Below are positions 1-64,000 of a DNA stretch of 64,000 bases, one piece after another (the stretch's first letter is position 1; each line of letters starts with the position of its first letter). The notes beneath the pieces were generated by a model, which saw only the letters and a program-made list of their open reading frames with translations, was not told the origin of the DNA and searched no databases. A program made the translations under genes and the position numbers. The stretch comes from Bacteroidales bacterium (GTDB taxonomy: Bacteria; Bacteroidota; Bacteroidia; Bacteroidales; UBA932). Where the stretch lies: the NCBI GenBank assembly GCA_017395045.1, contig JAFPWG010000027.1, forward strand, positions 62,001 to 126,000, written 5' to 3'.

Positions 1-1
1 C

Positions 2-238
2 ACGCTCGTTCCCCAGCTGGACCTCAGATACCGTTTCCTTCGCAAGAATTACGTGACTGTCCGGGCCGGATCTTTCTATCGGGACGATACCTTGAAGAAT
101 GTGTTTTCTTCCGGTTGGATCAATGCCTTCGGTGCAGAATTATCCCGTCAGTCGGTCGTCGGCCCGTTGCGGATGGCCGTCCAGTGGTGCAGTATAACCG
201 GCCTCACAGCCTACTTCTCCGTCGGTTTCGACTTTTAA
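2..238 (+). CDS. C-terminal fragment of an outer-membrane beta-barrel protein (5' end outside window)
   Basis: The reading frame is open from base 2 to the TAA at 236-238, giving about 78 residues with no upstream start in the window. The protein ends in YFSVGFDF, alternating aromatic residues with a terminal Phe, as in the last strand of BAM-assembled outer-membrane barrels. The phrase VVGPLRMAVQW before it resembles the end of BamA/Omp85-like barrels and the barrel of bacterial patatin-like phospholipases. It ends 6 bases before the start of the MscS gene, so the two are probably co-transcribed. Which barrel family it belongs to cannot be decided from this fragment. Confidence 0.6.
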   Translation, partial: TLVPQLDLRYRFLRKNYVTVRAGSFYRDDTLKNVFSSGWINAFGAELSRQSVVGPLRMAVQWCSITGLTAYFSVGFDF

Positions 239-244
239 GGACTT

Positions 245-2806
245 ATGACGATGCATTCCATCCTGAAGTATCTCGCCGTTCCGGTCGCCTGTTTGTTGCT
301 TTCACTGCCTGTCCGTTCCGCCGATCCGGAAACGGAGAGCCGGACTCCGTTGGCTACGCTGCTGGATGAGCTCAGGGTGGCCTATGCCTCCGCCATCGAG
401 TCCGATTCACTGCTGGTGAACAGTATCCAGCGGCAGGAGGAAATCGCCCGGATGCTCAAATCCGCCGATGAGGTTACCGTAATGCTTTATACCCAGCGGC
501 CAGAGTTCGCCTTCGACATGGCCTTCGCCCTGGAGAATGTCTCGCGGATCTACGCGGATTTCCAGGAAAAGGTCCGTCTGGCAAACCGTTATGTCGTAAC
601 GTCACGGGCGGGCCTGCGCCGGTATTCCCTGCTGGATGAGACTCTTCAGGAGATGTTCCAGCGTCACCCCGTTGATTCCCTCCTGGCCATGGATTCGCTT
701 CTGGTCCAGGCTGCTCCGGCCATCCTGCCGGAAGAGGACCCCGAAAAAGCGATACTGCTGGACAGTTGCCTGCATTATACCGGGATCCTGAAGGACCTGT
801 ACGGGGAATCCGTCAAGCTGGCCCTCCAGGACAGTATCTATTTCGCGGATACGGAGCGGCGCCTACAGAATGCGTATGACTATGCCCAGGCGAACTATGC
901 CGAAACCCAGAAGAACCGCTACATCGGCGGCAACGTAAACGTCGTCCATGTCCTCAAGAACTGGGGCACGTTTACCCGATACGTCAAGGATGACCTGAGG
1001 CTGCGGTACCATACGGATACCGGAATCGACAGTACCGGAGAAGGAACGTCCATCTCCCGGACCTGGAGCGGCCGCTATGTCCTCACCTATGCGGCCCTGT
1101 CGCTGATCCTCCTCCTGGCCTCGTTCCTGTTGGCAGGTTTAATCAGTTCCTTGGCCTTCAAGTATATACGTAAGGATAATGTCCGCTCGTTCAGGCCTAT
1201 CCTGTCATCCATCCTGGCCGTCCTGCTGTTTGCCGTCGGTGTCCTTCTGGTCAAGTCGGACCGAACCAATCCCTATTGGCGGATGGCCTACCAGCTGCTC
1301 AGCCAGTTCTCCTGGCTCACGCTTGCAATCTTCATCTCCCTGCTGATCCGGATCAAGGGAAGCCAGGCGAAGGCATCCCGGAACATCTATGTCCCGACGC
1401 TGCTCCTGGCCTTCCTGTGCATCCTGATGCGTGCCGTCTTCCTTCCGGCCAGTGCGGTTCCGCTCGTCCTTCCGCCGACGTTGCTGCTGTTCATCCTCTG
1501 GCAGTCCCTGGCAAATGTCCGTTACGGAAGTGAAGTGAACCTGACGGACCTCCGGTACATGTGGGTGTCCGTTGGCGTGATGGGAGCGGCATGCGTGCTT
1601 TCCCTGGCCGGATTCTCGATGATCGGCGTCCTCCTGCTCACTTTCTGGACCTTCCAGCTGGCGCTCCTGCATACCATCACCACGCTTTATTACCTGATGA
1701 AGCGGTACTATGAGGACAGGGTTCTCCGCCGGAAGGCGCGCTACCTCGTGGACAATCCCAAGCTTCCGCTTCCGCTGGACGACAAGAATGCATTCATCGA
1801 GGTCACTTGGTTCTACGACCTGCTCCGGATGGTCGTCGTCCCGCTGGCCACCCTCGTTTCCTTCCCCCTGAGCATCCTGCTCACCTCCCGTGCATACCAG
1901 CTCTCCCTGACCGGCGCTGACCTGATGCGGCATCCTTTTATCCAGGGGTATGACTCGCTGAATCTGTCCAAGGTGCTGCTTGTCATCGGGCTCTTCTTCG
2001 TCTTCCGGTACTTGATCTATGTGATGAAGGGTCTTTTCCGCGTCTTCAAACTCCGCGGAATCATTGAGAAGCGGGGGGATGCGGAAGCCCCGCTCAAGGA
2101 GTCCGACGTGAACCTGAGCCTTTCCAATACGATCATTACCCTGTTTGGCTGGCTGTTATACGCCATTATCTCCCTGGCCATCCTGAGCATTCCGACCAAG
2201 GCCATCACCTACATCTCCACGGGTCTTGCCGCCGGCGTCGGTTTTGCACTCAAGGACTTGATCAACAACTTCTTCTATGGCATCCAGCTGATGGCCGGAC
2301 GCATCCGGGTGGGGGATAAGATCTCCTGTGACGGCGTCCGGGGCATCGTCAAGCGCGTAAGCTACCAGACCACGCAGGTGGAGGATGAGGACGGTTCCCT
2401 GATCGCATTCACCAATACGGACCTGTTCACCAAGAAGTTCCGGAACCTGAATACCGGCCGGAACTACGAATTCATCAAGATGCCCGTCAGCGTCAAGTAC
2501 GGAACAGACATCGCCCTGGCCCGGAAAGTCATCCTGGAGGCGATCGAGCCCCTGATGACCAAGGACAAGAACGGCCGCGACGTCGTGGACCCGTCCTTCC
2601 CGGTGGATGTCCGTTTTGACGGTTACGGAGACAGTTCCGTGAACCTTGTGGTTGCCCTTTACACGACGGTGGAGACCCACTACACGTTCCCTGCCCGTGC
2701 CAAGGAGGCAATCTACAACGCTTTTTACAAGAACGGCATCGAGATTCCGTTCCCGCAGCGCGACCTGTATCTCAAGTCCGTCCCTGCGGAGAAGGGAAAG
2801 CACTGA
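245..2806 (+). CDS. large MscS-family mechanosensitive ion channel
   Basis: This 853-residue protein should form a tension-gated channel in the inner membrane that releases solutes on osmotic downshock. It starts with a signal peptide (about residues 1-25, ending VRSAD). A long periplasmic, helical N-terminal region follows to about residue 275, then several hydrophobic segments. The MscS pore helix and beta domain occupy about residues 620-850. The Gly/Ala-rich pore helix GLAAGVGFALKD, then NNFFYGIQL and RIRVGDKI, match the MscS signature. Its size is closer to the large MscK/MscM-like channels than to the 286-residue E. coli MscS. A second in-frame ATG lies at 251, so the start could be two codons later. 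It is convergent with the lipoate ligase gene, with 5 bases between stops and no visible terminator. Confidence 0.88.
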   Translation: MTMHSILKYLAVPVACLLLSLPVRSADPETESRTPLATLLDELRVAYASAIESDSLLVNSIQRQEEIARMLKSADEVTVMLYTQRPEFAFDMAFALENVSRIYADFQEKVRLANRYVVTSRAGLRRYSLLDETLQEMFQRHPVDSLLAMDSLLVQAAPAILPEEDPEKAILLDSCLHYTGILKDLYGESVKLALQDSIYFADTERRLQNAYDYAQANYAETQKNRYIGGNVNVVHVLKNWGTFTRYVKDDLRLRYHTDTGIDSTGEGTSISRTWSGRYVLTYAALSLILLLASFLLAGLISSLAFKYIRKDNVRSFRPILSSILAVLLFAVGVLLVKSDRTNPYWRMAYQLLSQFSWLTLAIFISLLIRIKGSQAKASRNIYVPTLLLAFLCILMRAVFLPASAVPLVLPPTLLLFILWQSLANVRYGSEVNLTDLRYMWVSVGVMGAACVLSLAGFSMIGVLLLTFWTFQLALLHTITTLYYLMKRYYEDRVLRRKARYLVDNPKLPLPLDDKNAFIEVTWFYDLLRMVVVPLATLVSFPLSILLTSRAYQLSLTGADLMRHPFIQGYDSLNLSKVLLVIGLFFVFRYLIYVMKGLFRVFKLRGIIEKRGDAEAPLKESDVNLSLSNTIITLFGWLLYAIISLAILSIPTKAITYISTGLAAGVGFALKDLINNFFYGIQLMAGRIRVGDKISCDGVRGIVKRVSYQTTQVEDEDGSLIAFTNTDLFTKKFRNLNTGRNYEFIKMPVSVKYGTDIALARKVILEAIEPLMTKDKNGRDVVDPSFPVDVRFDGYGDSSVNLVVALYTTVETHYTFPARAKEAIYNAFYKNGIEIPFPQRDLYLKSVPAEKGKH

Positions 2807-2811
2807 TTCGG

Positions 2812-3792
2812 TTAAGCTTCCAGGAGAAGTGATGCCAGGTCTCCGGCTGCCAGGTTGTCAAAGCAGTCGGAGACCGGCTCGTTTTGGAGGGCGGCCTGCA
2901 GGTCGGAGCGGATGAATCGGCAGCCCTGAAGGACGGTTTCCAGGCGGGAAGCAGGGATGTTGCCCAGGAAATCGCCGCTGAATCGAAGGCCGTCGATGCA
3001 CCCGGCGCGCAAGGAAAAACGGGCTTCTACGGTTCCGCAAGGGTATTTCCGGGAAACGGAGAACTGAGCGGCGGGGGAGTGGCCGTAAATCCATTCCCAC
3101 GTGCGGAACTTCGCGTCGGCATCGGCTTCGATGGCGGCAAGCTGGTCCGTCGAAAGGACGATCTCCCCATCCGCTTCAGCCAATATATGCTGAAGGGCCT
3201 TCTGGAATCCGGCGATGTCGGAGAATCGGGGAAGGTAGTCTTTCAGATTCGCTACGCGGCTCCGGACGGAGGCCACGCCGGCGGCGGACAGTTTGCTCCC
3301 GGGGACGGCGAGGGCCTTCGTGAGCGTGTCGATATCCACGTCGTACATCAGCGTGCCGTGGATCATCAGCCGGTCCTTGGACAGGCGCTTGGCATAGCCT
3401 GAGCATTTGCGCCCTTCCACGAGGATGTCGTTCCGCCCGCTGAGTTCCGCGGGAACCCCGAGGGCACGCAATGCGCGGACCATCGTTTCCACATAGGCGG
3501 GGAAGTCCTTTTCCAGGTCGCGGATGCGTCCGGTAATGGTATAATTGAGATTCTGCAGGTCGTGGTACACGGCGCCGCCGCCCGTGACGCGCCGGGCGAG
3601 CGCGATGCCGTTATCTTCCAGGTACTGCAGGTTCACCTCCGCATAGGCGCTTTGGTTCAGGCCGATGATAACCGACGGCCGGTTCTGCCAGAGGTAGAAC
3701 ACCGGCTCGTCCGCTTGGAGCCGTTCCAGGCAGAATTCGTCGAACGCCATGTTGAAATGCGGGTCCGTGGATGCGTTGGTGAGGAATTTCAT
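2812..3792 (-). CDS. lplA: lipoate-protein ligase A
   Basis: The 326-residue protein activates lipoate with ATP and attaches it to a lysine of lipoyl domains such as GcvH or E2 subunits. The biotin/lipoate ligase core is clear: RRVTGGGAVYHD at residues 67-78 is the lipoate-binding loop, and the conserved lysine follows in EGRKCSGYAKR near residue 129. A C-terminal accessory domain completes the usual bacterial LplA length (about 330 residues). The ATG at 3792 is the first good start, with a weak -7 element (TAACTTCG) just upstream at 3802-3809. The gene stands alone between two divergent or convergent units. Confidence 0.92.
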   Translation of the reverse strand: MKFLTNASTDPHFNMAFDEFCLERLQADEPVFYLWQNRPSVIIGLNQSAYAEVNLQYLEDNGIALARRVTGGGAVYHDLQNLNYTITGRIRDLEKDFPAYVETMVRALRALGVPAELSGRNDILVEGRKCSGYAKRLSKDRLMIHGTLMYDVDIDTLTKALAVPGSKLSAAGVASVRSRVANLKDYLPRFSDIAGFQKALQHILAEADGEIVLSTDQLAAIEADADAKFRTWEWIYGHSPAAQFSVSRKYPCGTVEARFSLRAGCIDGLRFSGDFLGNIPASRLETVLQGCRFIRSDLQAALQNEPVSDCFDNLAAGDLASLLLEA

Positions 3793-3896
3793 TGCCGGTG
3801 GCGAAGTTACTAGTATTTTCGCGAATTGGGAAAAGTTTCTAAAAAGATTTCATTTCATCCTTCATTAAAATAAACCGATTGAAAACTTTAAGTTAA

Positions 3897-3927
3897 TTTG
3901 GATTTTTCCTTAATTCTTGTAACTTTG
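3897..3927 (+). promoter_or_regulatory. Bacteroidetes-type promoter for the iorA operon
   Basis: A -33 element TTTG at 3897-3900 is followed by exactly 19 bases and then TAACTTTG at 3920-3927. This is a perfect match to the Bacteroidetes sigma-ABfr consensus TTTG-N19-TAnnTTTG. The surrounding 130 bases are AT-rich and lie directly upstream of iorA. Confidence 0.85.
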
Positions 3928-3929
3928 TA

Positions 3930-3957
3930 CTTGGAGATCGCAACCACAGTCTCCAAG
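3930..3957 (+). promoter_or_regulatory. 5'-leader hairpin ahead of iorA
   Basis: A perfect 8-base inverted repeat, CTTGGAGA at 3930-3937 and TCTCCAAG at 3950-3957, encloses a 12-base loop. It begins right at the expected transcription start, so the mRNA would carry a hairpin at its 5' end, 10 bases before the iorA ATG. It has no U-tract, so it is not a terminator. It may stabilise the mRNA or bind a regulator. Confidence 0.5.
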
Positions 3958-3967
3958 CATTGAAACC

Positions 3968-5566
3968 ATGGAAGAGAAACGATTGCTACTGGGGGATGAA
4001 GCGCTGGCCCTGGCCGCGCTGCATGCCGGTTTAACCGGCGTCTATGCCTATCCCGGCACCCCTTCGACAGAAATCACGGAATTCATCCAGAACCATCCCC
4101 TGACCCGGGAACGCGGCATCCACTGTGACTGGAGCTGCAACGAGAAGACGGCGATGGAAGGCGCCCTGGGCGTCTCCTATGCCGGCAAGCGCGCGCTCGT
4201 GTGTATGAAACACGTGGGCATGAACGTGTGCGCTGACACTTTCGTGAACGCCGGCATGACCGGAGCCAACGGAGGCCTGGTCGTTGCGGCCTGCGACGAT
4301 CCGTCCATGCACTCCTCCCAGAATGAGCAGGATTCCCGCTTCTACGGAGCTTTCGCGATGGTCCCCGTATTCGAGCCCTCCAACCAGCAGGAGGCCTATG
4401 AAATGACCCGCTACGCCTATCCTTTTTCAGAAAGACTTCACATCCCGGTGCTGATGCGCCTCACCACCCGGATGGCCCACTCCCGGGCCGTCGTCAAGAC
4501 GCGGGAGGGCGAGCCCGAAAACGGTCTCCATTTCCCGGAAAACCCGCGCCAGTGGGTCCTTCTCCCGGCCAATGCCAAAGTCCGCAACGACCAGCTGGTC
4601 AAGGACTATCTCCATTTCGAGGAGGAGGCTGTCCGGTCACCTTTCAACCACCTGACGGAAGGTACGGACCATCGGCTCGGCATCATTGCCTGCGGCATTT
4701 CCTACAACTATCTGATGGAGAACTTCCCGGATGGCTGCCCTTATCCGGTGCTGAAGGTTTCCCAGTATCCTTTCCCGCGTGCGCTGGCCCGCAAGCTGGC
4801 GGAACAGTGTGAAAGCCTCCTGGTCCTGGAGGAAGGCCAGCCCCTCGTGGAGGAACGCCTGAACGGCGTATTCCCGCCGCAGAAGCCGGTGCACGGACGC
4901 CTGGACGGGACGCTGCCCCGGACCGGGGAACTCACCCCCGACTGTGTCCGGAAGGCCCTCGGTCTTCCCGCGCTGAAGGCTCACGCCGCCTCCGATGCGG
5001 TCGTCGCCCGTCCGCCGGCCTTGTGCCAGGGCTGCGGTCACCGCGACTTCTATACGGCGCTGAATGCCGTAATCAAGGAGTATCCCACCTCCCGCGTGTT
5101 CAGTGACATCGGCTGCTACACGCTGGGCTGGCTGGCTCCGTTCCACGCCTTCCAGACCTGCGTGGAGATGGGCGCATCCCTGACGATGGCCCAGGGGGCC
5201 GCACACAGCGGCGTCTGGCCCTCTGTCGCCGTCATCGGCGACTCCACGTTTACCCACAGCGGCATGACCGGCCTGCTGGATGCCGTCAATTCCAAGGCCG
5301 ACGTCACCCTGTGCATCTCCGACAACCTCACCACCGGGATGACCGGCGGACAGGATTCCGCCGGCACCGGCCGCCTGGAAGCCATCTGCGAGGGCATCGG
5401 TGTGGAACCGGAGCATATCCGTACCATCGTCCCGCTTCCGAAGAACTATCCCGAGATGGAGCAGGTTATCCGGGAAGAACTTGAGTATCACGGCGTCTCC
5501 GTCATCATCTGCCGCCGCGAATGCATCCAGACCGCCAAACGTCACTTAGCCGCCAAGAAACAATGA
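3968..5566 (+). CDS. iorA: indolepyruvate ferredoxin oxidoreductase, alpha subunit, without ferredoxin domain
   Basis: This 532-residue, thiamine-diphosphate-dependent subunit interconverts aryl-pyruvates plus CoA with aryl-acetyl-CoA plus CO2. The N-terminal pyrimidine-binding domain carries YPGTPSTEI near residue 28. The C-terminal TPP domain has CQGCGH near residue 354 and the Mg/TPP motif GDSTFTHSG near 424, ending around ICRRECI. Archaeal IorA continues after this point with a domain holding two 4Fe-4S clusters, but here the protein stops within about 15 residues. Electrons must therefore leave through another partner. The start is the ATG 41 bases after the promoter -7 element. It is the first gene of a tight four-gene operon and overlaps iorB by 4 bases. 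Confidence 0.9.
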   Translation: MEEKRLLLGDEALALAALHAGLTGVYAYPGTPSTEITEFIQNHPLTRERGIHCDWSCNEKTAMEGALGVSYAGKRALVCMKHVGMNVCADTFVNAGMTGANGGLVVAACDDPSMHSSQNEQDSRFYGAFAMVPVFEPSNQQEAYEMTRYAYPFSERLHIPVLMRLTTRMAHSRAVVKTREGEPENGLHFPENPRQWVLLPANAKVRNDQLVKDYLHFEEEAVRSPFNHLTEGTDHRLGIIACGISYNYLMENFPDGCPYPVLKVSQYPFPRALARKLAEQCESLLVLEEGQPLVEERLNGVFPPQKPVHGRLDGTLPRTGELTPDCVRKALGLPALKAHAASDAVVARPPALCQGCGHRDFYTALNAVIKEYPTSRVFSDIGCYTLGWLAPFHAFQTCVEMGASLTMAQGAAHSGVWPSVAVIGDSTFTHSGMTGLLDAVNSKADVTLCISDNLTTGMTGGQDSAGTGRLEAICEGIGVEPEHIRTIVPLPKNYPEMEQVIREELEYHGVSVIICRRECIQTAKRHLAAKKQ

Positions 5567-6147
5567 AAAAGGATATCATCTTAGCCGGCGTGGGAGGACA
5601 GGGAATCCTCTCCATCGCCACGGTGATCGGGGCTGCCGCCCTGGAACAGGGCCTGTACCTGAAGCAGGCCGAGGTGCACGGAATGAGCCAACGCGGGGGA
5701 GACGTACAGTCGAACCTCCGCCTTTCCTCGGCTCCCATCCACAGCGACCTGATTCCCAGGGGCGGGGCCGACCTCATCGTTTCCCTGGAGCCGATGGAGG
5801 CCCTCCGCTATCTGCCCTACCTGTCGGAGAACGGTTGGATCATCACGAATACCGTCCCGTTCAAGAATATTCCGAATTATCCGGAAATGGCTGATATCCA
5901 GGCTTCCCTGGATGCGGCCGGCCAGGTGATCGCCATCGATGTGGACGAAATCGCGAAGTCGGTCCTGTCGCCGCGCAGCGCCAACATGGTCCTTCTCGGG
6001 GCGACGGCCGCCGTGCTGGACATCCTGGATCCGGACAAGCTCCGGGACGGTATCCGCAAGGTCTTTGCCCGGAAGGGGGAGGCCATCGTAGAGACGAATG
6101 TGAAAGCGTTCGACGCCGGATATGCTTCGGCCCTCAAAAACCGTTGA
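5563..6147 (+). CDS. iorB: indolepyruvate ferredoxin oxidoreductase, beta subunit
   Basis: This 194-residue protein is the gamma-type domain of the 2-oxoacid:ferredoxin oxidoreductases and partners IorA. The N-terminal GVGGQG loop (residues 9-14) and the following EVHGMSQRGGDVQ are family signatures. The start is the ATG overlapping the iorA stop (ATGA at 5563-5566). The same frame is open further upstream, but that extension lies inside iorA. The subunit contains no iron-sulfur cysteine motif. It is followed 3 bases later by the aminotransferase, consistent with one enzyme chain acting on 2-oxoacids made by transamination. Confidence 0.92.
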   Translation: MKKDIILAGVGGQGILSIATVIGAAALEQGLYLKQAEVHGMSQRGGDVQSNLRLSSAPIHSDLIPRGGADLIVSLEPMEALRYLPYLSENGWIITNTVPFKNIPNYPEMADIQASLDAAGQVIAIDVDEIAKSVLSPRSANMVLLGATAAVLDILDPDKLRDGIRKVFARKGEAIVETNVKAFDAGYASALKNR

Positions 6148-6150
6148 CCC

Positions 6151-7461
6151 ATGAAAGAACCTCTTCCTCAAAATATACTGGACCGTCTCCTGAAGGAGAT
6201 GGACATCCGGGATATTTCCAAGACCACCATCCGCCAGTGCACGGCCCTGGGTTCCGCCCTGGAGCAGGAAGCCGGCGTGCCTTTCACCCACCTGGAGATC
6301 GGCGTTCCCGGCATCGCCGCCTGTCCGTTCGGCATCGAGGCGCAGAAAAAGGCGCTGGACAGCGGAATCGCCTCCATCTATCCCGTCATCAACGGCCTTC
6401 CTGAACTGAAACGGAACGCGTCCCGTTTCCTGAAGGCATTCGTGGACGTGGACGTGGACCCGAAGTGCATCGTTCCCACCGTCGGCTCCATGCAGGCCAG
6501 TTTCAACCTGGTGATGGAATGTTCCCAGCTGGATCCCCGGAAGGATACCATCCTGTATATCTGCCCCGGTTTCCCGCCGCACGGGCGTCAGCCGGACATC
6601 CTGGGCGTCAAGAACATCCTGTTCGACATCTATGACTACCGTGCGGAGAAACTGCGCCCGAAACTGGAGTCCTACCTGAATCAGGGGAACATCGCCGCCA
6701 TCCTCTATTCGAATCCGAACAATCCGGCCTGGATCTGCCTGACCGAGGACGAACTCCGGACCATCGGCGAATGCGCCACGGAATATGATTGCATCATCCT
6801 GGAGGACATGGCCTACCTGTGCATGGACTTCCGCAAGGATATGTCCGTACCCTTCGAGCCTCCGTTCCAGCCTACTGTAGCCAAGTACACGGACAACTAT
6901 GTCCTGATGCTGTCCGGCTCCAAGATCTTCAGTTATGCGGGAGAGCGGATTGCCGTTGCCTGCATTTCCAACGAGCTTTTCAAGCGGGAGTATCTTTCGC
7001 TTCGCGAGCGGTACGGCATTGGTACGTTCGGTGACAACTTCATCCTGAACTTCCTGTACGTGTCGTCTTCCGGCACGTCCCATTCGGCCCAGTATGCCCT
7101 GTCTGCCATGATGGAGGCCGCGGTGGAAGGAAAGTACAATTTCGTGAAGGAAGTGCGCGAGTATGGCATGCGGTCCCACCGGTCCCGGCAGATTTTCGAC
7201 AAGCACGGTTTCCACTTGGTCTATGACAAGGACATGGAGCAGACCATCAGCGACGGATTTTTCTATACCGTAGGCTATAAGGACCTGGACAACCGGGAAC
7301 TCCTGGAGGGTCTCCTGCGCTGCGGGATCATCGCCATCGCCCTCAATACGACGGGAAGCGGCCAATGCGGGGTGCGGGTATGCGTGTCCAGGCTCGTGTC
7401 GGACGAGGATTTCCAGCGGTTGGATGAGCGCTTAGGCTATTTCGAGGAACTGTTTAAATAA
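6151..7461 (+). CDS. class I/II PLP-dependent aminotransferase, probably aromatic
   Basis: The 436-residue protein is a fold-type I aminotransferase. SNPNNPAW near residue 188 is the conserved Asn-Pro segment, and SGSKIFSYAGERI near residue 255 holds the Schiff-base lysine. Sitting 3 bases after iorB and 6 bases before a CoA-transferase, it most likely interconverts aromatic amino acids with the aryl-pyruvates used by IorAB. The substrate cannot be read from the sequence, so the aromatic assignment is by context. Length and domain order are complete. Confidence 0.8.
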   Translation: MKEPLPQNILDRLLKEMDIRDISKTTIRQCTALGSALEQEAGVPFTHLEIGVPGIAACPFGIEAQKKALDSGIASIYPVINGLPELKRNASRFLKAFVDVDVDPKCIVPTVGSMQASFNLVMECSQLDPRKDTILYICPGFPPHGRQPDILGVKNILFDIYDYRAEKLRPKLESYLNQGNIAAILYSNPNNPAWICLTEDELRTIGECATEYDCIILEDMAYLCMDFRKDMSVPFEPPFQPTVAKYTDNYVLMLSGSKIFSYAGERIAVACISNELFKREYLSLRERYGIGTFGDNFILNFLYVSSSGTSHSAQYALSAMMEAAVEGKYNFVKEVREYGMRSHRSRQIFDKHGFHLVYDKDMEQTISDGFFYTVGYKDLDNRELLEGLLRCGIIAIALNTTGSGQCGVRVCVSRLVSDEDFQRLDERLGYFEELFK

Positions 7462-7467
7462 TTCAGC

Positions 7468-8763
7468 ATGAAGTATGTAAGTGCCGATGAGGCCGTCAAG
7501 CTGGTCCGTTCCGGCGACACCGTCTGCTGTCAGGGAAGCACTTCGGTGCCGGTCCTGCTGCAGGAGGCGCTGGCGCGCCGCCATGCGGAACTGCGGGATG
7601 TACAGATCGTCTCCGGTTTCAACGTGACGACGGCCGAGGCCCCGTTCTGCAAGCCCGAATACAAGGATTCCTTCCTGGTGAACAGCATCTTCCTGTGCGC
7701 GGACCAGCGGAAGCACGTGGCTGCCGGTTACGGCAGCATGACACCCTGTTTCCTGGGCGAGGTCCCGGGCCTGTTCCGCAACGGGGAACTGCCCATCGAC
7801 GTGGCTTTCATCAACTGCTCCCTGCCGGATGAAAACGGCTACTGCAGTTACGGCATTTCCGCCGACATCTCGGTGGCCGCCGTGGAAACCGCCCGCGTCG
7901 TGATCGCGCAGGTGAACAAGAGCATTCCGTACCTGTACGGCGAGTGTCTGATCCACGAGTCGAAGATCGACGCGGCCGTCCTGTGCGACGTGCCTCCGGT
8001 CGCGATGGAATTCGGGGAGCCTACCCCCATCGAGGCCGCCATCGGCGCCAACGTGGCGAACGAAATCCCGGACGGAGCGACGCTTCAGATCGGTGTAGGA
8101 GGCATTCCGAATGCGATCCTGAACGGCATCAAGCATCATCGGCATCTGGGCCTCCATACCGAGGCGATGACCGACGGAGTCATCCGTCTTATCAAGGAAG
8201 GCGTGATTGACAATTCCCTCAAGAAGGTCCATCCGGGCATCAGCGTCGCCTCGCTGGCCCTGGGCTCGAAGGGAATGTACGAGTTCATCGACCACAACAA
8301 GGACATGCGTTTCTTCGACGTGGCCTATACGAACGATCCGTTCCGGATTGCCCGGAATCCCCGGGCCTGCGCCATCAATTCCGCCATCGAGGTGGACCTG
8401 ACCGGTCAGATCTGTGCCGACTCCATCGGCGAGATGATCTTCTCCAGCGTGGGCGGCCAGCACGATTTCATGTACGGGGCGGCCCTTTCCGAAGGGGGAA
8501 AGACCTTCATCGCCCTCCCTTCCCGGACGGCGAAGGGAAAGGCGAAGATCGTCGCGAACCTGGCCCCTGGCGCCGGTGTCGTGACCACCCGTTTCCAGAC
8601 CCAGTACGTGGCTACGGAGTACGGTATCGTGTATCTACGCAACAAGAGCCTCGCCCAACGGGCCAAGGCTCTCATTTCGATTGCGCATCCGGATGACCGC
8701 GAGGAACTTGAAAAAGCTGCCTGCAAACGGTTCGGATACAGTTTCCTGCGCTTGAAGGACTAG
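7468..8763 (+). CDS. acetyl-CoA hydrolase/transferase family CoA-transferase
   Basis: The 431-residue protein belongs to the Cat1/4-hydroxybutyrate CoA-transferase group. GVGGIPNAIL is the glycine-rich CoA-binding turn, and AINSAIEVDLTGQ carries the catalytic glutamate (Glu308) that forms the glutamyl-CoA thioester. In this operon it probably moves CoA between aryl-acetates and acetate or another acid. It would thereby either release the product of IorAB or activate aryl-acetate for it, a job done by a phenylacetate-CoA ligase in some related loci. Its TAG stop overlaps the TAG stop of the convergent decarboxylase gene within the palindrome CTAG (8760-8763). Confidence 0.85.
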   Translation: MKYVSADEAVKLVRSGDTVCCQGSTSVPVLLQEALARRHAELRDVQIVSGFNVTTAEAPFCKPEYKDSFLVNSIFLCADQRKHVAAGYGSMTPCFLGEVPGLFRNGELPIDVAFINCSLPDENGYCSYGISADISVAAVETARVVIAQVNKSIPYLYGECLIHESKIDAAVLCDVPPVAMEFGEPTPIEAAIGANVANEIPDGATLQIGVGGIPNAILNGIKHHRHLGLHTEAMTDGVIRLIKEGVIDNSLKKVHPGISVASLALGSKGMYEFIDHNKDMRFFDVAYTNDPFRIARNPRACAINSAIEVDLTGQICADSIGEMIFSSVGGQHDFMYGAALSEGGKTFIALPSRTAKGKAKIVANLAPGAGVVTTRFQTQYVATEYGIVYLRNKSLAQRAKALISIAHPDDREELEKAACKRFGYSFLRLKD

Positions 8764-9905
8764 CCCAGGAAGGCCAGGAGGATACCGGCGGCGACGGCCG
8801 AACCGATCACACCGGCCACATTCGGGCCCATCGCGTGCATCAGGAGGTGGTTCTTCGGGTCGAATTCCCGACCGACCACCTCGCTCACGCGTGCGCTGTC
8901 CGGCACCGCAGAAACGCCTGCATTGCCGATGAGCGGGTTGATCTTCTTGGCGGGGTTCTTGATGAACAGGTTCATGATCTTCACGAACAGGACACCGCAG
9001 GTGGTTGCGATCACGAAGGACAGCAGGCCGAGTCCGAAAATGAGGATGGACTTGGCGCTGAGGAACTTGTCGGCCTGGGTGGAGGCACCCACGGTGAGAC
9101 CGATCAGCGTGGTCACGACATCGATCATCGGGCCGCTGGCGGTATTGGACAGGCGGCGGGTTACACCACTCTCCTTCAGCAGGTTGCCGAAGAACAGCAT
9201 ACCCAGCAGGGGCAGGCCGGAGGGGACGATGAACGCGGTGGTGAGGAAGCCGATGATCGGGAAGATGATCTTCTCCCTTTGCGATACGGCGCGCGGGGCG
9301 GGCATCTTGATCAGCCGTTCTTTCTTGGTCGTGAGCAGGAGCATGATCGGACGCTGGATCACCGGGACGAGCGCCATGTAGGAATAGGCCGATACGGCGA
9401 TCGCACCCATCAGGTCCGGGGCCAGTTTCGAACTCAGGAAGATGGCGGTAGGGCCGTCGGCACCGCCGATGATGCCGATGGCGCCGGCCTCATTGGGCGC
9501 GAATCCGAAAGCCAGTGCAAGGAGGTAGGCTCCGAAGATACCCATCTGCGCGGCCGCTCCGATCAGGATCAGCCGCGGTTGGGATATCAGGGCCGAGAAG
9601 TCCGTCATCGCCCCGATGCCCAGGAAGATGAGCGGGGGATACCAGCCCTGCCGCACGCCCTGATACAGTATGTTCAGCACCGAGCCGTCTTCGTAGATGC
9701 CGATGTTCAGTCCCGGGAACATCGGAATGTTGCCGATGATCATACCGAACCCGATCGGGACCAGCAGCATCGGTTCCCACTCCTTGACAATGGCCAGGGT
9801 GATGAACACGATGCCGATTCCGATCATCACGATGTTCTGCCAGGAGCAGTTCGCGAAGCCGGTGTATTCCCAGAACTGGGAGAGGGATTGGAAGATATGC
9901 TCCAT
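8760..9905 (-). CDS. Na+-translocating acyl-CoA decarboxylase, beta (membrane) subunit
   Basis: The 381-residue, very hydrophobic protein is the OadB/MmdB/GcdB channel subunit. It couples decarboxylation of carboxybiotin to export of Na+. Landmarks are PLIFLGIGAMTDF, IIGGADGPTAIF and the C-terminal GPNVAGVIGSA helix. I chose the ATG at 9905 (MEHIFQSL), preceded by AGGA; a TTG 15 bases upstream would overlap the previous stop. The loop that usually reads IQPPIM is IQRPIM here. It is the last gene of the mmdA-oadG-mmdC-mmdB operon. With methylmalonyl-CoA as substrate the complex yields propionyl-CoA, fitting a propionate-forming anaerobe. Confidence 0.93.
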   Translation of the reverse strand: MEHIFQSLSQFWEYTGFANCSWQNIVMIGIGIVFITLAIVKEWEPMLLVPIGFGMIIGNIPMFPGLNIGIYEDGSVLNILYQGVRQGWYPPLIFLGIGAMTDFSALISQPRLILIGAAAQMGIFGAYLLALAFGFAPNEAGAIGIIGGADGPTAIFLSSKLAPDLMGAIAVSAYSYMALVPVIQRPIMLLLTTKKERLIKMPAPRAVSQREKIIFPIIGFLTTAFIVPSGLPLLGMLFFGNLLKESGVTRRLSNTASGPMIDVVTTLIGLTVGASTQADKFLSAKSILIFGLGLLSFVIATTCGVLFVKIMNLFIKNPAKKINPLIGNAGVSAVPDSARVSEVVGREFDPKNHLLMHAMGPNVAGVIGSAVAAGILLAFLG

Positions 9906-9912
9906 ACCGTCC

Positions 9913-10338
9913 TCAGGCAATCGTTACCACCGGGTCGCCTTCCTGCAGGGTGTCGCCCTTGTGGACGTGGATGTCGGTAATGGTTCCGTCCTTCGGGGCG
10001 GGAATCTCGTTCTCCATCTTCATTGCTTCGAGGACGGCGACTTTCTGGCCGGCCTTCACGGTCTGGCCTTCCTTCACCGAGATTTCGATGATGACGCCCG
10101 GAAGCGGGGAGGCCACCTTTTCACCGACTCCGGCCGGTTTGGCGGCGGGTGCCGCCTGGGCGGGAGCAGCCTGGACAGGGGCCGCAGCCGGCTGGGCAGC
10201 CGGGGCGGGAGCGGGGGCGTTCTCCGCCTCCACTTCATAGGTGGCGCCGTTCACGGTTACGTCGAACAGCTTTCCTTCCTTGGGGTTGACGGTCACGTTG
10301 TACTCCTTGCCGCCGATCTTGAACTTGTACTCTTTCAT
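9913..10338 (-). CDS. mmdC: biotin carboxyl carrier subunit of the decarboxylase
   Basis: The 141-residue protein carries CO2 on biotin between the carboxyltransferase and the membrane subunit. An N-terminal beta domain (about residues 1-38) is joined by a flexible Ala/Pro-rich linker (41-70) to the C-terminal biotinyl domain. The motif EAMKMEN holds the biotinylated lysine (Lys107). Its stop is 7 bases upstream of the chosen mmdB start. The layout is that of MmdC or the biotin part of OadA. Confidence 0.93.
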   Translation of the reverse strand: MKEYKFKIGGKEYNVTVNPKEGKLFDVTVNGATYEVEAENAPAPAPAAQPAAAPVQAAPAQAAPAAKPAGVGEKVASPLPGVIIEISVKEGQTVKAGQKVAVLEAMKMENEIPAPKDGTITDIHVHKGDTLQEGDPVVTIA

Positions 10339-10351
10339 ATCGAGATGTGCT

Positions 10352-11323
10352 TTATTTTCTGGGTAAATGTCTGAAAATCTGTTTCTTGTCGTTCCATGCG
10401 GATCCTTCCTTCGGACGGATGGTCAGGACGAACGGTTCGGCGTCGTGCACCGCGTCGCTGAAATAGCGGTCCATGGCCAGGGCGATGACGGCGTAAACGT
10501 CGCCTCCTTCCTCCATGTCCATGGCCAGGGCGATGACGGCCGCGATTTCGTCAGACGGAGATCCGGTGGTCGGAGCGGAAAGGACGGCCGCCTTCTTGTC
10601 CTTCTTCTCTTTCCGGGGTTTCACCGGGGCGTTCTTCGCGGCGGCCTTTTTCTTGGCCGGACGGTCGAAGAAGAGCCAGAACAGGAACCACAGGATGGCG
10701 AGGGCGGAGAAGACGACGGATACCGCGACGAGGGAAAGGATTCCTCCGTGCGGATCCTTTTCGGCCATGGCCTCGGCTTTCGAGGCTGCGTTCATGTCGC
10801 CGTTGAAGATGCCCGGAGAAGGGACGCCGGGTTCCGGAAGGGGCTCGAATTCCCGCTGGCGCAGGTCGAAGGCCCGTTTGCTCATGGACATACCTTCCGG
10901 CAGGGTGGCCGGGATCACGAGGGAGTCGATGACGGTTCGGCCGTCATTGGATACGAGGTAGATGGTGCTGCCAGGGCGGACCTGGAATCCGGCGTACAGC
11001 GTACCGTCAGCCCCATTGCCGCTTGCATAGATGAGCGTGGTCTGGCGCGGTCCCAGCTTGGTCCGGAGGTCCCCCTTCGGAATAATGCTCTTTTTCAGGT
11101 CGTTCCGATCGTCCGTCAGGAAGCAGCCGGCGAAATTGACCGTGCCCGTGGAGGTGTTGAAAATCTCGATCCAGCCCGTGCGCCGGCCATAGTCGTCCAC
11201 GATGCCGGTGGAGTCCGGAACGGCCAGGGCCTCGGCGATGATGAGGTCGATGACGTTCTGGGCCCGCAGGCTCGTGAGCGAGACGGCGGCAAGGGCCAGG
11301 ATGAGGAGGATACGCTTTCTCAT
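10352..11323 (-). CDS. lamin-tail domain / OadG decarboxylase gamma subunit fusion
   Basis: The 323-residue protein has a signal peptide (1-21), an immunoglobulin-like lamin-tail domain (about 25-150, with [18 protein letters not shown]), one membrane helix (about 194-219) and a basic cytoplasmic stretch. Its C-terminal segment resembles OadG, the small subunit that assembles Na+-pump decarboxylases. OadG alone is usually near 80 residues, so the exported lamin-tail part is a large addition. Near the C-terminus AAVIALAMD (261-269) is repeated as YAVIALAMD (277-285), mirrored in the DNA by a 22-base identical repeat 48 bases apart (10471-10492 and 10519-10540). It overlaps mmdA by 4 bases (ATGA). 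Confidence 0.8.
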
Positions 11324-12876
11324 AACGGCAGGTTGTCATGTTTCTTGGCGGGGACGTCCTGCTGTTTGCCGGCAAGCTGCTCCAGCGCGCGGATTACGCG
11401 GAAACGGGTGTTGCGCGGTTCAATGATGTCGTCGATGTAACCCTTCTCGGCGGCCTGGTACGGATTGGAGAAGAGTTCTTCGTATTCCTTCTTCTTCTCC
11501 TCGAACACGGCCTGGGCTTTCTCGGGTTCGGCTGCAATGTCCTTCGCATAGAGGACGTTCACGGCGCCCTCGGCTCCCATCACGGCGATGTTGGCGGAAG
11601 GCCAGGCATAGTTCACGTCGCCCCGGAGCTGCTTGCAGCTCATCACGATGTGGGCGCCGCCATAGCCCTTGCGGAGGGTGACCGTCACCTTCGGGACGGT
11701 GGCCTCGCCGTAGGCATACAGGAGCTTTGCGCCGTTGGTGATGATGGCGCCGTATTCCTGCTGGGTGCCGGGGAGGAAGCCCGGAACGTCCACGAGGGTG
11801 ACCAGCGGGATGTTGAAGGCATCGCAGAAGCGCACGAAGCGGGCGGCCTTGCGGGAGGCGTTGATGTCCAGCACGCCCGCGAGCACGGCCGGCTGGTTGG
11901 CCACGACGCCCACGCTGCGGCCGTTCATATGGGCAAAGCCCACGATGATGTTCTTGGCAAAGTCCTGGTGGACCTCGAAGAAGCGGCCGTCGTCCACGAT
12001 GCTGCGGATGACGCCGTACATGTCATAGGCCTTGTTCGGATTGTCGGGAATGATGTCGTTGAGGGCGTCGTCCGTGCGGCTGTACGGGTCGGACGTCGCG
12101 ACGGCTGGGGCCTCCTCGCGGTTGTTCTGCGGGAGGAAGGACAGGAGCTCCTTGATGGTGGCGATGCCTTCTTCCTCCGAAGCGGCGGCAAAATGCGCCA
12201 CGCCGCTCTTGGAGGCGTGGACGGACGCGCCACCCAGGGATTCGTGGTCCACGTCCTCACCGGTGACACTCTTGACGACCGCAGGACCGGTCAGGTACAT
12301 ATAGGAAGTGTCCTTGACCATCAGCGTGAAATCCGTGAGGGCGGGGGAATACACCGCACCGCCGGCGCAGGGACCGAAGATGCCGCTGATCTGCGGCACG
12401 ACGCCCGAGGCGAGGATGTTCCGCTCGAAGATTTCGCCGAAACCGGCCAGGGAATCGATCCCTTCCTGGATGCGGGCTCCTCCGGAGTCGTTCAGTCCGA
12501 TGACGGGCGCTCCGGCACGGACCGCCATGTCCATCACCTTGCAGATCTTCTCGGACATCGTCTTGGACAGCGAACCGCCGCTGACGGTGAAGTCCTGGGC
12601 GAACACGTATACGACGCGGCCGTCCACAGTGCCGCAGCCGGTCACCACGCCGTCGCCGTCGAAGTGCTGCTTGTCCATCCCGAAGTTCGTGCAGCGATGC
12701 TGGACGAACATGTCGTATTCTTCGAAGCTGCCTTCGTCGAGAAGGAGCGCAATGCGTTCGCGGGCCGTTAGCTTGCCCTTGGCATGCTGGGCCTCGATGC
12801 GTTTCTCCCCGCCGCCGAGCCGGGCCTTCGCCCGCCGCTCGACCAGCTTCTGGATGTTCTCAGTCTGAATGCTCAT
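11320..12876 (-). CDS. mmdA: methylmalonyl-CoA decarboxylase alpha / acyl-CoA carboxyltransferase subunit
   Basis: The 518-residue protein is the carboxyltransferase. It moves the carboxyl group of (S)-methylmalonyl-CoA onto the biotin of MmdC, or works in reverse as a propionyl-CoA carboxylase beta chain. The family signature begins with [18 protein letters not shown]. The two crotonase-like halves carry the oxyanion loops SGGARIQEG and [10 protein letters not shown]. It leads the operon and has its own promoter at 12898-12929. The other operon members make the Na+-pumping decarboxylase the best reading. Confidence 0.92.
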
Positions 12877-12897
12877 ATCGGTTAAAATCTAGATTCA

Positions 12898-12929
12898 CAA
12901 AGATAAGGATTCCCCTGCGCAAAAACAAA
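12898..12929 (-). promoter_or_regulatory. promoter of the mmdA operon
   Basis: On the minus strand, TTTG (12929-12926) is followed by 20 bases and TATCTTTG (12905-12898). This is the Bacteroidetes consensus with one extra spacer base, about 20 bases before the mmdA ATG. The -33 element sits against the yebC terminator. Confidence 0.7.
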
Positions 12930-12930
12930 A

Positions 12931-12956
12931 AAAACGTCAGGAATTCCTGACGTTTT
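12931..12956 (-). terminator. rho-independent terminator after yebC
   Basis: A perfect 26-base palindrome (arms 12931-12943 and 12944-12956, centred on GAATTC) is flanked by A and T runs. It lies 20 bases past the yebC stop. As an uninterrupted palindrome its loop would be formed from the central bases. It separates yebC transcription from the mmdA promoter. Confidence 0.8.
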
Positions 12957-12975
12957 TCGCTTGACTCCGAGAGGA

Positions 12976-13737
12976 TTACTCTTCCTCGGCCGGTTTCATC
13001 GTGGTGTAAACGTTGGTGACGTCTTCGTCGTCTTCGAGCAGGCCGGTGAGCTTGTCCAGGGTGGCGCGCTGTTCGGGCGTCACGTCCTTGAGGTCCACGT
13101 TCGGGATCTGCTCGAATCCGCCGGAGGCGAGTTCATAGCCGTTTTCTTCGATGTATTTCTGGATCTGGCCGTAGGAGGTGTAGTCGCCGTAGATGACGAT
13201 TTCGTTCGTCACGTTCTCGTCTTCGTCCTCGACTTCCTGCTTGAAGACCTCTTCGGCACCGAAATCGATGAGTTCGAGCTCGAGTTCTTCCAGGTCGATG
13301 GGCTTCGCCGGATCTTCCTTGATGCGGAAGACGCACTTGTGGTCGAACATGAAAGCAACGGAGCCGCTCGTCTGGAGGGAGCCGCCGCACTTGGTGAAGT
13401 AGCTGCGGACGTTGGCGACGGTACGGGTGTTGTTGTCGGTCGCGGCCTCAACGAGGTAGGCGATGCCGAACGGGCCGAAGCCTTCGTACACGATCTCCTT
13501 GAAGTCGCCGCTCTTGGCCTCGGTGGCCTTCTTGATGGCGCGCTCGATGTTCTCCTTGGGCATCTGCTCCGACTTGGCCTCGGCGATGAGGGCGCGGAGG
13601 CGCGGGTTGCCGGTCACTTCGGCGCCGCCCTGCTTGACGGCGATGGTGATTTCCTTGCCCAGCTTGGTGAAGGTCTTGGCCATGTGGCCCCAGCGCTTCA
13701 TTTTCCGCTCCTTGCGGAATTCAAAGGCTCTTCCCAT
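12976..13737 (-). CDS. yebC: YebC/PmpR-family protein
   Basis: The 253-residue protein matches the YebC/TACO1 family. The N-terminal RWGHMAKTFTKLGKEI is followed by NPRLRALIAEAKSEQMPKEN, then by YEGFGPFGIAYLVEAATDN. Members were described as DNA-binding regulators, and more recently as translation factors that relieve ribosome stalling at prolines, so the cellular role here is left open. The start is the ATG at 13737, 3 bases after the TPR gene stop, indicating co-transcription. It ends before the palindromic terminator at 12931-12956. Confidence 0.92.
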   Translation of the reverse strand: MGRAFEFRKERKMKRWGHMAKTFTKLGKEITIAVKQGGAEVTGNPRLRALIAEAKSEQMPKENIERAIKKATEAKSGDFKEIVYEGFGPFGIAYLVEAATDNNTRTVANVRSYFTKCGGSLQTSGSVAFMFDHKCVFRIKEDPAKPIDLEELELELIDFGAEEVFKQEVEDEDENVTNEIVIYGDYTSYGQIQKYIEENGYELASGGFEQIPNVDLKDVTPEQRATLDKLTGLLEDDEDVTNVYTTMKPAEEE

Positions 13738-13740
13738 GGC

Positions 13741-14412
13741 TTAGAATTCGATGCGGGTGATGTACTTGTCGATATCGGCGGCTTCGGGAGCCTGCGGATA
13801 CTGGTCCTTGATCTGCTTGTAGCAGGCGAGGGCCTTGGCGGTGTCGCCGAGCTCTTCGGCCACCAGGCCGGCCTTCAGGAGGTAACCTGCGGCGTACATG
13901 TTGTCGGCGGTCTTGGCGGCCTTCTCATACCAGTCGAGGGCGCTCTGGTTGTCCTCGAGGCCTACATAGGCGTCGCCGATGCCGGCCTGGGCACGGGAAA
14001 GGAGGATCTTCTCCTTGCCGTCGTACTTCTTGAAGTAGGCGATCGCATCGTCGAACTTGCCGGTCTGGAGGGCGCAGGCACCGGCGTACAGGTACACGGC
14101 CTCACCGGCCTTGGTGCCGTACTTGGTGATGATGTCCTCGAAGCCGAGGTTGTTGTCGTCACCGGCGAGGGCCAGTTCGAAGTCGCCCTGGGCGAACTTC
14201 TGCTCGGCCTTGAACATTTCTTCCTGGGCCTCGGCCTTCTTGGGCTGGAGGACGAAACGGTTGTAGGCCAGGATGGCAAGGGCGATGATGAGGATGGCTG
14301 CGACGCAGCCGTAGATGATCTTTCCGTACTTCTGGAAGAAGAGTTCGGACTTGGAAACGGCCTCAGCGATATTCTGCTGACGGAGTTCCTGTTCGGTAGG
14401 TTTGTTTGCCAT
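13741..14412 (-). CDS. membrane-anchored tetratricopeptide repeat protein (YfgM-like)
   Basis: The 223-residue protein has a cytoplasmic N-terminal stretch, one membrane helix (about residues 32-51, ending LAYNRFVL) and a domain of at least three TPR-like helix pairs. Examples are GEAVYLYAGACALQTGKFDD and NQSALDWYEKAAKTADN. The topology matches YfgM-type proteins that work around SecYEG and BamB in proteobacteria. That function is only an analogy here. It is transcribed away from recF from a divergent promoter pair and precedes yebC by 3 bases. Confidence 0.8.
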   Translation of the reverse strand: MANKPTEQELRQQNIAEAVSKSELFFQKYGKIIYGCVAAILIIALAILAYNRFVLQPKKAEAQEEMFKAEQKFAQGDFELALAGDDNNLGFEDIITKYGTKAGEAVYLYAGACALQTGKFDDAIAYFKKYDGKEKILLSRAQAGIGDAYVGLEDNQSALDWYEKAAKTADNMYAAGYLLKAGLVAEELGDTAKALACYKQIKDQYPQAPEAADIDKYITRIEF

Positions 14413-14469
14413 ATCTTTTCGTTTGTTATTAAATCAACGTATCTGGCGCCCGTAGGCGCATTCAGCCTG

Positions 14470-14477
14470 CAAAAATA
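14470..14477 (-). promoter_or_regulatory. -7 promoter element for the TPR-yebC unit
   Basis: The minus strand reads TATTTTTG, a full TAnnTTTG match, in the AT-rich gap between the TPR gene and recF. The -33 position has only a partial match (TTGC). It lies 12 bases from the plus-strand -7 element of recF. Confidence 0.6.
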
Positions 14478-14489
14478 GTAAAAAAATGT

Positions 14490-14497
14490 TATATTTG
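14490..14497 (+). promoter_or_regulatory. -7 promoter element for recF
   Basis: TATATTTG matches TAnnTTTG 19 bases before the recF ATG. The -33 position is weak. The two divergent promoters share the same 30 bases, so the two transcription units may compete for RNA polymerase. Confidence 0.6.
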
Positions 14498-14516
14498 CAA
14501 TCAAGAACGCAATGCC

Positions 14517-15614
14517 ATGCCAACGCTCAAGAAAATCGTTGTACAGGATTTCCGGAACATCGCCTTCCAGGAGCTTTCCTTCTCGCCCAACGTGAACTGC
14601 ATCAGCGGAAACAACGGGGAGGGAAAGACCAACCTGATGGATGCCGTTTACTACCTGTCGATGACCAAGAGCGCTTTCCCGACCCCCGACCGGTTCAACT
14701 GGCGGTTCGGCACGGAAGGATTCACCATCGGCGGAACCTATGCGATGGACAACGGCCTGGAATCCCGTTTCTCGATCAAGGTGACGGATGGGGAGAAGAA
14801 ACTGGTCCGGGACGACAAACCCTATGCGCGCATCTCGGAGCATATCGGTGTTCTTCCCGTAGTAATGGTCTCGCCGGGGGACATCTCCCTGGTCAGCGAA
14901 TCCGGCGAGGAACGCCGGCGTTTCTCCAACGGTGTCCTTTCCCAGATGGACCGCGGCTATCTGGCGGCCGTCCAGACCTATAACCGGCTTCTTGCCCAGC
15001 GGAACAAGATGCTCAAGGACGGTTCCGTCGACTGGGACCTGATGGCGGTGTTCGACGCCCGGATGGCCGCTGCGGCGGTTCCTGTGTACGAAGGCCGAAA
15101 GCGCCTGGCAAATGAACTGCAGCCCGTCATCCAGTCTTATTACAAGCTCATCTCCGGAGGTGGGGAAGAGGTCTCCGTAGACTATCGGTCCGACTTGTCC
15201 AAGGGCTCCCTGGAGGAAGTGCTGGCCGCCCACCGCGACCGCGACCTGGCCCTCCGCTACACGACTGCCGGCCTCCAGCGGGACGACTTCCTGTTCTCGA
15301 TGGACGGTCATCCGATCCGCCGCTGCGGCTCTCAGGGCCAGCAGAAATCCTTCCTGGTCTCCTTGAAGTTCGCCCAGTACGAAATCATGCGTGCCAGCTA
15401 TGGTTATGCGCCCATCCTCCTGCTGGACGACGTCTTCGACAAACTGGACATGAACCGCATCGGCAACCTCATCGGGATGGTCGCGGGCAGCGGTTTCGGC
15501 CAGATTTTCATTACGGACTGCAACAAGGTCCGCCTGAGCGGCATCGTGGACCGGATTACCGACGACCGCGCCTATTTCGACACGGCCGGCGGCGTATTCA
15601 CACCGATCGGATGA
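14517..15614 (+). CDS. recF: DNA replication and repair protein RecF
   Basis: The 365-residue protein is an SMC-like ATPase that loads RecA at single-strand gaps with RecO and RecR. Walker A is GNNGEGKT (residues 31-38), and Walker B lies in ILLLDDVFDKLD near residue 300. The signature CGSQGQQKSFLVSLK precedes it. An earlier ATG is absent and the -7 element fits this start. The downstream DciA-like gene overlaps by 4 bases, an arrangement common in Bacteroidetes. Confidence 0.95.
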   Translation: MPTLKKIVVQDFRNIAFQELSFSPNVNCISGNNGEGKTNLMDAVYYLSMTKSAFPTPDRFNWRFGTEGFTIGGTYAMDNGLESRFSIKVTDGEKKLVRDDKPYARISEHIGVLPVVMVSPGDISLVSESGEERRRFSNGVLSQMDRGYLAAVQTYNRLLAQRNKMLKDGSVDWDLMAVFDARMAAAAVPVYEGRKRLANELQPVIQSYYKLISGGGEEVSVDYRSDLSKGSLEEVLAAHRDRDLALRYTTAGLQRDDFLFSMDGHPIRRCGSQGQQKSFLVSLKFAQYEIMRASYGYAPILLLDDVFDKLDMNRIGNLIGMVAGSGFGQIFITDCNKVRLSGIVDRITDDRAYFDTAGGVFTPIG

Positions 15615-15958
15615 TGGCGGAGAAGAAACGCAGCTACTTCATCAAGCGGAAGGAGGCTCTTTCCATGGAGGAGGTCGTGGACGAATTCATCAAGTCAATG
15701 AAGCTAGCCTCCGGGCTCAATACGCAGCGGATCTTCGCCGCATGGGACGAATGCTCCGGCGCGGCGCCGTTCACGCTCAAACGGTTTTTCCGGAGTGGAA
15801 CCCTTTATATAACAGTCAGTTCTTCGGTCGTCCGGAACCAACTCTTCTTTCAAAAAGAGGCGCTCATCGAGAAGATGAACGCCCGTCTTTCCGGCGATCC
15901 GCTCTTCACGTCCGACAACCGGACGGTTGGGGCAGTGAAGGATCTGGTCCTCCGCTAG
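15611..15958 (+). CDS. DUF721 / DciA-like helicase-loader family protein
   Basis: The 115-residue protein matches DUF721. An N-terminal helix (SMEEVVDEFIKSMKLASGLN) leads into the compact domain with the typical AWDECSGAAPFTLKRFF and LYITVSSSVVRNQL phrases. Relatives (DciA) load the replicative helicase DnaB, and co-location with recF supports a replication role. Two adjacent ATGs at 15611 and 15614 are possible starts. Its TAG stop overlaps the TAG stop of the convergent transglycosylase gene in CTAG (15955-15958). Confidence 0.8.
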   Translation: MMAEKKRSYFIKRKEALSMEEVVDEFIKSMKLASGLNTQRIFAAWDECSGAAPFTLKRFFRSGTLYITVSSSVVRNQLFFQKEALIEKMNARLSGDPLFTSDNRTVGAVKDLVLR

Positions 15959-16827
15959 GGGAGGATGATCCTGTAGGTCTTGTTCGACTTGTTCGTCAGT
16001 TTGTCGTCACGCAGCCAGAGGTTCGCTTCCTTGAGGCGGGCATAGGTGGTGCCGTGTTCGATGGCGAAGTCCACCAGGCTGGGGATGGGATAGTTCACCG
16101 TAACGACGTCCCGCGGCTCCACATAGGGATACCGTTCCCCGACCGGGACGTTGAAACCGAACGAGTCGGGATTCTCGAAGAACATCTTGACGGCGAGGAG
16201 CCGGAACATGTAGCGGGCCGTCTCTTCCGGTAGCCAGAGCTCCAGGGCCGATTTCTGCTTCTGGCTCTCGATCCGCTTGGCGATGCCTCCCTGGCCGGCG
16301 TTGTAGCTGGCGGCGACCGTCATCCAGTCCCCGAATTTGCGGAGTGCGTCCTTGAGGAACTTGCAGGCGGCGACGGTTTCCTTCTCGATGTTGTACCGTT
16401 CGTCCACTTCGGCGCTCACTTCCAGCCCGTATGTGTTCGCCGTGGCCTTGGTGAACTGCCACAGGCCGGCGGCTCCCGCGACGGACAGCGCCTTCGGGTC
16501 CAGGCTGCTCTCGATGGCCATCAGGTATTTCAGGTCTTCCGGGACGCCCTGCTGGCGAAGGATGGGAACGATTTGCTCGAAATACCGCAGGGAGCGCTTG
16601 AGCATGAGCGTGGTATTCGTGTGCATGTAGGTGAAGGAAATGAGTTCCCGGTCCATACGTTCACGGAAATCCGGCCGGTTGAAACGGACGGTGTCACCGG
16701 CGAATACGACATACTCGGGCACGGCCGGAGCCTTCGGATGCTGGACGGAATAGCGTGCCCAGCCGGGCTGTGCCAGGGCGTTGAGGGATGTGCAGACGGC
16801 GAGAAGGAGGGAAAGCGTTCTTTTCAT
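15955..16827 (-). CDS. lytic transglycosylase, SLT/MltD type
   Basis: The 290-residue protein cleaves peptidoglycan glycan strands to 1,6-anhydro ends in the periplasm. I chose the ATG at 16827 because it opens a clean signal peptide (MKRTLSLLLAVCTSLNALAQ). The same frame continues upstream without a better start. The SLT domain carries the catalytic glutamate in AIESSLDPKALS, then GAAGLWQFTKATA and YNAGQGGI. The C-terminus (about 60 residues) resembles the start of a LysM-like segment but lacks a clear full repeat. It is downstream of the acyl-CoA synthetase but has its own -7 element. Confidence 0.88.
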   Translation of the reverse strand: MKRTLSLLLAVCTSLNALAQPGWARYSVQHPKAPAVPEYVVFAGDTVRFNRPDFRERMDRELISFTYMHTNTTLMLKRSLRYFEQIVPILRQQGVPEDLKYLMAIESSLDPKALSVAGAAGLWQFTKATANTYGLEVSAEVDERYNIEKETVAACKFLKDALRKFGDWMTVAASYNAGQGGIAKRIESQKQKSALELWLPEETARYMFRLLAVKMFFENPDSFGFNVPVGERYPYVEPRDVVTVNYPIPSLVDFAIEHGTTYARLKEANLWLRDDKLTNKSNKTYRIILP

Positions 16828-16849
16828 GCGGACGGTCCTTGTGTTCGTA

Positions 16850-16857
16850 CAAATATA
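16850..16857 (-). promoter_or_regulatory. -7 promoter element for the transglycosylase gene
   Basis: The minus strand reads TATATTTG, a full TAnnTTTG match, in the 38-base gap between the acyl-CoA synthetase stop and the transglycosylase ATG. A TTTG is present upstream but at 12 rather than 19 bases, so the promoter may be weak. Confidence 0.5.
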
Positions 16858-16865
16858 CGAAAAAA

Positions 16866-18482
16866 TCACAAAGGACGGTTGCGCTGGTACAAGTATCGCT
16901 TGATGCTGCCCTTGGGCGTCATTTCAAAGTCTTCCGGCATCAGTTCCAGGTGGGCGATGCGGGCATAATTGGGAAGCTGGAGGTTGATTTCCTCGAGTTT
17001 TTCGTGGAGGATCACCTCCAGGTCCTTGCTGTGGATGCCTTCCTGGTGGGCGTGCGGGTAATCCGGATAGATGAGTCCCACCAGCAGCCGGTTGTCTTCG
17101 ATGACGAGGGAATGGACCACATAGGGCATGTTGTTCAGTGCCGCCTCGATCTCTTCGGGATAGATGTTCTGCCCGTTGGCGCCCAGGATCATGCATTTGG
17201 TGCGGCCGCGAAGATAGAGGTATCCGTCACTGTCCAGGATACCCACGTCGCCGGTGCGGAACCAGCCGTCTTCCGTGAACACTTCGGCCGTCGCCTCCGG
17301 ATTCTTGTAATAGCCCAGGAACACGTTGGCTCCCTTCACCTGCAATTCGCCGGGAATGAGGTGCTGGGCCGGGGAGTCGATCCGGATGTCGATGTTGGGA
17401 GCGACCGTGCCGCAGGATAGCATCCGGCTCTTGAACCAGCGGGAGTAGGTGATGATGGGCGCACACTCCGTCATCCCGTAACCGATGGTGAAGGGGAACT
17501 TGAGTTTCCGCAGTGCCTTCTCCACCTCGGGGTTCAAGGCGGCGCCTCCTACAACGATCTCTTCGAAATTGCCTCCGAAGAAGGAAATAAGTTCCCGTCG
17601 GAGCTCCTTCGGGTCCGAAATCTGGCGGGCGAGGTACTTGTAGATCTTCTCGATGATGAGCGGAACGGCGTAGATCACGTTCGGACGGACTTCGGAGAAC
17701 ACTTCTGCGATGACCTTCGGGCTGGGCACCTTGTTCAGGAAATGCACGTGGCATCCGATGGACATCTCGAAGAAGAACTCGAACATCATTCCGTACATAT
17801 GCGCGGACGGCAGGATGGCGACGACGTTGGAGGTGTTGTCGATCATCGGGAGTTCATTGCGCATGAAATAGACGTTGGACCAGACGGCGCGGTAGGGGAT
17901 CATGACCCCTTTCGAGAAACCCGAGGTTCCGGAAGTATAGCTCAGGATGGCCATTTCCTCCGGGCTGTCCCGATAATACTTGATGTCTTTCGGGCCGAAT
18001 CCTTCGGGATACTTCCGCTCGAACCACTTCTCCAGCAGGGGACGTACGGGTTCGCGGATACCATCCGCCAGGTAAAGGATGTCGTAGTCTTCAATCTGGA
18101 CGATGGCGGTGAGGCCGGGCATGTCCTCGGCGTTCAGGCCGTCCCAGATGCTCCTTTCCACGAAGAGGATCTTCGCGTCGGAATGGTTTACCAGGTAATG
18201 GATGTTGCCGGGCTTGAACTCGTGGAGGAGCGGAACGGGAACGGCGCCGTATGTCATCGCGGCGAGGAAACAGACGGCCCAGTGAGCCTGGTTCCGGGAG
18301 CAGATGACCACTTTGTCGCCGGTGTTGATGCCGTAATGGGCAAAGGCGATATGCATCTTCGCAATAGCGCGTGCAAGGTCGCTATAGCAAAGGGTTTCGC
18401 CCCTGTAGTTGGTCAGTGCGGGGCGGCTCCAGTTGATGCGGAAGCTGCTCTCAAGCTGCTTGTTGACGGATTCTGTTCTCAA
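16866..18482 (-). CDS. AMP-binding long-chain acyl-CoA synthetase
   Basis: The protein activates a carboxylic acid, probably a fatty acid, with ATP to an acyl-adenylate and then to acyl-CoA. The P-loop SYTSGTSGFSKG, the motif GYGMTECAPIITYS and the C-terminal GRTKCMILGANGQNIYPEEI are all present. No ATG fits the N-terminus. I place the start at TTG 18482 (538 residues, beginning RTESVNKQLESSF), just after a degenerate -7 element (CATCTTTG at 18509-18502). The frame is open further upstream, but that part encodes a Lys/Arg/Cys-rich stretch unlike the family. It is divergent from tryptophanase. Aryl-acids cannot be excluded as substrates. Confidence 0.85.
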   Translation of the reverse strand: MRTESVNKQLESSFRINWSRPALTNYRGETLCYSDLARAIAKMHIAFAHYGINTGDKVVICSRNQAHWAVCFLAAMTYGAVPVPLLHEFKPGNIHYLVNHSDAKILFVERSIWDGLNAEDMPGLTAIVQIEDYDILYLADGIREPVRPLLEKWFERKYPEGFGPKDIKYYRDSPEEMAILSYTSGTSGFSKGVMIPYRAVWSNVYFMRNELPMIDNTSNVVAILPSAHMYGMMFEFFFEMSIGCHVHFLNKVPSPKVIAEVFSEVRPNVIYAVPLIIEKIYKYLARQISDPKELRRELISFFGGNFEEIVVGGAALNPEVEKALRKLKFPFTIGYGMTECAPIITYSRWFKSRMLSCGTVAPNIDIRIDSPAQHLIPGELQVKGANVFLGYYKNPEATAEVFTEDGWFRTGDVGILDSDGYLYLRGRTKCMILGANGQNIYPEEIEAALNNMPYVVHSLVIEDNRLLVGLIYPDYPHAHQEGIHSKDLEVILHEKLEEINLQLPNYARIAHLELMPEDFEMTPKGSIKRYLYQRNRPL

Positions 18483-18583
18483 AAGTTCACGTTTTGGCCG
18501 ACAAAGATGGCAAAAAAAGTCGGATTTCCGGCGTTTTTCTTGACAAAAATCATTCCAAGGGTACACTTTCCTTTCTTTTTTCG

Positions 18584-18591
18584 TAAATTCG
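18584..18591 (+). promoter_or_regulatory. probable -7 element for tnaA
   Basis: TAAATTCG resembles TAnnTTTG with one mismatch, 33 bases before the tnaA ATG. There is no matching -33 TTTG. The leader is too short to hold a TnaC-type regulatory peptide gene. Confidence 0.35.
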
Positions 18592-18624
18592 TGCAACCAC
18601 ATATAATAACACGTAAACTATACT

Positions 18625-19998
18625 ATGGAATTACCTTTCGCAGAATCCTGGAAAATCAAGATGGTGGAGCCCATCCGCCGCAGCACCAGGGAAGAGCGTG
18701 AACACTGGCTTGCCGAAGCGCATTACAATGTTTTCCAACTGAAGGCCGAACAGGTCTATATCGACCTGCTCACCGATTCCGGCACCGGGGCCATGTCCGA
18801 CCGCCAGTGGGCGGAACTGATGCTGGGTGACGAGAGCTATGCCGGCGCGACGTCTTTCTATAAGCTGGAGGCCGTGATCAAGCGGCTGTTCGGGATGAAA
18901 TACGTGATCCCCACCCATCAGGGCCGTGCGGCCGAGAACGTTCTGTTCTCCTACCTCGTGAAAGAAGGCAACGTGATTCCCGGCAATGCGCATTTCGACA
19001 CCACCAAAGGCCATATCGAGAGCCGTCATGCCGTGGCGGTGGACGTCACGACGGCCGATGCCAGGAACACCCAGCTGGAAGTTCCCTTCAAGGGGAATGT
19101 GGACCTGGACAAGCTGGAGAAGGTCTTGAAGGAGAACGCAGGTAACGTTCCGTTCATGGTCCTGACGGTCACGAACAACACCGTCGGCGGCCAGCCTGTC
19201 TCCATGGCGAACATCAAGTCCACCTGCGCCCTCTGCCACCGCTATGGGGTTCCGGTCGTGATGGATTCCGCCCGCTTCGCTGAGAACGCCTATTTCATCA
19301 AGGTGCGCGAAGAAGGGTATGCCGGCAAGACCATCAAGGAAATCACCGCCGAGATGTATGCCGATGCGGATGCGATGACGATGTCCGCCAAGAAGGACGG
19401 CGTCGTGAACATGGGCGGCTTCATCGGCCTGAAGAACAAGGAGTGGTACGAAGGGGCGAAACTGTTCTGCATCCCCTTCGAAGGCTATGTCACCTACGGC
19501 GGCATGAACGGCCGCGACATGAACGCCCTGGCCCAGGGTCTGGATGAGAACACCGAATTCGACATGCTTCATACCCGCATCCACCAGGTGGCCTATCTGG
19601 CCTCCAAACTGGATGAATACGGCATCCCTTACCAGCGTCCCGCCGGCGGTCACGCCATCTTCGTGGATGCCGACAGGGTCCTGGACCGCATCCCGAAGGA
19701 GGAATTCCCCGCCCAGACGCTTACCTGTGAACTGTACCTGGAGGCGGGCATCCGCGCCTGCGAGATCGGCTACATGCTGGCCGACCGCGATCCGGTCACG
19801 CGCGAAAACCGTTTCGGCGGCCTGGACCTCGTGCGCCTGTGCATTCCCCGCCGCGTCTATACCGACAACCACATGGATGTCATCGCCGCGGCGATGAAGA
19901 ATGTCTATGACCGCCGGGAAAGCATTACCCGGGGCGTCGCCATCGAATGGGAAGCCCCATTGATGCGTCATTTCACCGTCCAACTGAAACGTCTGTAA
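18625..19998 (+). CDS. tnaA: tryptophanase (tryptophan indole-lyase)
   Basis: The 457-residue PLP enzyme splits tryptophan into indole, pyruvate and ammonia. IPTHQGRAAENVLFSYL, TVTNNTVGGQPVSMANI and MTMSAKKDGVVNMGG (PLP lysine at about 256-257) mark the beta-eliminating lyase family. Tyrosine phenol-lyase is the close alternative. Its phenol-binding arginine lies in SMERG, whereas here the same site reads ACEIG with Ile, as in tryptophanases, so I call TnaA. It produces ammonia, which links to the ammonia-dependent enzymes proposed elsewhere in the window. An esterase gene follows after 8 bases. Confidence 0.9.
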   Translation: MELPFAESWKIKMVEPIRRSTREEREHWLAEAHYNVFQLKAEQVYIDLLTDSGTGAMSDRQWAELMLGDESYAGATSFYKLEAVIKRLFGMKYVIPTHQGRAAENVLFSYLVKEGNVIPGNAHFDTTKGHIESRHAVAVDVTTADARNTQLEVPFKGNVDLDKLEKVLKENAGNVPFMVLTVTNNTVGGQPVSMANIKSTCALCHRYGVPVVMDSARFAENAYFIKVREEGYAGKTIKEITAEMYADADAMTMSAKKDGVVNMGGFIGLKNKEWYEGAKLFCIPFEGYVTYGGMNGRDMNALAQGLDENTEFDMLHTRIHQVAYLASKLDEYGIPYQRPAGGHAIFVDADRVLDRIPKEEFPAQTLTCELYLEAGIRACEIGYMLADRDPVTRENRFGGLDLVRLCIPRRVYTDNHMDVIAAAMKNVYDRRESITRGVAIEWEAPLMRHFTVQLKRL

Positions 19999-20006
19999 GT
20001 CATTTT

Positions 20007-20630
20007 GTGAACAGGGTTTGCTACATACCCATGCTGGAAGGGCAGAGCGGGGAAGTCGGAAAGTGGGCGGCGGAAGCGTCGGCCCGCACCGGCTTTCCCG
20101 TCGTTCTGTTGCCCCAGGCGGATTGGAACGATGACCTCACTCCCTGGCCGGCCGGGCCCATCTTCAGGAAGGGGAAGTCCTTCGGCGGTGGGGCGAAGGC
20201 CTACCTGGGACGCCTGGAGACGGAGATCCTGCCGGACATCGAGGGATCGCTCGGGCTCGTGGATCCGGAGCGATGGCTCATCGGCGTGTCCCTTTCGGGA
20301 CTGTTCGCCGTGTGGGCCGCGGCCGAAAGCGACCTGTTCACGCGTGTGGCGGCCATCTCTGGATCCTTCTGGTATGAAGGATTCACGGAGTGGCTGGAGG
20401 CGCGGCCCGGGATGGGAAGCCTGAAAGGCGCGTACCTCTCCCTGGGAAACACGGAGGCCGATACGAAGAATCCGCATCTGAGGCAAATCGCCGCCCAGAC
20501 GGAATCGGTCGTGGGAATCCTTCGTGAAAAAGGGGTGCAGACCCTGTTTGAATGGAACGACGGGTCGCATTTCGCGCCCGTCGTCCCCCGGTTGGAAAAG
20601 GCATTGGCCGGGCTTTTGGGCCAGCCTTGA
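20007..20630 (+). CDS. small alpha/beta-hydrolase, esterase family
   Basis: The 207-residue protein shows a nucleophile elbow GVSLSG (near residue 90) and a C-terminal GSHFAP holding the likely catalytic histidine, as in esterase D / enterochelin-esterase-like hydrolases. The GTG at 20007 is the best start, 8 bases after tnaA. An in-frame ATG upstream lies inside tnaA, and another ATG is at 20031. No signal peptide is visible, so it is cytoplasmic. The substrate is unknown. Its stop directly abuts the pyrB stop on the other strand, with no intergenic base. Confidence 0.65.
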   Translation: MNRVCYIPMLEGQSGEVGKWAAEASARTGFPVVLLPQADWNDDLTPWPAGPIFRKGKSFGGGAKAYLGRLETEILPDIEGSLGLVDPERWLIGVSLSGLFAVWAAAESDLFTRVAAISGSFWYEGFTEWLEARPGMGSLKGAYLSLGNTEADTKNPHLRQIAAQTESVVGILREKGVQTLFEWNDGSHFAPVVPRLEKALAGLLGQP

Positions 20631-21710
20631 TTACTTTACCTTCGAATCGCAGTACCAGCAGCGCAGGACGCCGTTGTCAGCGCGGCGGAAGCGGTGCGGG
20701 GCGTGTTCGTTGTTGCAGATGCATTTCTTGTTGGGGCAGCGGAGTTCCGGGTCTTCCACCGGCGTTTCGTCGGCGGGCATGCCGTGCTCGGGATCGTCCT
20801 TCCATTCCAGAAGTTTGACGATGAGCGCCTCACGGACGAATTTTCCGTTCTCCACCTGGCGGAAATAGGCTGCACGGGGGTCGGCATCGACCTCGGTGAG
20901 GATTTCGTTCACGCGGGGGAGCGGGTGCAGGACGGCCATGTTCTTCTTTGCGAGGGACATGCGGGCGGCGTCCAGCACGAAGCTGTCTTTCACGCGGTCG
21001 AATTCGTCCTCGTCCAGGAAACGCTCTTTCTGCACGCGGGTCATATAGAGCACGTCCAGCTCGCCCATCACTTCCTCCATCGTCTCCACTTCGCGGTAAG
21101 GGATGCCGGTGCGTTCGCAGACGTCCTGCTTGATGTAGTCGGGGAGTTTCAGTTCGTCCGGGGCGATGAGGATGACCTTGATGTCCTTGTACCGGGACAG
21201 GGCCTTGATCAGGGAGTGGACGGTACGGCCGAAGCGGAGGTCGCCGCAGAAGCCGATCGTGATTCCGTCGATGTGTCCCAGCTCCCGCTGGATGGTCAGA
21301 AGGTCCGTAAGCGTCTGCGTGGGGTGGCTGTGGGAACCGTCACCGGCGTTGATGATGGGGACGGTGGACACTTCGGTGGCATAAAGCTGGGCACCCTCGA
21401 TATGGTGCCGCATCGCGATGACGTCGGCGAAGCAGCCCAGCACGCGGACGGTGTCCTGGACGCTTTCACCCTTGGACACGGAACTGCTGCGGGCATCGGA
21501 AAAACCCAGGACTTTGCCGCCCAGTTCCATCATGGCGGAGGTGAAACTCAGCCGCGTACGGGTGCTGGGCTCGTAGAAAAGGGTAGCTAGCTTCTTGTGG
21601 GACATGCTGCCCTGGTAGCGTTCGCGGTGGGCGATGATGTCCTGGGCGAGGGAAATGATTTCGTCGATCTCCTGTTTGGTGAGGTCGGTCGGGTCGATAA
21701 GGTGCTTCAT
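20631..21710 (-). CDS. pyrB: aspartate carbamoyltransferase with C-terminal PyrI-type zinc domain
   Basis: Residues 1 to about 310 are a complete catalytic chain joining carbamoyl phosphate and aspartate (UMP step 2). FYEPSTRTRLSF is the carbamoyl-phosphate loop, and HPTQTLTDLLT and LHPLPRVNEI are also present. After a short linker the protein continues with a four-cysteine zinc domain (C325-x4-C330, C351-x2-C354), starting CPNKKC and ending CWYCDSKVK. It matches the zinc half of the regulatory chain PyrI (CPNSNC...CKYC in E. coli). The nucleotide-binding allosteric half of PyrI is absent, and no separate pyrI is next to it. It is the last gene of the pyr operon. Confidence 0.9.
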   Translation of the reverse strand: MKHLIDPTDLTKQEIDEIISLAQDIIAHRERYQGSMSHKKLATLFYEPSTRTRLSFTSAMMELGGKVLGFSDARSSSVSKGESVQDTVRVLGCFADVIAMRHHIEGAQLYATEVSTVPIINAGDGSHSHPTQTLTDLLTIQRELGHIDGITIGFCGDLRFGRTVHSLIKALSRYKDIKVILIAPDELKLPDYIKQDVCERTGIPYREVETMEEVMGELDVLYMTRVQKERFLDEDEFDRVKDSFVLDAARMSLAKKNMAVLHPLPRVNEILTEVDADPRAAYFRQVENGKFVREALIVKLLEWKDDPEHGMPADETPVEDPELRCPNKKCICNNEHAPHRFRRADNGVLRCWYCDSKVK

Positions 21711-21724
21711 AGTTCAGTGTTATT

Positions 21725-22354
21725 TTATTGAATCCAACTTTCATCCGAAGGGTTGTCGCGGAAGGCGAGGATGCGCTCCTTCCAGCCCGGGCCGATGCGG
21801 CCTTCCGTCTCGGCTACATCCACCAGGATGTCCAGGTTGCAGAGGGAGTGGTTCTCCACGTGCGCGGCGGCGAGACGTTCCAGGCCCCGCTTCATCCCGT
21901 AGGTGAAGATGCTCACGATTCCCAGCACTTCCGCTCCGGCTTCCCGCAGGGCATCCACCACTTCGATGGCGCTTCCGCCGGTGGAGATAAGGTCCTCGAT
22001 AACGACGACTTTCGTTCCCGGTTCCATCTTCCCCTCGATCCTGTTCGTCCGGCCGTGGGTCTTGGCTTCTCCGCGGACGTACCCCATGGGCAGGTCCAGA
22101 AGCGTAGCCGTGATGGCGGCGTGGGCGATGCCCGCCGTGGAGGTGCCCATGAGCATCTCGCAGTCGGGGTAATGCCGTCTGACCAGCTGGGCCAGGCCGT
22201 TCTCCACCTGCTCCCGCACGCGGGGTGCGGACAGCGTCAGGCGGTTGTCGCAATAGATGGGGCTCTTGATGCCGCTCGCCCAGGTAAAGGGCTGCTCGGG
22301 CCGCAGGAACACGGCACCGATGGAGAGGAGGGAGGAAGCGATTTGTCTTTCCAT
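21725..22354 (-). CDS. pyrE: orotate phosphoribosyltransferase
   Basis: The 209-residue protein makes OMP from orotate and PRPP (UMP step 5). The PRPP loop VVVIEDLISTGGSAIEV and the earlier TSTAGIAHAA are clear, and length is normal. It lies 4 bases after pyrF and 14 bases before pyrB within the operon. Confidence 0.95.
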   Translation of the reverse strand: MERQIASSLLSIGAVFLRPEQPFTWASGIKSPIYCDNRLTLSAPRVREQVENGLAQLVRRHYPDCEMLMGTSTAGIAHAAITATLLDLPMGYVRGEAKTHGRTNRIEGKMEPGTKVVVIEDLISTGGSAIEVVDALREAGAEVLGIVSIFTYGMKRGLERLAAAHVENHSLCNLDILVDVAETEGRIGPGWKERILAFRDNPSDESWIQ

Positions 22355-22358
22355 GGGT

Positions 22359-23054
22359 CTATACGAATTCTTGGAGGCAACGTTCGTAGGCGGCGACAGG
22401 ATCCGCGGCCGCGGTGACGGGGCGGCCTACGACGATGAAGTCCGAGCCGATTTCCCGGGCGCGGGCGGGGGTGGTGATGCGCACCTGGTCGTCCGTCGCC
22501 GCGTCTGCGAAGCGGATGCCCGGGGTGACGGTTAGGAACTGCGGACCGCAGGCTTCCTTTACCATGCCGGCTTCCAGGGGCGAGCACACGACGCCGTCCA
22601 GCCCCGCTGCGCGGGCGTTGGAGGCGTATTTCACGATGGTATCGTTGATGCCGGCGTCGATGAGAAGCTCCTTCTGCATGGTCTCTTCGGAAGTGGAGGT
22701 CAGCTGCGTCACGGCGATCAGGAGCGGCCTGGTCCCATCGGGACGGGTGAGGCCTTCCAGGGCGGCCTGCATCATCGCGACGGTACCGGCGGCGTGGACA
22801 TTGACCATATCCACGTCCAGGGCCGAAAGGACCCGCATCGCCTTCTTCACCGTGTTGGGAATGTCGTGGAGCTTGAGGTCCAGGAAGATCCGGTGCCCGC
22901 GGGCCTTGATGTCGCGGACGATGGACGGTCCTTCGGCGTAGAATAGCTCCATCCCGATCTTCACGAACGGCTTGCGTCCGGTGAACCGGTCCAGGAAATC
23001 GAGGGTAGCCTGGCGGCTGCTGAAGTCGCAGGCGATGATGACGTCTCTGTTCAT
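22359..23054 (-). CDS. pyrF: orotidine 5'-phosphate decarboxylase
   Basis: The 231-residue barrel enzyme converts OMP to UMP (step 6). The active-site segment [12 protein letters not shown] carries the Asp-x-Lys-x-x-Asp charge array, and the phosphate site is [11 protein letters not shown]. The start is the ATG at 23054, which overlaps the pyrD stop by 4 bases. The frame is open upstream only as a shadow of pyrD. Confidence 0.95.
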
Positions 23055-23962
23055 ACGGCTGAGATGATTTCTTTCAGACTGTCGATGCCGAGCTCTTCCA
23101 TCAGACCGGGAAGGGCATCGATGATTTGGGGGCAGGCGAAGGGGTTGCGCAGGTTTTCGGCACCAACCTGGACGGCCGTGGCACCGGCCATCATCATTTC
23201 CACGACATCGCGTTCCGAGGCCACGCCGCCGCAACCCATCACGGGAATCCTGCAGGCGTGGGCGACCTGGTATACCATCCGGAGCGCGACCGGGAAGACT
23301 GCCCTGCCCGAGTAACCTCCCATCTTGTTGGCGATCACGGGCTTCCGGCGGGCGATGTCGATGCGCATCCCCAGGAAGGTGTTCACGAGCGTGAGGCCGT
23401 CGGCCCCGGCGTCCTCGCAGGCGCGGGCGATGGCCACGATGTCCGTCACGTTCGGACTCAGTTTGATGAAAACGGGTTTCCGGCACACTTCCTTGACGGT
23501 GCGTGTCACCTCAGCCGCCGAAGCCTGATCGGTCCCGAAGGCCATGCCGCCGTTGTGCACGTTCGGACAGGAGATGTTCACCTCGATGATGTCGATGCCT
23601 TCACAAGCATCGGCTTTGGCGCAGCAGGTTCTGTATTCGTCGAGCGAGAATCCGCTGATATTGGCGACGACGCAGCCTCCGTAAACCTTCCTCAGCGCCG
23701 GAACCTTCTCATTGACAAGCACGTCGATGCCCGGATTCTGCAGCCCGACGGAGTTGATCATGCCGCCGTCGCACTCGGCGATCCGCGGAGTGGGGTTGCC
23801 GTAACGCGCTTCCAGCGTTGTCCCTTTGAGGGAAATGCCGCCCAGGACGTCCAGGTCCATGTCGTCGGCCAGTTCCAGGCCGAACCCGAAGGTCCCGCTG
23901 GCCGGAATGACCGGATTCTTGAGCCGGATGCCGCAGAGTTCCACAGACAGATCCTTTACCAT
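23051..23962 (-). CDS. pyrD: dihydroorotate dehydrogenase, class 1B catalytic subunit
   Basis: The 303-residue FMN enzyme oxidises dihydroorotate to orotate (step 4). [13 protein letters not shown] contains the active-site cysteine that marks class 1 enzymes, and KLSPNVTDI follows. The adjacent pyrK shows it is the NAD-linked 1B type. I chose the ATG at 23962 ([12 protein letters not shown]), which overlaps pyrK by 7 bases. The frame continues upstream only as an overlap with pyrK. Confidence 0.94.
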
Positions 23963-24693
23963 AGAAGTTCCTCCTTTTTGAATACCGGACCGTCCTTGCA
24001 TACGCGCCGGGGGCCGTTTTTCGTCTGAATGCTGCATCCGTAGCAGAATCCTGCGCCGCATCCCATCCGCTCTTCCAGCGAGACCTCTCCGGAACCCCGG
24101 ACCGCTGCGCATACGGCCTTCAGCATGGGTTTCGGCCCGCAGGCATAGAAATAATCGTAGGAGACATTCTTGATCCTCAGCACATCCGTGACAAATCCCT
24201 TTGTTCCGGCGGAACCGTCCATCGTGGCAATGTACACCTTCGCACCGAGTTCCTCGAACCGGTCCGCCAGCATCACTTCTTCCGCCGTGTTGAACCCCAG
24301 GATGACGGTGATCTCCTTGGACTGGGCGACGAGCTCCTTTGCCAGGAGGTAGAGCGGTGCGGTTCCGACTCCGCCACCGAGAAGGAGCGCTCTGCCCTGG
24401 CACGCATCGATGTCAAAACTGTTCCCCAGGCCCGTCAGGGCATTGACCTTGTCCCCGGGGCGTTTGGCGGAAAGTGCCGCCGTGCCTTCGCCGACGACCT
24501 TGTAAACAAGGGTCAGCGTCTCCCAGTCGCAGTCATGGACCGAAATCGGCCGACGCAGGAACTTGCCCTCGACGGCCACCTGGACGAACTCGCCGCTGCA
24601 GCAGATCGCAGAGGTGTCGCCGGCGAGTTTCATCCGGAAGGTCCGCGGCGCGACCGGATCGTTCTCCAGGACGGTGAAGGTCACTTCTTTCAT
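23956..24693 (-). CDS. pyrK: dihydroorotate dehydrogenase electron-transfer subunit
   Basis: The 245-residue FAD/2Fe-2S protein passes electrons from PyrD to NAD+. An N-terminal flavin domain (RPISVHD) leads to a nucleotide-binding LLLGGGVGTAPLYLLAK and a C-terminal cluster motif, GCGAGFCYGCSIQ, with a fourth Cys in RRVC. The ATG at 24693 shares one base with the carB stop (TGATG), a typical coupled start. Confidence 0.94.
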   Translation of the reverse strand: MKEVTFTVLENDPVAPRTFRMKLAGDTSAICCSGEFVQVAVEGKFLRRPISVHDCDWETLTLVYKVVGEGTAALSAKRPGDKVNALTGLGNSFDIDACQGRALLLGGGVGTAPLYLLAKELVAQSKEITVILGFNTAEEVMLADRFEELGAKVYIATMDGSAGTKGFVTDVLRIKNVSYDYFYACGPKPMLKAVCAAVRGSGEVSLEERMGCGAGFCYGCSIQTKNGPRRVCKDGPVFKKEELLW

Positions 24694-27600
24694 CACTTAT
24701 ACTCCTCGTCGATGGTTGAAATGCCCAGCGTAATCTCCTCCAGTACGTCCAGCAGCACGCGTACGGTCTCGAGGGCCGTGAAGATCGTGACGTTGTTCTC
24801 CACCGCGCAGCGGCGGATGCCGTAACCGTCCAGGTGGCTGGACTTCTGGTTCAGGTCGATGGTGTTGATCACGTATTTCACGTGGCCCTTGCGCAGGGCC
24901 TGGTAGATCTCGTCACTTCCCTCGCGCAGCTTCTTGAGGGTCTTGGTCCGGATGCCGTGCTCTTTCAGGAATTCGGCCGTTCCCTTGGTCGCCTCGATGT
25001 TGAAGCCCAGGTTGTAGAAGCGGCGGATCAGCGGAAGGGCCTCCTCCTTGTCCTTGTCGGCGATGGTCGCGAACACGGTCCCGTAGGACTTGATGTCCAT
25101 GCCGGAGGCCTGGAGAGACTTGAACAGCGCCCGGTTCAGGGACTTGTCGTAACCGATGGCTTCGCCGGTGGACTTCATCTCGGGGGAGAGGTAGGTGTCG
25201 ATGCCCTTGATCTTGCCGAAGGAGAAGGCGGGCGTCTTCACGAAGTGGCGCTTCCTCTCCGGGAAATAGACCTCGTTGATGCCCTGTTCCTTCAGGGAAT
25301 GGCCCAGCATCACCCGGGTGGCGATCTTCGCCATCGGGATGCCCGTGCTCTTGGAGATGAACGGGACGGTGCGGGAACTGCGCGGATTGACCTCGATCAC
25401 ATAGACGTTCTCGTCGCGGTCCACGATGAACTGGATGTTGAACAGGCCCACGATGCCGATCTCCTTACCCAGCTTGACGGTGTCGTCGATGATTTCCTGC
25501 TTCACCTTCGGACTCAGGCTGAAGGAGGGATAGACGCTGATGCTGTCGCCGGAGTGGATGCCGGTGCGTTCCACGTGCTCCATGATGGCCGGGATGAAGA
25601 CGTCGGTTCCGTCGCAGATGGCATCGACCTCCGTCTCCTTGCCCATGATGTACTTATCCACGAGCACCGGGGATTTCTCATTGATTTCCACCGCGTTGGC
25701 CAGGTAGTGGCGCAGGGTGGCCTCGTTCCCTACGATCATCATCGCGCGTCCGCCCAGCACGAAGCTCGGGCGCACCAGGACGGGGTAGCCGATGTCCTCG
25801 GCCGCCTTCACGCCTTCTTCCACGGTGGTGACGGCGTGCGCCTTGGGCTGCGGGATGCCGGTCTTCCGCATGATGGCCTCGAAGAGCTTGCGGTCCTCGG
25901 CGTTGTCGATGGCCTCCAAACCAGTGCCGATGAGCGGCACGTCGAATTCCTCCAGCGGACCGGCCAGGTTGATGGCCGTCTGCCCGCCGAGCGTGACGAT
26001 GACCCCTTCCGGTTTCTCCAGGTGGATCACGTTCATCACGTCCTCCGTGGTGAGCGGTTCGAAATAGAGCTTGTCGGAAATGGTATAGTCCGTGGAAACG
26101 GTCTCGGGGTTGTTGTTGATGATGATGGCCTCGTAGCCGGCCTCGCGGATGGCCCAGATGGCGTGGACGGTGGAATAGTCGAACTCCACGCCCTGGCCGA
26201 TGCGGATCGGGCCGGAGCCCAGCACCAGGATCTTCTTTCGGCCGGAAGGGATGGACTCGTTCTCCTGCTCGTAGGTGGAGTAGAAGTAGGGGACATAGGT
26301 ATCGTGTTCGGCGCAGCAGGAGTCGATCATCTTGTACACCGGGACGATGTCCTCCCGGAAGCGCAGGCGGATGACGTCGGCCTCCGTCCAGCCCCAGAGT
26401 TCGCCGATGAAGCGGTCGCCGAAGCCCATCCGCTTGGCCTCCCGCAGGATGGCGGGGTCGCCCGGGGCGGCCTTCACCCGACGCTCCATCCGGACGATGT
26501 TGTAGATCTTCTCCAGGAAGAGCATGTCGATCTTCGTGCGGTCGTAGATGCGGGACAGGTCGATGCGGAGGCGCAGCAGCTGGGCGATCGCGTGGATGCG
26601 GTCGTCGGTAGGCGTGGAGATGTACTCCAGCAGCTTCTCCTCGGTCCAGTCGTCGAACTTCTTCTTGTGGATGTGGCAGCAGCCGGATTCCAGGGAGCGC
26701 ATCGCCTTGAGGATGCTCTCCTCCAGGGTGCGGCCGATGCTCATTACCTCACCCGTCGCCTTCATCTGGGTGCCCAGTTCGTTGGAAGCCTCGCTGAACT
26801 TGTCGAAGGGGAAGCGGGCCACCTTGGCCACCACGTAGTCGATGGCGGGCTCGCAGCAGGCGGGGGCGCCGGCGACGGTGATCTCGTCCAGGGTGAGGCC
26901 CACGGCGATCTTGGCCGTGACGCGGGCGATCGGGAAGCCGCTCGCCTTGGAGGCGAGGGCCGACGAGCGCGACACGCGCGGATTGACCTCGATGATATAA
27001 TACTTGAACGACAGCGGGTCCAGGGCGAACTGGACGTTGCAGCCGCCGGCGATGTCCAGGGCGCGGATCAGGCGCAGGGCGCTGTCGCGGAGCATCTGGT
27101 ATTCCTTGTCCGTGAGGGTGAGGGCGGGGGCTACGACCATGGAATCGCCCGTATGGATGCCCACCGGGTCGATGTTCTCCATCGAGCAGATGGCGATGGC
27201 GGTGTCGTTGCTGTCGCGCATCACTTCGAACTCGATTTCCTTGTAGCCCTTGATGCTCTTCTCCACCAGTACTTCATGGACGGGGGACAGGTACAGCGCG
27301 TTCCGCATCATGTCCTCCATCTCCTCCGGGTTGTAGGCGAAGCCGCCGCCCGTGCCGCCCAGGGTGAACGCCGGGCGCAAGATTACCGGATAACCGATCC
27401 TTTCGGCCGCGGCCAGGCCTTCCTCTACGCTGTAGCAGATCTCGGAAGGGATCACGGGCTCGTCGATGGACAGGCACAGTTCCTTGAAGAGTTCGCGGTC
27501 CTCGGCCTTTTCGATGTTCTGGAAGGAAGTTCCCAGGATCTCGACGCCGCACTCTTCCAGAACCCCTTTCTTGGCCAGCTGGACGGCCAGGTTCAGGCCG

Positions 27601-27881
27601 GTCTGGCCTCCGAGTCCGGGCACGAGGGCGTCCGGCCGCTCGTAGCGGATGATCTTCGCCACGTATTCCAGGGTGAGCGGCTCCATGTACACCTTGTCGG
27701 CGATGTTGGGGTCCGTCATGATGGTGGCGGGGTTGGAGTTCACCAGGATCACCTGATACCCTTCTTCCTTGAGGGCGAGGCACGCCTGGGTGCCGGCATA
27801 GTCGAATTCCGCGGCCTGGCCGATCACGATCGGACCGGAGCCGATGACCATCACTTTCCTGATATCGTTTCTCCTAGGCAT
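24693..27881 (-). CDS. carB: carbamoyl-phosphate synthase, large subunit
   Basis: The 1062-residue protein uses bicarbonate, two ATP and ammonia to make carbamoyl phosphate. It has two homologous ATP-grasp halves, each opening with a glycine motif ([17 protein letters not shown] and [17 protein letters not shown]), and a C-terminal MGS-like regulatory domain (about 940-1062). All main motifs look intact, so synthesis from ammonia should work. Normally ammonia reaches it by a tunnel from the CarA glutaminase, but CarA here lacks the nucleophile. The two genes overlap by 8 bases. Confidence 0.95.
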
Positions 27882-28956
27882 TCTCGGGGCCCTCCATCAT
27901 TTGAATGAACTTGTCGAACAGATTCACGTTGTCCAAGGGACCGGGGGCCGATTCCAGGTGGAACTGCACGCCGTACACCTTGTCTTCCCTGTTCTCGAAT
28001 CCCAGGACGTATCCTTCGGGAACGAGCGCGTGGGTGGGGATGAGCGCCGTCCCTTCCAGGGTGTCGAACCGATAGGTCTGGTTCAGGACGGCGACGTTGA
28101 TGCGGCCCGTAGAGAGGTCGCGCACCGGATGGTCGCCGTGCATGCCGCAGCCCATCGGAACCAGTCTTGCACCGTATTCCAAGCCGATGGCCTCCATCCC
28201 GAGTCCGATGCCGAACACGGGGATCCGGCCCCTCAGTTCGGCGAACAGGGCGCGGATCTCAGGCGCTTCCAAAGCCGAGACGGGGCCGTTGGACAGCAGG
28301 ACGCCGTCCGGGTTGAAGGCGAGGATGTCTTTCGCGGAAGTAGTGAAGGGAACGATGGTTACGTTGCAGCCGCGCTCCTTCAGGCGGGAGAGGATGCTCT
28401 GCTTGATGCCGCAGTCCACGGCCACCACGTGGAAGCGGTGGTTGGACGTGCGGGTGACCCAGCGCTTGCGGCAGCTCACGCGGCGCACGAGATCCTTCGG
28501 ACGCTCCGTGGCGGCGATGAGGGCCAGGGCTTCCTCCCGGGGCATCTCCGCCTCCACGATGGCGGCCATGGGCCGGCCCGTATCGCGGATGATCTTGGTG
28601 AGCATCCGGGTGTCCACCCCGCTCAGGCAGGGGATTCCGTGCTCTTCCAGTTCCTCTTCCAGGGTCTTCGTATAACGGAAGTTGCTGGGCGTGTCGCAGC
28701 ATTCGCGCACCACCAGTCCGCCGATGTCCGTACCGTGGGATTCGAAATCTTCGTCCGTGATGCCGTAATTGCCGATGAGGGGATAGGTCATCACGACGAT
28801 CTGCTCCGCATAGGAGGGATCGGAGATAATCTCCTGGTAGCCGACCACCGAGGTGTTGAAGACGATTTCGCAGACTTTGCGGCAATCGGCTCCGAACCCG
28901 GTTCCGTAGAACTCCTCCCCGGTTTCCAGCACCAGTTTCTTCTGAGGTCTGATCAT
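27874..28956 (-). CDS. carA: carbamoyl-phosphate synthase small subunit, glutaminase nucleophile missing
   Basis: The 360-residue protein has the CarA-specific N-terminal domain ([20 protein letters not shown]) and a class I glutamine amidotransferase domain (about 180-355). In active CarA the nucleophile elbow reads GICLGHQ. Here it reads GIGLGME: the catalytic Cys is Gly251 (codon GGA at 28206-28204), and the glutamine-binding His-Gln are Met-Glu. The later NHGF loop is NQTY. The His and Glu of the triad remain in FHLESAPGP. The protein probably keeps a structural role for CarB but cannot hydrolyse glutamine. It sits between pyrC (4-base overlap) and carB. Confidence 0.9.
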
Positions 28957-30221
28957 TTCTTGTTCAACTGATTATATACTAACTTACCATTCTTGAGATG
29001 GAGGACGACGCGCCCCCTGACTTCCCATCCTTCAAACGGAGTCGCCTTCCCCTTGGAGGCGAATTCGGCGGGATCGATGACGAAGGGATCGTCCGTGTCG
29101 ATGACGGCGATGTCCGCCGGGGCCCCGGGCTCCAGGGCGCCGCCGATCCGGAAGATGCGGCGGGGCGCGGTCGTCATCGCTTCCAGCAGGCGTGCCAGCG
29201 GGACGCGCCCGGTCAGGACCAGCTTTGTGTACAGGACCGGGAACGCCGTTTCCAGGCCCACGATGCCCATGGCGCTGCCTGCCAGTCCCCGGCTCTTCTC
29301 CTCCGCCGTATGCGGTGCATGGTCCGTGGCGATGGCGTCGATGGTCCCGTCCAGGAGTCCCTCGATCAGGGCTTCCCGGTCGTCCGCGCTCCGCAGGGGC
29401 GGATTCATCTTGAAGCGTCCCTCTTCCTGCAGGTCATCTTCGCACAGGGTCAGGTAGTGGGGACCCGTCTCGCAGGTCACGCGCACCCCGCGCGCTTTCG
29501 CGGCCCGGATCAGTTCCACGCTCTCGCGCGTGGAAATATGACATACATGGTATCGGCAGCCGGTTTCTTCGCAGAGCTTCAGGTCGCGGGCGATCTGCCC
29601 CCACTCGCTTTCGGAGCAGATGCCCCGGTGGCCGTGTGCGGCGGCATAACGGCCGTCGTGGATATAGCCCCCGTGGAGGAGTCGGTTGTCTTCGCAGTGG
29701 GCGGCGAGGATGACGTCCTCGCGGGCCGCGGCTTCCATTGCCGCGCGCATGACGGCCTCGTCCTGGACGCCGCTGCCGTCGTCGGAGAAGGCGACGCAGC
29801 GGTCTTTCAACGCGTGGAAATCCACCAGTTCCAGTCCCTTCCTCCCTTTTGTGATGGAGCAGTAAGGGAGCACGTCCACGACGGCATCCCGGTCGATGGC
29901 TTCCTGTTCGACGGCCAGCGTTTCCAGGCTGTCGGGGACGGGATCCAGGTTGGGCATCGGGCAGACGACGCCGTAGCCGCCCCGGGCCGCGGCCATCGAA
30001 CCGGTGGCGATGGTCTCCTTGGCCGTGTAACCGGGTTCCCGGAAGTGGACGTGGATGTCGGCGAAGGAAAGGGTGACCAGCTTGCCGGATACGTCCGTTA
30101 TCTCCGCCCCTTCCGGAGCCGGAAGGTCCGGACCGATACCGGCGATGCGTCCGTCCCGGACGAGGATATCCCCGTCCCGGCCGGCAATCTTCCCTCCCTT
30201 GAGCAGCAGGTTTCCTTTCAT
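28953..30221 (-). CDS. pyrC: dihydroorotase
   Basis: The 422-residue zinc amidohydrolase closes carbamoyl aspartate to dihydroorotate (step 3). The metal motif is DIHVHFREPGYTAKE. The binding loops AAHCEDN and TDHAPHTAEEK follow, as in class I (PyrC of Gram-positives and Bacteroidetes). The ATG at 30221 (MKGNLLLKGGKIAG) is the start. A TTG 45 bases upstream in frame lies in the attenuator stem. It is the first structural gene of the eight-gene pyr operon. Confidence 0.94.
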   Translation of the reverse strand: MKGNLLLKGGKIAGRDGDILVRDGRIAGIGPDLPAPEGAEITDVSGKLVTLSFADIHVHFREPGYTAKETIATGSMAAARGGYGVVCPMPNLDPVPDSLETLAVEQEAIDRDAVVDVLPYCSITKGRKGLELVDFHALKDRCVAFSDDGSGVQDEAVMRAAMEAAAREDVILAAHCEDNRLLHGGYIHDGRYAAAHGHRGICSESEWGQIARDLKLCEETGCRYHVCHISTRESVELIRAAKARGVRVTCETGPHYLTLCEDDLQEEGRFKMNPPLRSADDREALIEGLLDGTIDAIATDHAPHTAEEKSRGLAGSAMGIVGLETAFPVLYTKLVLTGRVPLARLLEAMTTAPRRIFRIGGALEPGAPADIAVIDTDDPFVIDPAEFASKGKATPFEGWEVRGRVVLHLKNGKLVYNQLNKK

Positions 30222-30228
30222 CACAAAC

Positions 30229-30255
30229 AAAAAAAAGACAACCCAACGGGCTGCC
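30229..30255 (-). terminator. attenuator-type terminator in the pyr leader
   Basis: On the minus strand GGCAGCCC (30255-30248), a 3-base loop and GGGTTGTC (30244-30237) form an 8-pair stem with two G-U pairs, followed by eight T (30236-30229). It lies between the pyr promoter and the pyrC ATG, 7 bases before it. It must therefore be read through for the operon to be expressed, which is the layout of an attenuator. Confidence 0.75.
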
Positions 30256-30262
30256 TTGAAAA

Positions 30263-30340
30263 TCAAATACGAAATGAAAAGCGGACTTCACCGGCCATGC
30301 CGGCGCCGAAAGACGGAGATATGAAGTCCATACTCAACAT
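30263..30340 (-). CDS. possible pyr-operon leader peptide (25 codons)
   Basis: A short frame opens with ATG at 30340, a second ATG following at 30331, and ends with TGA at 30265-30263, 8 bases before the attenuator stem. A ribosome at that stop would cover the 5' arm of the stem and block termination. The last part of the frame and the bases after it (about 30278-30256) are strikingly U-rich in RNA, as in enterobacterial pyrL. The first ATG is almost at the predicted transcription start, so the second may be used. No homology is recognised; the call rests on position. Confidence 0.4.
   Translation of the reverse strand: MLSMDFISPSFGAGMAGEVRFSFRI
30283..30329 (-). promoter_or_regulatory. upstream hairpin in the pyr leader RNA
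   Basis: TGAAGTCC and GGACTTCA (plus-strand 30322-30329 and 30283-30290) form a perfect 8-base inverted repeat. It encloses an inner GC-rich hairpin, CCGGC-ATG-GCCGG. It would form before the U-rich pause region and the attenuator, and could act as a pause hairpin or a protein- or ligand-binding site. Confidence 0.5.
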
Positions 30341-30349
30341 TCCGGGTTG

Positions 30350-30382
30350 CAAAGATACTGCTTTTCAAGGGAATTCCCCAAA
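30350..30382 (-). promoter_or_regulatory. promoter of the pyr operon
   Basis: The minus strand has TTTG (30382-30379), a 21-base spacer and TATCTTTG (30357-30350). The -7 element is a full consensus match. The transcript would begin near 30343 and carry a leader of about 120 bases. Confidence 0.65.
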
Positions 30383-30448
30383 TATTTTCATTGAAAAATT
30401 TCAACAATCAGGGTGTTGAAAAAAAAAAGGAAAAAGTTGCGGAAAGGA

Positions 30449-30480
30449 TTTGCGCCGCTGGAATATTCGGATTAACTTTG
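30449..30480 (+). promoter_or_regulatory. promoter of the pur operon
   Basis: TTTG (30449-30452), 20 bases, then TAACTTTG (30473-30480), 23 bases before the purE ATG. It is divergent from the pyr promoter about 70 bases away, so purine and pyrimidine operons fire from one AT-rich control region. Confidence 0.75.
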
Positions 30481-30503
30481 CGTTCCGTTAGTAGAATCAC
30501 TGT

Positions 30504-30974
30504 ATGAGCAAGGTAGCCGTTATCATGGGCAGTGCCAGCGACTGGGATGTCATGTCCCCGGCCTGTTCCACCCTCGAATCATTCGGGATCCCCTACGAGA
30601 AGAGAGTTCTCAGCGCCCACCGCAACCCCGGACCGCTGGCGGACTATGTACGCGCCGCCCGGGACAACGGGTTCGACATCATCATCGCCGGCGCCGGAGG
30701 TGCCGCCCACCTGCCGGGCGTCATCGCCGCCCTGACCACCCTCCCGGTCATCGGCGTCCCGGTGAAGTCCAGGGCCCTGAACGGGCTGGACTCGCTCCTG
30801 TCCATCGTCCAGATGCCCTCCGGCATCCCCGTCGCGACGATGGCCATCGACGGGGCGAAGAACGCAGCCCTCTACGCCGTCGCCATCCTGGCCCTCCAGG
30901 ATGACTCCCTCCGAAAGAAACTGGAGGAATTCCGCCAGCAGCAGAGCGACAAAGTCCTGAGTACAATCATCTGA
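30504..30974 (+). CDS. purE: N5-carboxyaminoimidazole ribonucleotide mutase
   Basis: The 156-residue protein catalyses the CAIR-forming step of purine synthesis. [16 protein letters not shown] and [12 protein letters not shown] are the family signatures. Class I PurE needs PurK to make its substrate, but no purK is in this cluster, so purK lies elsewhere or CO2 is used directly. The ATG at 30504 follows the promoter closely. It is the first gene of the purine operon. Confidence 0.93.
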
Positions 30975-30980
30975 AATACA

Positions 30981-31010
30981 TGCCCACCCCCGCCACCGCG
31001 CCGGTGGGCA
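30981..31010 (+). terminator. hairpin between purE and purL, weak or partial terminator
   Basis: TGCCCACC (30981-30988) pairs with GGTGGGCA (31003-31010). It is followed by an interrupted T-run (TATCATTTTA), too poor for strong termination. Since no promoter is seen before purL, it probably only lowers or processes the message after purE. Confidence 0.45.
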
Positions 31011-31025
31011 TATCATTTTAATCCT

Positions 31026-34000
31026 ATGGAAAGCAGACGCATCTTTGTAGAGAAAAGGGAACAGTTCCGGGTGGAGGCAGCCAGCCTCCTCGCCGAATTC
31101 AACGAGAACCTGTCCCTGGACCTGCACTCCCTCCGTCTCCTGAACGTGTACGACTTGTTCGGCTTCTCCGATGACCTGCTGGAGAAAAGCCGTTACAGCG
31201 TGTTCGGGGAAGTGGTGACCGACGTGGTGACCGATTCCTTCCCGCTGGAGGGGAAGAAATACATCGCCGTGGAATACATTCCCGGCCAGTTCGACCAGCG
31301 GGCCTCTTCGGCCGTGGACTGTGTCCACCTGATCGACCCTGCCGCGGACATCGAGATCAAGAGTTCCCGCCTGCTCGTCTTTGACGACGGCACTTCCGAA
31401 CAGACGCTCGCGCGGATCCGGCACTATTTCATCAATCCCGTGGAAAGCCGTCCGAAGGACCTTGGCGTTCTGTCCCTCAGCGAGAAGGCCGATGTGAAGC
31501 CCCTGGAGGACCTTTCCGGTTTCACGGACCTTCCGCGGGAATCCTATGCCGCCTTCTGCAAGGCGCACGGCCTGGCGATGAACGCCGACGACCTGGGCGA
31601 GGTGGTGAAGTACTTCACGGCGGAAGGCCGCAATCCTTCCGAGACGGAGCTCCGCATCCTGGACACCTACTGGAGCGACCATTGCCGCCACACCACGTTT
31701 ACCTCCGAGATCGAGGAAATCACGGTGGATGAATCGTTCATGAAGGCGGAACTGGAATCCTCCCTGGACCTTTTCGAGAAGATGCGCTCGGACCTCGGAC
31801 GCGGGAACAAGCCCCGCTGCCTGATGGAACTGGCCACCCTCGGCGCCCGCTGGCTCCGCAAGCAGGGAAAGCTGGACAATCTGGAACAGAGCGAGGAGAA
31901 CAACGCCTGCAGCATCTTCGTGACCGTGGACGTGGACGGGAAGCCGGAGAAATGGCTCCTCCAGTTCAAGAATGAAACGCATAACCATCCGACCGAAATC
32001 GAGCCCTTCGGCGGTGCGGCGACCTGTCTGGGCGGCGCCATCCGCGACCCGCTCTCCGGCCGTGCCTACGTATATCAGGCGATGCGCGTGACGGGGGCGG
32101 GCGACATCTGTGCCTCCGTGGCCGACACCATCCCCGGTAAACTGCCGCAGCGGATGATCAGCCGCAAGGCGGCCGCCGGCTATTCCAGCTACGGCAACCA
32201 GATCGGCCTGGCAACCACCCACGTGCGGGAGATCTATTCCGATGGCTATACCGCCAAACGGATGGAGATCGGCGCGGTCGTCGGTGCCGTGAAGGCGGCG
32301 GACGTCCGCCGCGAACGTCCGGCTCCCGGCGACGTGATCCTGCTGCTCGGCGGCCGTACGGGTCGTGACGGGATTGGAGGAGCCACGGGTTCCTCCAAGG
32401 AACATACGGAGGCGTCGCTGGAAACTTGCGGCAGTGAGGTCCAGAAAGGTAACGCGCCGGAGGAACGCCAGCTCCAGCGGCTTTTCCGCCGTCCGGAAGT
32501 GACGCGCCTCATCAAGAAATCGAACGATTTCGGCGCAGGCGGCGTGAGTGTCGCCATCGGCGAACTGGCCGATGGGCTGGACATCTACCTGGAGCGCGTC
32601 CCGGCGAAATATGCCGGCCTGAATGCGACGGAACTGGCCATCAGCGAGTCTCAGGAGCGCATGGCCGTCGTCGTGGAAGCGGCTGACAAAGAGCGCTTCA
32701 TGGCGCTTTGCGGAGCTGACAACGTGGAGGTGACCCACGTGGCCGATGTGACGGATTCCGGCCGGATGCGGATGTTTGACGCCGGTGTGAAAGTCTGCGA
32801 CCTTTCCCGGGAGTTCATTGACAGCGCCGGCGCGAAGCATTATGCGAAGGCCGCCATCGGCGCCGTGGAAGACCGCGATCCGTTCCTGTGCGAACCGGAA
32901 GGGAGGTCGCTCCCTGAAAAGATGGTTGCGGTGATGTCCTCCCCGAACGTTGCTTCGCAGAAGGGCCTGGTGGAGATGTTCGATTCCACCGTGGGACGTT
33001 CCACCGTCCTGATGCCTTATGGCGGTGCCCGCCAGGCTACGGAAACGCAGGTCTCCGTCCAGAAACTCCCGGCTGCCGGATATACCGACACGGCCAGTGT
33101 GATGGCCTTCGGATACAATCCCGACCTGGCTGTCTGGAGCCCTTATCATTCAGCCGCCTATGCGGTCGTCGAGGCCTGCACGAAGGTCGCTTGCGCCGGT
33201 GCCGACTATTCGGGAATGCGCTTCTCCTATCAGGAGTACTTCGAGCGGATGACCTCCGACCCCCATACCTGGGGAAAGCCCCTTGCGGCCCTGTTGGGCA
33301 CGCTCAGGATGCAGGCGGAACTGGGCCTGCCGTCCATCGGCGGAAAGGATTCGATGAGCGGAACCTTCGAACACATCCACGTCCCTCCGACCCTGGTCGC
33401 CTTCGGCATCACGACGGTGGACGCCCGCACCGTCATCTCTCCGGAATTCAAGGCCCCCGGCCACAGGATCTACCTGATCCGGCATACCCCGCTTGCGAAC
33501 CGGATGCCGGATACGGATCAGCTCAAGGCCAACTGGTCCTTCCTGCATGACCGGATCCAGGACGGAACCGTCGTTTCCGCCTGGTCCCTCTCCTATGGCG
33601 GCGTCGCTGAAGCACTGGTTAAGATGGCGCTGGGTAATGCCCTGGGTGTAAATGTCCATGTCCCCGAGCGGGAATTGTTCTCCCTGGGCTATGGATCGGT
33701 GGTCGTGGAATCCGTCGGCACCCTTGATTTCCCCGCCGCCGTCCTGCTGGGCGAAGTGACCGCTTCCGGAATCCGGATCAACGGCGTGGAGATGCCGCTG
33801 GAGAGACTGGAGGAAGCCTGGGAGTCCCGGTACTTCAAGCTTTATCCGCCCCGGGTGAAGCCGGCTTTCGACGAGCCGGTTCCGGCCGTCTCCGCGGTTC
33901 CCTTCGACAAGAAGAATCTCGTCTGGCCGGGCGAACCGGTCGAGACGCCCCTGGTGTGCCTGCCGGTATTCCCGGGCACGAACTGCGACTATGACACGGC

Positions 34001-34715
34001 CAAGGCGTTCCGCCGGGCCGGTGCGGAAGTCCGTCCGTTCGTCTTCCGGAACCTGACGCCGGAGGACGTGCTTTCCTCCATCGATGCGCTGGCGGAGGAG
34101 ATTTCCAGGAGTCACATCCTCGCTTTCAGCGGCGGCTTCTCGTCCGGCGACGAACCGGACGGTAGCGGCAAGTTCATCGCCGACGTGATCGGCAATGCGA
34201 AGGTGGGAGCCGCGATTACGGCGCTTCTGGAACGCGGCGGCCTGGTCCTGGGCATCTGCAACGGTTTCCAGGCGCTGGTCAAGAGCGGCCTGCTCCCGTA
34301 TGGGAAGCTGGGTTGCGTGACACCCGGTTCCCCGACGCTTTTCCGCAACGACATCAACCGCCACATCTCGCTGGCCGCCACGACGGAGGTCGCTTCCGTG
34401 AATTCGCCCTGGCTGGCCGGATTTTCCCTCGGAGAGCGCCACAACATCGCTTTCAGCCATGGCGAAGGCAAGTTCGTCGTCGGTGAGGAACTGGCGCGGG
34501 AACTGTTTGCGAAGGGTCAGGTGGCCTTCCGGTATGTGGACAACCCGAACGGTTCCCATTACGACATCGAGGGCGTCCTGAGTCCCGACGGCCATATCCT
34601 GGGCAAGATGGGCCACAGCGAGCGTTATGAGGACAACCTTTTCAAGAACATCGCCGGCAACCGCCGTCAGCCGCTGTTCGAGAATGCAGTGAACTATTTC
34701 AAGAAAAAAGCATAA
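31026..34715 (+). CDS. purL: phosphoribosylformylglycinamidine synthase, single chain
   Basis: The 1229-residue enzyme converts FGAR to FGAM using ATP and glutamine. It contains the PurS-like N-terminus, two PurM-like ATP-binding halves (SDHCRHTTFTSEIEE, KNETHNHPTEIEPFGGAAT) and a C-terminal class I glutaminase. In contrast to CarA and PurF in this window, the glutaminase is intact: GICNGFQ carries Cys1078, and GHSER holds the His and Glu. The length is typical of the anaerobe-type one-chain PurL. It abuts purC directly. Confidence 0.95.
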   Translation: MESRRIFVEKREQFRVEAASLLAEFNENLSLDLHSLRLLNVYDLFGFSDDLLEKSRYSVFGEVVTDVVTDSFPLEGKKYIAVEYIPGQFDQRASSAVDCVHLIDPAADIEIKSSRLLVFDDGTSEQTLARIRHYFINPVESRPKDLGVLSLSEKADVKPLEDLSGFTDLPRESYAAFCKAHGLAMNADDLGEVVKYFTAEGRNPSETELRILDTYWSDHCRHTTFTSEIEEITVDESFMKAELESSLDLFEKMRSDLGRGNKPRCLMELATLGARWLRKQGKLDNLEQSEENNACSIFVTVDVDGKPEKWLLQFKNETHNHPTEIEPFGGAATCLGGAIRDPLSGRAYVYQAMRVTGAGDICASVADTIPGKLPQRMISRKAAAGYSSYGNQIGLATTHVREIYSDGYTAKRMEIGAVVGAVKAADVRRERPAPGDVILLLGGRTGRDGIGGATGSSKEHTEASLETCGSEVQKGNAPEERQLQRLFRRPEVTRLIKKSNDFGAGGVSVAIGELADGLDIYLERVPAKYAGLNATELAISESQERMAVVVEAADKERFMALCGADNVEVTHVADVTDSGRMRMFDAGVKVCDLSREFIDSAGAKHYAKAAIGAVEDRDPFLCEPEGRSLPEKMVAVMSSPNVASQKGLVEMFDSTVGRSTVLMPYGGARQATETQVSVQKLPAAGYTDTASVMAFGYNPDLAVWSPYHSAAYAVVEACTKVACAGADYSGMRFSYQEYFERMTSDPHTWGKPLAALLGTLRMQAELGLPSIGGKDSMSGTFEHIHVPPTLVAFGITTVDARTVISPEFKAPGHRIYLIRHTPLANRMPDTDQLKANWSFLHDRIQDGTVVSAWSLSYGGVAEALVKMALGNALGVNVHVPERELFSLGYGSVVVESVGTLDFPAAVLLGEVTASGIRINGVEMPLERLEEAWESRYFKLYPPRVKPAFDEPVPAVSAVPFDKKNLVWPGEPVETPLVCLPVFPGTNCDYDTAKAFRRAGAEVRPFVFRNLTPEDVLSSIDALAEEISRSHILAFSGGFSSGDEPDGSGKFIADVIGNAKVGAAITALLERGGLVLGICNGFQALVKSGLLPYGKLGCVTPGSPTLFRNDINRHISLAATTEVASVNSPWLAGFSLGERHNIAFSHGEGKFVVGEELARELFAKGQVAFRYVDNPNGSHYDIEGVLSPDGHILGKMGHSERYEDNLFKNIAGNRRQPLFENAVNYFKKKA

Positions 34716-35441
34716 ATGAACAAGGACAGACTGATTTTTGACGGGAACGAAAAGCAGGTCTTCTCGACCGACGATCCCAATATGGTCATTTTCCGGTACA
34801 AGGATGTGACCACGGCCTATCACGGAGTCAAGCGGGCCCGTTTCGCCGGCAAGGGCGCCCTCAACAACGAGATATCCGCCCTGCTGCTGGGCTATCTCAA
34901 CGAAAACGGCGTGGAAACCCATTTCGTCCAGAAGATCGGGGAACGCGAGCAGCTGTGCCGCAAGATCGAGATCATCCCCCTCGAAGTGGTCTTCCACAAC
35001 CGGATTGCCGGCTCCCTGGCCGCCAAGCTGGGCGTAGAGGACGGATTCAAGCCCGCCAACACCATCCTGGACCTGTGCTACAACAACGACGAGCTGGGCG
35101 ACCCGCTCATCAACCGGGACCAGGCTGCGGGCCTGGGCCTGGCCAGTTATCTCGAACTGGACGTGATGTACGACATCGTGCGCCGTTCGGGAAAACTCCT
35201 GACGGACCTGTTCGGAAAGGCAGGTATCGAACTGGTGGACGCCAAGTTCGAATTCGGCCGCGCGGCCGATACGGGCGCCATCATCATTTCCGATGAGATC
35301 AGTCCGGACACCTGCCGCCTGTGGGACCTGGAAACGGGGGAGCGCCTGGACAAGGACCGCTTCCGGCTGGACCTCGGCGACATGGTCGAATCCTATGGAA
35401 TCGTGCTGGAAAAGTTGAAGAACGTTTTTGACATAGACTGA
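34716..35441 (+). CDS. purC: SAICAR synthetase
   Basis: The 241-residue ATP-dependent ligase adds aspartate to CAIR. GNEKQVFSTDD and KIEIIPLEVVFHNRIAGSL are standard PurC motifs, and SPDTCRLWD lies near the C-terminus. It begins at the base after the purL stop and ends one base before the purF start region. Length and order are normal. Confidence 0.95.
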   Translation: MNKDRLIFDGNEKQVFSTDDPNMVIFRYKDVTTAYHGVKRARFAGKGALNNEISALLLGYLNENGVETHFVQKIGEREQLCRKIEIIPLEVVFHNRIAGSLAAKLGVEDGFKPANTILDLCYNNDELGDPLINRDQAAGLGLASYLELDVMYDIVRRSGKLLTDLFGKAGIELVDAKFEFGRAADTGAIIISDEISPDTCRLWDLETGERLDKDRFRLDLGDMVESYGIVLEKLKNVFDID

Positions 35442-35442
35442 G

Positions 35443-36798
35443 ATGGGCGTACTTGCAGTATACGGCGTCCCGGACGCATCGACCTATTTGTATTACGGAC
35501 TCCACAACCTCCAGCACCGGGGGCAGGAAGGAGGCGGCATCGCGACGTTCGACGGGAACGGCGTTTCCTACCGCTACCGCGGCCTGGGGCTCTTGAGCGA
35601 GATTTTCACCAACGGACAGGTCCAGAAGCTTCACGGACGCCTGGGCATCGGCGCCGTGAAGTATGCCAATGCTTCCCGGGACGGACTGGACAACGTGTGC
35701 CCGATCTTCTTCCGTCACCACTCCGGCGACTTTGCGGTCGCGAGTGACGGAAACCTTGTGAATTCCAAACAGTTGGCCCAATATCTCGAGAAGCGCGGCA
35801 CGATCTTCCAGACCGATACCGACGCGGAGATCCTCGCGCACCTGATCAAGAAGAGCGCGAACGAGGACCGTATCGTGAACATCGTCAAGGCCCTGAACAT
35901 GATGGAGGGCGGTTTTTCCTTTGTCGTGATGACGAAGAACCGCATCTATGCCGCCCGGGACAAGTACGGAATCAAGCCCCTTTGCATCGGTAAGCTGGGC
36001 GACGGCTATGTGGTGAGCAGCGAATCCTGCGCCTTCGGCATCATGGGTGCCGACTTCCTCCGCGACGTCCGTCCGGGCGAGATCGTGACGCTGGACCATC
36101 ACGGCATCCGCAGCACCATCTATTCGAAGTTCTGCAAACACCGGATGTGCGGCATGGAATACATCTACTTCGCCCGTCCCGACAGTGATATCGACGGCTG
36201 CAACGTGCACGCCTACCGGAAGGAGGCCGGCCGCCGCCTGTACCGGGAATGTCCGGTGGAGGCCGACATCGTCGTGGGCGTTCCGGAATCCAGCCTCAGC
36301 GCCGCGATGGGTTATGCGGAGGAGAGCGGCATCCCATACGAAATGGGCCTTGTGAAGCACAAGTATGTAGGCCGTACCTTTATCGAACCGGTCCAGTCGA
36401 TGCGCGAACTCGGGGTGAAAATGAAACTCTCCCCGGTGTACAGCATCGTCAAGGGCAAGCGCATCGTCCTGGTGGACGACTCCATCGTCCGCGGTACTAC
36501 TTCCCTGAAGATCGTGAAGCTCCTGCGTGAAGCCGGGGCGACGGAGGTGCACGTGCGCATCGCCAGCCCGATGATGCGTTTCACCTGCCATTACGGTGTG
36601 GATACTTCCACTCCGGAAGAACTCCTTTGCTCGCACCGGACCCTGGAGGAGGCGCGGCAGGCCATCGGCGCCGATTCCCTGGGCTACCTGAGTCCGGAAT
36701 CCACCCGCGATTCGGCCTTCGGCTGCGCGGATCCCTGCCAGGCCTGCTTCACGGGCGAGTATCCCACCCTTCTGTACGACTCTGAAATCGACGAATAA
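35443..36798 (+). CDS. purF: PRPP amidotransferase lacking the N-terminal catalytic cysteine
   Basis: The 451-residue protein makes phosphoribosylamine from PRPP. In active enzymes the mature chain starts with Cys1 (CGVFGIWG in B. subtilis). Here the gene starts at that very position with MGVLAVYG, and an in-frame TAG lies 9 bases before the ATG, so no upstream Cys can be added. Further glutaminase changes are Lys73 for Arg73 (GAVKYAN) and Asp for the oxyanion Asn101 (ASDGNL). Arg26 and Asp127 remain. The PRPP loop VLVDDSIVRGTTS, the loop YVGRTFI and the Fe-S cysteines (CGMEYIYF, TCHYG, CQACF) are intact, so the enzyme should work with free ammonia. Confidence 0.93.
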   Translation: MGVLAVYGVPDASTYLYYGLHNLQHRGQEGGGIATFDGNGVSYRYRGLGLLSEIFTNGQVQKLHGRLGIGAVKYANASRDGLDNVCPIFFRHHSGDFAVASDGNLVNSKQLAQYLEKRGTIFQTDTDAEILAHLIKKSANEDRIVNIVKALNMMEGGFSFVVMTKNRIYAARDKYGIKPLCIGKLGDGYVVSSESCAFGIMGADFLRDVRPGEIVTLDHHGIRSTIYSKFCKHRMCGMEYIYFARPDSDIDGCNVHAYRKEAGRRLYRECPVEADIVVGVPESSLSAAMGYAEESGIPYEMGLVKHKYVGRTFIEPVQSMRELGVKMKLSPVYSIVKGKRIVLVDDSIVRGTTSLKIVKLLREAGATEVHVRIASPMMRFTCHYGVDTSTPEELLCSHRTLEEARQAIGADSLGYLSPESTRDSAFGCADPCQACFTGEYPTLLYDSEIDE

Positions 36799-36800
36799 AT

Positions 36801-37832
36801 ATGGCTAAGACGTATGAGAACGCCGGCGTGAACCTGGAAGCCGGCTACGAAGTGGTCCGCCGCATCAAGCAGCATGTGGCGTCCACGGCCCGGACCGGGT
36901 CGATGGGGAACATCGGCTCCTTCGGCGGCATGTTCGACCTTTCCGCCCTGGGCGTGAAGGAACCCGTGCTGGTGAGCGGTACCGACGGCGTGGGCACCAA
37001 ACTGAAGATCGCCTTCGCGATGGACAAGCACGACACCATCGGCATCGATGCCGTGGCGATGTGCGTGAACGACGTGCTCGCGCAGGGTGCCGAGCCGCTC
37101 ATCTTCCTGGATTACGTGGCGCTGGGACACAACGTCCCGGCCAAGGTGGAGGCGATCGTCGCCGGTGTGGCGGAAGGCTGCCGCCAGGCGGGCTGCGCCC
37201 TCGTGGGCGGAGAAACGGCCGAGATGCCGGGTATGTATGATGACGGCGAATACGACATTGCAGGTTATACCACTGGTGTCGTTGAGAAGTCGAAACTGAT
37301 TGACGGCTCGAAGGTTAAGGTAGGTGATGTCCTGGTGGGCGTCGCTTCCAGCGGTGTCCATTCCAACGGTTTCAGCCTGGTCCGCAAGATTGTGGCCGAC
37401 GCCGGTCTCTCCTATGAGGATTCCATCCCCGAATTCGGTGGCCGGAAGCTCGGCGAGGTCCTGCTCACCCCGACGAAGATCTACGTGAAGCAGATGCTCC
37501 AGGTCCTCCGTGCCTGCGACGTACACGGTATCTGCCACATCACCGGCGGCGGTTTCGACGAGAACATCCCGCGTGTGCTGCAGGAAGGCCAGGGCCTCGA
37601 GATCCACGAGGGAACCTGGAACATCCTTCCGGTGTTCCGGATGCTGGAGAAGTGGGGGAATGTGCCGCATCGCGAGATGTTCAATATTTTCAACATGGGG
37701 GTCGGCATGGTCGCCGTCCTGGACGCCTCCGAGGCGGACAAGGCCATCGCCATCCTGGAATCCTGCGGGGAAAAGGCTTCGGTCATCGGTAAGGTGACGG
37801 ACGTTCCCGGGGTCAACATCGTCCTGCAATGA
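36801..37832 (+). CDS. purM: phosphoribosylformylglycinamidine cyclo-ligase (AIR synthetase)
   Basis: The 343-residue enzyme closes FGAM to AIR with ATP. LVSGTDGVGTKLKIAF, NDVLAQGAEPLIFLDY and LVGGETAEMPGMY are the standard PurM phrases. It starts 2 bases after purF and overlaps purN by 4 bases. No oddities are visible. Confidence 0.96.
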   Translation: MAKTYENAGVNLEAGYEVVRRIKQHVASTARTGSMGNIGSFGGMFDLSALGVKEPVLVSGTDGVGTKLKIAFAMDKHDTIGIDAVAMCVNDVLAQGAEPLIFLDYVALGHNVPAKVEAIVAGVAEGCRQAGCALVGGETAEMPGMYDDGEYDIAGYTTGVVEKSKLIDGSKVKVGDVLVGVASSGVHSNGFSLVRKIVADAGLSYEDSIPEFGGRKLGEVLLTPTKIYVKQMLQVLRACDVHGICHITGGGFDENIPRVLQEGQGLEIHEGTWNILPVFRMLEKWGNVPHREMFNIFNMGVGMVAVLDASEADKAIAILESCGEKASVIGKVTDVPGVNIVLQ

Positions 37833-38392
37833 AGAAGCGGTTAGCGGTCTTTGCCAGCGGGACCGGCTCGAATTTCGAGGCGATCGCCCGCGCCTGCGCC
37901 GACGGCGCGCTGGACGCCGAAGTGGCCGTGATGGTATGCGACAAGCCCGGTGCTGCCGTTATCGGCAAGGCGGAGCGTTTCGGGGTCGATACCTTCGTCT
38001 TCTCGCCGAAGTCCTATGCTTGCAAGGCCGACTTCGAAGCGGAGATCGTGAAGGTCCTGGACGGGAAGAAAGTGGACCTGGTATGCCTGGCGGGCTATAT
38101 GCGCATCGTGGGGGAAACCCTCCTGAACGCCTATGAAGGGAAGATCATCAACATCCATCCGTCCCTGCTGCCGGCCTTCAAAGGGGCCCATGCGGTGGAG
38201 GACGCCGTGGCTTACGGCGTGAAGGTGTACGGCATCTCGATCCATTGGGTCAATGCCGACCTGGACGGTGGGAAAATCATCGCCCAGCGGGCTTTCGACT
38301 ATGACGGGGACGATCCGGCCGAGGTGCACCGGATCGGTCAGAAGATCGAGCACCAACTGTATGTGGAAACCATAGCAAAACTGATAAAATGA
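37829..38392 (+). CDS. purN: phosphoribosylglycinamide formyltransferase
   Basis: The 187-residue enzyme transfers a formyl group from 10-formyl-THF to GAR. ASGTGSNFEAI binds the substrate phosphate, and the catalytic block reads KIINIHPSLLPAFKGAHA (Asn and His). FolD at the end of the operon would supply the folate cofactor. It overlaps purM and purH by 4 bases each. Confidence 0.95.
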   Translation: MKKRLAVFASGTGSNFEAIARACADGALDAEVAVMVCDKPGAAVIGKAERFGVDTFVFSPKSYACKADFEAEIVKVLDGKKVDLVCLAGYMRIVGETLLNAYEGKIINIHPSLLPAFKGAHAVEDAVAYGVKVYGISIHWVNADLDGGKIIAQRAFDYDGDDPAEVHRIGQKIEHQLYVETIAKLIK

Positions 38393-39918
38393 GAGCGTTA
38401 GTAAGTGTAAGCGACAAGACCGGCCTTGTGGACTTCGTCAAAGGCCTTGTGGACCTCGGATGGGAAATCATCGCCACCGGGGGAACTCAGAAACTGCTTG
38501 AGAGCCAGGGCGTCAAGACCATAGGCATCAGCGAGGTGACCGGATTCCCGGAGATTTGTGACGGCCGCGTGAAAACCCTTCACCCGAAGGTGCACGGGGG
38601 CATCCTCGCGCGCCGCGATGTCCCTGCCCATATGGAAACCCTGAAGGAGAACGGCATCGAGACCATTGAACTCGTGTGCGTGAACCTGTATCCTTTCCGG
38701 CAGACCATCGCCAAGGAGGGCGTCACCCTCGAGGACGCCATCGAGAACATCGACATCGGCGGTCCCTCCATGGTGCGCAGCGCGGCCAAGAACTGGCGCG
38801 ACGTCACCATCGTGTGCAATCCGGCCGACTACGATACCGTCCTCGCCGAGTTGCGCGAGAAGGGCGGTACGACCCCGGAAACCCGTTTGAAGCTCTCCGC
38901 CAAGGCCTATACCCACACGGCGGAATACGATGCTTGCATCGCCACCTATATGCGCAGGCAGGCGGGTCTCCCCGAGAAGCTTTTCCTCGAATACGACATC
39001 AAGCAGGGACTCCGCTACGGCGAAAACCCGCACCAGAGCGCGAACTTCTATGCCGCTATGGAGCCGGCCCCGTTCTCCCTGGCCTTCGCAAAGCAGATCC
39101 AGGGGAAGGAACTGTCCTACAACAACATCCAGGATGCGAATGCGGCCCTGAACGTGCTGCGGGACTTCGAGGAGCCCTTCTGCGTGGCCCTCAAGCATAT
39201 GAACCCTTGCGGTGCGGCCGTGGGCGCAACGATCGAGGAAGCCTGGCAGGCCGCCTATGAGGCCGACAAGGTGAGTATCTACGGCGGCATCGTGGGCGTG
39301 AACCGCGAACTGACCGCAGACGTGGCGCGCGGCATGAAGCCCATCTTCCTGGAGATCGTCATCGCCCCGTCCTTTACGCCTGAGGCCCTTGAGATTCTCT
39401 CCACCAAGAAGAACCTCCGCGTGATGCAGGTCGATATGACCCGTGACGGCAAGCCGGTTCCCCAGTATGTCAGCGTGAACGGCGGAATGCTCGTCCAACA
39501 ACTGGACACCCAGGTGGAGGCCGTCGTTCCGGAAATGTGCGTGACGAAGGTTCATCCCACGGCGCTGCAGCTGGCCGATGCGAACTTCGGCTGGAAGATC
39601 GTCAAGCACGTGAAATCCAATGCGATCGCCGTCGTCCGCGACAACCACACCATCGGCATCGGCGCCGGTCAGACCAACCGCGTCGGCTCCGCCGAGATCG
39701 CCCTCGAAGAGGCGAAGGCCGCCGGTTTCACGGAAGGGCTCGTGCTCGCTTCGGACGGCTTCCTGCCGTTTGACGACACGGTGGCCCTGGCTGCGAAATA
39801 CGGTGTGACCGTCATCGTCCAGCCGGGCGGCAGCATCCGTGACGCGGACGCCATCGCCAAGGCTGACGAACTGGGCATCACGATGCTGTTCACCGGTGTA
39901 AGACACTTCAAACACTGA
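38389..39918 (+). CDS. purH: AICAR transformylase / IMP cyclohydrolase
   Basis: The 509-residue bifunctional protein carries out the last two steps to IMP. The N-terminal MGS-like cyclohydrolase (IIATGGTQKLLESQGV, GRVKTLHPKVHGGILARR) is joined to the C-terminal transformylase (SYNNIQDANAAL, VALKHMNPCGAAVG, IGAGQTNRVGSAEIA). It overlaps purN by 4 bases and precedes purD by 5. Confidence 0.96.
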   Translation: MRALVSVSDKTGLVDFVKGLVDLGWEIIATGGTQKLLESQGVKTIGISEVTGFPEICDGRVKTLHPKVHGGILARRDVPAHMETLKENGIETIELVCVNLYPFRQTIAKEGVTLEDAIENIDIGGPSMVRSAAKNWRDVTIVCNPADYDTVLAELREKGGTTPETRLKLSAKAYTHTAEYDACIATYMRRQAGLPEKLFLEYDIKQGLRYGENPHQSANFYAAMEPAPFSLAFAKQIQGKELSYNNIQDANAALNVLRDFEEPFCVALKHMNPCGAAVGATIEEAWQAAYEADKVSIYGGIVGVNRELTADVARGMKPIFLEIVIAPSFTPEALEILSTKKNLRVMQVDMTRDGKPVPQYVSVNGGMLVQQLDTQVEAVVPEMCVTKVHPTALQLADANFGWKIVKHVKSNAIAVVRDNHTIGIGAGQTNRVGSAEIALEEAKAAGFTEGLVLASDGFLPFDDTVALAAKYGVTVIVQPGGSIRDADAIAKADELGITMLFTGVRHFKH

Positions 39919-39923
39919 TCATC

Positions 39924-41249
39924 ATGGACGCCGTATTTTGCAAACCGAGCATGTCGAACAAGTCGGATCCCAAGGATATCCGGTTCGAAGACTGTTTCCC
40001 GAAGACGGTCCTCGTCGTCGGCGGCGGTGGCCGTGAACACGCCATCGTGGATGCGCTGGCCCGTTCTCCGCAGGTGGGCAAGATCTATTGTGCACCCGGC
40101 AATGCAGGTATCGGTCTCGTGGCCGAGAACGTTCCTCTCAAGGATACGGACGTGGAAGGCCTGAAGGCTTTCGCGCTGGAGCATGGGGTGGACCTGACGG
40201 TCGTCGGGCCGGAAGCCGCCCTGGCTGTAGGCATCGTGGACGCTTTCCGCGCTGCCGGCCTCAAGATCTTCGGCCATACGAAGGAAGCTACGGCCATCGA
40301 GAGTTCCAAGGAGTTCGCGAAACGGCTCATGGAGAAATACGGTGTCCCCACAGCTTCCTATAAGGCTTTTTCCGATTACAACGAAGCACTTTCCTATGTT
40401 TCGTCCCGCCCGTTCCCGGCCGTCCTCAAGTACGACGGCCTGGCGGCCGGGAAGGGCGTAGTGATCGCACAGGACTTGTCCGAAGCGACGAAGGCCCTGG
40501 AAGACATGCTCCTGGACCATACCTTCGGGGCCGGGCGCGTCGTGGTGGAGGATTTCCTGACCGGGCCGGAGTTTTCCTTCCTGTGCTTCGTGGATGGTTC
40601 CCGCGTGTATCCGATGCCCCTTTCACAGGACCACAAGCGTGCTTATGACGGTGACAAGGGCCCGAATACCGGCGGTATGGGCGCCTACACGGGACTGCCT
40701 TTCATTACGGAAGAGGACCGCTGGTTCGCCTATCAGGAAATCATGTGCAAGACCGCCGCGGCCATGGTGGCCGAGGGGAAGCCGCTTTCCGGCGTGCTGT
40801 ACGGCGGCCTGATGAAGACCCCGCAGGGCATAAAGGTCATCGAGTTCAACGCCCGCTTCGGGGATCCCGAGACGGAAGTGGTCCTCCCGCTGCTGGAAAG
40901 CGACATCTATACCATCTTCGAATCCGTCGCGACGGGCGTGCCTGCTCCCGACACCGTCTGGCGCGAAGAGGTCACGCTGGGGGTCGTGCTGGCTTCCAAG
41001 GGATATCCGGGATCCTATCAGAAGGGCTACGAAATCCAGGGTTTGGACCAGGTCGACGGGATCGTGTTCCATATGGGCACCGCCTTCAGGGAAGGGAAGC
41101 TCGTCACGAACGGAGGCCGCGTCCTGATGGTCGTCGCTGGGGGACCGGACCTGGCTGCCGCCCGGGCGAAGGTATATGAAGAAGTCCGTAAGATCGGATG
41201 CGATAACTTATTCTACAGAAACGATATCGCGCACTGCGCATTTGAATAG
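39924..41249 (+). CDS. purD: phosphoribosylamine-glycine ligase
   Basis: The 441-residue ATP-grasp enzyme joins phosphoribosylamine and glycine. After an extra N-terminal stretch of about 27 residues come KTVLVVGGGGREHAI and the ATP-grasp motifs KYDGLAAGKGV and EFNARFGDPETEVV. The extension suggests that an internal ATG at 39951 could be the true start. The substrate is the unstable product of PurF, consistent with tight co-expression. Confidence 0.94.
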   Translation: MDAVFCKPSMSNKSDPKDIRFEDCFPKTVLVVGGGGREHAIVDALARSPQVGKIYCAPGNAGIGLVAENVPLKDTDVEGLKAFALEHGVDLTVVGPEAALAVGIVDAFRAAGLKIFGHTKEATAIESSKEFAKRLMEKYGVPTASYKAFSDYNEALSYVSSRPFPAVLKYDGLAAGKGVVIAQDLSEATKALEDMLLDHTFGAGRVVVEDFLTGPEFSFLCFVDGSRVYPMPLSQDHKRAYDGDKGPNTGGMGAYTGLPFITEEDRWFAYQEIMCKTAAAMVAEGKPLSGVLYGGLMKTPQGIKVIEFNARFGDPETEVVLPLLESDIYTIFESVATGVPAPDTVWREEVTLGVVLASKGYPGSYQKGYEIQGLDQVDGIVFHMGTAFREGKLVTNGGRVLMVVAGGPDLAAARAKVYEEVRKIGCDNLFYRNDIAHCAFE

Positions 41250-41252
41250 ATT

Positions 41253-42110
41253 ATGGGTAATATCATTGACGGAAAAGCGCTCAGCGCAGCGGTCAAGGAC
41301 GAGGTCCGGACCGAGGTGCAGGAACTGGAGGCCAAGTATGGCCGCAAGCCCTGCCTTGTTGTCATCATCGTGGGGGAGAACCCCGCCAGCCAGGTCTATG
41401 TCCGTAACAAGGTGAAGGCCGCGGCTTACACCGGGATGGATTCCCGGCTGGTGGAGCTGCCCGCCGACATCAGCGAAGAGACCCTCCTTCGTCATATCGC
41501 CGACCTGAATGCCGATCCCGCCGTGGATGGCATCCTGGTGCAGCTGCCTCTTCCGAAGCATATCGACGAGGAGAAGGTCATTGACGCCATCGCCCGCGAA
41601 AAGGACGTAGACGGCTTCCATCCCGGCAACGTAGCCAACCTGTGGCTGGGCAAGGACTGCATCGTCCCCTGCACGCCCGCCGGCGTCATGCGGATGCTGG
41701 ATACGGTGGGGGTGGAACTGAAGGGGAAGAATGCCGTCGTCGTGGGCCGCAGCAATATCGTTGGCAAGCCCATGGCGAAACTCCTGCTGGACCGTCACGC
41801 GACCGTGACCATCGCCCATTCCCGCACCGCCGACCTCGGCGCCGTCTGCCGCACGGCCGACGTCCTGGTCGTCGCCGTGGGCCGCGCCGGCCTTGTGACC
41901 GGCGACATGGTCAAGCCCGGCGCCGTGGTCATCGACGTGGGCATGAACCGTAACGCCGAGGGCAAGCTTTGCGGCGACGTGGATTTCGCGTCCGTCGAGC
42001 CTGTCGCCTCCTGGATCACCCCCGTTCCCGGCGGCGTGGGCCCCATGACCATCGCGATGCTCATGAAGAACACCATTGCTTGCTTCCTTTCCCGTGTGAA
42101 GAAAGCCTAG
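41253..42110 (+). CDS. folD: methylenetetrahydrofolate dehydrogenase / cyclohydrolase
   Basis: The 285-residue protein converts 5,10-methylene-THF to 10-formyl-THF, the cofactor used by PurN and PurH. The active-site lysine lies in [26 protein letters not shown] and [15 protein letters not shown] are family signatures, and [12 protein letters not shown] ends the fold. It starts 3 bases after purD and closes the biosynthetic part of the operon. Confidence 0.95.
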
Positions 42111-42132
42111 TCCTGCCTTCAGACAAAGGTTT

Positions 42133-43329
42133 ATGGCAAAGGAAAGCATCTACCTGGAATCAAAGCCGCGCTACGAAATCCTGGACGGACTTCGCGGCGT
42201 AGCGGCCCTGATGGTCGTCATTTTCCACTGTTTTGAGACCTATGTCCCGGTGTTCAAGACGCAGATTGTCAACCACGGGTATCTGGCGGTGGATTTCTTC
42301 TTCGTCCTGAGCGGATTCGTCATCGGCTATGCCTATGACGACCGTTGGGACAGGATGACCACCTGGGGCTTCTTCAAGCGCCGTCTGACGCGCCTGCATC
42401 CCATGGTGATCGCGGGAACGCTGGTGGGAGCGGCTCTGTTCTTCTTTGCCGGGGCCGCTTTTCCGGAAACGCTGAAGACGCCCGCCTGGAAGTTCTTCCT
42501 GTGCCTGGTGATGGGACTGCTTATCCTGCCTTGTCCCAACAGCCTGGACATCCGGGGATGGGGAGAGCTGAACTCGTTCAACGGCCCCCAGTGGACGCTG
42601 ACCTTCGAGTACATCGGTAACATCCTGTATGCCTTTGTACTGAGGCATTTGCCCAAGGCGGCACTGGCGGTCCTGTGCGTCTGCTGCGCCTTTTTCACGC
42701 TGGACCTGACCCTGGGATGGGACGTGTTCGGCCTGTTTCCGGACGGTCCACATTATACCGTCATCGGCGGGTGGAGCCTGACTTCGCAGCAGATCTACAT
42801 CGGCTTTACCAGGCTGCTTTATCCTTTCCTCTGCGGCCTGCTTATTTCGCGCATCCTGCCTGCCCATCGGACCGAGGGCAACCCCAGCGGGTCTCCCATC
42901 CATCTGAAGGGCGGATTCTGGTGGTGCAGCCTGGCCCTGGTGGCCATCTTCTCGATCCCTTGCATCGGCGGGGATTATGGTATTCCGGACGGTATCTATC
43001 AGGCTGTCTGCATCTTGCTTTTGTTCCCGCTCATCGTCCTGACGGGCTCCGGCAGCGTGACCACCGACCCCAAAAGTACGGCGGTATGCAAATGGCTGGG
43101 GGAGATTTCCTATCCGATCTATATCACGCACTACCCGCTGATGTACATGCAGATGGGGTGGGTGGCCGGCCATCGGGACGCGCCGGTCTGGATGCACGTG
43201 ATGGTGAATGCAGGCATCGTCTTCATGTCCATTGTACTGGCCTATGGCCTCCTCAAGGTCTATGACGAACCGGTCCGCGCGTGGCTGAAGGAACACTGGC
43301 TCAAGAAGCGCACAAAGGCAATCCAATGA
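42133..43329 (+). CDS. acyltransferase-3 family integral membrane protein
   Basis: The 398-residue protein has about ten hydrophobic segments. It opens with YEILDGLRGVAALMVVIFHC, holding the Arg and His typical of acyltransferase-3 (OafA/NodX) enzymes, followed by FFFVLSGFVIGYAY. Such enzymes O-acylate surface sugars, peptidoglycan or lipids in the cytoplasmic membrane. The acceptor is unknown. It lies 22 bases after folD with no clear promoter, so it may be read from the pur operon. It overlaps the M28 peptidase by 4 bases. Confidence 0.85.
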   Translation: MAKESIYLESKPRYEILDGLRGVAALMVVIFHCFETYVPVFKTQIVNHGYLAVDFFFVLSGFVIGYAYDDRWDRMTTWGFFKRRLTRLHPMVIAGTLVGAALFFFAGAAFPETLKTPAWKFFLCLVMGLLILPCPNSLDIRGWGELNSFNGPQWTLTFEYIGNILYAFVLRHLPKAALAVLCVCCAFFTLDLTLGWDVFGLFPDGPHYTVIGGWSLTSQQIYIGFTRLLYPFLCGLLISRILPAHRTEGNPSGSPIHLKGGFWWCSLALVAIFSIPCIGGDYGIPDGIYQAVCILLLFPLIVLTGSGSVTTDPKSTAVCKWLGEISYPIYITHYPLMYMQMGWVAGHRDAPVWMHVMVNAGIVFMSIVLAYGLLKVYDEPVRAWLKEHWLKKRTKAIQ

Positions 43330-44585
43330 TTATGAAGAAGTTATTGATCCTTTTACTGGCGATAGCCGCGATTCAAGTCCATGCACAGGACCTGCCGCAT
43401 TACAAACGCATCGTCAAGGAGCTCAGTTCTGCGAAATATCAAGGCCGTGGCTATGCCCGGGGTGGAGCGAACAAGGCCGGCGAATACCTGGAAAAGGAGT
43501 ACAGGAAGGCCGGGGTTGACGCCGTCATCCGGCAGCCTTTCACCATCGACATCAACACTTTCCCGGGCCGGATGGAAATGTGGGCCGACGGGAAGAAACT
43601 GAAGGCCGGCGTGGATTTCTCCATGCGGGAGTATTCTCCCGGCGTCAAGGGGGAGTTCCCCGTGTACCATGTGGACACCCTGGACTTCGACGCCGACCGG
43701 ATGTTCGCCGACCTGGCCCGTCCGGAAAACGAGAACTGTCTGGTATGCTGCGAGTTTTGGTTCACGTACCGGCACCGTGAAGCCTTCGCCCGGCTGCAGA
43801 GCCGGGACGGTGCACCCAATGCCGGACTGCTGTATACCTGGACGTCGCCCATCAAGTTTTACAAGGCGTACGGGCACCGCGTCGTGGACAAGCCCATCAT
43901 CTGGGTGACGCCCGAATCTGTCGAAGGGGTCAGGTCCGTCCGTGTCAATGTGGAGAACGAGTTCCTGGAGGGGTACGGGCTTTTCAACGTCATCGCGAAG
44001 GTGGAAGGGGAGCGTCACGACAGCTGTTATGTGTTCACGGCCCATTATGACCATCTGGGCAATCTTGGACGGCGGGTCCGTTATGCCGGAGCCAACGACA
44101 ATGCTTCCGGAACGGCCGCCATCGTCACGCTCGCGGCGTATTATGCCGGGCATCGTCCGCCTTACGACATGTATTTCCTCTCTTTCTCCGGCGAAGATGC
44201 CAATCTCCGCGGTTCGGAGTTCTATGCGGACCACCCGGTGGTCCCGCTGGACCGGATCCGGTATCTGTTCAATATCGACATGATCGGCGACAACAACCCC
44301 GTCCAGTACTGCGAGGTAAGCGACGAGGGGATGCGGGGCTATGCGCTCTTTGAACGGATTAATGTTGACAAGGGGTATTTCAAGGCTTTGGACCGGGGAG
44401 AACTCGCCGCCAACAGCGACCACTATCCGTTCGCCGTCCGCCATGTCCCCTGCATCTTCCTGGAGAATCAGGAAGGTGATGCCTTCCCGTATTACCATAC
44501 CATCTACGACGATTGGAAACATGCCGTTTTCGATAGCTACGAACCGGTTTTCAGGCTGGTGACCGATTTCATCGGGCAATATTGA
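43326..44585 (+). CDS. secreted M28-family zinc peptidase
   Basis: The 419-residue protein has a signal peptide (MIMKKLLILLLAIAAIQVHA) and a peptidase domain. The zinc ligands are spread through FTAHYDHLG (His), AGANDNASGTAAIV (bridging Asp), SFSGEDANLRGSE (catalytic Glu), NIDMIGD (Asp) and NSDHYPFA (His). It is predicted to be a periplasmic or surface aminopeptidase. The start overlaps the acyltransferase stop (ATGA at 43326-43329); a second Met two codons later is possible. A strong terminator follows, which was probably the original neighbour of the tRNA-Ala gene before the element inserted. Confidence 0.85.
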   Translation: MIMKKLLILLLAIAAIQVHAQDLPHYKRIVKELSSAKYQGRGYARGGANKAGEYLEKEYRKAGVDAVIRQPFTIDINTFPGRMEMWADGKKLKAGVDFSMREYSPGVKGEFPVYHVDTLDFDADRMFADLARPENENCLVCCEFWFTYRHREAFARLQSRDGAPNAGLLYTWTSPIKFYKAYGHRVVDKPIIWVTPESVEGVRSVRVNVENEFLEGYGLFNVIAKVEGERHDSCYVFTAHYDHLGNLGRRVRYAGANDNASGTAAIVTLAAYYAGHRPPYDMYFLSFSGEDANLRGSEFYADHPVVPLDRIRYLFNIDMIGDNNPVQYCEVSDEGMRGYALFERINVDKGYFKALDRGELAANSDHYPFAVRHVPCIFLENQEGDAFPYYHTIYDDWKHAVFDSYEPVFRLVTDFIGQY

Positions 44586-44590
44586 GATAA

Positions 44591-44625
44591 AAAAACGCCT
44601 CCTGCGATTTCAGAAGGCGTTTTTT
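44591..44625 (+). terminator. rho-independent terminator after the M28 peptidase gene
   Basis: AAAAACGCCT at 44591-44600 pairs with AGGCGTTTTT, extended by CTG/CAG, leaving a short loop, and is followed by T-runs in both directions. In the unoccupied chromosome it would also have terminated the tRNA-Ala gene on the other strand. Confidence 0.85.
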
Positions 44626-44640
44626 GTGGAGCATAGGAGA
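44621..44640. repeat. attL, left 20-base direct repeat
   Basis: TTTTTGTGGAGCATAGGAGA is identical to attR at 49898-49917. The bases to the right diverge at once. The copy contains a dead 14-base tRNA 3' end. Confidence 0.85.
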
Positions 44641-44734
44641 TACGAAAATCATGTAAAACCTGCTACAGAGGACTATAGAAATCATTATTGTACTGCGTTA
44701 TATTGTGGTTGTAGGTATTGGAATTTACAGAAAA

Positions 44735-44779
44735 TTGTCACATTTTTGTGACACGAAACGAATAAATCGTGTGACAAAA
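44735..44779. repeat. left-end TTGTCACA repeats, candidate integrase arm sites
   Basis: TTGTCACA (44735-44742), its inverse TGTGACA (44747-44753) and TGTGACAAAA (44770-44779, touching the integrase ATG) lie in the left end. TTGTCACA recurs at the right end (49850-49857). TACGAAAATC at 44641-44650 recurs as TACGAAAAATC at 49863-49873. Repeats shared by both ends fit integrase or excision-factor binding. Confidence 0.55.
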
Positions 44780-46155
44780 TGATTCTGAAATACCAGATTG
44801 CCTTCAAACTCCGTCCCTATGGAAAGGAAAAGAGCCTTTTCCAAATCCAGCAACATGCTACTTTCAATGGTCAGCGACTGATAACCTCCACGGGCTGTCA
44901 GGTGAACAGCCTTGATGCCTGGGATGCGGAGAATCAGTGTGTGAAGGAAGGATATAAGGGACCAAAAGGAGAGACAACCATTTCTATTAACAACACACTT
45001 CGCAACTGTCGTGAGCAAATGGTGACGGCCTTCAGATACTTCGAGGCCAACGACATCAATCCGACGAAAAAGCAAGTTGCCGACAAGTATCAGGAAAGAA
45101 TAAAGGGGATTGTACCCAAGAAGCCGGATCCGGAACCTAAGAAGGAACGTAACCCCAAGTCTTCAGATTTCTTTGAAGTGTACGATAAGTTTGTCAAGGA
45201 AAGCGGAGAGAAGAACGCTTGGACAACGGCTACCTATGCAAAGATGGAGACGATGCGGAGAGACCTCAAGGCTTTCAAGAAGAACCTTAAGTTCTCAGAC
45301 CTAACTGAGTCTACCTTAGCGGAGTTTGTCGCTTATTTCCGGAATATCAAAAGACTCAGGACTCCCCGTAAGAAGAAAGGGGAAAGGGATGATTATGACC
45401 ACGATGACATCATCGGCTTGAAGAACTCTTCCATCGAAAAGAAACTGCGTTTTCTCCGTTGGTTCCTAAACTGGGCGACCGAAAACGGTTACAATACGAA
45501 CATGGCTTATAAGTCATTCAAGCCAACACTGAAAACAACTCAGAAAAAGGTAATCTACCTTACCAAGGAGGAAATGGCCCGTGTCCGCAATCTTCAATTG
45601 TCAGGAGCCCAGGCATACCTGGATCCGATCCGTGACGTCTTCCTGTTCTGCTGCTTCTCCGGACTCCGTCACTCCGACGCCAATAATCTCCGCAGAAGCG
45701 ACATAAAAGGCGGCCATATTGAGGTTACGACCGTCAAGACGGCAGATAGTATATCCATCGAACTTAACGACGTTACTAAGGCGATTCTGGAGAAATACAA
45801 GGATGCCCCTTTCAATGACAATAAGGCCTTGCCGAACTACACAAACCAAGCGATGAACCGGGACGTCAAAGAACTGTGCCGACTCGCCGGCATCAATGAG
45901 GAAATCCGCATTACGACCTACAAGGGCAACGTCCGCACTGACGAGATTCATCCCAAGTGGGAACTCGTCGGCACCCATACCGGACGCCGTACCTTCATCG
46001 TAAATGCCTTATCCCTGGGAATCCCGCCGAACATCGTGATGAAATGGACGGGCCACAGCGACTATTCTTCCATGAAACCCTATATCGACATCGTGGATGA
46101 TATCAAGGCCACCTCGATGACTAAGTTCAATGGGCTGTTAGAGAAAAATGATTAA
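44779..46155 (+). CDS. tyrosine recombinase / integrase
   Basis: The 458-residue protein has the Bacteroidetes phage-integrase layout: an N-terminal Arm-DNA-binding domain, a core-binding SAM-like domain (about 130-250) and a catalytic domain. The catalytic set is present: Arg in FSGLRHSD, Lys in TTVKT, His-x-x-Arg in THTGRRTF, His in WTGHSDY, and the nucleophile Tyr in SMKPYIDI. It should integrate and excise the element at the tRNA-Ala att site. The ATG overlaps the last TGTGACAAAA repeat, so integrase binding could repress its own gene. Codon use is clearly more AT-rich than in neighbouring host genes. Confidence 0.93.
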   Translation: MILKYQIAFKLRPYGKEKSLFQIQQHATFNGQRLITSTGCQVNSLDAWDAENQCVKEGYKGPKGETTISINNTLRNCREQMVTAFRYFEANDINPTKKQVADKYQERIKGIVPKKPDPEPKKERNPKSSDFFEVYDKFVKESGEKNAWTTATYAKMETMRRDLKAFKKNLKFSDLTESTLAEFVAYFRNIKRLRTPRKKKGERDDYDHDDIIGLKNSSIEKKLRFLRWFLNWATENGYNTNMAYKSFKPTLKTTQKKVIYLTKEEMARVRNLQLSGAQAYLDPIRDVFLFCCFSGLRHSDANNLRRSDIKGGHIEVTTVKTADSISIELNDVTKAILEKYKDAPFNDNKALPNYTNQAMNRDVKELCRLAGINEEIRITTYKGNVRTDEIHPKWELVGTHTGRRTFIVNALSLGIPPNIVMKWTGHSDYSSMKPYIDIVDDIKATSMTKFNGLLEKND

Positions 46156-46176
46156 CTTCGCATAAAAGAACGTGCT

Positions 46177-47082
46177 ATGGCAAAGAGGTCGCTGCAAACT
46201 ACTCAAAAGGATGTCGCAAATTGCGACCACCTTCCTCAACTCTCGGTCGAGAGCCGGATTCTGACGATAAGGGATGTGCAGGTCATCCTTGACCGAGATC
46301 TGGCCGAACTGTATGGTGTCCAGACAGCACGTTTGAATGAACAAGTCAAACGTAATTCCCGTAGATTTCCAGAAGCCTTCCGCTTTCAATTGAATCGGCA
46401 GGAGACTGATGAACTTATCGCAAATTGCGATAGGTTTAAGACCTTGAAACATAGTTCTTTCTGCCCATACGCCTTCACGGAACAAGGGGTGGCTATGTTG
46501 TCAGCCGTGCTCCATAGCGATACTGCGGTAGACATTAGCATACGCATCATGAACGCCTTCGTCGCGATGCGTCATTTCCTGCTCGCAAATGCTCAGGTTT
46601 TCCAGAGGCTTGACCGAATGGAACTCAAGCAATTGGAGACAGACCATAAGATTGAGCAAATCTTCGACAAGTTGGAAGAGCAATCCGTCATTCCGAAACA
46701 AAACATCTTCTTCGATGGCCAAATCTTCGATGCCTATCGGTTTGTCGCCGGGCTCATCAAAAGCGCAAAGAAGGAGATAGTTCTGATTGACAATTATGCA
46801 GATGAGACCGTATTGACGATGCTTGATAAACGAGGGCCTTCTGTGAAAGCAACAATCTACACCAAGCAAGTTTCGGCACAGTTCCAATTGGATATTAACA
46901 GGCACAATGCACAGTATCCTCCCATCGAAGTCCAAGCTTTTAACAAAGCCCACGACAGGTTCTTGATCATTGATGAAAAAGTCTATCATATTGGGGCATC
47001 ACTGAAGGACCTGGGAAAGAAGTGGTTTGCCTTTTCTCTTATGCAAGACATAACTCCGCAGGATCTGATCAGCCGGATTTAG
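46177..47082 (+). CDS. ORF6N-domain protein with C-terminal phospholipase D-like domain
   Basis: The 301-residue protein carries an N-terminal ORF6N domain (about 25-115: ILDRDLAELYGVQTARLNEQ, then YAFTEQGVAMLSAVL), a DNA-binding module found in phages and Bacteroidetes mobile elements. A coiled linker (about 135-170) leads to a C-terminal domain ending in HDRFLIIDEKVYHIGAS. This resembles the last strands of PLD-family proteins, but the HxK of the active HKD motif is HDR, so catalysis is doubtful. It lies 21 bases after the integrase. The role is unknown; regulation of the element is likely. Confidence 0.8.
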   Translation: MAKRSLQTTQKDVANCDHLPQLSVESRILTIRDVQVILDRDLAELYGVQTARLNEQVKRNSRRFPEAFRFQLNRQETDELIANCDRFKTLKHSSFCPYAFTEQGVAMLSAVLHSDTAVDISIRIMNAFVAMRHFLLANAQVFQRLDRMELKQLETDHKIEQIFDKLEEQSVIPKQNIFFDGQIFDAYRFVAGLIKSAKKEIVLIDNYADETVLTMLDKRGPSVKATIYTKQVSAQFQLDINRHNAQYPPIEVQAFNKAHDRFLIIDEKVYHIGASLKDLGKKWFAFSLMQDITPQDLISRI

Positions 47083-47131
47083 TCGGTAGCGAGTGTCCAT
47101 ATCTTTAGTTCATCTTTGGCACATCGGTTTA

Positions 47132-47162
47132 TCCTCTCCTGGAAACGGGAGAGGACTTTTTT
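47132..47162 (+). terminator. terminator after the ORF6N gene
   Basis: CCTCTCC and GGAGAGG form a 7-pair stem around TGGAAACG, followed by ACTTTTTTG. It ends the integrase-ORF6N transcript 50 bases past the stop. Confidence 0.85.
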
Positions 47163-47179
47163 GTCAATTGCGGAAATCT

Positions 47180-47352
47180 GAGTATCATTTCAGAGTACCA
47201 TTTTGATACTCGCCGGGGAAAAAAGGCGGGTTTTCGCAAAAAAGCCAGCTCTTCGTTTGGCTTTTCAAATGCTTCTTCCTAACATGCACTTGGGCGAAGG
47301 GCTTGTCAGACAGATGTTTGGCACATTCCCTTTCCCGTGTTTGGCACATTCC
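47180..47352. repeat. inverted and direct repeats ahead of the DUF3853 gene
   Basis: The 336-base gap 47083-47418 holds no gene. Besides the terminator it contains an 8-base inverted repeat, GAGTATCA (47180-47187) and TGATACTC (47204-47211). It also holds two identical 15-base direct repeats, TGTTTGGCACATTCC, at 47315-47329 and 47338-47352, 23 bases apart. The core TTTGGCACAT occurs a third time at 47115-47124. Spacing near two helical turns suggests an operator or an iteron-like site. Confidence 0.6.
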
Positions 47353-47418
47353 GGCAAAACGCGCGTAGGATACTTCCTGTCGGACTGTACTTGAAAAAAC
47401 GTTAAACTTTATGTTATT

Positions 47419-47769
47419 ATGGACTCGAACAATCTTATTGAAGGGCTCCTCCAGAAGCCCCTTTGGCAGATGACCGGGGAGGAATACTGCCAGCTCACTC
47501 ACTATGCTCTCTCCCTTTCTCCGAACACCGGATCATCCCCGGCACCACCCGGGCAGAAGGCACTCGGCGTTCATGCCCTTGCAGTAGAACTCGGGTGTTC
47601 CGACTCCACGGTCTACGCACTGATGCGTACGCCACGAGAAGAAGATGGCTCCTCCGAAGGCGGTGGAATCCTCCGCCCTGCTGTCGTCTCCCGCATCGGG
47701 CGACGGATCGTCTTTGACATCGACATGGCCCGCAGGCTGGCCGACGATTACCAATCGTCCCACAGATAA
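47419..47769 (+). CDS. DUF3853-family small DNA-binding protein
   Basis: The 116-residue protein starts with a short helix ending PLWQMTGEEYCQL. It continues with a winged-helix-like region, LAVELGCSDSTVYALM, and ends ISRIGRRIVFDIDMARRLA (with V for I at the first position). This is the DUF3853/excisionase-like pattern of Bacteroides mobile elements. It probably binds DNA and acts as excisionase or regulator. The direct repeats at 47315-47352 just upstream are candidate binding sites. The stop is TAA at 47767-47769. Confidence 0.7.
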   Translation: MDSNNLIEGLLQKPLWQMTGEEYCQLTHYALSLSPNTGSSPAPPGQKALGVHALAVELGCSDSTVYALMRTPREEDGSSEGGGILRPAVVSRIGRRIVFDIDMARRLADDYQSSHR

Positions 47770-48458
47770 TCTGCGGGTCAAAAGAAAAATATGGTGCACG
47801 ATGGGCTCGGCCTGAAAAGGTGCGAGCTATCGTCGTATCCGCCCATTGAATCTTGAGCGCTTTTAAAACAGTATCGGCTTTCCCTTTGTTCCTGTCACTC
47901 CAGGCTCGCCGCATTTCGGCACCTGGTAGGCGACATCGGTCGACCTACATATTAAGTTACCAGTTGTCATTTTGAGTGTCCATGATCCGGGCAAGCCCGA
48001 AGGCTGTCGATCATAATAGTGCCAAACTTTGCTCTTCCACAAATCATCGTGACCGCTCCGAACACACACACCTTTTATGTGGCAATTTGCCAGCCACAGC
48101 TTGCTGATTCCTTGGTAGACCTCCTCTTATGCTTTAAATAAGGGGGTATTAAGTTACCCACCACCCTTAAAAGGTGGCAGAAACCGGGCAAGCCCGGAAC
48201 AAAGAGGAGAAGAATCGTGCCAAGGGTGGTGACCATAAGTCTGGTACCTGATTAAGGGTGTCCATTGCAGTTGTAAGTGCCACCGGATCAGAAGGCCTTA
48301 GGGCATGAAGTTGCACGATACTTCCATGATTGTCAACGTTCATAATCCACGTGAAGGTCGTGAGACCGCCGTCTTTTTTTGAAAATCCGGTAATGAAGGA
48401 TGTGTTTGCAGATATATCTAATTCTTCGTAACTTTACATTTAACAAAAAAGTAAGTGA
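47770..48458. other. 0.69-kb non-coding region with a repeated structured motif
   Basis: No convincing gene is seen on either strand. Two units share TATTAAGTTACC (47950-47961; 48147-48158), then CCGGGCAAGCCCG exactly 37 bases from the unit start (47987-47999; 48184-48196), then GTGCCAA at 69-70 bases (48019-48025; 48217-48223). Sequence between these anchors differs, yet each unit keeps its own pairing: ATGATC/GATCAT around the hairpin in unit 1, and CACCACCCTT/AAGGGTGGTG (48159-48168/48222-48231) in unit 2. A terminator-like GGTC-GTGA-GACC with seven T follows at 48356-48380. A non-coding RNA or a recombination/transfer site is possible. Confidence 0.6.
48405..48436 (+). promoter_or_regulatory. 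promoter of the TlpA-like gene
   Basis: TTTG (48405-48408), 20 bases, then TAACTTTA (48429-48436), one mismatch from TAnnTTTG, 22 bases before the ATG. Confidence 0.65.
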
Positions 48459-49733
48459 ATGAAAAAGACAATCCAACTCTTGTTTGCATTGACCCTGCTG
48501 GCTTCCTGCGCCGGCCGGAACGAGAGCAATTTCCACCTGACCGGAACGATTGAGGGGGCGGAGGGAAGGTACGCATTGGTCTTTCCTGTGGATGTCATGG
48601 ATTTTTCCCATGGGGAAAAGCCTCTGGCAAAGATCAGGATTCGGAATAACAAGATAGATGCATATCTCTCCTTGGATTCCAATTCGGTGTATAGTATCAA
48701 AGTCCCTGACCGCAAAGAAGGAGGAAGTTATGCGGGCCTTCCCTTTTTCGTAGACAGTCCGGAACTGTATGTAACTTATTCCAAGAGTGAGGGAGGCGAA
48801 TCCAGGATCTATAGCAGTTCAGAGTCTCCCCTGAATGCATCCCTCAGTTCATATAGGGAAAAAAAGAATATAGCGCTTCAGGATGATTGGACAGCGTACC
48901 GTAGGCAGTTTGACAGCTTGTTGCGGGAGAACACTTATTTTACGAAGGAATACCAGGAACTTTTTGATCGGTTTAATGCCTCTTCCGGGGCAAAGCGGGA
49001 TTCATTTACCGTGCTCCTTAGTAAACTTGAAATGAGTGGAGAGATGCTGACCCCGGAGGGGCAGGCTCGGGATTCGTTGAATAACGAGATTGGCAAGCGG
49101 CAACTGGATTATGACAGGGTCCATCTCTGTGAAGAAAAGCCCACGCTGGCAAACTTCTACTTGGCGGCGGAGGCCATGAGAAATGCACTCCGGCTCAACC
49201 ACGATGTCAGTTTCTGGCTGTCTCACTATGACGAGGTGTATAAGGATCTTTTTCCCGGGTGCAACGTGCACAACTTGGCCAAGACGGCCATCGAGGGAGC
49301 CAAGGTTTACGAAGGTGCTCTTTACCAGGATTTCTCCTTGCCTGATACAGAAGGGAATCGGGTCTCATTGTCATCTTTGATTGACGGGAAAGTGGCATTG
49401 TTGGATCTTTGGGCATCCTGGTGCGGTCCCTGCCGGTCGAATAGCCGCCTCCTGGTCCCGATTTATGAAAAGTACAAGGGCAATGGCTTCACGGTGGTAG
49501 GCGCGGCGCGAGAATTCAAGGACTCTGAATGGAGAAAGGCCCTGGCGCAGGACGACTATCCCTGGGTGAACCTGGTCGCACTGGGAGAAGATCAGGCAGT
49601 CTGGACATTGTACGGTGTCCCTAATGCCGCTGGCAGTCGTTTCCTCATCAGCCCGGATGGAACCATCCTCAAAATCAACCCTACCCCCGAAGAAGTGGAG
49701 GCCGCAATTCTGATGAATCGGTTGACGCACTAG
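48459..49733 (+). CDS. TlpA-family thiol-disulfide lipoprotein
   Basis: The 424-residue protein has a lipoprotein signal with lipobox LLASC (Cys at about 17), so it is anchored to a membrane facing the periplasm. An N-terminal DUF4369-like region (HLTGTIEGAEGRYALV) and a long helical middle precede a thioredoxin domain (about 285-424). The redox motif is WASWCGPCR, with the cis-Pro in YGVPNAAGS. It probably reduces or isomerises disulfides of exported proteins. It lies inside the tRNA-bounded element with its own promoter and is the only cargo-like gene there. Its base composition is lower in G+C than host genes, which supports transfer. Confidence 0.85.
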   Translation: MKKTIQLLFALTLLASCAGRNESNFHLTGTIEGAEGRYALVFPVDVMDFSHGEKPLAKIRIRNNKIDAYLSLDSNSVYSIKVPDRKEGGSYAGLPFFVDSPELYVTYSKSEGGESRIYSSSESPLNASLSSYREKKNIALQDDWTAYRRQFDSLLRENTYFTKEYQELFDRFNASSGAKRDSFTVLLSKLEMSGEMLTPEGQARDSLNNEIGKRQLDYDRVHLCEEKPTLANFYLAAEAMRNALRLNHDVSFWLSHYDEVYKDLFPGCNVHNLAKTAIEGAKVYEGALYQDFSLPDTEGNRVSLSSLIDGKVALLDLWASWCGPCRSNSRLLVPIYEKYKGNGFTVVGAAREFKDSEWRKALAQDDYPWVNLVALGEDQAVWTLYGVPNAAGSRFLISPDGTILKINPTPEEVEAAILMNRLTH

Positions 49734-49867
49734 TCTCTGACTGCCAAGGCTAAAGCCGTTATGCTATAATTATAGAAATAATAACTCGCGACTCTGCCTG
49801 GCTATATACGACTGTGCTTTGCTTTTCGGTGACTAGATTGTTACACTTTTTGTCACATCCTATACGA

Positions 49868-49902
49868 AAAATCCCCCTCAGACTACTCTGAGAGGGATTT
49901 TT
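49868..49902 (-). terminator. element-borne terminator for tRNA-Ala(GGC)
   Basis: On the minus strand the tRNA 3' end is followed within a few bases by AAAAATCCCTCTCAG, a short loop, CTGAGGGGGATTTTT. This is a strong stem with T-runs on both sides. It lies inside the element, so insertion replaced the native terminator (44591-44625) with this one. Confidence 0.8.
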
Positions 49903-49917
49903 GTGGAGCATAGGAGA
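49898..49917. repeat. attR, right 20-base direct repeat
   Basis: It is identical to attL at 44621-44640. It contains the last 14 bases of tRNA-Ala(GGC) plus six flanking T/G bases, so the tRNA gene stays intact after insertion. Confidence 0.85.
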
Positions 49918-49976
49918 ATCGAACTCCTGACCTTTTGAATGCCATTCAAACGCTCTACCAACTGAGCTAATACCCC
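49904..49976 (-). tRNA. tRNA-Ala (anticodon GGC)
   Basis: This 73-base cloverleaf has acceptor GGGGTAT/ATGCTCC (two G-U pairs), D arm GCTC-AGTTGGTA-GAGC, anticodon stem TTTGA/TCAAA with loop ATGGCAT, and T arm AGGAG-TTCGATT-CTCCT. The anticodon GGC reads GCC and GCU alanine codons. CCA is not encoded. It is the integration target of the element on its 3' side, with a perfect promoter upstream. Confidence 0.95.
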
Positions 49977-49994
49977 ATTTCCCGTTTGGGACTA

Positions 49995-50025
49995 CAAAGG
50001 TAGGGACTTTTTTCGAATGTGCAAA
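49995..50025 (-). promoter_or_regulatory. promoter of tRNA-Ala(GGC)
   Basis: The minus strand reads TTTG (50025-50022), exactly 19 bases, then TACCTTTG (50002-49995), a perfect consensus, 18 bases before the tRNA 5' end. Confidence 0.85.
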
Positions 50026-50095
50026 CTTTTTCGGGGATTTTTTTCATTTTCTCCATATGGGACGAGGGAGGGGTTAAACATGTCAGAAAAAATGT

Positions 50096-50103
50096 TAAAT
50101 TTG
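50096..50103 (+). promoter_or_regulatory. -7 element for pdxB
   Basis: TAAATTTG matches TAnnTTTG 23 bases before the pdxB ATG. No good -33 is seen. A three-codon ATG-GCC-TGA frame sits directly before the start codon (50118-50126). Confidence 0.6.
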
Positions 50104-50126
50104 TAAGACTAAAACCTATGGCCTGA

Positions 50127-51161
50127 ATGAAGATAGTCGCCGATGTGAACATTCCCTTTCTGAAGGGAGTTTTCGAGCCTTACGCGGAGGTCCTCTACAA
50201 GGAGGGACCTGCCATCTGCCGTGAGGATTGTATGGATGCCGACGTGCTCATCATCCGCACGCGGACACGTTGTGACGCATCCCTTCTGGAAGGGACGTCC
50301 GTCAAGATGATTTCAACGGCCACCATCGGCACGGACCATATCGATTTCCCCTGGTGCGAGGAGCACGGCATTGAAATCTTCAATGCGGAGGGCTGCAACG
50401 CAGGTGGCGTAATGGACTATGTGTTTTCCGCCCTGTATGGCGTCGCCTCCCGCAAGAAGATCCCGTTCCAGGATGCCAAGCTGGGCATCGTGGGCGTCGG
50501 ACACGTGGGCCGGAAGGTGGAACGGATGGCCCGCAAGCTGGGCTTCTCCGTCCTTCGTTGCGACCCGCCCCGGGCGGAGCGGGAAGGCGCCGATGGTTTC
50601 TGCACCCTGGATGAGCTTCTTGCCGAGGCGCAGATCGTAACCATCCACGTCCCGCTGGACGAGACCACGCGGGGAATGGTGAACGACGATTTCATGTCCA
50701 AGATCCAGCCGGGGGCCATTTTCATCAATACGGCGCGCGGGGAGGTGGTGGACGAAGCCGCCCTGCTCCGTGCCCGGCCGAAACTCGGGGCCCTGGTGGT
50801 CGATACATGGTGCAACGAACCGGACATCAACCCGCGCCTGCTGGGGGAATGCGACATCGCCACGCCGCACATCGCAGGCTATTCCTACCAGGGCAAGCAG
50901 AACGGCACTTCGATGGCCGTTCAGGCGGTCGCGCGCCGGTTCGGCATCAAGGAACTGGAGGAATACTATCCGGAAACCGAGGATATCGACCTGCATCCCG
51001 TCCTCATCGACGCTGAGGGGAAGAGCCAGGGCGAGATGGCGGCCATCCTCCAGTACAACTACCCCATCTTCATCGACGACTTCATGTTCCGGACCGATCC
51101 TTCGGGCTTCGAGCGGCTCCGCTCCCAGTACCAGTACCGCCGGGAGTTCTACATCGAATAA
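50127..51161 (+). CDS. pdxB: erythronate-4-phosphate dehydrogenase
   Basis: The 344-residue NAD-dependent enzyme oxidises 4-phospho-erythronate in the DXP-independent (pdxB-serC) route to pyridoxal phosphate. The dinucleotide fold has GIVGVGHVGRKVE. Catalytic Arg, Glu and His lie in NTARGEVVDEAAL, DTWCNEP and ATPHIAGYSYQGKQNGTSMA; the last phrase distinguishes PdxB from other 2-hydroxyacid dehydrogenases. A C-terminal dimerisation domain (about 260-344) is present. PLP is needed by tryptophanase and the aminotransferase in this window. It lies 26 bases before the DUF4301 gene. Confidence 0.93.
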   Translation: MKIVADVNIPFLKGVFEPYAEVLYKEGPAICREDCMDADVLIIRTRTRCDASLLEGTSVKMISTATIGTDHIDFPWCEEHGIEIFNAEGCNAGGVMDYVFSALYGVASRKKIPFQDAKLGIVGVGHVGRKVERMARKLGFSVLRCDPPRAEREGADGFCTLDELLAEAQIVTIHVPLDETTRGMVNDDFMSKIQPGAIFINTARGEVVDEAALLRARPKLGALVVDTWCNEPDINPRLLGECDIATPHIAGYSYQGKQNGTSMAVQAVARRFGIKELEEYYPETEDIDLHPVLIDAEGKSQGEMAAILQYNYPIFIDDFMFRTDPSGFERLRSQYQYRREFYIE

Positions 51162-51187
51162 GCATAACCAACGATAACACTGAAACC

Positions 51188-52681
51188 ATGTTCAACCAGA
51201 AAGACATCAACCAGATCCGGCAGCGGGGTTCCTCCGTCCGCACAGTCGAGGAACAGATCGAGCATTTCAAGAAGGGATTTCCCTGGATGAAGATCGTGGG
51301 GCCCGCAACGCCCCAGCGCGGGATCCGCGTCCTTTCCGACGCCGAGGCCGATGCCGCCATCCGTTACTATGAACAGGCCGACATCGCCGGAAAGTGCAAG
51401 TTCGTGCCCGCATCCGGCGCCGCTTCCCGGATGTTCAAGGACATTTTCGCCGGACTCGCCACCCTTGAAAAAGGGGAGGACCTTCCGGCCGATGCCGCCG
51501 GTGCGAAACTGGCCGCCCAGATTGAGAAGTTCGCTTTCTACACCGATGAACTCTTTGGCGGAAAAGAAGATTCGGCCGCTTACCGGAAGTCCGTCCTGAA
51601 GAAAGTTTTGACGGACGAAGGACTTGGCTATGGGGCCAAGCCCAAGGGGGTGATCAAGTTCCACCGTTATGAGGGTGGGGAAGTGCGCACCGCCATCGCA
51701 GAGCATCTCGTGGAGGCGGCCACCTATATGCGCAATGCCGACGGTACCTGCAATCTGGTCGTTACCATCTCCCCGGAGCACCGGGCGCTGTTCGAGGATG
51801 CCCTGGCCGAGGTCCAGCCCGTCTTCGAGGCGCGCTACGGCGTGAAATACAACGTGACCTTCACCTATCAGGACAAGGCCACCGATACCGTGGCCGTCGA
51901 TGCGAAGAACCGTCCGTTCCGCACCGATGACGACGCCCTCCTGTTCCGTCCCGCCGGGCACGGCGCCCTGATCTACAACCTGGACAAGGTGCAGGAGGAA
52001 CTGGTTTCCATCAAGAACATCGACAACGTCGCCCATGAGAAGCTGCTGGGGACGACGGCCCGCTACAAGAAGGTCCTGATGGGTGAAGCCCTGAAGGTCC
52101 GCGACCGCATCTTCAGCTATCTCCGCCAATTGGACGAGGAGCCTTCCGTGCAGCTCTGCAACGAAATCGAGAACTTCCTGGACAAGGAACTCTGCGTCCA
52201 GATCCCGCTGGCCCGCGGCGAAGCCGAAAGGGTGGAGATGCTCCGCGCCAAGCTGAACCGTCCCGTCCGCGTCTGTGGCATGGTCCGCAACGAAGGCGAG
52301 CCCGGCGGCGGTCCGTACATCATCGCCGGCAAGGACGGCGCCACCTCGCTCCAGATCCTGGAAAGCGTCCAGATCAACAAGGATGATGCAGGTGCGATGG
52401 GTGCGATGTCCCGGGCGACGCACTTCAACCCGGTGGACCTCGTCTGCTGCCTGAAGGATTACAAGGGCCGCAAGTTCGACCTTCTTTCCCACGTGGACGA
52501 AGATGCCGGCTTCATCAGCTCCAAGAGTTTCCAGGGCCGCGAGCTCAAGGCACTGGAACTGCCCGGACTGTGGAACGGTGCGATGAGCGACTGGAACACC
52601 CTGTTCGTGGAGGTGCCGCTTGAAACCTTCAACCCCGTCAAGGTCGTCCTGGACCTGCTCCGCCCGGCCCATCAGGCTTAA
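51188..52681 (+). CDS. DUF4301-family protein of unknown function
   Basis: The 497-residue protein matches the Bacteroidetes DUF4301 family. The early phrase FVPASGAASRMFKDIF resembles nucleotidyltransferase or sugar-nucleotide-binding loops, and YGVKYNVTFTYQDKATDT and LFRPAGHGALIYNLD follow. No signal peptide or membrane helix is visible, so it is cytoplasmic. The PxGxxSRMF phrase suggests, but does not prove, a nucleotidyltransferase-like fold. It is probably co-transcribed with pdxB. Confidence 0.75.
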   Translation: MFNQKDINQIRQRGSSVRTVEEQIEHFKKGFPWMKIVGPATPQRGIRVLSDAEADAAIRYYEQADIAGKCKFVPASGAASRMFKDIFAGLATLEKGEDLPADAAGAKLAAQIEKFAFYTDELFGGKEDSAAYRKSVLKKVLTDEGLGYGAKPKGVIKFHRYEGGEVRTAIAEHLVEAATYMRNADGTCNLVVTISPEHRALFEDALAEVQPVFEARYGVKYNVTFTYQDKATDTVAVDAKNRPFRTDDDALLFRPAGHGALIYNLDKVQEELVSIKNIDNVAHEKLLGTTARYKKVLMGEALKVRDRIFSYLRQLDEEPSVQLCNEIENFLDKELCVQIPLARGEAERVEMLRAKLNRPVRVCGMVRNEGEPGGGPYIIAGKDGATSLQILESVQINKDDAGAMGAMSRATHFNPVDLVCCLKDYKGRKFDLLSHVDEDAGFISSKSFQGRELKALELPGLWNGAMSDWNTLFVEVPLETFNPVKVVLDLLRPAHQA

Positions 52682-52697
52682 AAAAGGCGAAATTACT

Positions 52698-52728
52698 TTG
52701 AAATTGTCACGAAAATGCCTATTTTCGC
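52698..52728 (+). promoter_or_regulatory. promoter of the cit operon
   Basis: TTTG (52698-52701), exactly 19 bases, then TATTTTCG (52721-52728), one mismatch from TAnnTTTG, 31 bases before citD. Confidence 0.65.
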
Positions 52729-52759
52729 GAACGATTTGTAATTGAATACCTAGATAAAC

Positions 52760-53035
52760 ATGGAAATCAAAAATGCTGTGGCCGGCACCCTGGAATCGGG
52801 GGACATCCTTGTCCAGATCGCTCCGGGGGAAGGCTTGCAGGTGGATCTTCAAAGTTCCGTATCGGCCCAGTTCGGGCGGCAGATCAAGGCGGTCATCACC
52901 GAGACCCTGGAGGGACTCGGCATCGCTGACGCCTATGTTAAGGCTACGGATAAGGGCGCCCTGGACTGCACCATCCGTGCACGTGTAACCGCGGCGGCCG
53001 TCCGCGCAACCGGAAAGGACGTATGGAAAGACTGA
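52760..53035 (+). CDS. citD: citrate lyase acyl carrier protein (gamma subunit)
   Basis: The 91-residue protein carries the phosphoribosyl-dephospho-CoA arm of citrate lyase on a serine, here Ser13 in GTLESGD. The length and the C-terminal LDCTIRARVTAAAVRA match CitD. The arm is made by CitG and attached by CitX, both encoded downstream. It overlaps citE by 13 bases. Confidence 0.93.
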   Translation: MEIKNAVAGTLESGDILVQIAPGEGLQVDLQSSVSAQFGRQIKAVITETLEGLGIADAYVKATDKGALDCTIRARVTAAAVRATGKDVWKD

Positions 53036-53913
53036 GAAGGACGATGATGTTCGTTCCGGGCAACAATCCCGGAATGATGGCCGATGCCCATATCTACGGC
53101 CCCGATTCCATCATGCTGGATCTGGAAGACTCCGTGACGATGGCCGAAAAGGACGCTGCGCGCCTGCTGGTGCACAACGCCTTGAAATCCATCGATTACG
53201 GTGATACCGAAATGGTGGTCCGCATCAATCCGCTGAATACCCCGTACGGAAAGAAGGATGTCGAGGCCGTCGTCAAGGCCGGTGTCGACGTCATCCGCAT
53301 GCCGAAGACGGAGACGGCCGACGAGGTCCGCGAACTCGAGGCCGAGATCATCAAGGTGGAAACCGAACTCGGCTGCGTGGGCCGTACCCTCATCATGGCG
53401 GCCATCGAGAGTGCCCTGGGCGTCGTGAACGCCTTCGAGATCGCGAGCGCCTCCAAGCGCATGATGGGCATCGCCCTCGGCGCGGAGGACTATTCCGCGA
53501 ACCTCAAGACGCAGCGCACTCCGGGCGGCGCCGAACTGCTGCTGGCCCGCGAGACCATCGTCGTAGCCGCCCGCGCCGCCGGCATCGCGTGCTTCGATAC
53601 GGTCTATTCGAACCTGGACGACATGGAAACCTTCCGCAAAGAGGTCGAACTGATCAAGACGCTGGGCTTCGACGGAAAATCCATCATCAACCCGCGTCAG
53701 ATCGAAGTCGTGAACGAAGTGTTCGCCCCTTCGCAGAAGGATATCGACAAGGCCCTCCGGATCATCGCCGCCATCAAGGAGGCGCAGGCCAAGGGTTCCG
53801 GCGTCATCGCCGTGAACGGCAAGATGGTGGACCGCCCGGTCGTGATCCGCGCCGAGCGCACCGTCGCCCTCGCCATCGCATCCGGCATTCTGGACAAGGA
53901 GGAAGTGCTATGA
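53023..53913 (+). CDS. citE: citrate lyase, citryl-ACP lyase (beta subunit)
   Basis: The 296-residue barrel enzyme splits citryl-ACP into oxaloacetate and acetyl-ACP. MMFVPGNNPGMM, DSIMLDLEDSV and MAAIESALGVVNAFEIA (metal-binding Glu) are standard, as is GFDGKSIINPRQIE. The ATG at 53023 overlaps citD, and its stop overlaps the citF ATG by 4 bases. Confidence 0.94.
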   Translation: MERLRRTMMFVPGNNPGMMADAHIYGPDSIMLDLEDSVTMAEKDAARLLVHNALKSIDYGDTEMVVRINPLNTPYGKKDVEAVVKAGVDVIRMPKTETADEVRELEAEIIKVETELGCVGRTLIMAAIESALGVVNAFEIASASKRMMGIALGAEDYSANLKTQRTPGGAELLLARETIVVAARAAGIACFDTVYSNLDDMETFRKEVELIKTLGFDGKSIINPRQIEVVNEVFAPSQKDIDKALRIIAAIKEAQAKGSGVIAVNGKMVDRPVVIRAERTVALAIASGILDKEEVL

Positions 53914-55331
53914 GAAATACGAAAGTCGTCACCCTGGAAGAGGCCATCCGCCGGTCCGGCCTGAAGGACGGGATGACCGTCTCGTTCCACCACCATTTCC
54001 GTGGGGGAGACAAGGTCGTGAACCTGGTCGTCGGCAAGTTGGCCGAGATGGGTTTCAAGGATTTGCATCTGGCTGCTTCCAGCCTGTCCGATGTCCACAC
54101 GCCGCTCATCGGGCACATCCGGAACGGCGTCATTACGAAGATTTCCACCTCCGGCCTCCGCGGGGACCTGGCCAACGAGATTTCCCACGGCCTCCTGAAG
54201 GAACCGGTCGTTTTCCGTTCCCACGGCGGGCGCGGCAGCGCCATCGCTTCCGGTGAGCTCCATATCGACGTAGCCTTCCTCGGCGCTTCTTCCTGCGACG
54301 AGTTAGGCAACGCCTCCGGCTGTCCCCGTTCGGAGAACGCCAAGTCCATCTGCGGCTCTCTCGGATATGCCCTTCCGGACGCCCGCTATGCAGACCATGT
54401 GGTCGTGATTACCGACGACCTGGTGGCCTATCCGAACGTCCCGAAGTCCATCTCCGCCTGCGACGTCGAGTCCGTGGTAGTCGTGGATTCCGTGGGCGAC
54501 AGTTCCAAGATTTCCTCCGGCGCTATCCGCGATTCCAAGAATCCCCGCGATATCCTCCTTGCCAAACAGGCTGCCAAAGTGATTATCAACAGCGGTTACT
54601 TCAAGGATGGCTTCAGCATTCAGACGGGTACCGGCGGCGCTTCCCTGGCCGCCGTGAAATACATCCGGGAGAGCATGCTGGAGAAGGGAATCAAAGCCTC
54701 GTTCGCCCTTGGCGGAATCACCGCCCATATGGTGAAACTCCATCAGGAGGGACTCATCGGCCGGCTCATCGACGTCCAGTCCTTCGACAAGGTCGCGGCG
54801 GAATCCATCGCCACGGACCAGCTGCATCAGGAGGTGTCCGCCGTCGAATATGCGAGCGCGGACCATGTCGGATCGGCCGTACACGCCCTGGATATCGTAA
54901 TCCTGTCGGCCCTGGAAGTCGATGTGGATTTCAATGTCAATGTTCTCGTGGGCTCCGATGGCATCATCCGCGGCGCCATCGGCGGCCATCCGGATACGGC
55001 GGAGGACAGCGCGCTGTCCATCATCGTCTGCCCGCTCCTGCGCGGCCGCATCCCTTGCGTCGTCCCGAAGGTCACGACCCTCATTACGCCCGGAAAGAGC
55101 GTGGACGTGGTGGTGACGGAATACGGCATCGCCGTGAACCCGGGACGTCCCGAGATTGCCCAGCGCCTGGTTGAAGCGGGACTGAAGGTAGTGGATATCA
55201 ACGACCTGGCTGCCAAGGCCCGGAGTATTATCGGTGAACCCGATACGCTTCCGTTCGGCGACCGTGTCGTGGGCATCGTCATGGACCGTCACGGAAAGGT
55301 GCTGGACGAGATCCACAATATCCTGGACTGA
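53910..55331 (+). CDS. citF: citrate lyase, citrate:acetyl-ACP transferase (alpha subunit)
   Basis: The 473-residue CoA-transferase-type subunit swaps acetyl for citryl on the ACP. SFHHHFRGGDKVVNLV, TSGLRGDLANEI and QTGTGGASLAAVKYI fit the CitF family. The true start is ATG 53910, overlapping citE; the frame is open further upstream only as a shadow of citE. It shares one base with the citX start (TGATG). Confidence 0.93.
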   Translation: MRNTKVVTLEEAIRRSGLKDGMTVSFHHHFRGGDKVVNLVVGKLAEMGFKDLHLAASSLSDVHTPLIGHIRNGVITKISTSGLRGDLANEISHGLLKEPVVFRSHGGRGSAIASGELHIDVAFLGASSCDELGNASGCPRSENAKSICGSLGYALPDARYADHVVVITDDLVAYPNVPKSISACDVESVVVVDSVGDSSKISSGAIRDSKNPRDILLAKQAAKVIINSGYFKDGFSIQTGTGGASLAAVKYIRESMLEKGIKASFALGGITAHMVKLHQEGLIGRLIDVQSFDKVAAESIATDQLHQEVSAVEYASADHVGSAVHALDIVILSALEVDVDFNVNVLVGSDGIIRGAIGGHPDTAEDSALSIIVCPLLRGRIPCVVPKVTTLITPGKSVDVVVTEYGIAVNPGRPEIAQRLVEAGLKVVDINDLAAKARSIIGEPDTLPFGDRVVGIVMDRHGKVLDEIHNILD

Positions 55332-55840
55332 TGGAAATCTCCCTGGAGCAGCTGCTTGAGGCCCGCGACAGGCGGTACGGAAAGCAGCTTGCGCTTGTGA
55401 AAGAGTGGCCCGACAAGACCCTGGTCTCGCTGACCGTAGTCTTGCCGGGCCCTGTCAAGCGTGACGCCCGTTCGCTGAAGGTGGCGGAGGCCGGCGTCAA
55501 GGCGGTCCAGGACATGTTTTCCCCGGTCTATCGGGAACTTTTCGACCGGGAGACCGGTTTTGAAGGCTTCTTCATCGTGGATGCTCCGCTGCTGGATGTC
55601 AAGAAGTCCTGCTGCGAGATCGAGAATGAACATCCGTTCGGCCGTCTGATGGACCTGGACGTCCTGGAACCCGTCGGGGAGACGGTCGTTCCGGTGAGCC
55701 GCGAAAGGGTGGGGGAACCACCCCGCCGCTGCCTGCTTTGCGACCGCCCTGCCCGGGAGTGCATGCGGGCACATTCGCATCCGTATGGCGAGATTGTCCA
55801 AGTCATTGACAAAATCCTCGGATTTAGTATAAATCCGTAA
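55331..55840 (+). CDS. citX: holo-ACP synthase for citrate lyase
   Basis: The 169-residue protein transfers the triphosphoribosyl-dephospho-CoA precursor onto CitD. LARDRR-like EARDRRYGKQ, MFSPVYRELFDRETG, HPFGRLMDLDV and CLLCDRPARECMRAHSH are CitX signatures. It is separated by about 90 bases from the citC-citG fusion gene, which has its own -7 element. Confidence 0.92.
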   Translation: MEISLEQLLEARDRRYGKQLALVKEWPDKTLVSLTVVLPGPVKRDARSLKVAEAGVKAVQDMFSPVYRELFDRETGFEGFFIVDAPLLDVKKSCCEIENEHPFGRLMDLDVLEPVGETVVPVSRERVGEPPRRCLLCDRPARECMRAHSHPYGEIVQVIDKILGFSINP

Positions 55841-55870
55841 CAAAACCTTGGGAAATCGGTTATAAATTCT

Positions 55871-55878
55871 TATCTTCG
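55871..55878 (+). promoter_or_regulatory. probable -7 element for citC-citG
   Basis: TATCTTCG is one mismatch from TAnnTTTG and lies 52 bases before the ATG in the only sizeable gap of the cit cluster. The -33 region is poor. Confidence 0.4.
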
Positions 55879-55929
55879 TTGCGTTAAATCAATCTGAGGT
55901 GGAACCGGGAGTATTGGAAAGCCTGCAGG

Positions 55930-57666
55930 ATGATGGAACCATTTGAAAGGATCGACATACAGGAACTGCCGTTGAGCGTTCCGGCTTTCCGCCGCCAGGT
56001 GGAGGACTTCCTCGGGAGAAACGGTCTCCGGCTCGAGGAGGTCGATTTGTATCTGGCCGTCCAGGACGCGGACGGAACCATCCTCGCCGGCGGCGGGTTG
56101 TACCGCGACATCATCAAGTGCATTGCCGTTTCGGAGGCGGCCCGCTCTATGGGCCTGTCCTCTCCGTTGATCTCCCGCCTCATCTCCGTGGCCGCTGACC
56201 GCGGTCATACCAATGTGAAGGTCTTCACCAAGCCGGAGAACCTCGCCATTTTCGAAAGCCTTGGCTTCCGCGTCCTCGCTTCGGCCCCCAAGGCCATCCT
56301 GATGGAGAACGGCAGGGGACTGGAAGAATACTGTTCCGGTCTGGGTTCTTATCGTGCCGAAGGCGTCATAGTCATGAACGCCAATCCTTTCACCCTGGGA
56401 CACCGGTACCTGCTGGAACAGGCTGCCGGCCAGGTGAACGGTCTGACGGTCATCCCGGTGAAGGAGGATCGTTCCCGCTTCCCGTATGCCGAGCGGCTTG
56501 ATATGATCCGAAAGGGGAGCGACGGCTTGGCCTCTGTTCCGGAAGGCAGTGACTATCAGATATCTGCTGCCACTTTCCCCACCTATTTCCTGAAAGACCT
56601 CTCCGATGCTTCCGAGACGCAGATGCGTCTGGACATCGACCTTTTCGGCCGGCATGTCGCACCGGCCCTCGGGGCGTCTGTCCGCTTTGTGGGCAGCGAA
56701 CCGGCCGATCCGCTGACCGCCCGCTACAATGATCTGATGCGGGAGCTCCTTCCGTCTTACGGCGTCCGGGTCGTGGAGATTCCGCGCCTGCGGGATGCCG
56801 AAGGACCGGTCAGCGCTTCGCGGGTCCGTACCGTGCTGGATAGCGGCCGTCTGGCCGCTGCAGCGGCTCTGACTCCGTCATCGACCCGTCCTTACCTGTT
56901 GGCCGGTCTGGCAGAACGGGCTCTCCGGATGGAACTGGATACGCCGCTGAAGCCTGGTCTCGTGGGCCCCGGCTCCTCCGGCGCGCATCCGGACATGGAT
57001 GATCGTCTGATGAGCCGGAGCATTGCCGCCATCCGTCCTTTCTTCCCCCGCATGGCGACGGCGGGCTCTCCCGAGGAATTGCGTCAGCTGGGCATCGACG
57101 CGGAAAAAGCCATGCTGGCGGCTACCGGCGGGGTGAATTCCCACCGCGGCGCCATCTTCGCCCTCGGCCTTGTCCTCGCCGCTGCTGGCCGTCGAATGGA
57201 AGTGGTTGATTCTGAGGAGGATATGCATAATCGCCTAGTCCTTCTAGCCCAGGCATTATCGCGTAACAATGTGAAGCATAGCGAGTTGCATTCGACGCCC
57301 AAATACCATGGAACCGAGATTGCGAGGCAGTATGGCGTGAAAGGCGCCCGTGAGATGGCGCTGGAAGGTTATGGCGACCTGTTCGAAAGCTGGCTGCCTG
57401 CCTACCGGTCGATGGAAGGGGATACCTGGCGCGTCCAGAAGACCCTGCTTCGCATCATCTCCGAGTTGGACGATACCTGCATCATTCACCGGGTGGGATA
57501 CGAACGCTCCCGGGAAGTCAAGAAAGAAGCCAAGTCCTTGTTGGATAGCTTCAATGAACCGGGCTTGAAAGACATGTGCACCCACTACGCCTCGGAGGGG
57601 ATTTCTCCCGGGGGAGCGGCGGACATGCTGGCGTTGACGATATTCATGGATTCAATACTCAACTAA
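55930..57666 (+). CDS. citrate lyase ligase fused to triphosphoribosyl-dephospho-CoA synthase
   Basis: The 578-residue protein joins two cit activities. Residues 1 to about 315 are CitC: a GNAT-like N-terminus (LYRDIIKCIAVSEAARSMGL) and a nucleotidyltransferase domain with NPFTLGHRYLLE, which acetylates the CitD arm with ATP and acetate. Residues from about 320 to 578 are CitG, with TPLKPGLVGPGSSGAHPDMD, GGVNSHRGAIFALGL and SEGISPGGAADMLALT, which makes the prosthetic-group precursor. CitG is usually separate or fused to CitX, so this pairing is less common. Both parts look complete. Two adjacent ATGs (55930, 55933) are possible starts. Confidence 0.88.
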   Translation: MMEPFERIDIQELPLSVPAFRRQVEDFLGRNGLRLEEVDLYLAVQDADGTILAGGGLYRDIIKCIAVSEAARSMGLSSPLISRLISVAADRGHTNVKVFTKPENLAIFESLGFRVLASAPKAILMENGRGLEEYCSGLGSYRAEGVIVMNANPFTLGHRYLLEQAAGQVNGLTVIPVKEDRSRFPYAERLDMIRKGSDGLASVPEGSDYQISAATFPTYFLKDLSDASETQMRLDIDLFGRHVAPALGASVRFVGSEPADPLTARYNDLMRELLPSYGVRVVEIPRLRDAEGPVSASRVRTVLDSGRLAAAAALTPSSTRPYLLAGLAERALRMELDTPLKPGLVGPGSSGAHPDMDDRLMSRSIAAIRPFFPRMATAGSPEELRQLGIDAEKAMLAATGGVNSHRGAIFALGLVLAAAGRRMEVVDSEEDMHNRLVLLAQALSRNNVKHSELHSTPKYHGTEIARQYGVKGAREMALEGYGDLFESWLPAYRSMEGDTWRVQKTLLRIISELDDTCIIHRVGYERSREVKKEAKSLLDSFNEPGLKDMCTHYASEGISPGGAADMLALTIFMDSILN

Positions 57667-57696
57667 TACTTTAACTACTTAAACCAGACAAACATT

Positions 57697-59937
57697 ATGG
57701 TAGAACTGATTCCTCACGGTGTGTATCTCCTGGACGGGAAGACGATCGTCTCCGACCCGACAGGCCTGCCGTCTCCGGACGAGTCCCGCGAAAACACCAT
57801 CACCTACGGAATCCTCCGCGCCCATGACGTCGATGGCGGCAAGGGCAAGAAGATGCGCATCCGCTTCGATGCGATGGTCTCCCACGACATCACCTACGTG
57901 GGCATCATCCAGACCGCCCGTGCGAGCGGACTCGAGAAGTTCCCGCTGCCGTATGCGATGACCAACTGCCACAATTCCCTGTGCGCGGTAGGCGGTACCA
58001 TCAACGAGGACGACCACGTGTTCGGCCTCTCCGCCGCCAAGAAGTACGGCGGTATCTATGTTCCTGCCAATCAGGCGGTTATCCATCAGTATGCCCGTGA
58101 GGCCCTTACGGCCTGCGGCAACATGATCCTCGGTTCCGACTCCCACACGCGCTACGGTTCGCTGGGCAACATGGGCGTTGGCGAAGGAGGCGGCGAACTG
58201 GTGAAGCAGCTTCTCCGCAACACCTGGGACATCAACGCGCCCGAGGTGGTCCTCGTATGGCTGGAAGGCAAGCCGCGCCACGGCGTAGGTCCGCACGATG
58301 TGGCCATTTCCCTCGTAAAGGCCGTGTTCGAGAGCGGTTTCGTGAAGAACAAGGTGCTCGAGTTCGCCGGCCCCGGCGTCAAGGAGCTCCCCATCGACTT
58401 CCGCAACGGCATCGACGTAATGACCACCGAGACCACCTGCCTCTCTTCCATCTGGGTCACCGACGAGACGGTCAAGGAGTACTTCGAACTCCACGAACGT
58501 CCGGAAGCCTACAAGAAGCTCGAGCCCGGCAAGGTCGCCTATTACGACAGCATGATCCGCATCGACCTGTCCACCCAGGAGTGCATGATCGCCCTGCCGT
58601 TCCATCCGTCCCATGCCTACACCATCCATGAGCTCCAGGCCGATCCCGTCACCATCCTGAAGGGCATCGAGGACGACGCACGCAAGCGTTTCGGCGACAA
58701 GATCCAGATCGACCTCGTCTCCAAGGTGAAGGACGGCAAGCTCGTCGCCGACCAGGCCCTGATCGCCGGCTGCTCCGGAGGCACCTACGACAACCTCTCC
58801 GAGGCTGCGACCATCCTGAAAGGCAAATCCATTGGCAACGACTACTTTACGATGAGCTGCTACCCGCAGTCCACGCCGGTGTACCTTGCCACGACCCGTA
58901 ACCATATCGCCGAAGAACTTCTGGAGGCCGGCGTCGTGATCAAGCCCGCCTTCTGCGGCCCTTGCTTCGGAGCCGGCGACGTGCCCGCCAACAACGGCTT
59001 CTCCATCCGCCACACCACCCGCAACTTCCCGAACCGCGAAGGTTCCAAGCCGGGTCAGGGCCAGATTTCCCTCGTGTCCCTGATGGATGCCCGTTCCATC
59101 GCCGCGACGGCCGCGAACGGCGGTGTCATTACCGCTGCGACGGACATCGAGTACGAAGACACCCACAAGCCTTACACCTTCGACGACCGCATCTACAAGA
59201 GCCGGATCTATAACGGATACGGGAAGGCCGACCTTTCCGTGGAACTCCGTTATGGCCCGAACATCAAGGACTGGCCCACGATGTATCCGATGGAGGAGAA
59301 CATGCTCGTGGAACTTGCCGCGGTCATCCACGATCCGGTGACCACCACCGATGAGCTCATCCCTTCCGGAGAGACCTCCAGTTATCGTTCCAACCCGCTC
59401 AAGCTCAGCGAGTTTGCGTTGAGCCGCCGCGTCCCGGAGTATGTGGGTCTGTCCAAGCGGATCCAGTCGGAGGATCTGGAGCGTCGCGCCGGGAACGTGC
59501 CGGCGAACGTCGCCGGAGCCCTCGCGAAGGTCGGCGCTTCCGCTGCCGACACGTCCTTCGGCTCCTGCGTCTTCGCCAACAAGCCCGGCGACGGTTCCGC
59601 CCGCGAGCAGGCCGCTTCCTGCCAGAAGGTGCTCGGCGGCGACGCCAACATCTGCTACGAATACGCTACCAAGCGCTATCGTTCCAACTGCATCAACTGG
59701 GGTATCGTCCCGTTCACGATCGCTCCGGAGACTGCCTTCGACTATGAACCGGGCGACTTCGTGTTCGTTCCGGGCATTCGCAAGGCCATCCTCTCCGGCG
59801 CCGAGGAGATTGACGCCCAGGTAATTACGAAGGCTGGTGTGAAGCCCATCCACCTCTTCTTCCAGAACCTCACCGCCGCCGAGCGCGAAATCCTTGCCGA
59901 CGGCTGCCTGATGAACTATTACAAAAACCGCAAATAA
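57697..59937 (+). CDS. aconitate hydratase
   Basis: The 746-residue protein belongs to the aconitase/hydratase superfamily and interconverts citrate and isocitrate. 4Fe-4S ligands lie in AGCSGGTYDN and FCGPCFGAGD. MTNCHNSLCAVGG and GSDSHTRYGSLGNMG bind substrate, and the swivel domain starts near residue 600 with FGSCVFANKPGDGSAREQAA. The sequence is of the bacterial hydratase type, near YbhJ, rather than classical AcnA. It sits between citrate lyase and isocitrate dehydrogenase genes, which supports citrate as substrate. Confidence 0.88.
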   Translation: MVELIPHGVYLLDGKTIVSDPTGLPSPDESRENTITYGILRAHDVDGGKGKKMRIRFDAMVSHDITYVGIIQTARASGLEKFPLPYAMTNCHNSLCAVGGTINEDDHVFGLSAAKKYGGIYVPANQAVIHQYAREALTACGNMILGSDSHTRYGSLGNMGVGEGGGELVKQLLRNTWDINAPEVVLVWLEGKPRHGVGPHDVAISLVKAVFESGFVKNKVLEFAGPGVKELPIDFRNGIDVMTTETTCLSSIWVTDETVKEYFELHERPEAYKKLEPGKVAYYDSMIRIDLSTQECMIALPFHPSHAYTIHELQADPVTILKGIEDDARKRFGDKIQIDLVSKVKDGKLVADQALIAGCSGGTYDNLSEAATILKGKSIGNDYFTMSCYPQSTPVYLATTRNHIAEELLEAGVVIKPAFCGPCFGAGDVPANNGFSIRHTTRNFPNREGSKPGQGQISLVSLMDARSIAATAANGGVITAATDIEYEDTHKPYTFDDRIYKSRIYNGYGKADLSVELRYGPNIKDWPTMYPMEENMLVELAAVIHDPVTTTDELIPSGETSSYRSNPLKLSEFALSRRVPEYVGLSKRIQSEDLERRAGNVPANVAGALAKVGASAADTSFGSCVFANKPGDGSAREQAASCQKVLGGDANICYEYATKRYRSNCINWGIVPFTIAPETAFDYEPGDFVFVPGIRKAILSGAEEIDAQVITKAGVKPIHLFFQNLTAAEREILADGCLMNYYKNRK

Positions 59938-59943
59938 AAAGTC

Positions 59944-61155
59944 ATGGAAAGAATCAAAATGACCACCCCGCTCGTCGAAATGGACGGCGACGAAATGACC
60001 AGGATCCTGTGGAAGATGATCAAGGATGAACTCATCCTCCCGTTCGTGGACCTGAAAACCGAGTATTATGACCTGGGCCTGCCCAACCGCGACAAGACCA
60101 ACGACCAGGTGACCGTCGACTCCGCAAACGCGACGAAGCGTCTCGGCGTCGCCGTGAAATGCGCCACCATCACCCCGAACGTGCAGCGCATGAGCGAGTA
60201 CAACCTCCACGAGATGTGGAAGAGTCCGAACGGCACCATCAGGGCCATGCTGGACGGCACCGTGTTCCGTACACCCATCACCATCCCTTCCATCCACCCG
60301 GCCGTGAAGTTCTGGAAGAAGCCTATCACCATTGCCCGTCACGCCTATGGCGACGTGTATCGTGATGTCGAGATCCAGACCACTGAGCCCGGCGTCGCGA
60401 AGCTAGTCTTCGAGGGCGTTTCCGGCAAGCGTGAGGAAATGGTCATCCACGAGTTCAAGGGCCCCGGCGTCATCGAGGGCATGCACAATACCGACGATTC
60501 CATCCGCAGCTTTGCCCACTCCTGCTTCAAATATGCGCTGGACGTGAAGCAGACCCTGTGGTTCGCGACCAAGGATACCATCTCCAAGAAGTACGACGGC
60601 CGTTTCAAGGCCATCTTCGAGGAAGTGTTCCAGGAGTACAAGGACCGTTTCGAGGCCGCCGGCATCGAGTATTTCTACACCCTGATCGACGATGCCGTCG
60701 CCCGTGTGATGCGTTCTGAGGGCGGTTTCATCTGGGCCTGCAAGAACTACGACGGCGACGTGATGTCCGACATGGTGTCCACCGCCTTCGGTTCCCTGGC
60801 CATGATGACCTCCGTCCTGGTGAGCCCGGACGGCAAGTATGAGTACGAGGCCGCCCACGGCACCGTGACCCGTCACTACTACAAGTACCTGAAGGGTGAA
60901 GAGACTTCCACCAACCCGATGGCGACCATCTTTGCCTGGAGCGGTGCATTCCGCAAGCGCGGCGAGATGGACAACCTCCCTGAACTGGTGAACTATGCGA
61001 ACCAGCTCGAGGCTGCCTGCTTCGACACCCTGAACGAAGGCCTTACCTCCAAGGACCTCGTGAACCTCATGGAAGGCATCACGCCGAAGTCCCTGACTTC
61101 TCTCGAGTTCCTCCGTGCCATCCGGGAGCGCCTCGAAAAGCGCCTGGGTGCGTAA
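59944..61155 (+). CDS. icd: NADP-dependent isocitrate dehydrogenase
   Basis: The 403-residue enzyme interconverts isocitrate and 2-oxoglutarate plus CO2. It is of the eukaryote-like homodimeric type. VEMDGDEMTRILW, TITPNVQRM, KSPNGTIR, YTLIDDAVARVM and EAAHGTVTRHYYKY mark the substrate and NADP sites. It lies 6 bases after the aconitase gene and ends at a strong bidirectional terminator. Confidence 0.94.
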   Translation: MERIKMTTPLVEMDGDEMTRILWKMIKDELILPFVDLKTEYYDLGLPNRDKTNDQVTVDSANATKRLGVAVKCATITPNVQRMSEYNLHEMWKSPNGTIRAMLDGTVFRTPITIPSIHPAVKFWKKPITIARHAYGDVYRDVEIQTTEPGVAKLVFEGVSGKREEMVIHEFKGPGVIEGMHNTDDSIRSFAHSCFKYALDVKQTLWFATKDTISKKYDGRFKAIFEEVFQEYKDRFEAAGIEYFYTLIDDAVARVMRSEGGFIWACKNYDGDVMSDMVSTAFGSLAMMTSVLVSPDGKYEYEAAHGTVTRHYYKYLKGEETSTNPMATIFAWSGAFRKRGEMDNLPELVNYANQLEAACFDTLNEGLTSKDLVNLMEGITPKSLTSLEFLRAIRERLEKRLGA

Positions 61156-61172
61156 TTAACGGATTAACAATG

Positions 61173-61203
61173 AAAAAGGCTGGTTTTTTACCAGCCTTTT
61201 TTT
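61173..61203. terminator. shared bidirectional terminator, partly coding
   Basis: AAAAAGGCTGG (61173-61183) pairs with CCAGCCTTTTT (61191-61201) around a T-rich loop, with T-runs on both strands. It ends icd, and on the other strand it contains the last codons (Lys-Lys-Gly-Trp-stop) of the 2-hydroxyacid dehydrogenase. Confidence 0.85.
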
Positions 61204-62114
61204 ATGTTCTCCGCCATCTCGTGTGCGAGTCGCGCACGCGCCTCCACGCTGTACCAGGCAATGTGGGGGGAGAGGAGGATCCTTTCGGGATGCTTCGCCT
61301 GCAGATAGGGATGGTCAAGCGGGATGGGCTCCTTCTGATAGACGTCGATGCCGATGCCGGCGATCTTCCCTTCGTCCACGGCGCGGACGAGGTCTGCTTC
61401 CACGGCGATGCCGCCGCGGCCTGTGTTGACCACGAAGGCCGTCGGTTTCATCTTGCAAAGGCCTTCATAGTCAATAAGTCCCGCTGTCTTTTGATTGTAA
61501 GGTGCGTGGATGCTGATGACATCCGAAGCTTTGAGCAGTTCGTCCAGGGACACGGAAGGGTAGTCCTTGCAATGGGATGTGCCGGATGTGGAGTAGTAGA
61601 TGACCTTCATCCCGAAAGCCGTGCCGATGGCTGCGACTTTCTGGCCGATGGCGCCCATGCCTACAATTCCGAGCGTCTTTCCGGCAATCTCGGTGAAGGG
61701 ATGGCCGGCATCGACGTGGATGCTGCCGGCGCTGTAGCGGCCGTCCCGTGCGTACGCGTTATAGTGGAAGGCGAGCCCGGCGAGATTCAGGATGTGCATC
61801 CAGGCGGTCTGAGCGACGGAATCCGTGGAATAGCCGGCAACGTTCCGGACGATGACACCGCGTTCGGCGCACAGGTCCGTGTCGATGTTGTTGATGCCGG
61901 TTCCCGCCTCGCACACCAGCCTCACCTTCGGACAGGCGTCCAGGAAGGCCTTGTCCACGATGACCTTGTTCAAAAGTACGACATCGGCGTCCGCGGCGCG
62001 GACACGGGCTTCTTCCGCTGTGGAGGAGGGGTAGCAGGTGAATTCGCCCAGGGCGGCGATTTCGGCCATTGATGCGTCGCCCATCGTGGCGGCGTCCAGG
62101 AAAACGATCTTCAT
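61188..62114 (-). CDS. D-isomer 2-hydroxyacid dehydrogenase
   Basis: The 308-residue NAD-dependent enzyme reduces a 2-oxoacid to a D-2-hydroxyacid. The NAD fold has LGIVGMGAIGQKVA. Catalytic Arg lies in VNTGRGG, Glu in DVYQKEP, and His in LSPHIAW. Length and motifs fit glycerate/hydroxypyruvate or D-lactate-type dehydrogenases, and the substrate cannot be fixed. An aryl-lactate role is conceivable but unsupported. The ATG at 62114 is 20 bases from a -7 element on the minus strand. The stop lies in the loop of the terminator hairpin shared with icd. Confidence 0.88.
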   Translation of the reverse strand: MKIVFLDAATMGDASMAEIAALGEFTCYPSSTAEEARVRAADADVVLLNKVIVDKAFLDACPKVRLVCEAGTGINNIDTDLCAERGVIVRNVAGYSTDSVAQTAWMHILNLAGLAFHYNAYARDGRYSAGSIHVDAGHPFTEIAGKTLGIVGMGAIGQKVAAIGTAFGMKVIYYSTSGTSHCKDYPSVSLDELLKASDVISIHAPYNQKTAGLIDYEGLCKMKPTAFVVNTGRGGIAVEADLVRAVDEGKIAGIGIDVYQKEPIPLDHPYLQAKHPERILLSPHIAWYSVEARARLAHEMAENIKKGW

Positions 62115-62133
62115 ATCCGTTGGGTTGTTGGTA

Positions 62134-62141
62134 CAAATTTA
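62134..62141 (-). promoter_or_regulatory. -7 element for the 2-hydroxyacid dehydrogenase gene
   Basis: The minus strand reads TAAATTTG, a full TAnnTTTG match, 20 bases before the ATG and only 12 bases from the opposite -7 element. Confidence 0.55.
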
Positions 62142-62153
62142 GAATATAATTTG

Positions 62154-62161
62154 TATATTTG
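62154..62161 (+). promoter_or_regulatory. -7 element for the unknown gene at 62181
   Basis: TATATTTG is a full TAnnTTTG match 19 bases before the ATG. It overlaps the promoter region of the divergent dehydrogenase gene. Confidence 0.55.
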
Positions 62162-62180
62162 AAAAATCAACCACGTAGTA

Positions 62181-62726
62181 ATGGACACGAAACAGGCATA
62201 TTCTGCTCTGATCCAGGAACTGAAACGGCAATTGGATGCCGAACTGCCCCTTGCCAAGGAGGCGGACGACACCCTTGTCGCCAAGCGCCTGCTGTCGGCT
62301 CCGGGAGAAGCCGCCGCCCTTTTCGTCAGTCCCATCGATGGTTACGAGGAACGTATTTTCAAGGAAGTCGAAACGCAGTCCCGCAGGGGAGGCCGGTACA
62401 CGGACGCCCTTTACCAGTGCGAGGATGAGGCCGCCCTGTGCGATGCCATTGCGGACCTTTCCTTCGCCCAGATCCAGCACAAGCCCGTCATCAAGAAGGC
62501 GAAGCCTGCCGGTGAATACGAGACGGCCGTTGCGTTCGTCCTGGGCCTGTACACCGTGTTCGCCATCCTTCGCAGCGGTCTTTCTGCCGAGGATTTCACC
62601 CGGCTCCATAAGCGGTCCGTGTACAACTATTATCTGAACCACGGCTCCCGTCAGATCCGCCACCTGTATGATACCGGCTGGGCCGGCAAATACGCCCTCC
62701 GTACGATTTTTTATCCGCTGGGGTGA
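62181..62726 (+). CDS. unrecognised 181-residue cytoplasmic protein
   Basis: I do not recognise this protein. It is mostly helical, with no signal peptide or membrane segment. A charged N-terminal half includes FVSPIDGYEERIFKEVETQS. The C-terminal half is richer in aromatics and Tyr (YNYYLNHGSRQIRHLYDTGW) and is preceded by FVLGLYTVFAILRSGL. It has its own promoter, good codon use like its neighbours and a clear ATG, so it is very probably real. It sits between a 2-hydroxyacid dehydrogenase (divergent) and a tRNA gene, which gives no functional hint. Confidence 0.7.
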   Translation: MDTKQAYSALIQELKRQLDAELPLAKEADDTLVAKRLLSAPGEAAALFVSPIDGYEERIFKEVETQSRRGGRYTDALYQCEDEAALCDAIADLSFAQIQHKPVIKKAKPAGEYETAVAFVLGLYTVFAILRSGLSAEDFTRLHKRSVYNYYLNHGSRQIRHLYDTGWAGKYALRTIFYPLG

Positions 62727-62744
62727 TTATTTGAAAAATATTGT

Positions 62745-62752
62745 TACCTTTG
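62745..62752 (+). promoter_or_regulatory. -7 element for tRNA-Ala(CGC)
   Basis: TACCTTTG, identical to the -7 element of the other tRNA-Ala gene, is followed by the same leader TCCCAAACGGGAAA before the tRNA. Confidence 0.65.
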
Positions 62753-62771
62753 CATTCCCAAACGGGAAAAC

Positions 62772-62844
62772 GGGGTATTAGCTCAGTTGGTAGAGCGATA
62801 GGTTCGCAATCTATAGGTCAGGGGTTCGAATCCCCTATGCTCCA
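62772..62844 (+). tRNA. tRNA-Ala (anticodon CGC)
   Basis: This 73-base cloverleaf has acceptor GGGGTAT/ATGCTCC, D arm GCTC-AGTTGGTA-GAGC, anticodon stem ATAGG/TCTAT (one G-U pair) with loop TTCGCAA, and T arm AGGGG-TTCGAAT-CCCCT. The anticodon CGC reads GCG alanine codons, which suits a GC-rich genome. CCA is not encoded. Its acceptor and D arms equal those of tRNA-Ala(GGC) at 49904-49976. Confidence 0.95.
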
Positions 62845-62850
62845 CGAAAT

Positions 62851-62885
62851 GAAGCTCGGCGTACTGCCGGGCTTCATTATTTTTG
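62851..62885 (+). terminator. terminator after tRNA-Ala(CGC)
   Basis: GAAGCTCGGC (62851-62860) pairs with GCCGGGCTTC (62866-62875), ten pairs with one G-U, around GTACT. ATTATTTTT follows. It begins 7 bases past the tRNA end. Confidence 0.85.
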
Positions 62886-62904
62886 CGTTTTTTTCAAAAA
62901 AAAA

Positions 62905-62935
62905 TTTGCAGGTTCCGATTTTGTTTGTACCTTTG
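62905..62935 (+). promoter_or_regulatory. promoter of the ABC transporter genes
   Basis: TTTG (62905-62908), exactly 19 bases, then TACCTTTG (62928-62935), a perfect Bacteroidetes consensus, 33 bases before the ATG. Confidence 0.85.
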
Positions 62936-62968
62936 CGGTGTACTAATAAACTAATACACACAAACGAT

Positions 62969-63796
62969 ATGATCGAAATCAACAACCTCGCGTTCAGCTA
63001 CGGACCCAAACTGGTCCTGAAGAACATCTCGATGAAGGTGTCCGAAGGGAATATCTACGGACTCCTCGGTGAGAACGGGGTGGGGAAGACCACCCTGCTG
63101 ACCCTCCTGTGCGGTTTGAAGAAGCCCCAGAGCGGGACCATCCTCGTGGACGGTCGCAATCCTTTCGACCGCCAGCCCTCTCTCCTCTCCGACCAGTTCT
63201 ACCTGCCGGACGAGGTTTCTCCCGTGCACGCCAAGGCCATCGACTTCGCGAAGGAGCACGGCGTGTTCTGGCCGAACTTCGACCTGGAGAAGTTCACGAC
63301 CATCCTCGGCGAACTGGAGGTGGAGACAACGCAGCACATGGACGCGATGTCCGCCGGCCAGCTCAAGAAGACCTGGATCGCTTTCGCGCTCGCGTGCAAC
63401 GCGAAATACTATTATCTGGACGAGCCCACGAACGGCCTGGACATTCCGTCCAAGGCGCAGTTCCGTAAGGCCGTGACCCGGTATACGGCCGAGGATTCCA
63501 CCCTCATTATCTCCACGCACCAGGTGCGCGACCTGGAGAACATCATCGACCCGATCATCATCCTGGACAACCAGGCTGTTCTGGTGAACGCCTCGATGGA
63601 GGAGATCTCCGAAAAGCTGTACTTCGATTACGGCACCGAACTCAAGCCCGGCTCCCTCTACCTCGAGCAGACCCCCGGCGGCTGCATCCAGGTGTATCCC
63701 AACACTACCGGCGAGGAGAGCAAGGTCAATGTGGAGGCTTTCTTCAACACGATCCATGCCCACAAGGATCTGGTTAGCAATTTGTTCAACAAGTAA
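62969..63796 (+). CDS. ABC transporter ATP-binding protein
   Basis: The 275-residue protein has Walker A GENGVGKTT (near residue 36), a degenerate ABC signature MSAGQLKKTW, and Walker B YYYLDEPTNGLD with the His switch in ISTHQ. The form resembles YtrB/EcsA-type exporters, whose permease is a separate protein. A frame open further upstream crosses the promoter and the tRNA, so I chose the ATG at 62969. It probably powers the membrane protein encoded 12 bases downstream. The substrate is unknown. Confidence 0.9.
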   Translation: MIEINNLAFSYGPKLVLKNISMKVSEGNIYGLLGENGVGKTTLLTLLCGLKKPQSGTILVDGRNPFDRQPSLLSDQFYLPDEVSPVHAKAIDFAKEHGVFWPNFDLEKFTTILGELEVETTQHMDAMSAGQLKKTWIAFALACNAKYYYLDEPTNGLDIPSKAQFRKAVTRYTAEDSTLIISTHQVRDLENIIDPIIILDNQAVLVNASMEEISEKLYFDYGTELKPGSLYLEQTPGGCIQVYPNTTGEESKVNVEAFFNTIHAHKDLVSNLFNK

Positions 63797-63808
63797 AATC
63801 TGACGGCC

Positions 63809-64000
63809 ATGAACGAAATTTTCAACTTCAACCGCTTCTGGACCTATTTCAAATACGACCTCAAGCAGATGTGGCGGAACCACTCCAAGGCCGCCATCAT
63901 GATCGGCGGAGCCAGCGCCATCTTCTATGTCATATGGGTGCTCGCGAGCCTGGTGTTCACGCAGCATTGGTCCTCCCCGGTCATCTATGCCCGGGTGGGG
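63809..64000 (+). CDS. ABC transporter membrane subunit (3' end outside window)
   Basis: The first 63-64 residues are visible: MNEIFNFNRFWTYFKYDL, then a polar stretch and a membrane helix (about residues 29-50, ending LASLVF). The frame runs open through the last base of the window. Position directly after the ATPase suggests it is the permease partner. The N-terminal pattern, a cytoplasmic amphipathic start then a helix, fits ABC-2-like permeases, but the fragment is too short to name the family. Confidence 0.7.
   Translation, partial: MNEIFNFNRFWTYFKYDLKQMWRNHSKAAIMIGGASAIFYVIWVLASLVFTQHWSSPVIYARVG

Follow-up and report, generated by a model that had tools for sequence, protein, structure and literature searches.

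E. coli PurF that lacks its cysteine is still able to use ammonia, and the crenarchaeal homologue PurF' has been put forward, in the same source, as a possible ammonia-dependent PRPP aminotransferase, a proposal that carries no test in that paper (PMC3261824). Human CPS1, in which the Cys is changed to Ser, takes ammonia (PMC4655335). Among the papers listed by literature searches, no title concerned a paired loss of the glutaminase in CarA and PurF.

The window (the whole stretch of 64,000 nucleotides analyzed here) carries a pyrimidine operon on the minus strand and a purine operon on the plus strand. A sequence-only reading of this DNA had described the two as adjacent and divergently transcribed, with inactive glutaminase sites in both CarA and PurF. 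Gene order and strands agree with this, and both sites are dead, with Gly251 in place of Cys269 in CarA and the initiator Met in place of Cys1 in PurF. In both operons the reading frames are open.

The pyrimidine operon comprises pyrC (dihydroorotase, 28953..30266), carA (27874..28956, 360 aa), carB for the synthetase subunit (24693..27881, 1062 aa), pyrK for the dihydroorotate dehydrogenase electron transfer subunit (23956..24696), an ORF that contains pyrF from about residue 145 (22359..23486), pyrE (21725..22354), and pyrB for aspartate carbamoyltransferase (20631..21710), whose C-terminal tail weakly matches the regulatory chain; all are on the minus strand. CarA is of the pyrimidine type and its glutaminase domain is dead. 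When aligned to E. coli CarA, the Cys-His-Glu triad of glutamine-dependent CarA reads Gly-His-Glu, with Gly251 (codon GGA, 28204..28206, minus strand) standing where E. coli has its nucleophile, Cys269, and with His333 and Glu335 retained. E. coli residues H272, Q273, G243, and H312 are replaced by M, E, V, and Q, respectively. The synthase side is intact, and CarB aligns to E. coli CarB residues 1-1036. CarA scores 331 bits against the profile of the glutamine-dependent CPS small subunit (TIGR01368), above the curated cut-off of 307.35, so automatic annotation may label it glutamine-hydrolysing.

The purine operon, on the plus strand, includes purE (30504..30974), purL (31026..34715), purC (34716..35441), purF (35443..36798), purM (36801..37832), purN (37829..38392), purH (38389..39918), purD (39924..41249), and folD (41253..42110); purE, purC, purM, and purN were named by reading. 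PurL is the large form and, as had been claimed, keeps its glutaminase Cys1078 (TGC, 34257..34259, plus strand). The glutaminase half of PurF is dead: the initiator ATG (35443..35445) occupies the place of Cys1, Lys73 and Asn76 replace Arg73 and Thr76 (35659..35670), Ser replaces His101, and Asp102 replaces the oxyanion-hole Asn (35746..35748), all on the plus strand. R26, G103, and D127 are retained. The mature Cys1, the oxyanion Asn, and the glutamine-binding Arg73 that mark a glutamine-dependent PurF are thus all missing. The PRTase half is intact, with the PRPP loop and PRTase residues the same as in all 153 aligned rows (see below); the protein scores 451.5 bits against the amidophosphoribosyltransferase profile TIGR01134 (curated cut-off 350).

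An upstream in-frame purF start that would supply a Cys is ruled out, because the in-frame codons before the ATG are the stop TAG, ACT, and GAG, leaving no longer form of PurF with Cys. Removal of the Met would not expose a new nucleophile, as residue 2 is mostly Gly and in some proteins Ser, and further residues of the site have also been lost. Sequencing error at position 1 was also rejected, with Met found in 80 of 80 named relatives, a count that bears only on sequencing error because these relatives were fetched as closest matches.

Judging from their sequences, the PurF and CarA of the window are probably working ammonia-dependent isozymes. The glutaminase retained by PurL in the same purine operon is a point against this reading.

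Sampling of PurF yielded 234 ORF matches, of which 169 were distinct over 400 aligned residues. The 152 distinct sequences of at least 45% identity were aligned with the window protein and B. subtilis PurF, giving 153 rows after removal of window copies, and were divided by the residue at position 1. Met occupies this position in 110 and Cys in 43 of these 153 distinct, full-length sequences. The oxyanion-hole Asn is replaced by an acidic residue in all 110 Met-type rows (65 Glu, 45 Asp), whereas all 43 Cys-type proteins keep every checked glutaminase residue. Not all glutamine-site residues are lost in the Met type, since Arg26 is retained in 110 of 110 rows, Asp127 in 97, Arg73 in four, and the oxyanion Asn in none; position 73 is mostly Lys or Gln. 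Residues D345, D346, R350, G351, T352, and R311 are identical in all 153 rows. The Met-type proteins form one clade (SH-aLRT 99.9), whose sister group, in a tree of bacterial sequences, is made up of Cys-type PurFs from the same genus; this tree and that of CarA are quick searches in which SH-aLRT is the sole support measure. Outside the family, no Met-type PurF was recognized in the 387 other-family genomes of a 393-genome sample of the order, where matches of at least 57% are all Cys-type and weaker matches were partly read.

Of the invariant residues of PurF, 13 of 64 are displaced on the glutaminase side, compared with 2 of 78 on the PRTase side (Fisher 7e-4, with columns treated as independent). 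The dN/dS of Met-type PurF is 0.149 in the glutaminase half and 0.053 in the PRTase half; the corresponding values for the Cys type are 0.065 and 0.061. The catalytic half of Met-type PurF is under strong purifying selection, constrained as in intact PurF, and only the glutaminase half is relaxed. These values bear on the idea of decay, by which nucleotides would be salvaged and the pathway would be eroding, glutaminase sites first. No PurF match was found in 30 and no CarA match in 43 of the 151 genomes of the genus, and PyrG and GlmS matches are also absent from the window's genome, as decay would predict. However, both operons have open ORFs, the PRTase half has a dN/dS of 0.053, and even PurFs that share no more than 61% identity with the window protein still have Met1 and an acidic residue at 102; we regard decay as highly improbable.

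For CarA, 127 matches gave 81 distinct sequences, 76 of which, at identities of at least 33%, were aligned. The triad is broken in 49 of the 51 pyrimidine-type proteins (intact in two) and in none of the 25 others, all of which have it intact. Four different residues (Gly, Ser, Ala, and Asn) replace the Cys among the pyrimidine-type proteins, and Cys versus not-Cys needs three changes on the tree; as three changes suffice, the number of independent CarA losses is not fixed. The excess of displaced invariants in the glutaminase domain of CarA (10 of 43 vs 2 of 34, p 0.056, columns treated as independent) is only suggestive.

We found a second CarA in the window's genome, with an intact triad and the motif GVCLGSQ, in an arginine gene cluster (C21:12387-13442). 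No second PurF was found in the 42 contigs of this metagenome-assembled genome. Ten genomes of the genus have intact PurF and intact CarA alongside the dead forms, as read from their Cys residues. The sequence-only reading, which had named intact paralogs of both genes as evidence against itself, is therefore affected in part: its selective loss at two entry points stands as an isozyme swap, but not as a whole-cell loss of glutamine use. The same ten genomes favor the view that Met-type PurF and Gly-type CarA are pseudoenzymes, regulatory or structural partners of intact paralogs that catalyze, and the crenarchaeal PurF' likewise sits beside an intact PurF (PMC3261824). Against this, the catalytic motif of the Met type is invariant, its PRTase half is constrained as in intact PurF, and no other PurF was found in eight of the 13 Met-type genomes that are at least 95% complete, the window's included. 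We consider a pseudoenzyme role quite unlikely.

The two losses, whose co-occurrence among relatives the sequence-only reading had proposed to test, are conserved and show a tendency to go together. Of the 27 genus genomes with pyrimidine-type CarA, 21 have Met-type PurF, compared with 28 of the 124 that lack such a CarA (Fisher 1e-7, genomes treated as independent), counts that cover 151 genomes and are not adjusted for kinship or completeness. Among the 49 genomes with Met-type PurF, two (G119 and G128) have partial matches, and fragments were counted as present in G140 and as absent in G213. Loss in one gene only, which the sequence-only reading had also named as counting against it, is common: pyrimidine-type CarA is missing from 28 of these 49 genomes, and CarA is absent upstream at 44 of 66 named Met-type loci with enough upstream sequence. 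The PurF loss is more widespread than the CarA loss. One genome that is 97% complete (G256) has only dead forms of both PurF and CarA among those found.

PyrG is linked to intact purF in relatives, and genomes with Met-type PurF that have no second PurF are often without PyrG too, so that in metagenome-assembled genomes a missing region could mimic loss. This raises the possibility that the glutamine-dependent cluster exists, with both modes always present, and is missing from the assemblies through binning. Of the 21 genomes that combine Met-type PurF with pyrimidine-type CarA, ten have both PyrG and a second PurF, ten have neither, and one has PyrG alone, the pattern expected from a single missing region. 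A Cys-type PurF is also present in G212 (five contigs), which has the best assembly among the Met-type genomes. We compared the ORFs of the cluster region of two relatives, G121 and G180 (six frames, at least 120 aa, with only matches above 55% identity scored), with the terminal 2.5 kb of each of the 42 contigs in the assembly to which the window belongs, and none of the 130 matched; the acyltransferase gene that borders glmS in these relatives lies inside the window's 250-kb contig, beside folD. Such an artefact is a real, if minority, possibility.

Nucleophile loss in further amidotransferases, which the sequence-only reading had raised, was surveyed in the window's genome by PF00117 and PF13522 profile scans, together with PyrG and GlmS. 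GuaA, HisH (named by reading), CarA1 (the second, intact CarA), and PurL retain Cys, and PyrG and GlmS have no match, the GlmS profile picking up nothing beyond the corresponding half of PurF and a relative of sugar isomerases. GlmS is below the cut-off in 14 of 24 genomes tested, and six of the ten genomes without Met-type PurF in this list also have no GlmS (G041, G058, G072, G096, G107, and G254); as GlmS is often absent without Met-type PurF too, its absence is not used as support. Next to the full GuaA lies a GMP synthetase ATP-PPase that has no glutaminase domain.

The retained cysteines are relevant to a supply of ammonia in trans, in which dead PurF and CarA would borrow it within a complex from PurL, CarA1, GuaA, HisH, or a free-standing glutaminase, so that glutamine would still be spent. 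PurL shares the operon of PurF, the ATP-PPase beside the full GuaA looks as if it shares a glutaminase, and the five class I matches from the genome include an uncharacterized hydrolase-like protein that is a possible candidate. However, no free-standing glutaminase gene was seen in the two operons (some genes being named by reading only), and no intact CarA was found in G256. We view supply in trans as unlikely.

For ammonia-dependent isozymes, free NH3 would pass through the retained dead amidotransferase shell to the PRTase site of PurF, or to CarB, giving phosphoribosylamine and carbamoyl phosphate with no glutamine spent. The synthase half may depend on the dead domain for its fold, for assembly, or for the entry of ammonia, which would explain why this domain is kept; being under purifying selection, it could also have another role. 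In many relatives, ammonia isozymes would work alongside glutamine-dependent enzymes (pyrG-purF-asnB-glmS, purF-carAB) in a putative two-mode system that resembles GDH versus GS/GOGAT. In the window's genome no glutamine-dependent PurF was found, and the intact CarA lies in the arginine gene cluster. More speculatively, NH4+ would be bound by the acidic residue that has replaced the oxyanion Asn, together with Asn76 and the mostly Lys or Gln residue 73, and NH3 would be fed into the former tunnel. The paired purine and pyrimidine operon block would be the ammonia mode, and the separate block pyrG-purF-asnB-glmS, largely present or absent as a unit, the glutamine mode. Taken jointly, an ammonium-capture site in the dead Met-type pocket and a two-mode nitrogen system seem doubtful.

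The rumen is an environment of high ammonia, and this abundance of ammonia in the guts of ruminants would be the likely driver. The proposed rumen or gut habitat fits the titles of named relatives, 65 of 80 of which contain a ruminant word or the codes RUG or RUI, presumably equivalent and counted with such words. The tryptophanase gene of the window is real (915 bits, cut-off 750), but the suggestion that it supplies ammonia is unsupported.

If the isozyme reading is true, a group of bacteria mostly known from the guts of ruminants makes its first purine and pyrimidine precursors directly from ammonia, bypassing glutamine, which would be relevant to rumen nitrogen models. It would also provide a direct, cheap test of ammonia intake by retained dead amidotransferase domains. 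Automatic annotation possibly calls both Met-type PurF and pyrimidine-type CarA glutamine-hydrolysing.

Both proteins share fold family and domain order with glutamine-dependent enzymes, PurF with B. subtilis PurF (1ao0, 518 bits) and CarA with E. coli CarA (241 bits), from which they differ by loss of the nucleophile and of parts of the glutamine pocket. Another Cys-less PurF-like protein of Bacteroidales ('MGGFFG' or 'MSGFFG ... HSHLGT') was not found in the window's genome. It has Gly or Ser at position 1, keeps the PRPP loop in checked rows, and is a separate family, about 30-37% identical, with Val at the oxyanion position in 12 loci (L101-L112) rather than the Asp or Glu of the Met type.

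The isozyme reading has its analogues in the CPS I of mammals and in PurF' as proposed for crenarchaea. Like PurF', as described in PMC3261824, the window PurF has no N-terminal Cys and lies near purine genes, and, if ammonia-dependent, it would be a naturally occurring bacterial counterpart of the enzyme proposed there. Each crenarchaeon studied in that paper also has an intact PurF, and Ala or Val replaces the Cys in many PurF', whereas the Met type has the initiator Met at this place, an acidic oxyanion residue in 110 of 110 rows, and is the sole PurF found in several near-complete genomes. Mammalian CPS I is a single 1500-residue chain of the urea cycle, activated by NAG and with Ser for Cys (PMC4655335). 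The window enzyme is not a fused chain of this kind but a bacterial one made of two subunits, CarA with 360 aa and CarB with 1062 aa, encoded in a pyrimidine operon, with Gly for Cys (Ser, Ala, or Asn in others) and further changes of the glutamine site. As in CPS I, a glutaminase-like domain is kept but dead through loss of its Cys, and ammonia would come from outside, which would make the window enzyme an independent parallel to the CPS I of liver.

The pyrimidine operon of the window (pyrC, carA, carB, pyrK, then pyrF, pyrE, pyrB; minus strand) and its purine operon (purE, purL, purC, purF, purM, purN, purH, purD, folD; plus strand; purE, purC, purM and purN named by reading) are arranged back to back. 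The purF gene starts directly after purC, and Met occupies the place of the mature Cys1, the glutaminase nucleophile. A longer, Cys-bearing form is ruled out because the in-frame upstream codons are TAG ACT GAG. R73, T76, H101 and N102 are all altered in the alignment, while PurL retains Cys1078. In CarA, Gly251 aligns with E. coli Cys269; the His and Glu of the triad are still present, and the E. coli positions H272, Q273, G243 and H312 are altered. CarB aligns with E. coli CarB over residues 1-1036 (1052 bits).

Residue 1 of PurF is Met in 80 of 80 named loci, but as these are the closest matches fetched, this rules out an error and says little beyond. A larger set of 153 distinct PurF rows (identity of at least 45%, including the window and B. 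subtilis) contains 110 with Met and 43 with Cys at this position. The oxyanion Asn is replaced in the Met types by Asp (45) or Glu (65), the T76 place holds Asn in 109 of 110, and the R73 place is mostly Lys (90) or Gln (12); R26 is retained in all 110 and D127 in 97. All 43 Cys types retain R26, R73, T76, H, N and D127, and the PRPP-loop residues are identical across all 153 rows. Columns invariant in Cys types are displaced in the Met type more often within the glutaminase half (13 of 64) than within the synthase (PRTase) half (2 of 78; Fisher 7e-4). Met-type PurFs form a single clade (SH-aLRT 99.9; tree of 48 Met representatives and 41 Cys types), with Cys types of the same genus as its sister. 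Among Met types, dN/dS drops from 0.149 in the glutaminase half to 0.053 in the PRTase half; the corresponding values for Cys types are 0.065 and 0.061 (pairs: 597/3125 for Met types, 20/23 for Cys types). Selection therefore maintains the synthase half in full, and constraint on the glutaminase half is relaxed, though not absent.

CarA rows fall into two kinds, the pyrimidine type encoded in the window's operon (51, window included) and an arginine/ancestral type (25). All 25 of the latter have an intact Cys-His-Glu triad, compared with 2 of the 51. The nucleophile place of the pyrimidine type holds Gly (37), Cys (6), Ser (3), Ala (3) or Asn (2), and Tyr replaces the triad His in four of the six with Cys. 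The tree places 33 Gly-type rows in one clade and requires at least nine changes among nucleophile residues; scored as Cys versus non-Cys, at least three changes are needed, a minimum that does not fix the count of independent losses. In the lost group, dN/dS is higher in the glutaminase domain (0.169) than in the N-terminal part (0.119), and in the Cys group lower (0.110 and 0.154). The loss of both glutaminase sites, as proposed by the sequence-only reading, is real, conserved and selected.

The two losses tend to co-occur: among 151 genomes of the genus, 49 carry a Met-type PurF, 27 a pyrimidine-type CarA and 21 both (Fisher 1e-7, with genomes counted as independent despite kinship). They are not always paired. 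A divergent pyrimidine-type CarA lies about 6.2 to 7.2 kb upstream of PurF in 22 of the 80 named loci, and none was found in 44, with at least 8.2 kb of sequence covered; the other 14 were too short to score. Given these 44 loci and the 28 genomes with Met-type PurF and no pyrimidine-type CarA, PurF loss is wider than CarA loss.

The paired loss had also been read as a whole-cell trait, and this needs correction. The window's own genome (G000) carries a second, intact CarA (GVCLGSQ) inside an arginine gene cluster, whereas no second PurF was found by protein search or by the TIGR01134 profile. This profile found no other PurF in 8 of 13 Met-type genomes of the genus with completeness of at least 95 (G000, G264, G256, G210, G220, G162, G164 and G141; the remaining five are G180, G181, G212, G084 and G140). 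A second profile match in G256 and in G162 was rejected as GlmS. G256 (97% complete) has a Gly-type CarA only. Of the 21 genomes with both a Met-type PurF and a pyrimidine-type CarA, ten have a further copy of each enzyme, four have a second CarA only and seven have neither (Fisher 0.004). Cys was read in both second copies in all ten, so dead forms persist alongside intact ones in many genomes.

The intact purF of relatives often adjoins other glutamine amidotransferase genes. L345 (G121:C13), L346 (G180:C4) and L350 (G174:C7) hold pyrG, a long-form purF, asnB (named by reading) and glmS as one block; G223, G181 and G133 hold parts of it, G084, G263 and G255 have purF with carAB and/or pyrG, and presence of the block differs between genomes. 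The G000 assembly (2.67 Mb, 42 contigs) gave no PyrG match despite 96% completeness; PyrG was also unmatched in G041 (100%), G264, G210 and G256. No GlmS match above the cut-off was obtained in G000, where the GATase_6 and TIGR01134 profiles likewise detected no AsnB or second PurF. Besides PurF's own half, the GlmS profile finds only an AgaS-family SIS protein (L327:1892-3034, contig C18). Ten of the 21 genomes with Met-type PurF and pyrimidine-type CarA have both PyrG and a second PurF, ten have neither and one has PyrG only. Their joint absence could reflect either genuine loss of the block or a gap in the assemblies. Of 130 ORFs taken from the G121 and G180 block regions, none matched G000 contig ends at more than 55% identity, and the acyltransferase gene that borders glmS in those genomes adjoins folD in the window (42133-43329); together these favour genuine loss in G000, short of proof. 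If PyrG is truly lost, CTP would come from salvage. A tyrosine-recombinase-like gene and an ORF6N gene (44779-47082), located shortly downstream of the purine operon past the relocated acyltransferase gene and one further ORF, perhaps form a mobile element.

Two other cases were observed. A 327-aa GMP synthetase ATP-PPase without a glutaminase domain (L325:5734-6717, contig C4 of G000) directly follows a full-length guaA with an intact Cys, and may be a third ammonia-type case. A second Cys-less PurF-like family (L101-L112, L253-L263; MGGFFG/MSGFFG, HSHLGT or NSHLGT) occurs in many Bacteroidales families, with the PRPP loop retained in the rows checked.

The closest named relatives of the window are Bacteroidales MAGs; of 80 titles, 65 contain either a word for ruminants or the code RUG/RUI. 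The suggested high-ammonia habitat is plausible. The acidic residue fixed at the PurF oxyanion place would fit a hypothetical NH4+-attracting site. According to PMC3261824, E. coli PurF lacking its Cys remains able to use ammonia, and ammonia use is raised as a possibility for archaeal PurF', which is likewise Cys-less; the window's PurF has Met at that place. Human CPS1, as described in PMC4655335, takes ammonia with Ser in place of the glutaminase Cys, where the window's CarA has Gly. With these analogues and the selection pattern, the best reading is that the window's PurF and CarA are probably ammonia-dependent isozymes. Ammonia-dependent forms of glutamine amidotransferases are already known, and the pair would be a new bacterial variant among them.
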